Below, piece after piece: positions 1-27,123 of a stretch of 27,123 nt of DNA. This DNA is from a virus. The stretch covers positions 1 to 27,123 of IMG/VR virus record IMGVR_UViG_3300044615_000736; one strand, written 5' to 3'. The notes beneath the pieces are model-generated. The model saw only the letters and a list, made by a program, of their open reading frames with translations. It had not been told where the DNA came from and ran no database searches. Both the position numbers and the translations under genes were made by a program. Each line of letters opens with the position of its first letter. Within the stretch, counting starts at the first letter, position 1.

Positions 1-112
1 GGTGGGGGCCACGCCACCGGCCGCCTGCTGCGACTGCTTGCGACCGCACTGCGCGCGCATAGCGCACGACAGCAGGCGCAGTGCCCCGCGACTGTCCGCC
101 TGGTGGCGAACC

Positions 113-129
113 GTTGCGATTGTCGCAAC
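113..129. promoter_or_regulatory. Predicted repressor operator O1, upstream of the left operon
   Basis: Perfect inverted repeat GTTGCGA-TTG-TCGCAAC, extending to a 19-bp palindrome with the flanking C and G. The same 17-bp pattern recurs at 4223, 4885 and 8285. It lies 76 bp before the first convincing gene start at 205. The block continues with CAACGTG and a second half site GTTGCGG (132-138), an arrangement shared with the site at 4885. A matching -10 is not clear here (GGTGTT at 137-142 occupies the place of TATCTT at the other site). The role as repressor operator is inferred from recurrence and position. Confidence 0.65.
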
Positions 130-204
130 GTGTTGCGGTGTTCTGGTAAGGTTCGATCACCCCGGCGCGGTGCCGGGCAACGACGCAAACTGAGGAGACC
201 GAAC

Positions 205-384
205 ATGAACTTCATCGCACAAGCCGACCGCCAGTACGCCGAAGGCAAGGGCAGCGACCGTCGCGACCAGCAATGGATCTTGAGCGACCGCGACGTCTGG
301 TACCGCAACCCGTACTACAAAGGGCCGCCTCAGCCGCACCCGGAAGACGATCACGATTGGTACGACGACGAGGTGGCGGCATGA
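205..384 (+). CDS. Small acidic phage protein, function unknown
   Basis: Encodes 59 residues. ATG at 205 is preceded by a good Shine-Dalgarno (GAGGAGA about 8 nt upstream), so it is preferred to longer in-frame starts. The protein is rich in Asp, Tyr and Trp, with an acidic C-terminal tail (DDHDWYDDE). No signal peptide or membrane segment is visible and I do not recognise a family. It is the first convincing gene after the palindromic operator at 113-129 and overlaps the next gene by ATGA, so it probably heads an early, repressor-controlled operon of small host-interaction or accessory proteins. Confidence 0.72.
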   Translation: MNFIAQADRQYAEGKGSDRRDQQWILSDRDVWYRNPYYKGPPQPHPEDDHDWYDDEVAA

Positions 385-542
385 GCCCCGCCCTCGAGCT
401 GCTGACCCGCGTTCGCGACGGCCTGCGCCGGCTGGACCCGGTCTGGTGCGAGCTGCACAGCCGAGAGCAGATCACCGACGAGGAGCTCGACTACCTCATC
501 GGCGATGTCGAAGAGTTCGTGGCCGAGTCGCGCCCCGAGTAA
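381..542 (+). CDS. Small helical phage protein, function unknown
   Basis: Encodes 53 residues. The ATG overlaps the previous stop codon (ATGA), which suggests translational coupling. The sequence is predicted helical and acidic in the second half (residues about 29-53 hold the run EQITDEELDYLIGDVEEF). There are no cysteine or membrane motifs and no family is recognised. Codon use (strong GC at third positions) and the tight overlap support a real gene. Confidence 0.65.
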   Translation: MSPALELLTRVRDGLRRLDPVWCELHSREQITDEELDYLIGDVEEFVAESRPE

Positions 543-561
543 TGCGATCCCCTTACCGCGT

Positions 562-747
562 ATGGACAACCCCCACACCCCTTCCCCCGCCCGCCTCGCT
601 GCTCTGCGCGAGGCGGTGGAGCGTGCCGACATGCTGGCGAGCGTGCAGGCGCGACTGATCGACAACCAGGCGCGCGTGATCGAGCTGCTCGAGACGCGCG
701 TGAAAACGCTCGAGTCGATGGTGGCCGAGCTGAAAGCCAACTACTGA
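562..747 (+). CDS. Small coiled-coil protein, function unknown
   Basis: Encodes 61 residues from ATG 562. An in-frame upstream ATG at 505 would overlap the preceding gene; neither start has a clear Shine-Dalgarno, so the start is uncertain. From residue 10 onward it is one long amphipathic helix with heptad-like Leu/Val spacing (LRE..ERADML..VQARLI.NQARVIELLETRVKTLE), typical of a short coiled coil that oligomerises. It sits in a run of similar small helical proteins in the left operon. No family recognised. Confidence 0.55.
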   Translation: MDNPHTPSPARLAALREAVERADMLASVQARLIDNQARVIELLETRVKTLESMVAELKANY

Positions 748-756
748 GGTGCTGCC

Positions 757-1002
757 GTGTACCAGGCATTCCAGATCGTGATGACCTTTCTTGCCGCGGC
801 GTCGACTGCGGCGCTCTTCGCGTGGATGTGGTGGGACGTGCTCTGGCGCCAGCGTCACCGGCCGACCGCGCGGTACGAGCCTGACCGTGCGCAGCTGCGC
901 CGGCTCCAGGCGAAGAGGCGCCTGGCGCTGCGCCGCCTGGGCGATCGCTGGGTGCTGCACCCGTCGCGCCCGCGGGTGAACTGGGGCACGCGTCATGGAT
1001 GA
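757..1002 (+). CDS. Small single-pass membrane protein, function unknown
   Basis: Encodes 81 residues from GTG 757, with GAGGT 7-12 nt upstream. Residues about 5-27 are a hydrophobic segment (FQIVMTFLAAASTAALFAWM) followed by WWDVLW and a strongly basic tail rich in Arg. By the positive-inside rule the tail is probably cytoplasmic. The length and topology fit a small early phage inner-membrane protein, for example one acting in exclusion or host takeover, but that role is a guess. Its stop overlaps the start of the next gene by 8 nt. Confidence 0.6.
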   Translation: MYQAFQIVMTFLAAASTAALFAWMWWDVLWRQRHRPTARYEPDRAQLRRLQAKRRLALRRLGDRWVLHPSRPRVNWGTRHG

Positions 1003-1171
1003 GTTCATCCAGATCCGCGGCGTCAACGGCGCCGTGACTTCCGAGACCAGCGTGGACGAGTTTGCGAACGCCAAGGAGGCGGTCGAGGCCTACGCGCAGT
1101 TCCTGCTCGCGATGGGCTACGCCCTTGAGAACGTGCGCGACGCGCTCGAGCAGGTGGCCGGTGAGCTCTGA
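995..1171 (+). CDS. Small helical phage protein, function unknown
   Basis: Encodes 58 residues starting MDEFIQIRGVNGAVTSE and ending LEQVAGEL. The gene overlaps both neighbours (8 nt with the previous, 11 nt with the next), and the open frame fills exactly the gap between them, which is why I accept a gene this short. The first 20 residues look like a short beta hairpin; the rest is one or two amphipathic helices. No family recognised. Easily missed by a length cut-off. Confidence 0.6.
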   Translation: MDEFIQIRGVNGAVTSETSVDEFANAKEAVEAYAQFLLAMGYALENVRDALEQVAGEL

Positions 1172-1328
1172 GCTTGAGCTGGCGCGCGAAGAGAACATCC
1201 GCCTGCGCCGGCAGCAGGGCGCGCTGATGGTGCGCCTGTCGGAGGCGATCGCCGAGGCGATGCTGCTGCGCGCAGAGATCGAGCGATTGAGAGACGAGAT
1301 CGAAAGGCTCAAGGCCGTGCGGCACTGA
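1161..1328 (+). CDS. Small coiled-coil protein, function unknown
   Basis: Encodes 55 residues from GTG 1161, overlapping the preceding gene by 11 nt; AGGTGG lies just upstream. Almost the whole chain is a predicted coiled coil with heptads of Leu and Ile and alternating Glu/Arg (LRAEIERLRDEIERLK near the C-terminus). It resembles the protein encoded at 1407-1604 in style (both contain LRAEI followed by Arg/Glu-rich heptads), so the two may be diverged duplicates or partners. No known family. Confidence 0.55.
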   Translation: MSSELELAREENIRLRRQQGALMVRLSEAIAEAMLLRAEIERLRDEIERLKAVRH

Positions 1329-1406
1329 TCTCCCGTGCCCCGGCCTGCTCACGCACCGAGCACAACTAGCCCGAGAGCTGCCCCGGTGGTGCGAGGCAGC
1401 AACCTT

Positions 1407-1604
1407 ATGACCATCGACACGACAAGTCCCCCCGGCTCGTGGCAGCGCGAGCTGGACTTCAAGTTGACCCGGCCTGACCAGCTGCGCGCTGAGATCTACG
1501 AGCAGCGGCGGCGCATTGCTGAGTACCTGCGCGAAATCGAGCACCTGCGTGCGCGCGTGCGCGAGCTCGAGGCGCGTGAGTCTGCCTGGGTGAGGGAGCC
1601 ATGA
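1407..1604 (+). CDS. Small coiled-coil protein, function unknown
   Basis: Encodes 65 residues from ATG 1407. A longer form from GTG 1335 is possible, but its extra 24 residues are Pro/Ser/Ala-rich and look non-coding. Residues about 20-60 form a charged coiled coil (LRAEIYEQRRRIAEYLREIE and following heptads), like the protein at 1161-1328. The stop codon overlaps the start of the next gene by ATGA. Function unknown. Confidence 0.55.
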   Translation: MTIDTTSPPGSWQRELDFKLTRPDQLRAEIYEQRRRIAEYLREIEHLRARVRELEARESAWVREP

Positions 1605-1933
1605 CCGACCTACGCAAAGCCGCCGAGGGCGCACTCGCCGTGATGACGGCAAAGCCGAGCAGCATCACTTCAGCCGACTGGGCGGACGCGATCGACGCAC
1701 TGCGCGCTGCCCTTGCGCGGCAAACGCTCGACGTGGCGCATCAGTTGCTGCAGGACGAAGCCGTGACCGACGGTCAACTGACAGCAATGGTGCTGGCAGC
1801 GTTCAAGGTGCCGCCGACTCAAGGTTGGCACTACCCCCTCGCCCCGAACCAACTACGCCGCTTCGCCGACCTCGTTGCCGCAGCCGAGCGGGAGGCGATT
1901 CTCACAGCGTCGCTTCGTCACCCGACGCCGTGA
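1601..1933 (+). CDS. Hypothetical phage protein, 110 residues
   Basis: ATG 1601 has a good Shine-Dalgarno (GAGGGAG) and overlaps the preceding stop by 4 nt. The protein is soluble and helical. A central Gly-Trp-His-Tyr-Pro stretch near residues 75-80 and AERE near the end are the only distinctive features. It is the last gene of the left operon; its 3' end overlaps the 3' end of the oppositely transcribed replication gene by 32 bp, and I see no intrinsic terminator between them. No family assigned. Confidence 0.65.
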   Translation: MTDLRKAAEGALAVMTAKPSSITSADWADAIDALRAALARQTLDVAHQLLQDEAVTDGQLTAMVLAAFKVPPTQGWHYPLAPNQLRRFADLVAAAEREAILTASLRHPTP

Positions 1934-3923
1934 GTGCCAGCGACTTGTAGGTCTTTCGATTCGCCTTGTAGTCGACCTCAGTCAGCAGCCCATCGCGCTG
2001 CATGTCGAACAGCAGGCTGAAGAACTCCGCGCGCTGCATCCCCTTCGGGAACGCCGCGCTCCCAGACAGCACCCGGTACGCGTTGTTGTTCGCGGTCGAG
2101 CTCATCGACAGCCGCTGCCCTGAGCGCAGCGAATACGCCAGCAGTTTTAGAATCGCTACGCGCTGCGAATGTCGCAACATGCCGGGCGAAAGAGAGCCCG
2201 GCACCGTGCCCTGACGCCGGAACACTTTCGCCGCCTGGTCGAACTCGAGGCGGATCTCTTCCTGCAGCGGCCCGAGGTTGCACTTCTCGTGGCGCAGCGT
2301 GACGAGCCGGTCGCTGTCACGCGTCATTGCCCACCGCGACCGGGCCGAGTTGTTCCAGGCGGTCGAGCCCGAGAACGTGCTGTTCGTGTCCTGCCCTGCG
2401 CCCATACGCACCGAGGCCTTGTCGACGTGCGCAAGGAGCAGCACCGCTGCGGCCGAGTGCTGCGCGATCGAGTTGAGCGCGCGCATGAACCCGCGCACCT
2501 CGGCGCGGTCGTTCTCGTTCGAGCTGAACACGTCCGACGCGTTGTCGATGATGACGACCTGCGCCTGGTGCTGGTCAACGACGTCGGAGAGCCACTGCAT
2601 CCGCGCGGTGGGCGCCCCGTCGCGCCAGAGCACGCAGTCGGTCTGCGTGAGGTCGTAGGCGACGAGCTTGTCCTCGAGGTCGGCGAGACTGACGCCGAGA
2701 TCCGCGCAGATGTTGCCCAGGCGGAAGTGCACCGTGCGTGTCTCGTCCTCGGCCGAGAGCAGCAGTACCTTGCCGGGCAGCGTGTCGAGGCCGAGGAACG
2801 GGCGGCCCAGCGCGACCGCCGCCGCGAGCTGCAGCGACAGGTTCGACTTGCCGACGCCGCCGTTCGCGCTGAGCAACGTCGTCGTGCGCGCTGGCATCCA
2901 CCCCGCCAGGGCGAACGTGGCCGGTTCTGGGGCGGTCTGTGCCAGCTGGGTCCAGTCGATCGGGGCGGGCTCGAGCGCCGCCGTGGCGCGCTCTGGCTTC
3001 GGCCCGAGGTTGATCGTGACGGGCGCCAGCGGCTCTGGGCGGAAGCGCTCAGCCCCCTGCACCATCCGCGGGATCTCGTTGTACCGCGCCTGCCAGCGCT
3101 CGAGCTCGGCGCCCGAGCTCGGACGGGCAGCTTCCATGAGACCGCGCAGGTGATTGACGACTGCGCCGCCCGACGCGCCCGAGGCGACGAGCTTCGCCGA
3201 GAGCTTGATCAGCGGGTCGTGGTAACTTTCGCCGCTCAGGATGCTGTGAATGAGCGACGCATTCTCCGCATCGCTCGGCGTGTCGGTCGCGCGTGGCGCC
3301 GGGGCTGACACCCTCGAGCGCACCGCGTCCAGGTCGAGCCCGAAGACGCCGAGGGCGTCCTCGAGCGTGTATCGATTGCCGGGGTGCCAAGCCTTGAGCT
3401 GCACCGGCGTGTTGCGCCCGCTCTTGCCGTTCGTGCCGGCCGGCAGCCGGCAGTACCGCACCGCGTTGTTGCCTGAGCTGTCGGCGCGGATCAGACGCGC
3501 GTCCGCCATCGCCTGCATCACCGCGTCGATCAGCGCAACATCACGCGTCGCCGGGTCGTCCGCATCGAGCAGCACGCCGATCTGGTGATTCGATGGCGAG
3601 GTCTCGATGACGAACGAGGGCGTGCCGTTGAGCTCACCGGGATCGGCGTCGTCCGCGACAAGCGCTGCGAGCGAATCGAACGCGCTCTTGCTCCGGCGTG
3701 GCCGTCCATCACCGAGCGCGAGGCGCGCCACCGAGTAATAAGTGTTGTCCTCGACGCGCCGGTCGATCATCAGTTGTTGGTTCGGCGTGCCGAGGTAGGC
3801 CTGCCCCGCCCAGGCGTCTGGCGTGACCGCGTTCGGATCGCCACGAAACGCTGCGATCCAGCCGTGCTGGCCGGCGCCGAGCGGGCCGTAAACGGCCGAC
3901 AGAAATTCGGAGTTACTCACCAT
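1902..3923 (-). CDS. Replication protein: RepB-like primase domain plus RepA-like helicase (AAA_25)
   Basis: Encodes 673 residues from ATG 3923; a longer in-frame form to 4016 would run into the regulator gene and is rejected. Residues about 50-200 resemble the RepB-type primase fold: a strand-rich core with FVIETSPSNHQ (104-114) and RLPAGTNGKSG (159-169), the usual primase-side signatures. Residues about 335-570 are a RecA-like motor: Walker A NGGVGKSN (354-361), a hydrophobic strand ending in Asp (VVIID, 456-460) as Walker B, and LLLAHVDK (495-502) as a third motif. The C-terminal 80 residues may form a winged helix. The fusion would prime and unwind phage DNA, so it is probably the main replication initiator/helicase. 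It lies directly behind the Cro-like gene, as expected for lytic-phase expression. Confidence 0.85.
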   Translation of the reverse strand: MVSNSEFLSAVYGPLGAGQHGWIAAFRGDPNAVTPDAWAGQAYLGTPNQQLMIDRRVEDNTYYSVARLALGDGRPRRSKSAFDSLAALVADDADPGELNGTPSFVIETSPSNHQIGVLLDADDPATRDVALIDAVMQAMADARLIRADSSGNNAVRYCRLPAGTNGKSGRNTPVQLKAWHPGNRYTLEDALGVFGLDLDAVRSRVSAPAPRATDTPSDAENASLIHSILSGESYHDPLIKLSAKLVASGASGGAVVNHLRGLMEAARPSSGAELERWQARYNEIPRMVQGAERFRPEPLAPVTINLGPKPERATAALEPAPIDWTQLAQTAPEPATFALAGWMPARTTTLLSANGGVGKSNLSLQLAAAVALGRPFLGLDTLPGKVLLLSAEDETRTVHFRLGNICADLGVSLADLEDKLVAYDLTQTDCVLWRDGAPTARMQWLSDVVDQHQAQVVIIDNASDVFSSNENDRAEVRGFMRALNSIAQHSAAAVLLLAHVDKASVRMGAGQDTNSTFSGSTAWNNSARSRWAMTRDSDRLVTLRHEKCNLGPLQEEIRLEFDQAAKVFRRQGTVPGSLSPGMLRHSQRVAILKLLAYSLRSGQRLSMSSTANNNAYRVLSGSAAFPKGMQRAEFFSLLFDMQRDGLLTEVDYKANRKTYKSLALTASGDEATL
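2162..2178. promoter_or_regulatory. Operator-like 17-bp site inside the replication gene
   Basis: GCTGCGA-ATG-TCGCAAC, one mismatch from a perfect inverted repeat of the same kind as O1 at 113-129. It falls inside the 3' part of the replication gene, so it may be chance or a roadblock/secondary operator. Only sequence similarity supports it. Confidence 0.3.
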
Positions 3924-3940
3924 CCCCGCCCCCGCGCCGG

Positions 3941-4168
3941 TTACTTGATGATCACGAAGTCGCGCAGCTGGAGCTTGATGCGTTCCTTTTTGCAGTGCGC
4001 CAAGATGGTCGCCCAATGCCGCTGCGGAACATGCCCGCCCGTGCCGCGCTTCGATGCCGGCATCATCCAGCGACAGACTGCACTCGGATTCAGTTGCACG
4101 ATGCGCGCAGTCGCGCGGACTCCGCCCAGTTTTTGAACGACTTCGCGCGCCGGGGATAGCTGGCTCAT
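3941..4168 (-). CDS. Cro-like DNA-binding regulator
   Basis: Encodes 75 residues. The pattern Leu-Gly-Gly (14-16), an Ala-rich helix (TARIVQLNPSAVCRW, residues 20-34) and an Ile/Val-Pro turn (HVPQRHWATIL, 47-56) matches the short helix-turn-helix proteins often annotated as Cro-like, YdaS-like or carph-isopro-domain regulators of phages. It is divergent from the CI-like gene at 4268 and lies 17 nt upstream of the replication gene, the standard position of cro. It would repress the repressor gene and dampen early transcription. The Shine-Dalgarno is weak (CAGAGCAG). Confidence 0.75.
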   Translation of the reverse strand: MSQLSPAREVVQKLGGVRATARIVQLNPSAVCRWMMPASKRGTGGHVPQRHWATILAHCKKERIKLQLRDFVIIK

Positions 4169-4192
4169 TTTCTGCTCTGGTGTTCTGTTAAG

Positions 4193-4222
4193 TTGCAGGG
4201 ACGCGGCCGAAGGTGCTTTAAT
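4193..4222 (+). promoter_or_regulatory. Predicted promoter of the CI-like repressor gene
   Basis: TTGCAG (4193-4198), 18-bp spacer, TTTAAT (4217-4222). The operator at 4223-4239 starts directly after the -10, so bound repressor would cover the start site and give autoregulation. Only the sequence match supports it. Confidence 0.45.
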
Positions 4223-4239
4223 GTTGCGGGATTGTCAAC
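4223..4239. promoter_or_regulatory. Predicted operator O2 in the cro/cI control region
   Basis: GTTGCGG-GAT-TGTCAAC, the same 17-bp layout as O1, O3 and O4 but with a diverged right half. The right half read on the - strand gives GTTGACA, which contains a perfect -35 hexamer (TTGACA), although no well-spaced -10 follows it on that strand. A lone half site TTGCAAC lies at 4252-4258. Its position between divergent regulator genes is where a phage operator is expected. Confidence 0.6.
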
Positions 4240-4267
4240 ACCCCGCCAACATTGCAACGAGGCAAAC

Positions 4268-4864
4268 ATGAAACAGCAACGTGTTAACACTGCGTGGTTC
4301 AAAGATCGCCTGGCGGAGCGCGATCTTTCGATGCGGCGGCTCGCCAAGCTGCTCGAGCTTGACCCGAGCGCTGTCTCGCTGATGCTGCGAGGCAAGCGAG
4401 TAATGACCGCCGACGAGGCCAACCGGATCAGCGGCCTGCTCACGATCCCTGTGACCGAGGTGCTTGCGCAGGCGGGCATTCAGATCGACGACGACGCACG
4501 GCATCTGCCGATCAAAGCATATGTCGACGCGCGCGGCGTGCTGACGCCGCTGACATCAAAGAATCCTAGGCGAATTGCAGCCCCGCGTGACGTGCCCGCG
4601 AACGGACTCGCGATCCAGATCCGCGCGCCCGAGCTGCAGATGGACGGATGGGTGATTTTCGCAGGAGCGTTCGATTTACGCGTCACGGCACTGATCGATC
4701 GGCTTTGCGTGATCGAGATCCAGAGCGACGGCCATATGGTCGGCACGTTGAAGCGCGGCTACGACGACGAGCGATTCAACCTGGTGCCGTTCACCGGCGC
4801 GGCGGTGTCAGCCAACGTTGCGGTCAAGGCTGCCGCCCCGGTGCTGTGGATTCGGCCGGTCTGA
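4268..4864 (+). CDS. CI-like phage repressor (XRE helix-turn-helix, S24-like C-terminal half)
   Basis: Encodes 198 residues from ATG 4268. Residues about 10-64 are an XRE/HTH_3 DNA-binding domain (MRRLAKLLELDPSAVSLMLR at 22-41 spans the helix-turn-helix). Residues about 100-198 have the outline of the LexA/CI S24 fold: a beta-rich stretch with DGWVIFAG (126-133) and a Lys-Arg element (GTLKRGY, 159-165). The catalytic Ser expected just before the DGW stretch is not visible (the aligned place reads RAPELQM), so self-cleavage is doubtful. It is divergent from the Cro-like gene and is the likely keeper of lysogeny, acting at the 17-bp operators described here. Confidence 0.82.
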   Translation: MKQQRVNTAWFKDRLAERDLSMRRLAKLLELDPSAVSLMLRGKRVMTADEANRISGLLTIPVTEVLAQAGIQIDDDARHLPIKAYVDARGVLTPLTSKNPRRIAAPRDVPANGLAIQIRAPELQMDGWVIFAGAFDLRVTALIDRLCVIEIQSDGHMVGTLKRGYDDERFNLVPFTGAAVSANVAVKAAAPVLWIRPV

Positions 4865-4884
4865 TCCGGCCCTTTGCCATAACT

Positions 4885-4901
4885 GTTGCGATCTTCTCAA
4901 C
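4885..4901. promoter_or_regulatory. Predicted operator O3 over the recombination operon promoter
   Basis: GTTGCGA-TCT-TCTCAAC, matching O1 and O4 in the whole left half. It covers the -35 and most of the spacer of the promoter at 4886-4914, so repressor binding would block RNA polymerase. It lies between the CI-like gene and the first recombination gene. Confidence 0.65.
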
Positions 4902-4914
4902 GTGCTGCTATCTT
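4886..4914 (+). promoter_or_regulatory. Predicted promoter of the recombination/integration operon
   Basis: TTGCGA (4886-4891), exactly 17-bp spacer, TATCTT (4909-4914). The first gene starts at 4946 with its Shine-Dalgarno at about 4932-4936, leaving a leader of roughly 25 nt. The -35 is part of operator O3. Confidence 0.6.
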
Positions 4915-4945
4915 CCAACGCGCCCCCACCACGGAGCTCAAACCA

Positions 4946-5329
4946 ATGAACCTCGAAACACTCGCCGCGGATTGGCTTGCCGCGAAGCGTGCAGAAAACG
5001 AAGCCAACACCCGCCGGCTGCAGATCGAGCAGGACATGCTCAAGCTGGCGCCCGCCCTCGAAGAGGGCTCGCAGTCGACCATCCTGACGAACGGCTGGAA
5101 GTTCAAGACGACCGGCAAGCTCAGCTACAAGGCCGACGTCGACAAGCTGCTGGCCCTCACGGCCGCGTGGCCTGAGAAGCCGGTGAAGACGAAGGTCGAG
5201 GCGGACGAGTCGCTGCTCAAGGCGATCCGCACCGATCGGCCGGATCTTTGGCGCCAGATCGCGCCCGCGATCACGGTGAAGCCCGCGAAGACGTACATCG
5301 TCGTCGAGGAGGTGTCCAGTGGCGTTTGA
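4946..5329 (+). CDS. DUF7173-like phage protein of the recombination cassette
   Basis: Encodes 127 residues; ATG 4946 follows ACGGAG. The first 45 residues are a charged helix (coiled-coil-like, LAAKRAENEANTRRLQIEQD), followed by an EEGS-type turn and a beta segment (TILTNGWKFKTTGKLSYKAD). The C-terminal part contains KTKVEADESLLKAI and ends in AITVKPAKTYIVVEE. This layout matches, from memory, a phage family that regularly precedes AAA_24 ATPases and DUF669 proteins (DUF7173); the exact family name should be checked. Its 3' end overlaps the next gene by 11 nt. The role is unknown; context suggests a helper of phage recombination. Confidence 0.7.
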   Translation: MNLETLAADWLAAKRAENEANTRRLQIEQDMLKLAPALEEGSQSTILTNGWKFKTTGKLSYKADVDKLLALTAAWPEKPVKTKVEADESLLKAIRTDRPDLWRQIAPAITVKPAKTYIVVEEVSSGV

Positions 5330-6053
5330 CTTAAAGTCGATCAAGAAGAACACCGCCCTGTCGGCGCCGCGCGTCCTGGTCTATGGCGTCGAGGGTATCG
5401 GCAAGTCGACGTTCGCCGCCGGCGCGCCCGCGCCGATCTTCATCCAGACCGAGGACGGTCTCGGGTCTCTCGAGGTCGACCACTTCCCGGTCGCGCAGAA
5501 ATCCGCCGACGTGCTGGATGCGATCGCGGCATTACATGAACCCGGTCACAGTTTTCAAACCGTCGTGATCGATTCGCTCGATTGGCTTGAAACCCTGATC
5601 TGGCGTGACATCGAAGCAAAGTACGACGCAAAGGATTTGGCGTACGGAAAAGGATCGATGATAGCCGCCGAAGAGTGGCGCAAGGTGCTGGACGGGCTCA
5701 ACTCGCTGCGCAACAACCAGGGCATGGCCGTGGTGCTGATCGCGCACTGCGAGATCAAGCGCTTCGACTCGCCAGAGACCGAGCCCTACGATCGGTACCA
5801 GCCGAAGCTGCAGGCCCGCTCGAGCGCACTGGTGCGCGAGTGGTGCGATGCGGTGCTGTTCGCCAATTACCGCACGCTCATTAAGAAGGCCGAGGTGGGC
5901 TTCAACAAGGAAGTCAGCCGCGGCATCAGCACCGGCGAGCGCCTGCTCTACACGAGCGAGCGGCCGGCCTACATGGCGAAAAACCGTTATGCACTCCCCG
6001 AGAGCATCCCGCTCGCGTGGGAGGCGTTCGTCAACGCAATCACGTCAAACTGA
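5319..6053 (+). CDS. Sak4-like RecA-fold ATPase (AAA_24), phage recombination protein
   Basis: Encodes 244 residues; GTG 5319 follows a strong GAGGAGG and overlaps the previous gene by 11 nt. Walker A is GVEGIGKST (residues 23-31, Lys29), Walker B is VVIDS (82-86), and an IAHCEIKRF strand (141-149) occupies the sensor position. The size and motifs fit the short RecA/RadA-like core of phage nucleotide-binding proteins such as Sak4, which promote single-strand annealing together with an SSB-type partner. The DUF669 gene that follows is the usual partner. Expected role: ATP-driven handling of single-stranded DNA during phage replication and recombination. Confidence 0.85.
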   Translation: MAFDLKSIKKNTALSAPRVLVYGVEGIGKSTFAAGAPAPIFIQTEDGLGSLEVDHFPVAQKSADVLDAIAALHEPGHSFQTVVIDSLDWLETLIWRDIEAKYDAKDLAYGKGSMIAAEEWRKVLDGLNSLRNNQGMAVVLIAHCEIKRFDSPETEPYDRYQPKLQARSSALVREWCDAVLFANYRTLIKKAEVGFNKEVSRGISTGERLLYTSERPAYMAKNRYALPESIPLAWEAFVNAITSN

Positions 6054-6063
6054 GGAACCGACA

Positions 6064-6552
6064 GTGCCTTCATTTCAATTCGACGCCCAGAACCACGTTG
6101 CGCCGCCGGCGCCGGAGCGCAGCCCGTTGCCGCGCGGCTTCTACCAGGTCATGGTGATCGGGTCCGATCTCAAGAGCACGCAGGCCGGCACCGGCCAGTA
6201 CGTCGAGCTCGTGCTGCAGGTGGTCGACGGCGACCACAGCGGCCGGCGCGTCTGGGATCGGCTCAACGTCAGCAACCCGAACAAGACCGCCGAGGATATC
6301 GCCAAGCGCCAGCTGCAGCAGCTGTGCCTGGCGGCCGGCGTCACGAACCTGACCGACACTGAACAGCTGCACGACATCCCCGTGATGGCGGAAATCGACA
6401 TCGACCGGAAAGACCCGACGCGCAATCGCGTGATGGGCTACGCCGGCATCGCCGGTGCGTCTGGGAAACCTTCTGCCCAGGCCGCGCGGCCCGGTGCCGC
6501 CGCATCTCCCCCTGCGGCGAAGCCGGCTGCGCGGCCCTGGGAGCGCCGATAA
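6064..6552 (+). CDS. DUF669 protein, probable OB-fold single-stranded DNA-binding partner
   Basis: Encodes 162 residues from GTG 6064 (TGAGGA upstream). Residues about 18-125 carry the DUF669 pattern: RGFYQVMV, a Lys/Thr/Gly turn, YVELVLQVVDGDHSGRRVWD and LNVSNPNKTAEDIAKRQLQQ, then a Cys-containing helix and a short beta end. The last 35 residues are a low-complexity Ala/Pro tail ending PWERR, comparable in place, though not in acidity, to SSB tails. DUF669 proteins are found next to Sak4/AAA_24 ATPases and are thought to act as ssDNA-binding proteins. The stop overlaps the next start (TAATG). Confidence 0.82.
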   Translation: MPSFQFDAQNHVAPPAPERSPLPRGFYQVMVIGSDLKSTQAGTGQYVELVLQVVDGDHSGRRVWDRLNVSNPNKTAEDIAKRQLQQLCLAAGVTNLTDTEQLHDIPVMAEIDIDRKDPTRNRVMGYAGIAGASGKPSAQAARPGAAASPPAAKPAARPWERR

Positions 6553-7661
6553 TGGCGCAAGTCCCTGCTTCGCAGCACACAACCGGGGAGGCCATTGTCA
6601 AATGGCGTGCGCGAGAGAAGCAGGAACACCGGGAACACCTCGGGGCGTCGTTGATCGGCCACGCGTGCGATCGGCACATCTGGCTGTCTTTCCGCTGGGC
6701 GATGACGCCCAGCTGGGACGGCCGGATGCTGCGGCTCTTCGACCGCGGCAAGCGCGAGGAGGCGGTCGTCGCCGAGGAGCTGCGAGGCATCGGCGTCGAT
6801 CTGCACACGCACGACGGCGACAAGCAGATCGAGTGCCGTGACGAGTCGGGGCATTTCGGCGGCAGCGTCGACGGTATCGGCCGTGGCTTCCCCGAGGCGC
6901 CCAAGACCTGGGCGATCCTCGAGGTGAAGACGCACAGCGCGAAGAGCTTTACAGACCTCAAGAAGGTCGGCGTCGCCGAGAGCAAGCCGCAGCACTACGC
7001 GCAGATGCAGTCCTACATGGGGCTGCTGAAGCTCGAGCGCGCGATGTACCTCGCGGTGAACAAAGACAACGACGAGCTCTACACCGAGTGGGTGCACTTC
7101 GACGAGGACGCGTTCAAGGCGATGCAGGAGCGTGCCCGGCGCATCATTGACTCGAAGACCCCACCGGCGAAGCTCTCCGAAGATCCGGCGCACTGGCAGT
7201 GCAAGGGGTGCCCGTTCTTCTCAGTCTGTCACGAGCAGAAGGTGGCCGAGGTGAGCTGCCGCACCTGTTGCCACGCGACCCCCGTTGCGGCCGGCGCATG
7301 GCATTGCGACGTTCACGGCACCGTGCGCAACAAGGGTGAGCAGCGCAGCGCCTGTGAGCAGCACCTGTTCATCCCCGACCTCGTGCCCTTCGGCGAGGCG
7401 GTGGATGGCGGGGTCGCGCACATCGAGTACCGGCACCGGGAGACCGGCAAGACGTTCATCAACGGCGTTAGCGGCTACTCGAGCAAGGAGCTCTCCGCGT
7501 CGGCGGCCGGCACCGTGACCGAGCCGATCGTCGAGGCGATGCGGGCGACGTTCAACGCCAAGGTCGTCGCGAGCAAGCCGCGGCGCGGCAAGCGCGACCT
7601 GTCGAACCTGCCGCCGGCCGAGGCCTACGACCACGACTTCAACGACCCGATCCCGTTTTGA
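6552..7661 (+). CDS. PD-(D/E)XK nuclease, Cas4/RecB-like with Fe-S cluster cysteines
   Basis: Encodes 369 residues. The nuclease core shows Gly-Ser-Val-Asp (Asp107), Glu-Val-Lys (Glu124, Lys126) and a downstream Gln151/Tyr155 pair (QMQSY), the order expected for RecB-family nucleases. Cys39 before the core and Cys217, Cys220, Cys226 after it reproduce the Cas4/AddB layout that binds a 4Fe-4S cluster. A further Cys/His-rich patch follows (Cys236, 239, 240, 252, 268 with His254 and His271), not part of the usual fold. The last 90 residues are poorly conserved in type. Located behind Sak4 and DUF669, it probably processes DNA ends for recombination or replication. Confidence in the nuclease call is high; the substrate is unknown. 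Confidence 0.85.
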   Translation: MAQVPASQHTTGEAIVKWRAREKQEHREHLGASLIGHACDRHIWLSFRWAMTPSWDGRMLRLFDRGKREEAVVAEELRGIGVDLHTHDGDKQIECRDESGHFGGSVDGIGRGFPEAPKTWAILEVKTHSAKSFTDLKKVGVAESKPQHYAQMQSYMGLLKLERAMYLAVNKDNDELYTEWVHFDEDAFKAMQERARRIIDSKTPPAKLSEDPAHWQCKGCPFFSVCHEQKVAEVSCRTCCHATPVAAGAWHCDVHGTVRNKGEQRSACEQHLFIPDLVPFGEAVDGGVAHIEYRHRETGKTFINGVSGYSSKELSASAAGTVTEPIVEAMRATFNAKVVASKPRRGKRDLSNLPPAEAYDHDFNDPIPF

Positions 7662-7670
7662 GGTGATTGC

Positions 7671-7910
7671 ATGATCGTCAAGGAATATGACGTCGTCGAG
7701 CGGCCACAGCACTACGACCGCGGCGCCATCGAGTGCATCGATGCGATCAAGGCGCAGCTGACGCCAGACGAGTGGCGCGGGTACCTGCGCGGGCAGATTG
7801 CCAAGTACAACTGGCGCCTGGGCATGAAAGACGACCCGAAGGTCGACGCGGGCAAGCTGCTCTGGTACGCCTCGCTGCTTGCGGGGAGAGATCCGCGTGA
7901 GAATCGATAA
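7671..7910 (+). CDS. DUF3310 protein
   Basis: Encodes 79 residues from ATG 7671 with GAGGTGATTGC before it. It has the DUF3310 signatures in order: RPQHYDRGAIECIDAI (11-26), a GYLRGQIAKYNWRLGMK helix (37-53) and a final Lys-Leu-Leu-Trp-Tyr helix (LLWYASLLAG). This small family is very common in tailed phages next to replication or nucleotide-metabolism genes; it is often labelled a putative nucleotide kinase, without proof. Complete and of normal length. Confidence 0.85.
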   Translation: MIVKEYDVVERPQHYDRGAIECIDAIKAQLTPDEWRGYLRGQIAKYNWRLGMKDDPKVDAGKLLWYASLLAGRDPRENR

Positions 7911-7954
7911 ACCCGGCCAGGCGCATCCCTGGCGCAGCAAGTGGAGCACAGAGC

Positions 7955-8281
7955 ATGGGCGGACGGATGTCACGAAACAAGGGAGCGGCGGCGGAGCGGG
8001 AGCTGGCGCAGATCCTGAGCGACGAGCTTGGGTTCGGCGTGAAAAGGAAGCTGGGGCAGGCCCGCGATTCGGGCGACGACATCCAAGTCGGTAAGTTCCG
8101 TATCGAGGCGAAGCGCCGCGAGACGCTCGCCCTGCCCGCCTGGTGCCGGCAGATCGAGGAGCACTGCCAGCCGGGAGAGGTGCCCATCGTGGCCTACCGG
8201 CAGAACGGCCAGCCCTGGCGGGTCGTGCTCAAGCTCGGGGACTTCCTGCCGCTCCTGCGAGGCGAGTTGACGGATGCCTGA
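7955..8281 (+). CDS. Small PDDEXK endonuclease, Holliday junction resolvase-like
   Basis: Encodes 108 residues; ATG 7955 follows GGAGCACAGAGC, and an alternative in-frame ATG at 7967 starts MSRNKGAAAE. The family pattern is clear: SRNKGAAAERELAQIL (6-21), an Asp pair (41-42) and Glu51-Ala-Lys53 in FRIEAKRRE, followed by PIVAYRQNGQPWRVVL, the conserved beta unit of small phage PDDEXK nucleases. These act as junction-resolving or structure-specific nucleases. In this operon it would resolve recombination or replication intermediates. Its end overlaps the excisionase start by 8 nt. Confidence 0.8.
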   Translation: MGGRMSRNKGAAAERELAQILSDELGFGVKRKLGQARDSGDDIQVGKFRIEAKRRETLALPAWCRQIEEHCQPGEVPIVAYRQNGQPWRVVLKLGDFLPLLRGELTDA

Positions 8282-8594
8282 AGTGTTGCGAGAATCTCAA
8301 CAGCCAGTGCTGACAACACTGGTTGACGCGGCGGGGCAGCTCGGTGTTAGCGTGAAGACGCTCCGCCGGCTGGTCGACCGGGGCGAGGTGCCGGCCTACA
8401 GGTTCGGCACCGCGATCCGAGTCAACGTCGCGGAGATTCTCGAAGCAACCAAACAGGAGCCCCGCAAACCATGTCCATCTTCAAACGAGGCAAGACGTTC
8501 TACATCGACATCGCTCTCGCCGGCGGGCGGCGATTCAAGCAGTCTGCTCAGACTGCTGATCGCAAAGCAGCGCAGGAGCTGCACGACCAATTGA
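8274..8594 (+). CDS. xis: Excisionase-like MerR/HTH_17 protein
   Basis: Encodes up to 106 residues. Residues about 14-60 form an HTH_17/MerR-like winged helix (LVDAAGQLGVSVKTLRRLVD then GEVPAYRFGTAIRV), the usual fold of excisionases that bend attP and steer the integrase toward excision. The gene directly precedes and overlaps the integrase by 124 bp. The overlapped C-terminal 40 residues are Ser/Arg-rich and look like an out-of-frame reading of the integrase, so the functional part is probably the first 65 residues. The predicted operator O4 (8285-8301) lies inside codons 4-10, which is unusual. Confidence 0.75.
   Translation: MPEVLRESQQPVLTTLVDAAGQLGVSVKTLRRLVDRGEVPAYRFGTAIRVNVAEILEATKQEPRKPCPSSNEARRSTSTSLSPAGGDSSSLLRLLIAKQRRSCTTN
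8285..8301. promoter_or_regulatory. Predicted operator O4 at the start of the excisionase gene
   Basis: GTTGCGA-GAA-TCTCAAC, identical in both half sites to O3 and differing only in the 3-bp centre. It lies 11 bp after the excisionase start codon. No matching -10 is present at the right distance, so it may act as a transcription roadblock instead of a promoter operator. Confidence 0.55.
8304..8322. repeat. Inverted repeat beside operator O4
   Basis: CCAGTG (8304-8309), 7-nt centre, CACTGG (8317-8322), immediately after O4. It could be a second protein-binding site, for example for the excisionase itself, or an mRNA hairpin in the xis coding region. Confidence 0.35.
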
Positions 8595-9469
8595 AGGCGC
8601 AGCTCTGGCGCCAGGCCAAGCTCGGCGAGAAGCAACCGCGCTCGCTCAACGAGGCGGCCGAGCGCTGGCTTGCCGAGCACAAGACCGACGGCGCCATCCG
8701 CGACTACACCCACCACCTCGCCTTCTGGTGCGCGCGTGCCGAGGGCATGGCCCTCACCGACATCACCCGCGCCTGGGCGGCCGAGCAGATCGAGGGGCTC
8801 ATCACGCGCAAGGGCACGCCGGCGAGCAACGGCACCCGCAACAACTACGTCATCACCCTGCGCAGCGTGCTCTCGACCGCGTGCAAGGAGTGGGAGTGGA
8901 TCGACCAGGTGCCGACCTTCCGCACCTACGGCGACAAGCGCGAGGCGAGCAAGATGCTGATCGCGACCCCCGCCCAGGCGAAGGCGCTGCTCGAGGTGCT
9001 GCCGCCCCAGCTGCGCGCGGCGGTCGGGTTTGCCTTCATGACCGGCCTGCGCAAGTCGAACGTGTTCGGGTTGACCTGGGATCGCGTGGATCTCGCCCGC
9101 GGCGTCTGCTGGGTGCAGCCGATCGACACGAAGGCCGGGAATCTCATCGTCTGCCCGATCAACAGCGCCGCCCGAGCGCTCCTCGAGCAGCAGCCGCGGG
9201 TGGCGGGCGAGAGCCGGGTGTTCCCGGTTGAGCCGCCCTGCTTCCACCAGTGGCGCCGGTACACGAAGCGCGCCGGGTTACCCGAGGGGTTCCGGTTTCA
9301 CGACATCAGGCACACCTTCGCGAGCTGGGCGGCGATGGACGGGGTCGATCGCAAGACGCTGCAGGACATGGGCGGCTGGAAGACGCCGGCGATGATCGAC
9401 AACTACGTCCACCTGCCGGTCGATCACCTGGTCAATGCGGCGGAGCGCCTGGCTACGCGCCTGCACTGA
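8471..9469 (+). CDS. int: Tyrosine recombinase, phage integrase
   Basis: Encodes 332 residues; ATG 8471 follows ACAGGAG. The N-terminal 60 residues are a DNA-binding arm (FYIDIALAGGRRFKQSAQT), then a core-binding helical domain (about 60-150), then the catalytic domain. Active-site residues are in the expected order: Arg194 (TGLRKSNVFGL), Lys221, His277-x-x-Arg280 (FHDIRHTFASW), Trp303 in GGWK (the His/Trp position) and the nucleophile Tyr312 (NYVHL). It catalyses integration and excision at attP, which lies just downstream (9548-9592). Length is normal for the family and nothing is truncated. Confidence 0.95.
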   Translation: MSIFKRGKTFYIDIALAGGRRFKQSAQTADRKAAQELHDQLKAQLWRQAKLGEKQPRSLNEAAERWLAEHKTDGAIRDYTHHLAFWCARAEGMALTDITRAWAAEQIEGLITRKGTPASNGTRNNYVITLRSVLSTACKEWEWIDQVPTFRTYGDKREASKMLIATPAQAKALLEVLPPQLRAAVGFAFMTGLRKSNVFGLTWDRVDLARGVCWVQPIDTKAGNLIVCPINSAARALLEQQPRVAGESRVFPVEPPCFHQWRRYTKRAGLPEGFRFHDIRHTFASWAAMDGVDRKTLQDMGGWKTPAMIDNYVHLPVDHLVNAAERLATRLH

Positions 9470-9472
9470 CCG

Positions 9473-9539
9473 AACGACTTACGTCCCATTTACGTCCCAG
9501 TCGGATTTTCAGGAGCAGTCCGAACCGGCGTAAGTCGTT
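9473..9539. repeat. Inverted repeat downstream of the integrase
   Basis: AACGACTTACG (9473-9483) and its exact complement CGTAAGTCGTT (9529-9539), 45 nt apart, with a smaller imperfect stem inside. It has no T-tract, so it is not a standard terminator. It may be an integrase-arm structure of attP or a 3' mRNA stem protecting the integrase transcript. Confidence 0.45.
9481..9499 (+). repeat. attP arm-type repeat, copy 1
   Basis: ACGTCCCATTTACGTCCCA, itself two ACGTCCCA units separated by TTT/T. An identical 19-bp copy lies at 9678-9696 on the other side of the attachment core. Direct repeats flanking the core are typical integrase arm-binding sites. Confidence 0.6.
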
Positions 9540-9547
9540 GATTTAGT

Positions 9548-9592
9548 TGGTAGCGGGGGCAGGATTTGAACCTGCGACCTTCGGGTTATGAG
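9548..9592 (-). other. attP: attP core: 3' part of a tRNA-Met gene
   Basis: On the - strand this 45-bp stretch reads from the anticodon loop (CTCATAA, anticodon CAT) through a complete T arm (GCAGG-TTCAAAT-CCTGC) and the acceptor 3' strand to CCA. The 5' half of a tRNA is absent, so it is not a functional gene but the identity segment that restores the host tRNA-Met after integration. It lies 79 bp after the integrase stop, between two copies of a 19-bp repeat. Phage genes on both sides show that this is attP and not attL or attR. Confidence 0.85.
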
Positions 9593-9677
9593 GATGACAC
9601 AGAACTGTGCGAAAACCGCAAGTTGCTGATTTTCCTTGGACTACGATGGACCCCGTTACCCGCTTTTCCCCTGATTC

Positions 9678-9696
9678 ACGTCCCATTTACGTCCCA
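9678..9696 (+). repeat. attP arm-type repeat, copy 2
   Basis: Exact copy of the 19-bp repeat at 9481-9499, in the same orientation. It overlaps the stop codon and last codons of the metallophosphoesterase gene. Confidence 0.6.
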
Positions 9697-10694
9697 ACCT
9701 TCCTGCCGCGGAACCACGCCGCGCCGTCGTGCACCACGACGAGCTCGGGCTGCAGCAGCTTGCCGCCGTGGAAGGTTAGCACGGCGAAGCCTGACGCCCA
9801 GTTGAGCGGCCCGGCCTCCGTATAGCCGAACTGAGGGCCGTTCGGCTCGGCGAGGGTGCCAGTATCCACCCCGTAGCGCCGGCCCCTGTAATCGCCCCAG
9901 GGTGTCACCTGGAGCTTGTGCAGGTGCCCGTGCACATAGTGGACGCCAGATCGCAGCGTGCTGTTGTACGCGGAGTGCACGCCGCCGCTCACCGGCCGGT
10001 GCCGGATCGTCGTCCAGGCATCGCTGCTCTGGTTGACGTGCAACGCCCAGCCGGCTCGCCACCGCGGCAGGTAGTCGATCAAAGTGGATCCGGTCATTTC
10101 CTCGAGGTCCGGCGCGTGCGCGCTGAGGTAGTTCTCGAATCTGGCGTCGTGGTTGCCGATCGTGCGGATGAGCTGCGCCATGCCGGCCGCCCGCTCGAGC
10201 TCGGCGCACCGATCCTGCACGGCGGCGATCTCGTCCTTCAGCTCGGGCAGCTTCTCCCACATGATCCGCGCGTGCCGGCTCACTCGTGCCCCGTCGAGCA
10301 CGTCGCCGTTCAGCACGACCGCTTCCGGCTTGAGCTGCTTGGCGAGCTTGCACAGCGCCTGGTGCGCGACCGTGACGACGCCCGGCCAGTAATGGCAGTC
10401 GCTCGCGACCAGCACCACGCCGTCGGTGATTTCGAGCGCCATGTCTCGCTCGTATTTGCGCGCTCGGTCGCGTGCGGTCTGCGTCAGTCGCCTGGCGGTC
10501 GCGTTGGTGTCACCCTCCGCGGTCGGGTTTTGCCCAACGTCAGATTCCAGCGAGATCCCGAGTTTCATCTCGATTCGGCGCCGGCGGTCGTAGACGTTGC
10601 GCTGACTCAGCTGCAGATGCTTTGCCACCTTGATCGGCGACCGGAGCCGCCGCCACGTTTCGATGAATTCATCGTTGTCGATCATTTTCGGCAT
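9687..10694 (-). CDS. Metallophosphoesterase with N-terminal helix-turn-helix
   Basis: Encodes 335 residues. The calcineurin-like metal-binding motifs are all present: Asp99-x-His101 (ASDCHYW), Gly-Asp131 (LNGDVLDG), Gly-Asn181-His182-Asp (GNHD) and HGHLH (255-259), which together bind two metal ions. Residues about 18-45 look like a helix-turn-helix (SPIKVAKHLQLSQRNVYDRR), so the enzyme may be tethered to DNA or an oligomer. The substrate (nucleotide, nucleic acid or protein phosphate) cannot be told from sequence. It is the last gene of the structural/lysis transcript and ends in the attP region. Confidence 0.85.
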   Translation of the reverse strand: MPKMIDNDEFIETWRRLRSPIKVAKHLQLSQRNVYDRRRRIEMKLGISLESDVGQNPTAEGDTNATARRLTQTARDRARKYERDMALEITDGVVLVASDCHYWPGVVTVAHQALCKLAKQLKPEAVVLNGDVLDGARVSRHARIMWEKLPELKDEIAAVQDRCAELERAAGMAQLIRTIGNHDARFENYLSAHAPDLEEMTGSTLIDYLPRWRAGWALHVNQSSDAWTTIRHRPVSGGVHSAYNSTLRSGVHYVHGHLHKLQVTPWGDYRGRRYGVDTGTLAEPNGPQFGYTEAGPLNWASGFAVLTFHGGKLLQPELVVVHDGAAWFRGRKVGT

Positions 10695-10697
10695 GGG

Positions 10698-10916
10698 TCA
10701 TGTCTCGCGGGTGATCTTTACGCCGAGCGCGGTTCTGCGCCGGCGTGTTTCGACGTCGTCTCGCATCGCACGCCACTCGAGGTGACCGTCAACGAGCCGG
10801 ATTTCTTCCTTATGGACAAGTGCGCAGTCGCAGCACTCCGTGTGGGTGTACCCGCGGATGCGGTACCACTTGCCGTCCTCGATCTGCACGACGCTCATCT
10901 TTCGCTTTCGACTCAC
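10698..10916 (-). CDS. Small Cys-containing phage protein, function unknown
   Basis: Encodes 72 residues from GTG 10916, which overlaps the lysozyme stop (GTGA) and has GGAGG upstream; an ATG at 10898 is a weaker alternative. It contains a His-Thr-Glu-Cys-Cys-Asp-Cys cluster followed by a His, possibly a small metal site, and a charged C-terminal helix with an Arg run. Short proteins of this style are common beside phage lysis genes. No function assigned. Confidence 0.65.
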   Translation of the reverse strand: MSRKRKMSVVQIEDGKWYRIRGYTHTECCDCALVHKEEIRLVDGHLEWRAMRDDVETRRRRTALGVKITRET

Positions 10917-11353
10917 AGCAGTGTTGCCTCCGCTTGTCTCCTGCGCACGAGGCCGGGCAGCACCCGCCCGCCGCCGCGCGTCCAGCGCATGAGCTGCTCG
11001 CGCGCGCCATCCCAGTCGCCCTGGTTGATCCGCCGGCGCAGCGTGCTCGTCTGCAGCCGGCCTGCGCCGAGGTTGTAAGTGAAGTCCACGATCGCGTTCA
11101 GGGCCGCCGGATGCGCCACCAGCGGCGGGCAGAGACGCAGCACGGCCGGCAGGAACTCCCCCTGCAGCTGCGCCGCCAATAGAGCCTCTGCGTCGGCCTT
11201 GGTGATGGGGGCGTCGTCGAGCGTCACCCGCCGGCCGTCGGGGTACCGCGTGCTGCCGTACCCGATCGTCGGGACGCCGGCCGGGCAGATGTATGGGCGC
11301 GAGCGAAACCCCTCGAACTCTTTGCAGAGCCGAGTGGCGATCGCCAAGTCCAT
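10913..11353 (-). CDS. Endolysin, GH24 lysozyme
   Basis: Encodes 146 residues; ATG 11353 overlaps the stop of the holin-like gene (TGATG). The GH24 catalytic triad is in register: Glu14 (FEGFRSRPY), Cys23 in the position of Asp/Cys and Thr29 (PTIGYG), with the usual spacing of 8 and 5 residues. A later NAIVDFTYNLG stretch is the second family signature. There is no signal-anchor or signal peptide at the N-terminus, so release to the periplasm needs a hole-forming holin. It cleaves peptidoglycan between MurNAc and GlcNAc during lysis. Confidence 0.93.
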   Translation of the reverse strand: MDLAIATRLCKEFEGFRSRPYICPAGVPTIGYGSTRYPDGRRVTLDDAPITKADAEALLAAQLQGEFLPAVLRLCPPLVAHPAALNAIVDFTYNLGAGRLQTSTLRRRINQGDWDGAREQLMRWTRGGGRVLPGLVRRRQAEATLL

Positions 11354-11847
11354 CAAAGACCCCTGCGTGCCAGCGTGCGATCGAGGAACCAGTAGTTGAG
11401 CGTGCCGGCGACGAGCGCCGCGAAGTCGGTCGACATCATCGTCACGAAGACCGTCTTCGCATCTGCACCGGACGCCCATGCGTTCCACGCGTACCAGAGG
11501 TGCACGAACGACCAGATCCCGAGCACCCAGTAGGTGACGACCGGGCGCACGCTCGCGGACAGGCTGGCGACCCATCCGCCCGCGGCCTTGGTCATCTCGG
11601 TCTGCTGCTCGATCGCCGACTTGAACGCATCGATCACGCCGACATCGAGGTCGGCCTGGTGCTGCGCGCCGATCTCCGAGAGTTTCTGCTGGCCTCGCTG
11701 TTCCTCGAGCTTGCATTGCCGGTCGAACATCGCGAGCTCATGTTGCCGTTCGCTCTTGCGATCGAAAGCCTTCAGGAACTCGGGCACGAGGCGGAACACG
11801 CCGCCCAGCACACTGCCGACGACGCCGCCGCCCAGGATGTCGATCAT
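11353..11847 (-). CDS. Holin-like membrane protein (GTA_holin_3TM type)
   Basis: Encodes 164 residues; ATG 11847 follows AAGGAG and overlaps the upstream stop (ATGA). A Gly-rich hydrophobic N-terminus (residues 3-25) is followed by a long charged Gln/Glu/Arg helix (about 28-90), then two clear membrane segments (about 102-122 and 138-156) with an aromatic TYWVLGIWSFVHLWYAW stretch. The design matches the family of holins found in gene-transfer agents and many proteobacterial phages. It would permeabilise the inner membrane for the endolysin encoded next to it. Confidence 0.75.
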   Translation of the reverse strand: MIDILGGGVVGSVLGGVFRLVPEFLKAFDRKSERQHELAMFDRQCKLEEQRGQQKLSEIGAQHQADLDVGVIDAFKSAIEQQTEMTKAAGGWVASLSASVRPVVTYWVLGIWSFVHLWYAWNAWASGADAKTVFVTMMSTDFAALVAGTLNYWFLDRTLARRGL

Positions 11848-12023
11848 TTGATCAACTCCTTGCCGCTCGCCCACATGATCGCGGCGACGACGACGACGCC
11901 GACCGCCCAGAAGATCTTGTGCGCGACCGACTTGCCGATCTCCTGATACACCTTCTGCAGCGCTTTCTCGGCAGCCCGCTCGGCAATGTGCTCGATCTCT
12001 GCTTCGGTGAGCTTGTCGCTCAC
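11844..12023 (-). CDS. Small single-pass membrane protein of the lysis module
   Basis: Encodes 59 residues from GTG 12023, preceded by GAGGAGGAA and overlapping the previous stop (GTGA). An amphipathic, Glu-rich helix (residues 5-34) precedes one membrane segment (KIFWAVGVVVVAAIMW, about 36-51) and a short basic tail. The topology is like XhlA-type or antiholin accessory proteins. It may be a second holin, an antiholin or a modulator of the neighbouring holin; sequence alone cannot decide. Confidence 0.65.
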   Translation of the reverse strand: MSDKLTEAEIEHIAERAAEKALQKVYQEIGKSVAHKIFWAVGVVVVAAIMWASGKELIK

Positions 12024-12451
12024 GGCCGTTCCTCCTCGGCCACCGGCGCGGTCAGGATCGTGGCCGCGCGCTCGTCCGTGAGCAGGTCGAGCGCCGCGAG
12101 CTGCTGCACGCCCGCGATCGTGCGCGCGTCCGCGAGGTTGACCTGCGTCACCATGGCGAATGTCTCGACCCACGCCTGCACAGCAATTTCGGTTTTCGCG
12201 GCTGCGAGAATGCCGACGTACTCCTGATCCGTGAGGCGGAATCGAAAGGCCAGCTTCGTGATGACCGGCGGGCGCGAATCGACGACCGGAGGCGGCGGCG
12301 AGAACGCGCCGTCGCTGTACGTCCAGCCCGGCCCCGGCTGCGGGTCGATGCCGTCGAGGTCGATCCACGTCCCGTCCGTCGAGAGCGGTGCGTCTGCGAG
12401 CGCGATGCAGTCCACGATCTCGCCTTTCACGATTGCGAATTTCTTTGACAT
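12020..12451 (-). CDS. Tail-associated phage protein, function unknown
   Basis: Encodes 143 residues; ATG 12451 has GAGGTCGTGAC upstream. The N-terminal half has a repeated beta pattern ending PGWTYSDGAFSPPPP (residues about 41-55), the Gly-Trp-x-Tyr-x-x-Gly-x-Phe-x-x-Pro signature seen in short proteins beside tail-fibre genes and in fibre-assembly proteins. The C-terminal half is helical. Position between the glycine-rich tail protein and the lysis genes fits a tail-fibre accessory or chaperone role, which is inference. Confidence 0.6.
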   Translation of the reverse strand: MSKKFAIVKGEIVDCIALADAPLSTDGTWIDLDGIDPQPGPGWTYSDGAFSPPPPVVDSRPPVITKLAFRFRLTDQEYVGILAAAKTEIAVQAWVETFAMVTQVNLADARTIAGVQQLAALDLLTDERAATILTAPVAEEERP

Positions 12452-12460
12452 GTCACGACC

Positions 12461-13462
12461 TCAAAAGTAGAAGCGCAGGACCGCGAAGCCGTTGCCGCCG
12501 GAGCCGCCGGTGTTGTTACTCCAAGCGCCGCCGCCACCGCCGCCACCGTTGCCGCCGTTTGCGCCGTTGTTGCCAGTTGCGTTTGCCCCTGCTGCAAGCA
12601 AACCGCCGCCGCCGCCGCCGCCGCCAACTCCGGAGGATGTCCCGCCCGCAAACCCGGTAGAGCCCCAGATTGAGACGGAAGCCAGCGAACCGCCCGTACC
12701 GTTACCGTTTCCAGAACCGCCACCGCCGCCGCCAAATACGCCGACTGATGCGCTCCCTGTGCTTCCTGCGCCACCGCCGCCACCGCCGTTCCCTGGAAGC
12801 GTCGTGACATTAACGCCGCCGCCTATTACTCCACCGCAACCACCGCCACCGCCGCCAAGCGAACCATGTGCGCCGTTGGTGGAATTGTTGCCCGCGCCGC
12901 CCGTACCAGCGCCCGCAACAATGGACGCTGCGCCTGCAACGCTTGCTTGCCACGAGCGACCATCCGACGGATACGCTGACCACAGCACGCGCCCGATCGA
13001 CGGAGCGCCGCCCATGCCGCCGGGACCGTTGCTGGTGCCGCAGCCGCCGCCGCCGCCGCCGCCCGAGCGGCCTGCCTGCCCGCTAGTCGTGGACCCGCCC
13101 CCGCCCCCGCCCCCGCCGCCGACCTCGGCGTATCGCGTGCCGCCCGACGAAATCGAAGTCGGCGAGCCGTTCGCGCCGGGATCGCCGCCCGCGCCACCCG
13201 CGCCGATGACAACCTGAAGCGGCTGGCCGGTGACAGGAATTTCAATGATTGCAGCGCCGCCGAAGCCGCCGCCGCCGCCGCCAGACGTACCAACAGCCCC
13301 AACCCCACCACCTCCACCGCCGCCCACGAGCAGCGCCTCGATGCGCTTGACGCCGGCCGGCACGGGTACGGTGCGCGACGTGGAGATGACGCCGGACTGG
13401 ACGAATCGCGAGACCGAATCGCTCACGGTGCCGGGGATGCCGGCGAAGGTACCGGGGTTCAT
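12461..13462 (-). CDS. Glycine-rich tail tip adhesin candidate
   Basis: Encodes 333 residues; ATG 13462 overlaps the upstream stop (TGATG) with AGGGGA before it. Residues 1-40 are a short beta segment ending VPVPAGVKRIEALLV, the usual entry into the glycine-rich domain. From residue 47 almost to the end there are many Gly runs of 5-9 separated by short polar segments (for example VVIGAGGAGG), and the chain ends GFAVLRFYF. Such domains form polyglycine-II sandwiches in phage adhesins (S16 gp38 type) and bind the host receptor. The nearby tail fibre supports this role. The coding strand is extremely G-rich here. Confidence 0.7.
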   Translation of the reverse strand: MNPGTFAGIPGTVSDSVSRFVQSGVISTSRTVPVPAGVKRIEALLVGGGGGGGVGAVGTSGGGGGGFGGAAIIEIPVTGQPLQVVIGAGGAGGDPGANGSPTSISSGGTRYAEVGGGGGGGGGSTTSGQAGRSGGGGGGGCGTSNGPGGMGGAPSIGRVLWSAYPSDGRSWQASVAGAASIVAGAGTGGAGNNSTNGAHGSLGGGGGGCGGVIGGGVNVTTLPGNGGGGGGAGSTGSASVGVFGGGGGGSGNGNGTGGSLASVSIWGSTGFAGGTSSGVGGGGGGGGLLAAGANATGNNGANGGNGGGGGGGAWSNNTGGSGGNGFAVLRFYF

Positions 13463-13845
13463 CAGAAGTCCCCTGCGCGGGTCACGAGCACGTTGAAGGT
13501 TTCGCCGTTGTTGGTCGACGCGCGGAGCGACCAGCCGTTCGGCAGCACGATCGCCTGGTTGAGCAGCGTCGTGCTCCACGCCTCAACCGTCGTCGACGGC
13601 GTGACTGCGGTCACGAGGTTTTCGGCGAGCAGACGCGCGTTGGTCCCGTCGTGGACGAAAAGCCGCACGACGCCGGCAGTCGTGGTGCCGGTGGCCTGAA
13701 TCTTGATGTCGTCGATCCGCGAGCCCGAGCTGCCCGCCGTGAAGATCGTGGCAAGCGTGCCGGTTCCGTCGCGGTTCGTGTTGGCGACGGAGACCTGACC
13801 GACCGCAGCGCGGGGCGTGGATGCGTACTGTGCTTGAACTGCCAT
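13462..13845 (-). CDS. Small beta-rich tail protein, function unknown
   Basis: Encodes 127 residues; ATG 13845 follows GAGGAG. Sequence is rich in Thr, Ala and Val with beta pattern throughout (TLATIFTAGSSGSRIDDIKI, VVRLFVHDGTNARLLAEN). Short proteins of this kind are regularly found between tail fibre and adhesin genes of podovirus-like phages and are probably virion parts or fibre base proteins. No enzymatic motif is seen. Confidence 0.65.
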   Translation of the reverse strand: MAVQAQYASTPRAAVGQVSVANTNRDGTGTLATIFTAGSSGSRIDDIKIQATGTTTAGVVRLFVHDGTNARLLAENLVTAVTPSTTVEAWSTTLLNQAIVLPNGWSLRASTNNGETFNVLVTRAGDF

Positions 13846-13855
13846 GATGAACTCC

Positions 13856-14794
13856 TCAAACAATTCCGAATGCTTGGACGATGAAATCTGGCGCGCCGCC
13901 GCTCGATTGCGTCAGCTCAGCCCAGCCGTAGGTCGCGTCGACGTATTGCAGCTGCGTGGCGCTTTGCGACAGCGTCATGTTCGCTGCAATGCCCTTGATG
14001 TTTCGGCCGTTGCGGTCGATCACGTTGTCGGTGCGGCCGTTCGCCGACGTGACCCAGACGACATCACCCACGGCAGGTGATGCAGGCAGCGTGACGGTCG
14101 TGGACGCGGCGTTCGTGAGGGCGTAGTTGAAGCCGGTTGCTGCAAGCTGCGACGTGCCAGAGACGACGAGCAGCGTCGGCAGGCCCGTCGAGCTCGCCGC
14201 CGCGAGCGTGATGCTGCCTGCGCCGTTGCTGATCGAGATGCCAGCGCCAGCGGTCAAATTGGCTGCCGTGTAGGTCGCGCCGTTACCGATCAGCACCTGG
14301 CCGTTGGTCGGCACTGCCGTTGCGCCCGTGCCGCCATTTGCCGGCGCCACCACGCCGCTCACATTGGTCGCGGTGCCTGTGACGTTGCCGACAACCCCGC
14401 CCGACGCGGTGATCGCGCCGGTGACGCCGAGCGTGCCGCCGATCGTGGCGTTGCTGTCGACAGTCAGCGAGCGGCCCGTGGGAATGAACACGCCGTTGAC
14501 CGTGAACCGCACGATCTGAGTGCCAAGCACCGACACGCCCAGCTCACCGCTACCGACGCGATAGAGCCCCGTCGATGTCTCGTTCAGCCACGCCACGCCG
14601 GGGGCGCCAGCATTGCCATCCGCAAGCCGGAACGGCGCGGTCATGCCGCCCTGGCCGCTGCGCGACAGCGAATCGCTCAGCGCATCGGCGACGTCCTCCA
14701 TCGTGTCATTGGCCCAGTCGGCCTCGATGATGGTGCCGGCCGACACCGGGTTCCCGGTCGGCAGCGTGTAGGTACCTGCTCCGTTTCTTGGCAT
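13856..14794 (-). CDS. Tail fibre protein
   Basis: Encodes 312 residues; ATG 14794 follows GTAGGAGAG. The N-terminus (GAGTYTLPTGNPVSAGTIIE, then DWANDTMEDVADALSDSLSR) is the typical virion-attachment part of short tail fibres in betaproteobacterial podoviruses. The middle has Gly/Thr-rich beta repeats, with the fibre motif APANGGTGAT at residues about 152-161 followed by GQVLIGNGATY. The C-terminus (GWAELTQSS..) should form the trimeric receptor-binding tip. No intramolecular chaperone is present in this gene. Confidence 0.83.
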   Translation of the reverse strand: MPRNGAGTYTLPTGNPVSAGTIIEADWANDTMEDVADALSDSLSRSGQGGMTAPFRLADGNAGAPGVAWLNETSTGLYRVGSGELGVSVLGTQIVRFTVNGVFIPTGRSLTVDSNATIGGTLGVTGAITASGGVVGNVTGTATNVSGVVAPANGGTGATAVPTNGQVLIGNGATYTAANLTAGAGISISNGAGSITLAAASSTGLPTLLVVSGTSQLAATGFNYALTNAASTTVTLPASPAVGDVVWVTSANGRTDNVIDRNGRNIKGIAANMTLSQSATQLQYVDATYGWAELTQSSGGAPDFIVQAFGIV

Positions 14795-14803
14795 CTTTCT
14801 CTC

Positions 14804-16756
14804 CTACTGCGACGCGGCCGCAGACGACCCGCGCAGAATCCTCAACAACGCATCCTGTTCCGCCGTCAGCGGCTGCCCCGAGCGCTCGATCTGCTCGAGG
14901 ATTCGGCGCAGCTCCTGCGGGTTCTGCAGCGCATTGGCGAGCGCCTGATCTCGCTGCGTGTTCGCGAACGCGCGCAGTGCGTCGATGCCGCCACGCGCGA
15001 CGATCGAGCCCGGCGTGCCGGCGACGCCGCCGATCACGTCGGCTGCCTGCCCCGCTGCCGCGGCGGCAATCGTGTCGCTCGCAGTGTTGCTGCCGCCACC
15101 TGCCGTCGCGGTTCTCGCAACACGCTGGGTAATGTTTTGCCGGCGCAAGGCCTCGAGGACGGCGCGCAGCCGGGACTGCGCAGCATTCGAGAGCTGCACG
15201 TTGCCGGCGCGATCGGCGCCGCGATTGATCGCACGGCCGAGCCCCGCCTCGGTGATCTTCGGAACATCGCCCGCGGCGTCCGCGGACACGCCGAGCACGC
15301 GGCCGGTGTTGCGGTCGTAGACCGAGTCGCGCACCCGCCCCGCGGCCTTGCTCTGATCGACCAGGCGAGATCCGCTCGCGTAGTCGTTGACAACCTGCTG
15401 CCACTTTCCGTCAGTCGCGCGGTTCAGAATGTAGTCGAGCTGCTCCATCACCTGCAGCCGCATCGGCGAGCTGCGCGGCGCGGCCGTGAACGCGTTGGGG
15501 TTCATCGGGCTGAACTTGGCACTGAGGTTGGCGCGGATCTGCTGCAGGTGCGCCGGCGTGTAGGCCGAGCCCGACGCCGACACCCGGTCAATGTCGTCGG
15601 CAATCGCTTGCATCATCGACCGCACCTGCGGGTTCGACGCCTCTGGGAGCCGCATGGCTTCGTCGAGGTCGCCGCGGAACGCCGCGATGTCCGACCCGAA
15701 CTTGCTCATGTTGCTCGCCTCATCGGCGCGCGCGAAGTTGCGGTCCCACCGCTTCGATCGGGCGGTCTGCCGCGGCCCAAGCATGTCCGCGTCGCGCGTC
15801 GCGCGGTCGAACTCGCCGGCCACCGCCCTCGCCTGGTTCTGGTCGAAGTCGTACCAGTTGCCGGCGTTAAGGGTGCGGCTGCCGCGCTCAAGGCGCGCGA
15901 GGTCGGCGCTGTCGAGCTGGGCGGCGGTCGTGAGCGGGATACGCCCCTGCGGCCTGAGCCCACGCAGCTGAGAAAGGGTGCGCGAGAGCACGCCCTGCCG
16001 GGTCGCCTGGTCGGCGCCCTCGCCCGCCATCTCACGCACGACCTGCTCCGCAGCGCGCTCCCCGCCGCCGCCGGCCGTCGCCATGCGTCGGACCTGATTC
16101 ACGCCGAACCCGGCCGCCGGGAGCGCTGCGCCGAACGCGGCCCCCTCGAGGGCGTTGTTAAAAGCGCTCTCGCCCTCGACAGTCGGCCGCAGGGAGCCAT
16201 ACAGGCCGCCAGAGAGGACGGCATCGCCGACTAGGCCTGCCGTACCCAGCTTCGCCGTCGTCGTCGCAGCGGGCGCCATAGCGCGCCCTGTGCGCAGCGC
16301 CTGATAGGCGCGGGGGAGAGCAGTACCGGCGCGCATCGCGGTGTTCGCAAACGCGCCGGCGGGGACCGCCAGCGTCGGCACGACGTTGCCCGCCACCTGC
16401 AGGGCGCCGCCGCCCGTGGTGTTCTCGGCGAGCGTCTCGGCCACGGCGCGCTCGTCGGCGGCACGGCGCTTGAGCTCTGCGCCCCTCTTGTCGCTGCCGA
16501 ACAGGTCGTTGAAGCGCTGCTGGGCGCCCGTGACGAGCTCGGCGGTGCCGGCTCCGTAGTTCTCGACGGCCCGGCGCAGCCAGGACGATTCCTTCGCCCG
16601 GCCGCCCGCCATGCTGCGCATCGTGTTGCGGCGCCACTCGTCGGTCAGCTTCGGCGCGTCGTGCTGCTGCAGCATCCTGCGCAGCTCGTCCTGGGTGATG
16701 CCGTCAGGCACCCCCTCGACGATGGTGCCGTCAGGCATGACGACATCAACGGGCAT
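14804..16756 (-). CDS. Internal virion / DNA ejection protein candidate, 650 residues
   Basis: ATG 16756 follows GAGGATC and overlaps the previous gene by 11 nt. The first 30 residues (VVMPDGTIVEGVPDGITQDE) are a recurring start of podovirus internal proteins, thought to anchor or package them. Residues about 110-230 hold several Ala/Gly-rich hydrophobic stretches that could insert in a membrane during ejection; the rest is long, charged and helical with many Gln, Ala and Arg. No lytic transglycosylase motif is visible. Position between the needle-like protein genes and the tail fibre supports a role in forming the ejection channel. Confidence 0.65.
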   Translation of the reverse strand: MPVDVVMPDGTIVEGVPDGITQDELRRMLQQHDAPKLTDEWRRNTMRSMAGGRAKESSWLRRAVENYGAGTAELVTGAQQRFNDLFGSDKRGAELKRRAADERAVAETLAENTTGGGALQVAGNVVPTLAVPAGAFANTAMRAGTALPRAYQALRTGRAMAPAATTTAKLGTAGLVGDAVLSGGLYGSLRPTVEGESAFNNALEGAAFGAALPAAGFGVNQVRRMATAGGGGERAAEQVVREMAGEGADQATRQGVLSRTLSQLRGLRPQGRIPLTTAAQLDSADLARLERGSRTLNAGNWYDFDQNQARAVAGEFDRATRDADMLGPRQTARSKRWDRNFARADEASNMSKFGSDIAAFRGDLDEAMRLPEASNPQVRSMMQAIADDIDRVSASGSAYTPAHLQQIRANLSAKFSPMNPNAFTAAPRSSPMRLQVMEQLDYILNRATDGKWQQVVNDYASGSRLVDQSKAAGRVRDSVYDRNTGRVLGVSADAAGDVPKITEAGLGRAINRGADRAGNVQLSNAAQSRLRAVLEALRRQNITQRVARTATAGGGSNTASDTIAAAAAGQAADVIGGVAGTPGSIVARGGIDALRAFANTQRDQALANALQNPQELRRILEQIERSGQPLTAEQDALLRILRGSSAAASQ

Positions 16757-17789
16757 TGGTGAGATCCTCGAATCGAACGCGGCGGTTGCCGCCGGCCGGC
16801 GTGCCGCCGCGATAGGCCGGGTTCACGATGACGCCGGCGGGGTCGAGGCCACGAGCCCGTGCGAGCTCCGTGTACTGACCCGCGGTCGACGTCAGCTTGG
16901 CCTCTGCCGCACGCTGATAGAGCTGCGCGAGGCTGTTGATCTGCTGAATGGCGACATCGTTCAGCGGCTCGCCGCGCAGGATGTTGTTGATCAGGTTCTG
17001 CGCGCGCCCCTCCAACCCCTGCGCCTTGATCACGCGGTCGAATTCGCCCTCGCGGACCACCGAGCCGGGATCGAGGAACTTGTTCAGCAGGATCACCAGC
17101 GACTGCTGCGTGATGGCATCCGGCCTCGAGCCGGGCGGTGTCGCGGAGACGATCTCGGTGATCTTGCGCGTCGCGCCAAGCTCAGACTGCAGATCCTTCG
17201 TGGCGTTGTCGAAGTCGTTGCGCAGCTTGTCCTCGGCGCGCCAGGTGCGCGCGTCGTCGGCGCTGTTGCTGCCGCGCGCGCCGGCCAGTGCCATGCGCAG
17301 GACCGAGTTGTCTTCGCGCGCCTGGCGCTTGTCGTCGAGGCCCATCTCGAACTGCCCGAGCTGCATCAGTCGAGCTGCTTCGCGCTCGCGGCTCGCAGAC
17401 GGGTCTTTCAGCACCTGACCGTCGGGGGTAATCGTCGCACTGCCAACCTTCATCGGCTCACGCGCGGCCATCGCGCGCTTCAAGAACTGGCCCTGCACGC
17501 CTTCAAAACGCGGGCCCGCGTACTGGGCGGCGAGCGCATTCAGCATCGACGCACCGCCCTCGTCCGCCCTCGAGCGAGCGTAGGCCTGCGCCTGGGAGAA
17601 ATCGTCCTCCTGCCCGTACAGGTCAAGCGCTTTGCGGATATTGTCCTCGCCAGGCTGCACGGTGCTCGTGATCGTGCCGCCAGCGCTTTTCTGTCGCGCG
17701 CGCGGCAAGAGCGATCGCCGCTTGCGCTCGATCTCTTCCGGCGTCTCAACAATCGCGCCGGCTGCCAGCATTTCTTCGTAGAAGCCCAT
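16746..17789 (-). CDS. Internal virion protein candidate, 347 residues
   Basis: ATG 17789 has GGAGGGATC upstream. The sequence is soluble, charged and mostly helical. The central segment (LNKFLDPGSVVREGEFDR, residues about 235-252) followed by Gly-x-Glu-Gly-Arg and a helix ending in RGEPLND is a recurrent module in phage internal or ejected proteins. The gene lies between a short virion protein and the 650-residue ejection-protein candidate. Function beyond virion assembly or DNA injection is not known. Confidence 0.65.
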   Translation of the reverse strand: MGFYEEMLAAGAIVETPEEIERKRRSLLPRARQKSAGGTITSTVQPGEDNIRKALDLYGQEDDFSQAQAYARSRADEGGASMLNALAAQYAGPRFEGVQGQFLKRAMAAREPMKVGSATITPDGQVLKDPSASREREAARLMQLGQFEMGLDDKRQAREDNSVLRMALAGARGSNSADDARTWRAEDKLRNDFDNATKDLQSELGATRKITEIVSATPPGSRPDAITQQSLVILLNKFLDPGSVVREGEFDRVIKAQGLEGRAQNLINNILRGEPLNDVAIQQINSLAQLYQRAAEAKLTSTAGQYTELARARGLDPAGVIVNPAYRGGTPAGGNRRVRFEDLTNAR

Positions 17790-17800
17790 GATCCCTCCGA

Positions 17801-18151
17801 TCAGTACATGGTCTCTTCGTCGTCGTAGGGACGTTTGCCGCCCTGCAGCGGAGTCACCGGCCGCGAAGCACGCAGCATTTCGAGCGCCGCCTTCTGGCGC
17901 GTGTTGAAGTCCTTCATGCCGGCGTCGACCTTGCCCTGCCCCTTGCGGGCCATGAAGGCCTGACCGAGCTGAGCCGCGCCCTGGGCGATCGACGGCGCGA
18001 CATAGACACGCCCCGCCATCTGCCCCTGCATCGGCTGCATCGACTGCTGGCGCAGCGCATCGACCATCGCCGCCTTGCGCGCAAGCTCTTCCTCTTCAGG
18101 ACGCATCGCGCCCATCTGAAGGAGGTACTCGAACATCTTCGACTCATCCAT
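17801..18151 (-). CDS. Small helical virion-associated protein
   Basis: Encodes 116 residues; ATG 18151 has GAGGTGAAAC before it. The start (MDESKMFEYLLQMGAMRPEE) and a Gln/Met-rich centre followed by an Ala/Gly helix are typical of a short gene that sits next to needle and ejection proteins in podovirus-like genomes. Probably a virion or assembly protein; no motif gives an activity. Spaced 8 nt after the 601-residue S74 protein. Confidence 0.62.
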   Translation of the reverse strand: MDESKMFEYLLQMGAMRPEEEELARKAAMVDALRQQSMQPMQGQMAGRVYVAPSIAQGAAQLGQAFMARKGQGKVDAGMKDFNTRQKAALEMLRASRPVTPLQGGKRPYDDEETMY

Positions 18152-18159
18152 GTTTCACC

Positions 18160-19965
18160 TCACAGCGCGCTGTAGTTCACGGTCAAGAACCCGCTCGGGT
18201 GGCGCTTCACCAGATCCGGCCGCACCGTCGCGAGCTCCTGCGCGATCACGCCGCGCTGCCGGTAGCCCGCCATGTCGAAGTCGTAGATGCCGACGCCTGT
18301 GGCGTGCGTGCCGACGCGCTTCAGCCGGCGCTTCAGCCGGCGGTCGGAGAACGCGAACGGGTTACCGAGCGCCGCGCTGCCGAGGCTGAACAGGCCGCTC
18401 ATCGTGTTGCCCAAGGCGGCATTCTTCGCGTTCTGAGCATCGAGCGCTGACTGGTACTGCATGTTGGCAGCGTTGAGCAGCTGCGGCGTCTCTGCGACTC
18501 CAGCGCGCTGGAACTGCGGCATCTGCGGCATTCCGACCTGCTGCCCAGTTAAGAGCGCGTTCATCTCGTTGAGCGGCATCCCGCGCGCGAGCTGCTGCTC
18601 GGCGATCGCCTGCTGGCGCAGCCGGTTCTGCTGGTCGGCGAACTGCTGCTGCATGTTCCACTGCTGGCCGAGCGCGGCGTTGTCGGCCTGCTGCCGAGCG
18701 ATGTCGAGCGCCGACGCCTGCCCCAGCGACTGGTTTCGGAACTGGCCGCCGGCGAGCTCCTGCGCGAACTGCTGCTGGCCGGTGTTGTTGTACAGGTCGG
18801 CGAGCCCCATCTGCTGGTTGAACAGCTGGTTCTGCGCCTGATTGGCGAACTGGCCGGCAGCGAGCTGCTGGTTGAAAGCCTGCGCCGACGCATCATTTGC
18901 CAGGCGCGCATTCGTCACGTCCTGCTGGAACTGCTGCCCGCGAGCCGCGTTCGCAGACTGCAGCGCGCCTGTGTTCTGGTTGAACGCCTGGCCGGTCGCC
19001 TGGTTGGCAAAGTTGTTCGCGGTCAGGTTCTGGTTGAATGCCTGGTTGGCTGCGGAGTTCGCAAAGTTGCCGGCCCCGAGATCCTCGTTGAACGCCTGCT
19101 GCCGAGAGCCCATCTGCATCCCGAACAGCCGCTGCGCCTCGTTGCCCGCGATGTCGAGCGCGTTGTACCGCTCGGAGGCCTGTCGGCCGGAGAGATCATC
19201 CATCGCGCGCTTGTAGGCCTCGCTGCCGCGCTCGAACCCCTGATTGGCGAGCTGCGTCTCGAGATTGGCCTGCTGCATCTGGTGCACAGGCAGCATTCGG
19301 CCGACGAGGTCGGTCGCGATCGAGTCGCGATAAGAGGCATTGAACGAGGGCAGCGCCGGGTTGTCTCCCATGTTCAGCGAGCGCTGCAGTGACTCGGTCG
19401 GCGTCGACCGGCGCAGCTCGCTGATCATCGGATCGAAGTTCGTGGCGAGCGCTTGGCTGCCGACCCCGTAGGACATGTTCGCCGTCTGCGGCGTCACACT
19501 CGTCTGCGGGCCTTGCATGTCAAACCCGCGAACAACGCTCGAGGGGTTGACCGTCGTCGACAAGCCAGGCGAGTAGTCGGCAATGCCAGACGCCACTTGC
19601 CCCGCCGTGCCGCCAGACGTCAGCGACGGCAAGTTCTGCCAGTCGAACGGCTGCGAATATGCGTCGCCCACGCGCCCCATGAATCCCTGAGCGAGGTTGC
19701 TGCGGTCCTGCTGGAGTCCGATCTGTGAGTCCAGGGCAGACTTGAGCTCCGGTGCGAGTGTGGTGTTCTGAGTCCACTGCGTCACCGCTTGCCCAGTCGC
19801 CGGGTCAGTCGTCGCGTTCGTCGTCCAAGACTCGCTACCCCACGGGGTGTTGATGGTCGGACGGTTCGCGAAGTTCTGAACGTTCAGATTTTCCTTCGAC
19901 GCCTGTGCCTGCGCCATTGCCGCGCCGGTGTAATCCGGCGGCGGCGGTGCCTTGCCCTTGCTCAT
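18160..19965 (-). CDS. Tail needle/fibre-like protein with 18-residue repeats and C-terminal S74 chaperone
   Basis: Encodes 601 residues; ATG 19965 follows GGAGAC and overlaps the previous stop (ATGA). Residues 1-200 are Gly/Thr/Asn-rich; 215-290 helical; 290-433 consist of eight tandem 18-residue units of the form QAFNQ-L-A--FAN-A--; 540-601 (Ser540-Asp-Arg-Arg-Leu-Lys, then GIYDFD and GVIAQE) match the S74 intramolecular chaperone, which trimerises the chain and cuts itself off before the Ser. The repeats have a period of five alpha-helical turns and suggest a long trimeric rod. Likely a trimeric tail needle or injection shaft; receptor binding is not shown. Confidence 0.75.
   Translation of the reverse strand: MSKGKAPPPPDYTGAAMAQAQASKENLNVQNFANRPTINTPWGSESWTTNATTDPATGQAVTQWTQNTTLAPELKSALDSQIGLQQDRSNLAQGFMGRVGDAYSQPFDWQNLPSLTSGGTAGQVASGIADYSPGLSTTVNPSSVVRGFDMQGPQTSVTPQTANMSYGVGSQALATNFDPMISELRRSTPTESLQRSLNMGDNPALPSFNASYRDSIATDLVGRMLPVHQMQQANLETQLANQGFERGSEAYKRAMDDLSGRQASERYNALDIAGNEAQRLFGMQMGSRQQAFNEDLGAGNFANSAANQAFNQNLTANNFANQATGQAFNQNTGALQSANAARGQQFQQDVTNARLANDASAQAFNQQLAAGQFANQAQNQLFNQQMGLADLYNNTGQQQFAQELAGGQFRNQSLGQASALDIARQQADNAALGQQWNMQQQFADQQNRLRQQAIAEQQLARGMPLNEMNALLTGQQVGMPQMPQFQRAGVAETPQLLNAANMQYQSALDAQNAKNAALGNTMSGLFSLGSAALGNPFAFSDRRLKRRLKRVGTHATGVGIYDFDMAGYRQRGVIAQELATVRPDLVKRHPSGFLTVNYSAL
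18667..19098 (-). repeat. Eight tandem 54-bp (18-residue) repeats in the S74 protein
   Basis: Units begin with Gln at residues 290, 308, 326, 344, 362, 380, 398 and 416; a less regular ninth follows at 434. Consensus QAFNQ-L-A--FAN-A-- with Phe at unit position 3 and hydrophobic residues at 7 and 12. Spacing is an exact 18 residues in all eight, with no insertion or deletion, while the sequence has diverged, so the period itself appears to be selected. Confidence 0.8.
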
Positions 19966-20372
19966 TGCAACGTCTCCTTCAGGAACCGGCAGTCTTCGCG
20001 CCGCAGCTCAAGCAGCACACAGTCGACGGTCTCCGCAATCTTCTTGAAGCCAATCTTCTCGTTGAACCGAATCGCTCGATCAAGGTCGCGCGGCGTCAGT
20101 CCGTAGATGGCGCGCACGCCGACGGTGTCGAACGGGTACGACATCACCGCGCGCAGGAACTGCTTGCTCAGCGAGTGCGCAGAGTCGAGCACGACGTGAA
20201 TGAAGCACGCCGCAGGCGTCCAGCCGTTGAACGCCACCGCGGCGGCAATGGTGCCGTCGTCGCGCAACGCCCCGATCGTCCGCAAGTCGCTCGACCACGG
20301 GATCTGCGTCTGCTTCGACATCCACTCCCAGATCACCGGCGGCTCGCCTGCAATGTCAGTCACGAGGCGCAT
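19962..20372 (-). CDS. GNAT-like acetyltransferase-fold phage protein
   Basis: Encodes 136 residues; ATG 20372 overlaps the upstream stop (TGATG) with GGAGGAG before it. The chain follows the GNAT order: beta strands with TIGALRDDGTIAAAVAFNG, a strand with FIHVVLD, a helix, then RAIYGLTPRDLDRAIRFNEK (108-127) and IGFKK, the usual C-terminal helix and strand. The acetyl-CoA pyrophosphate loop (R/QxxGxG/A) is not obvious, so activity is uncertain. Similar GNAT-like proteins are often found inside structural operons of podoviruses, role unknown. Confidence 0.7.
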   Translation of the reverse strand: MRLVTDIAGEPPVIWEWMSKQTQIPWSSDLRTIGALRDDGTIAAAVAFNGWTPAACFIHVVLDSAHSLSKQFLRAVMSYPFDTVGVRAIYGLTPRDLDRAIRFNEKIGFKKIAETVDCVLLELRREDCRFLKETLQ

Positions 20373-21556
20373 CAAAGCTCCTCCACGCTGACTGCAAACT
20401 CGGGGTTTTCCATCATCCTTTTCAGGTAGAGCCACATCAGCACATCGTCACCCGCCCCGCCCCCGCCACCCCCGCCGCCAGCATCACCACTGTCAGGCCC
20501 GCCCAGCGCGCTGATCAATTCAGACTCTGGCTCAACTGCCGGCGCTTCCAGCTCTTCGATAGTGATTTCGCCTCTCGATTCAGGCTCAGGATCTTCGAGC
20601 AACGGCGGCAACGGGTCAGGCTCGCGCGGCTTGTTGATGACGAACGTCTGAGGGTTCCATTCCGGTGCCAGCAGTTCTTCAACCGTGAGCTGGGTGTCAA
20701 GCTCCGGCTCAAGGTCTTGCTGCAACGGCGGCAACGGGTCGGGTTCCCGCGGCTTGTTAACGGTAAAGGTTTGAGGATTCCATTCGGGCGCAAGGAGCTC
20801 TTCAACCGTGATTTGAGTGTCAGGGTCAGGCTCCGGCTCGGGCGCGGGCAGCGGCGGTAGCGGATCAGGCTCCCGCGGTTTGTTGACGACAAACGTCTGA
20901 GGGTTCCATTCCGGCGCAAGGAGCTCTTCCACCGTGATCTGCGTGTCAGGCTCGGACGCGGGTAGCGGCGGTAGCGGGTCGGGCTCCCGCGGCTTGTTGA
21001 TGACAAACGTCTGCGGATTCCATTCCGGCGGCAGCAGCTCTTCAACCGTGATTTGGGTGTCAGGCTCGGACGCAGGCGGCGGCGGCGCGACGTCGGGTTC
21101 CTTGATGAGCTTCTTGGACTCCGGCAACGGCACGAACTCGTCGTTGATCAGCTCCTCGATCGAGATGCTGACATCAGGCTCCGGCAGAGCCACCTCGGTC
21201 GGCTCATACGGTGCAAACTCGACCGGCAGCGGCTTGATTTCGGCAGGCGAGAACCACTGCGGGGCCGGCTCGTCAACGGTCGGAACTTGCGGCGGCTGCC
21301 AAGGCGGCTGCCAAGGTGGCAGTGACGGCGGGGCAGCCTCAGGCGGCGTGACCGACGGCGGCGTGATCGGCGGGGGCGCGACCGGCGGCGGAGACGGAGG
21401 CGAAGACGGAGGCGGCGAAGTCGGAGTCGACACGGCCGAAGCCGCCCTGCGCATCCACGGGAAGCTCAGCGCTTGCGGAGCTCCTGGCATCGTCACGCCG
21501 CCTGTCGTGTTGCCACGCAGCGCCGCGATCAACGGATTGCCAACCGTTTCTGCCAT
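20372..21556 (-). CDS. Proline-rich tandem-repeat virion-region protein
   Basis: Encodes 394 residues from ATG 21556 (overlapping the upstream stop; a GTG at 21559 is alternative). Residues 40-95 are almost pure Pro/Ser. Residues 163-328 contain four copies of a 38-42 residue unit: DTQITVEELLAPEWNPQTF then a Val/Ile-Asn-Lys-Pro-Arg-Glu-Pro-Asp-Pro-Leu-Pro-Pro-Leu link. Shorter SIEEL and TIEEL versions flank them, and the chain ends in a Gly run (359-367), a helix and a final VSVEEL. The protein is mostly extended and acidic. It sits between the nozzle-like and GNAT-like genes. I recognise no family; a spacer, length-measuring or partner-binding role is only a guess. Confidence 0.7.
   Translation of the reverse strand: MAETVGNPLIAALRGNTTGGVTMPGAPQALSFPWMRRAASAVSTPTSPPPSSPPSPPPVAPPPITPPSVTPPEAAPPSLPPWQPPWQPPQVPTVDEPAPQWFSPAEIKPLPVEFAPYEPTEVALPEPDVSISIEELINDEFVPLPESKKLIKEPDVAPPPPASEPDTQITVEELLPPEWNPQTFVINKPREPDPLPPLPASEPDTQITVEELLAPEWNPQTFVVNKPREPDPLPPLPAPEPEPDPDTQITVEELLAPEWNPQTFTVNKPREPDPLPPLQQDLEPELDTQLTVEELLAPEWNPQTFVINKPREPDPLPPLLEDPEPESRGEITIEELEAPAVEPESELISALGGPDSGDAGGGGGGGGAGDDVLMWLYLKRMMENPEFAVSVEEL
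20573..21070 (-). repeat. Tandem repeats of 114, 126 and 123 bp spacing in the proline-rich gene
   Basis: The Trp of the PEWNP motif falls at residues 179, 217, 259 and 300, and the matching TTCCAT on the + strand at 21018, 20904, 20778 and 20655. Units are similar at DNA level with many silent changes; the linker length (acidic Pro/Glu part) varies, which accounts for the unequal period. Confidence 0.85.
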
Positions 21557-23145
21557 CACATCACCCCGCCCATTTCACTCAAAACGTGGAACGACGCGAA
21601 CGTCGTTGTGCCGCCCAGGCCACGGACGCGCATCCGCAGCGATCCGTAGTAGCCGAGGCCGCTCACGCCGAGCCACGTCTCGTAGGTGTTGCTCGAGTAG
21701 CCCCACCGAGCCGTGTTCCATGTGTCGTTGTCCCATTCGTCACGCGCTTCAGCAGTAAACGACGGCGCGCCGGCGACTCCGCCGAAGCTGTACTGCGTGT
21801 TGAGCCGCACCTTCAGCGACGGCGGCTGGCGCGCGATGAACACCGGCCGAACCATCGTGAATCGCTTGAGCTGCCCCGGCGCGCCGAACGCGTTGAAACA
21901 GGTCTGCACCTCGCCATCGACAGCGAAGCCGCCGCTGCCATCGACCGCGACGCCATCCAGCTCGCCAAGGAACCCCTTGGCAACGCGGCGGTCATCCGTC
22001 GCGAAGTACAGCTGGCCGTTCAGCATTGCCGTCGCGACCATCGGGATGCCCGTCAACGTGCACCAGGCGCCCGTGTTGATGTTCATCGCGAACTGCTGAT
22101 AGGTGCCGTCGAGCAGCGGCAGCTTGATGACGAGCACGTCAGAGTTGGGGACGAGGTAAACGTCCCAGGCAACTGCGCTGCGCAGCTCGCTCACGATCGG
22201 CGCCAGCACCGTCTGGATCTTCTGGGCGGGGCCGGGCTGGATCTCGCTGAACTGCCCGTTGACGAGTCGAGACATCGGCACGATGCCGAGCTCGGACAGG
22301 ATCATCACGTCGCCGCCGAAGTTAGTGAAGAACCGGCCGTTGAGCGGCACCGGACCGACGTACCAGACGCCGCGCAGCGCGAACGTCGAGGCGTTCGAGG
22401 GGTCGGTGCCCTGCCAGACGCTGACGTCGCCCTGACTGCCGACCGCGACCAGGTAGTCGTCGATGCCGGTGCCAGCGTCCAGCGTCCAGTTGATCACGGC
22501 GCGCATCGAGCCACCGTTGCGCATCGTCGCTCCCATCGGGAACTCGGCCGCGGTGCCGGTGATTGCGTTGATCGTCGTGAGGTAGAACACGCTCGAGCTG
22601 TTCGCCACCGTGAAGAACACGCGGTTCTTCCAGACCGCCACCGATGTCGGATTAGCGGGCAGGCCGGTCACCGTCTGCTGTGTCCAGCTCGTGCCGTTGT
22701 ACGTCCAGTAACCCGCGCCGGGGCTCACGGCCAGCAGGAAGTTGCCTGCAGTCGTCGAGAACTGCGCGGTGCTCCACAAATTCGCGGTGCTTCCCGTCGT
22801 CGACTGCGACACCGCCGGCGTGGCGGTCGTCACGTCGTAAATGTCGCCGGCCGCGGCGGCAAAGACCTTGCTGCTTGCGGGGTTCGGCGCGTTGTAGCTG
22901 AAAACTGAGCCGATATCGTTCGCGAGTGCGGTGCTGGTGTGGTACTGCCAGCCCTTGCGCAGTTCGGCGCCGGTTTGTTTCGGGATGAAGTTGCGCATCA
23001 CCAGCGCATCCGTCACAGCCATGTTGCTGATCGGGTCGCGATAGTTGAGCCCGCCCACCGGCGCGGGGGAGACGATCAGCTGCGCGCTTTGCGCGGCTGC
23101 GGACAGTCGCGGCGACTTGAACTGCTTGATCGGGATCAGCGGCAT
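21556..23145 (-). CDS. Beta-rich tail/neck protein, nozzle or gp10-like
   Basis: Encodes 529 residues; ATG 23145 overlaps the upstream stop (TGATG), Shine-Dalgarno weak. The whole chain is beta-rich with repeated blade-like segments (for example NGTSWTQQTVTGLP, VAVWKNRVFFTVAN, VGSQGDVSVWQGTD, GGDVMILSELGIVPM), as in the propeller-like stabilisation or nozzle proteins of podovirus tails (P22 gp10 and related). It follows the adaptor gene, in the order expected for neck/tail assembly. It should close the portal after packaging and form the tail tube; exact homology needs a structure search. Confidence 0.72.
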   Translation of the reverse strand: MPLIPIKQFKSPRLSAAAQSAQLIVSPAPVGGLNYRDPISNMAVTDALVMRNFIPKQTGAELRKGWQYHTSTALANDIGSVFSYNAPNPASSKVFAAAAGDIYDVTTATPAVSQSTTGSTANLWSTAQFSTTAGNFLLAVSPGAGYWTYNGTSWTQQTVTGLPANPTSVAVWKNRVFFTVANSSSVFYLTTINAITGTAAEFPMGATMRNGGSMRAVINWTLDAGTGIDDYLVAVGSQGDVSVWQGTDPSNASTFALRGVWYVGPVPLNGRFFTNFGGDVMILSELGIVPMSRLVNGQFSEIQPGPAQKIQTVLAPIVSELRSAVAWDVYLVPNSDVLVIKLPLLDGTYQQFAMNINTGAWCTLTGIPMVATAMLNGQLYFATDDRRVAKGFLGELDGVAVDGSGGFAVDGEVQTCFNAFGAPGQLKRFTMVRPVFIARQPPSLKVRLNTQYSFGGVAGAPSFTAEARDEWDNDTWNTARWGYSSNTYETWLGVSGLGYYGSLRMRVRGLGGTTTFASFHVLSEMGGVM

Positions 23146-23894
23146 CAGCTACCGAACCCCGTGTCTGGCGTGTTGCCGAACGGCGTGATGAACGGGAACC
23201 GGGACTCGCGCGCCGCCGTCAGGATCGGCGCCCCCTTCTCGTTCCCCTTGCGGTTTTCCATGTTGACGAAAAAGTCGCGCATCGCTGCGCTCGAATCCAG
23301 CCCCTTCATCTCGAGCCACTTGGCGCGCGCCAGCAGCGTCATCAGGTGACTGTCGAGCAGAATGACGTCGCCGTTCTTGGTCGCGCGGTTCTTGTAGGTC
23401 GTCGTGACATCCTGGTCGCGCACCCATGCGACCGACTGGTAAAAGAACGAGAGGGTCTGGGCGGCCGTGGGTGGCGACAGGATGTAGATCTGGTTGCCGC
23501 GCACCTGCCAATAGAACGACAGGGTCGGCAACGTCTGGCGGATGAGCAGCTGCTGCCACATCTGCGGAGAGATGGGGCCGACAGCAGGCCACTGCATCGT
23601 CGAGTTCCACTGCGTCTGATCAGTGAACTCGTAGAAGTCCTCGGGAAGGTCGAACCCGCGCTCGGATTCGCCAGGCGTGCTCGCAGACACGCTGATGGTG
23701 TGGCGCTTCGTCAGCTCCTGCCAATCGTGGAGCGACAGCATATCGACGCCGGCCAGATTGACAGCCTGCACCATCTGCTGGATTGACGGGTCTTGCGATC
23801 CCGCCGGGTCAGACGGGGTCGGGTAGCTCACCAGCGCGGCGACGTTGCGGACGATTGCCGACAGCGAACTTTCGTCGACGAGCTGGAAAGCCAC
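23145..23894 (-). CDS. Head-tail adaptor protein (P22 gp4 / SU10-adaptor type)
   Basis: Encodes 249 residues from GTG 23894, which has GAGGTAGCG before it. A helical N-terminus (SSLSAIVRNVAALVS) is followed by a Trp-rich centre (HDWQELTKRH, DFYEFTDQTQWN) and a beta segment (NQIYILSPPTAAQTLSFFYQ), ending with helices carrying LLARAKWLEMKGLD. This layout is characteristic of phage adaptor proteins that bind beneath the portal. Gene order (decoration, this gene, nozzle-like) supports the call. Confidence 0.75.
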   Translation of the reverse strand: MAFQLVDESSLSAIVRNVAALVSYPTPSDPAGSQDPSIQQMVQAVNLAGVDMLSLHDWQELTKRHTISVSASTPGESERGFDLPEDFYEFTDQTQWNSTMQWPAVGPISPQMWQQLLIRQTLPTLSFYWQVRGNQIYILSPPTAAQTLSFFYQSVAWVRDQDVTTTYKNRATKNGDVILLDSHLMTLLARAKWLEMKGLDSSAAMRDFFVNMENRKGNEKGAPILTAARESRFPFITPFGNTPDTGFGS

Positions 23895-23901
23895 CGCTAC
23901 C

Positions 23902-24498
23902 TCACTTCTTCTCGGCCTTCGAGGCCATCATCTTGGTGATCGCTTCGATCTGAGCCTGCAGCTCCTCGATCTTGCTATCACGCGCCTTGAGTTCCTCGTT
24001 CATCTTCTCGAGCGGGGCGTTGCCCTTCGCGAGCTCGATGAACGCCTTCGCCGAGCGCTTGTCTTCGTTAAACGAGAAGAACTTCTGCCCGACGTTGTCA
24101 GGCGCGCCCGCGAGCTGCTCCACTGTCAGAATGCCGAAGTACTTGTATTCCTCGACCTTGGTCGGGGTCATTTTCGGCAGCGACGCGAGCGGCGTACCTT
24201 CGACGGCATTGCCCTGGCCGGCCTTCCACTTCTCGTAGCGCGCAGCGAACCGCGCAGCGTCGAGGTCGTTGACCTGTCGGTCGACGATGTTCAGCTTGTC
24301 GCCAGGGACCATGATCTTGATGAAATCGCGGTCCTCGTAAATCGCGCGGCCGGCTTCGGTGCTCTTGCGCGCGTTGATGACGGGCTTGCGATAGAACTGC
24401 ACGAACAGCTTTCCGTCTTCGGCAATTCGGCTCTCGTCGAGGCCGGGTGCGGTTTGCACCGCGTTCCAATCTGTGGGCACTGTGGCGGGGATGTTCAC
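23902..24498 (-). CDS. Virion-region protein with C-terminal coiled coil
   Basis: Encodes 198 residues from GTG 24498 (AAGGA upstream). The first 150 residues are a globular, mixed domain (including FVQFYRKPVINARKSTEAGR and IVDRQVNDLDAARFAARYEK). The last 40 form a coiled coil (LEKMNEELKARDSKIEELQA). Proteins of this shape are common directly after capsid genes in podovirus-like phages, often unnamed. Possibly a head assembly or head-tail joining protein; no direct evidence. Its start lies 24 nt after the T-tract of a terminator. Confidence 0.65.
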   Translation of the reverse strand: MNIPATVPTDWNAVQTAPGLDESRIAEDGKLFVQFYRKPVINARKSTEAGRAIYEDRDFIKIMVPGDKLNIVDRQVNDLDAARFAARYEKWKAGQGNAVEGTPLASLPKMTPTKVEEYKYFGILTVEQLAGAPDNVGQKFFSFNEDKRSAKAFIELAKGNAPLEKMNEELKARDSKIEELQAQIEAITKMMASKAEKK

Positions 24499-24521
24499 TG
24501 GTTTTTCCTTCTGTGGTTGTG

Positions 24522-24557
24522 AAAAAGGGACGGTGCGAGAGTGACCCGCACCGCCCC
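24522..24557 (-). terminator. Rho-independent terminator after the decoration gene
   Basis: On the - strand: GGGGCGGTGCG (24557-24547), 9-nt loop, CGCACCGTCCC (24537-24527), then TTTTT (24526-24522). The 11-bp stem has a single G-U pair. It lies 14 nt after the decoration gene stop and before the next start. Confidence 0.88.
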
Positions 24558-24570
24558 GCTCTGTTGCTGG

Positions 24571-25077
24571 TTACAGCGTGGTGCCGACGGTGGGATACGA
24601 GATGATCGCATCCGAGTTGGTCGCGGCGGAGCCGCCGGTGGCGGTGCCGAGCACGATGCCGAACACGGCCTCCGAACCGGCGGTCGCGTCGTCGTCGAGC
24701 GCGCCATCGGTCGAGGTCGTGTTGAGGCGCGTGCCCTTCGCGGCGCTGGCAAGCGTTCGCACGCTGCCCTTGCCGTACACCTGGAACCAGCCGTACTGAT
24801 TGTCGGCAAGGGCCGCCTGAGCCACGCCCACGCGCGAGCCAAAGCCGGCAGTGCCGGCCGTGGTCGCGGTGACCGAGATCAGCTGAAAGTCGAAGCCGGT
24901 CGCCTCGACGCACACATAGCCCAGCCCAGTAACGGCGCCGTTGGCGCGGCCGTAGACGAATTCCTGATAGCCGACGGTCGGGTCGTCGAAGCCGGCGACC
25001 GTGCCGAGCCGAAAGGCCGGCACGTCGGTCGCTGCAGTGACCAGCGTCTTGTCAATTCCAATGATCTGACCTGACAT
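24571..25077 (-). CDS. Capsid decoration protein candidate
   Basis: Encodes 168 residues; ATG 25077 has AGGAGAA upstream. The chain is beta-rich, Gly/Thr/Ala-rich and has no charged low-complexity parts: VGYQEFVYGRANGAVTGLGY, LISVTATTAGTAGFGSRVG and NQYGWFQVYGKGSVRT are typical of beta-tulip or jelly-roll head decoration proteins encoded right after the major capsid protein. Flanked by terminators on both sides, consistent with high and separately tuned expression. Confidence 0.72.
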   Translation of the reverse strand: MSGQIIGIDKTLVTAATDVPAFRLGTVAGFDDPTVGYQEFVYGRANGAVTGLGYVCVEATGFDFQLISVTATTAGTAGFGSRVGVAQAALADNQYGWFQVYGKGSVRTLASAAKGTRLNTTSTDGALDDDATAGSEAVFGIVLGTATGGSAATNSDAIISYPTVGTTL

Positions 25078-25091
25078 GAATGATTCTCCTG

Positions 25092-25136
25092 AAAAAAGCC
25101 TTGATGAGTCGGGGGATCACCCAAACCCATCAAGGC
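25092..25136 (-). terminator. Rho-independent terminator after the major capsid gene
   Basis: On the - strand: GCCTTGATG (25136-25128), a 21-nt loop holding a smaller GGG/CCC stem, CATCAAGGC (25106-25098), then TTTTTT (25097-25092). It lies 23 nt after the capsid stop and ends just before the decoration gene Shine-Dalgarno, so some read-through must occur. Confidence 0.88.
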
Positions 25137-25159
25137 CAGGTGACCCCCACCACGGGGTG

Positions 25160-26143
25160 TTAGTTCTGGATACGACCCTGGAACTGCGCGCCGCTGCAGG
25201 TCAGGTTGCCGGCCCATGCGAGGATCTGGACCTCGGCATCCTGATTGGTCGCGTAGCGCTTGTTGGGCGACAACGAGACCATGTTCCGGTCGCGGTGCGG
25301 CCGCATGAACAGGTACTTCGTGTTGAGCATGAAGCCCGTGTTCGCCGGGCAGAACCCGCCGATACCACCGTCCAGCACCACATCCGCGTCCATGAACTTG
25401 AGCGTCGGGAACCCGAGGCTGCCAGTCGACGGATCGGTGAAGCGCTGGTTCGCCTGGAGCGACGCCGTGTAGATGCCCCAGTAGTTGGCATCGAGCACGA
25501 TGAGGTCAGGACGATCCGAGCCACGCACGAGCGACGCCCAGAGAGTGTTGAGACCCGTCTGCATCTGCGCGCCGGTCGGCGGCGGCGTCACGCCGGCAAC
25601 CGAGAAGTCGTAGAGCTTCGACTGCCAGAACGTCCAGGTGGCGCGATCGATACCACCGTAGGTGCCGGTCGTCGGCGCGGAGGGCACGGCCGCGTTGAGG
25701 CCGGTGATTTCCTTGCCACCCGAGCCAGTGCCGTCGCTGTAGATGGACCCGGCCAGCCGGTTCGCCATCGTCGCCTCGGCGACATTGATGCGCGACTCGA
25801 GCAGGTCGATGAACGCCTCGCGGCCACTGTTCTGCAGCATTTCGAGGCCAGACATCACGACCGGGCAGGCGAGCTGCTTGATCGTGAACTCGGCCGCCGA
25901 GATGACGTCCTGCGCAGCGACAGGCAGCAGGTCGTAGCCCGAGTAGAACCCGGCGTTGCTGTTTTCGGCGAAGGACAGCTCCTGAAGAATGGTCGAGCCG
26001 CCCGAGAAGGTCTTCACGTTCCCGCGCTGATTCAGGCGCGAGAGAAGAGCGTTGTTTTTGGTGACGTTGTCGGCGATCTGACGGGTGCGCGACTGAATCG
26101 TAGTCGCGACAATGTCAGACACTGAAGCATTTGCGAATGCCAT
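25160..26143 (-). CDS. Major capsid protein (HK97-fold type)
   Basis: Encodes 327 residues; ATG 26143 has GGGAGT upstream, and a longer in-frame start is rejected because it lacks one. The sequence has the features of the P22-gp5/HK97-like capsid group: a helical N-terminus (DIVATTIQSRTRQIADNVTK), an extended-loop region with GGSTILQELSFAENSNAGFY, a central spine helix (ISAAEFTIKQLACPVVMSGL) and a late beta domain with GFMLNTKYLFMRPHRDRNMV. The downstream decoration gene and upstream scaffold gene support the call. It should build the icosahedral head; no protease or N-terminal delta domain is seen. Confidence 0.85.
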   Translation of the reverse strand: MAFANASVSDIVATTIQSRTRQIADNVTKNNALLSRLNQRGNVKTFSGGSTILQELSFAENSNAGFYSGYDLLPVAAQDVISAAEFTIKQLACPVVMSGLEMLQNSGREAFIDLLESRINVAEATMANRLAGSIYSDGTGSGGKEITGLNAAVPSAPTTGTYGGIDRATWTFWQSKLYDFSVAGVTPPPTGAQMQTGLNTLWASLVRGSDRPDLIVLDANYWGIYTASLQANQRFTDPSTGSLGFPTLKFMDADVVLDGGIGGFCPANTGFMLNTKYLFMRPHRDRNMVSLSPNKRYATNQDAEVQILAWAGNLTCSGAQFQGRIQN

Positions 26144-26161
26144 GAATGAAACTCCCACAAG

Positions 26162-26185
26162 AAAAAATGACCAGGGCTTTCGCCC
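26162..26185 (-). terminator. Weak terminator or attenuator just upstream of the capsid gene
   Basis: On the - strand: GGGC-GAAA-GCCC (26185-26174), extendable by two wobble pairs, with a GNRA-type tetraloop, followed after 6 nt by TTTTTT (26167-26162). The gap before the T-tract makes it weaker than the other two. It would thin transcripts from the scaffold side. Confidence 0.45.
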
Positions 26186-26286
26186 CACCTTTTCTGTGGC
26201 CTACGCGAACCTGTTCAGTCCGGTATGTCGTAGGTGGGCGCTTGCGCGCTCCTCGAGCTTCGGTGGCTGTCGGTGCTTTGGCACAC

Positions 26287-26306
26287 CGGGGGCAATGCTG
26301 CCCCCG
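26287..26306 (-). other. Hairpin at the 5' end of the predicted capsid transcript
   Basis: Perfect 8-bp stem CGGGGGCA / TGCCCCCG with a 4-nt loop, no T-tract on either strand. It begins about where transcription from the promoter at 26312-26340 should start, so it may stabilise the capsid mRNA 5' end. Confidence 0.55.
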
Positions 26307-26311
26307 ATGCG

Positions 26312-26340
26312 TTTATAACATCATCGTGCGTTTGCCGCAA
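26312..26340 (-). promoter_or_regulatory. Predicted promoter for the major capsid gene
   Basis: On the - strand: TTGCGG (26340-26335), exactly 17-bp spacer, TATAAA (26317-26312). It overlaps the scaffold stop codon and lies about 170 bp before the capsid start, which would give the capsid genes their own transcript. Sequence match only. Confidence 0.55.
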
Positions 26341-27123
26341 TAGCCGCTTCGATCGCACTCCGCACGTCGGTCGCGTCAGTCGATTGCGATGAAAGCGCCG
26401 GGCCGCCTGACACCGACACTGCCGCGGCACGGGCGCGCTGCGCAGCGCCCGAAAGCTGCTGGGTGCTTCGAGTCTTGACACGCGCCTGGAGCACCGAGCG
26501 CACTCGAGGGTTTGCCAGGCACGCCTGGCGGTAGGCGTCCTGCAACGTGAGCTCGCGACCGCGTCGCTGCGCAACTTCCATGAGATCCGCCATGTCCTCG
26601 CGGACATCCTCACCGAACTCGGCCTGCTGCAGGAACTGCTGCACCTCGCCAGACGCCTGCTGCGCTGCGGCCTGCTGCTGGGCGAGCTGCGCCTGCTGGA
26701 ACTGGGACATGAACTGCTGCACGGGCGCGAGCTGCTGCTGCACGACCTGCTGCAGCTGCGCAGCCTGCGGGTCGACCCGCGGCACCTCGCCAGCGAGTGC
26801 TGAGTCAAGCTGCTCGATGAAGGTCTGACCAAACCGGCCGACCCCGAACTGCTTGACCATGCCGGCGACCATCTGCGCGAGCTCAGGCGCGGTGCCCGTG
26901 CGCAGCTTGGCGGCGGTCGACATCAGGTTGTCGATCGCCTGAAGCGGGTTGCTGTTCTCCGCGCGGATGAACATCTCATACGGCCGGATCACCTGGTTGA
27001 GCTGGTCGGCGAACCGCCGAGCGTCAGCTGTCTCCTGCAGAGTGCGCTGCACTTCCTGCTCACGACGGGCAACCTCGGCCCTGACCGGCTCGGGCAGCTG
27101 CGCCCAATGCTCGCGCACGTCGG
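26321..27123 (-). CDS. Scaffold protein candidate, 5' end beyond window
   Basis: At least 267 residues; the frame stays open to the window edge (codons for Asp and a partial codon precede a GTG at 27118), so the true start is outside. The visible N-terminal part (HWAQLPEPVRAEVARREQEV) is the usual beginning of the helical core of phage scaffolds. Residues around 117-165 are Gln/Ala-rich helix, and the C-terminus is basic then Ala/Ser-rich (KTRSTQQLSGAAQRARA). Position directly before the major capsid gene fits a scaffold that shapes the procapsid and is lost on maturation. Confidence 0.75.
   Translation of the reverse strand, partial: DVREHWAQLPEPVRAEVARREQEVQRTLQETADARRFADQLNQVIRPYEMFIRAENSNPLQAIDNLMSTAAKLRTGTAPELAQMVAGMVKQFGVGRFGQTFIEQLDSALAGEVPRVDPQAAQLQQVVQQQLAPVQQFMSQFQQAQLAQQQAAAQQASGEVQQFLQQAEFGEDVREDMADLMEVAQRRGRELTLQDAYRQACLANPRVRSVLQARVKTRSTQQLSGAAQRARAAAVSVSGGPALSSQSTDATDVRSAIEAAIAANAR

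Follow-up and report, generated by a model that had tools for sequence, protein, structure and literature searches.

Across a viral contig of 27,123 nucleotides (the entire IMG/VR virus record IMGVR_UViG_3300044615_000736, positions 1 to 27,123, hereafter the window), we identified a 17-bp dyad motif at five positions spread over 8.2 kb, one in the gap between the cro and repressor genes and the rest as single sites at several operons. Judging from the sequence, these sites are most likely operators of a 198-aa CI-like repressor, which would control the early, replication, recombination and integration/excision genes together. The motif observation is stronger than the preliminary description of this DNA had stated. 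Its occurrence at the main control points of the window, and in the same places in dozens of relatives, argues that one phage-encoded repressor very probably silences replication, recombination and integration genes jointly.

The five sites initially reported (113, 2162, 4223, 4885 and 8285) were confirmed in both sequence and coordinates. Searching the window with the pattern GTTGMGA-N3-TCKCAAC (M = A/C, K = G/T) returned 3 perfect matches, 4 with at most one mismatch and 6 with at most two; 20 dinucleotide shuffles gave expectations of 0.0, 0.05 and 0.95. Sites with at most one mismatch were restricted to 113, 2162, 4885 and 8285, site 4223 being weaker, and the 37.5-kb sister contig G001 carried the same site set, with no further site at this threshold. 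Coding DNA did not hold many equally good matches, the best one in the structural genes (15105) bearing two mismatches. Matches at 251, 15105 and 19049 (two to three mismatches), all inside coding genes and at background level, were discarded. A position weight matrix trained only on distant relatives (clade B, repressors at most 43% identical) ranked 8285, 4885 and 113 first to third in the window and 2162 fourth. Site 4223 reached 11.5 bits with the independent matrix, a score equalled by coding noise at 26306, 15105 and 16758; a strong operator at this position was consequently rejected on its sequence alone. Searches of the window for RNA families and tRNAs returned none.

Relatives were recruited by repressor protein homology, independently of the motif, and the reversed pattern served as control. 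The 603 kb of recruited loci contained 12 perfect matches, 61 with at most one mismatch and 164 with at most two, where the reversed pattern yielded 0, 0 and 8; because many loci are near-copies, these counts are not independent. The motif occupied fixed places in these relatives, namely the cro-repressor gap, the recombination promoter, the xis/int region and the helicase gene, in 21 distinct contexts of clade A (repressor identity of 61-100%) and 19 of clade B (38-43%). A blind DNA scan with the motif also led to homologs of window genes in 16 of 116 loci (four of them from the same phage); with the reversed pattern, two weak cases appeared among 120 loci. Both halves of the dyad were conserved, the A/C at position 5 swapping halves from phage to phage, which corrects the earlier view of an almost invariant left half; similarly, the centre, previously described as free, is A/T-rich. 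In total, 201 stretches of one viral collection encoded a relative of the repressor. Neither the single protein nor an alignment recovered a relative of the repressor from the genome collection, which therefore pointed to no host and no cultured prophage, and cultured phages included no relative at the DNA level.

The best candidate for binding such dyads is a dimeric helix-turn-helix (HTH) repressor, a role that the 198-aa CI-like protein (4268..4864, plus strand) probably fills. Pfam HTH_3 was detected in all 26 members of the repressor family (best E 2e-10), the match of the window protein narrowly missing the curated cut-off (E 2.5e-4). The AF2 model (pLDDT 87.8) displayed an N-domain resembling the HTH of lambda, P22 and HigA, which aligned with the N-domains of P22 c2 and lambda CI as a Cro/C1-type HTH does. 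Its C-domain adopted a LexA/S24-type fold, close to the C-domain of 186 CI (Z 9.2, rmsd 2.8, 102 aligned residues), a lambda CI fragment (Z 9.2, rmsd 3.2, 115 aligned) and LexA (Z 8.9, rmsd 3.0, 104 aligned), and the top Foldseek matches were lambda and 186 CI. The C-domains of the 26 homologs held no invariant or near-invariant Ser/Lys that could form a self-cleavage pair. Such a pair is not required of CI-type repressors, 186 CI being likewise uncleaved. The window repressor differs in this trait from lambda CI and resembles 186 CI, its closest C-domain fold group, from which it nevertheless departs by its low identity (about 12-17%) and its operator layout.

Promoter-like elements were embedded in several of these sites. 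Candidate operator 4 (4885..4901, GTTGCGATCTTCTCAAC), located 20 bp past the repressor stop codon, was retained at this location in 21 contexts of clade A and 19 of clade B. Its positions 2-7 coincide with the -35 hexamer of a predicted promoter (4886..4914, plus strand; TTGCGA at 4886-4891, 17 nt, TATCTT at 4909-4914). In both clades, resemblance to TATAAT was on average highest with the 17-nt spacer (3.38 and 4.05 of 6). Repressor bound there would cover the -35 of the recombination operon (4946..8281, plus strand), which encodes a DUF7173 protein, a Sak4-like annealing protein, a ssDNA-binding protein, a PD-(D/E)XK nuclease and small genes.

Candidate operator 5 (8285..8301, GTTGCGAGAATCTCAAC) spans codons 4-10 of xis (8274..8594, plus strand), encoding a 106-aa protein with an excisionase-type HTH (TIGR01764 E 2e-9, above cut-off; PHROG excisionase). 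Its positions 6-11, including part of the dyad centre, form the -10 hexamer of a probable promoter (8267..8295, plus strand; TTGACG at 8267-8272, 17 nt, GAGAAT at 8290-8295, with TG before the -10), the only stretch of the first 10 kb to match the consensus, one such match being expected by chance. A -35 at a distance of 17-18 nt was retained in 12 contexts of clade A and 7 of clade B, the 17-nt spacing being maintained at both operator-promoter types. Since the expected start (~8302) falls inside xis, this promoter would drive int, the gene of a 332-aa tyrosine integrase (8471..9469, plus strand; Phage_integrase E 4e-23), rather than full-length Xis. The site was kept in clade A, and in clade B and locus L070 it lay directly upstream of int; the same operator-promoter directly preceded int in relatives without a detected xis. 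Because of this arrangement in distant relatives, 8285 is best read as a putative integrase promoter inside xis, in a position like that of lambda pI: hexamers and spacing fit a start between the xis start codon and int, and both are conserved. Repressor at 8285 would then cover the extended -10. The preliminary description had placed operators before the left operon, in the cro-repressor gap, over the recombination -35 and at the start of xis; these positions hold and are kept in many relatives, with 8285 now attributed to int.

Candidate operator 3 (4223..4239, GTTGCGGGATTGTCAAC) is weak and lopsided, and lies between the divergent genes of the repressor and of a 75-aa Cro-like protein (3941..4168, minus strand; NCBIfam carph-isopro E 4e-7, below cut-off). 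The case for this site comes from its conservation in place in relatives and not from its own sequence score: a block G(T/A)TGNGGAATTGTCAACAC was conserved there in clade A, and a better, strong dyad (GTTGCGATTGACTCAAC) occupied the gap in clade B. A probable promoter reading leftward into cro and the helicase gene (4210..4238, minus strand; TTGACA at 4238-4233, 17 nt, CACCTT at 4215-4210) has its -35 within the right half of the operator; its hexamers and spacing were kept in clade A, and its -10 is weak. Directly upstream of the operator stands a probable repressor promoter (4193..4222, plus strand; TTGCAG at 4193-4198, 18 nt, TTTAAT at 4217-4222), whose pattern of TTGC.., 17/18 nt and an A/T-rich hexamer was also kept in clade A. 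Repressor at 4223 would mask the leftward cro/replication promoter at its -35 and sit just past the -10 of its own promoter, suggesting autoregulation. Finally, candidate operator 1 (113..129, GTTGCGATTGTCGCAAC), a perfect dyad scoring third in the window with the matrix from distant phages, lies 75 bp upstream of the ORF at 205 that opens the rightward left operon, which the site would control. It had counterparts in loci G003, L168, L178 and L180, and spacing tests on both strands revealed no recognisable promoter geometry around it.

Candidate operator 2 (2162..2178, GCTGCGAATGTCGCAAC), the fourth-best score, is located within the leftward replication primase/helicase gene (1902..4016, minus strand; Pfam AAA_25 E 1e-34, PHROG primase/helicase matches). 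Initially noted as a one-mismatch relative, which is right as to its sequence, it proved more than a chance resemblance and belongs to the set. Both 2162 and 8285 fall within coding sequence whose residues are conserved (LRxSxR in the helicase, VLRESQ in Xis), so that their conservation could reflect protein sequence instead of operator function. This explanation is very unlikely, as synonymous choices at both sites are fixed to the operator letters. The helicase site used TTG in 18/18 and CGA in 16/18 codons, otherwise rare there, and coincided with the strongest synonymous-constraint windows of the gene, while xis used TTG for Leu in 15/15 and GAA for Glu in 14/14. Moreover, the 8285-type site of clade B and L070 stands outside coding DNA, before int, and the protein-sequence reading of 8285 was already unlikely. 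The helicase site was kept in clade A, with a degenerate right half in the G003 group; clade B does not preserve it as an operator. On neither strand did spacing tests reveal a clear promoter there; a 15-nt spacer signal stemmed from conserved Ile-Leu-Lys codons and was rejected. This site would represent a fifth operator, acting most simply as a roadblock or loop anchor. Separately, some features count against the sites being operators of the repressor: the weak and lopsided 4223, the missing recognisable promoter at 113 and the helicase site, which is not preserved in clade B and is degenerate in its right half in the G003 group.

The identity of the reader was considered in this light. Cro homologs (32-44% identical) accompany the repressor in nearly all operator-bearing loci of both clades, and contig G010 carries a Cro homolog with a perfect site before its gene and no detected repressor homolog; some sites could thus be bound mainly by Cro. 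That it would be the main reader overall, alone or sharing sites as in lambda, with conservation reflecting lytic Cro control, seems unlikely: cultured relatives in Lessievirus, Pavtokvirus, Ittyvirus and Parlovirus have no detected homolog of this Cro beside the repressor, yet display related dyads in the same gaps, and site sharing is in any case compatible with repressor binding. The recognition region of the repressor (LDPSAVSLMLRGKR-like) was kept wherever the operator read GTTG(A/C)GA, whereas cultured relatives (26-37% repressor identity) with a different recognition region carried altered dyads (GGTGCGACTATCGAACC, GGTTGCAAAATCTAACC and GTTTGCATAACGCAAAC) in the corresponding two gaps. 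This joint change also makes a host-encoded regulator such as LexA highly improbable. Phage promoters under SOS control are common, but the motif differs from the LexA box of Proteobacteria (CTGT-N8-ACAG).

Returning to the repressor, we infer that a dimer with two HTH domains would bind the dyad G(T/A)TG(A/C)GA-N3-TC(G/T)CA(A/T)C. In the lysogen, early, replication, recombination and integration/excision genes would be jointly off, and loss of repressor would free all of them at once. A more elaborate architecture, in which the repressor oligomerises and bridges the dispersed operators so that 8 kb are looped or wrapped in a lysogenic complex, with the helicase operator, 2.06 kb from the cro-repressor operator, as loop anchor or roadblock, is possible but doubtful; oligomerisation is conceivable because a 186-CI-like C-domain would allow it.

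The lambda CI/Cro switch uses 17-bp dyad operators in two clusters of three, and its pI promoter, inside xis, is CII-activated. The window shares with lambda the divergent repressor and Cro genes, the 17-bp dyad between them, further operators kilobases away, the CI-type fold and a predicted integrase promoter in xis. Unlike in lambda, its operators are single and dispersed, and a repressor operator covers the -10 of the predicted integrase promoter. Phage P1 C1 and the phiC31 CIRs illustrate one repressor acting at single sites over several operons. The stoperators of mycobacteriophage L5 are dispersed single sites of one repressor (PMC6550527, PMC9283540). They are asymmetric, share one orientation relative to transcription and are read by a monomer. 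The window resembles these systems by its single sites at several operons, including outside the immunity region, and differs by its few sites (five), which are symmetric dyads built into promoter hexamers and whose half-site letters, unlike stoperators, swap sides between phages. Homologous repressors (26-37% identity) also occur in the Bcep22-like phages (BcepIL02, DC1, JC1, CSP3) and in Pavtok, PEp14, Itty13, Parlo and SopranoGao, together with a divergent regulator gene, a rightward operon past the repressor (nuclease/RecT in Lessievirus) and related dyads in the same gaps, but with different operator letters and no detected homolog of the window Cro. The operators of all these phages are apparently undescribed, the word "operator" being absent from the JC1 paper, and searches of the open-access literature returned neither matching operators from such phages nor an integrase promoter under operator control. 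As far as searched in that literature, this arrangement of sites has no earlier description in the phages concerned, repressors with dispersed operators being already known.

For a large group of uncultured temperate phages, these results offer an operator code that can be put to the test. An integrase promoter with its -10 inside a repressor operator would be a compact tie between integration and immunity. The constrained helicase-gene site raises the clear question of looping or roadblocks. Matching sites are also indicated in cultured Bcep22-like phages, including ones studied as therapy candidates and as lysogens, and such an operator code could make shared immunity predictable from sequence.

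The window, a single linear IMG/VR virus contig of 27,123 bases, carries 17-bp dyads related to GTTGMGA-N3-TCKCAAC (M = A/C, K = G/T), and the five site sequences of the preliminary description were found exactly where it had placed them (113, 2162, 4223, 4885 and 8285). With A or C permitted at position 5 in both half-sites, the window held three perfect matches, four at ≤1 mismatch and six at ≤2 mismatches, against shuffled-sequence expectations of 0.0, 0.05 and 0.95. A near-identical 37.5-kb sister contig contained the identical set, with 0 additional sites at ≤1 mismatch. A symmetric matrix was trained exclusively on 31 sites from clade B and similarly distant loci (clades A and B being related uncultured phages sorted by repressor identity). 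It ranked 8285 (23.2 bits), 4885 (23.2) and 113 (21.9) first to third in the window, 2162 fourth (14.0 bits) and 4223 sixth, at 11.5 bits, the level of coding noise. In the pooled logo, position 5 is A or C and the centre is rich in A/T, so the centre is not free, contrary to the preliminary description. The xis site reads GTTGCGA-GAA-TCTCAAC in the window versus GTTGAGA-GAA-TCGCAAC in the related locus L009, the half-sites being exchanged by two synonymous changes that preserve the dyad, which would be tolerable for a symmetric dimer site.

The predicted CI-like repressor (198 aa, 4268–4864, plus strand) and four relatives were aligned, and 80 viral-contig loci were recruited on protein similarity alone. 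In the 76 loci scanned (603 kb), the operator pattern gave 12 perfect matches, 61 at ≤1 mismatch and 164 at ≤2, and the reversed pattern 0, 0 and 8. Because many of these loci are close copies, distinct contexts were used as the evidence: the site after the repressor occurs in 21 of them in clade A (repressor identity 61–100%) and 19 in clade B (38–43%). The converse also held: when the viral collection was searched blind for GTTGCGA-N3-TCTCAAC, homologs of window genes turned up in 16 of 116 examined loci (4 of them from the same phage). With the reversed pattern this was so in 2 of 120, the two homologs being 26–29% identical. A regulon of dispersed operators under a CI-type repressor is well supported: the sites, their positions and conservation, the promoter-like spacing and the predicted fold are shown, and we infer which protein binds, that it represses, where transcription starts and what the site in the helicase gene does.

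Operator 4885 begins 20 bp 3' of the repressor stop. Its positions 2–7 (TTGCGA or TTGAGA) would form a -35 hexamer, followed after 17 nt by a -10-like hexamer; in each clade this spacer gave the highest mean match. Just upstream, at the repressor stop codon, GGCCGG-TCTGAT-CCGGCC (4854–4871) followed by CTTTG is a likely terminator, and relatives preserve a similar GC stem and T-run. At 8285, operator positions 6–11 would instead provide the -10 (GAGAAT; GATAAT or GACAAT in clade B), with TG directly before it and TTGAC(G/A/T) 17 or 18 nt farther upstream. When the first 10 kb were scanned with a promoter consensus, this was the sole promoter-like match; as one is expected by chance, conservation of the promoter elements is the evidence. 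Since the expected start (~8302) falls within xis (8274–8594, plus strand), and the same operator-promoter unit lies directly 5' of int in L070 and in L200 and L213, the clade-B loci where int was matched, with no xis match found in any of the three, 8285 is read as a candidate integrase promoter, in a position like that of lambda pI. Immediately 3' of this operator, an inverted repeat within xis codons (CCAGTG-N7-CACTGG, 8304–8322) coincides with the expected int transcript start. It is a perfect palindrome in the sister contig (CCAGTGTTGACAACACTGG) and keeps its arms around a 10-nt centre in L009, possibly serving as a site for another regulator or a 5' hairpin.

In the cro-repressor gap (4223), clade A conserves the block G(T/A)TGNGGAATTGTCAACAC. 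A probable leftward promoter has its TTGACA within the right half of this block, and the block starts immediately 3' of the TTTAAT-type -10 belonging to a probable rightward promoter. The dyad in the same gap of clade B is a better one, GTTGCGATTGACTCAAC. The divergent Cro-like protein (75 aa, 3941–4168, minus strand) may share the operators with the repressor: the related contig G010 (IMGVR_UViG_3300037071_000963), in which no repressor homolog was detected, has both a Cro homolog and an operator site. Its locus L026 shows a perfect operator 5' of the Cro homolog (647–663) and a weaker one (3419–3435) 5' of a replication-type gene at 3487, and is a place for asking whether Cro by itself reads the site. 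The perfect dyad at 113, upstream of the left operon, has counterparts in four related contigs or loci (G003, L168, L178 and L180); no promoter was recognisable there. G003 (IMGVR_UViG_3300044845_000398; 35,395 bases) carries this region at 44 and 35292, at both contig ends, so that it probably represents a whole genome of ~35.2 kb whose ends overlap.

Site 2162 lies inside the helicase gene (1902–4016, minus strand), where Leu614 is TTG in 18/18 and Arg615 CGA in 16/18 aligned clade-A helicases, these codons serving ~7% and ~9% of the gene's conserved Leu and Arg positions, this site included. The four highest windows of a synonymous-constraint scan start at codons 611–614. The site is not preserved in clade B. 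Elsewhere, a 395-aa proline-rich ORF (20372–21559, minus strand) contains near-copies of a unit like TVEELLAPEWNPQTFVINKPREPDPLPPL.

Among cultured phages, tblastn recovered repressor homologs in Lessievirus, Pavtokvirus, Ittyvirus, Lastavirus and Parlovirus, and in every case a divergent gene lies upstream of the homolog; the word "operator" is absent from the JC1 paper. In several of these phages an altered 17-bp dyad occupies the gap upstream of the repressor (GGTGCGACTATCGAACC in BcepIL02, DC1 and CSP3; GTTTGCATAACGCAAAC in Parlo) or follows the repressor (in DC1, GGTTGCAAAATCTAACC; in Itty13, GTTTGCAAAACGCAAAC). As the recognition region of these repressors also differs, operator and HTH appear to diverge together. 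A Cro/C1-type HTH was present in 26/26 family members. The AlphaFold2 model of the window's repressor (pLDDT 87.8, pTM 0.58), reliable for the domains and unreliable for their relative placement, has a C-domain resembling those of 186 CI, lambda CI and LexA. No invariant or nearly invariant Ser or Lys was found in this domain among 26 homologs, making RecA-stimulated self-cleavage unlikely, and induction may need an antirepressor.
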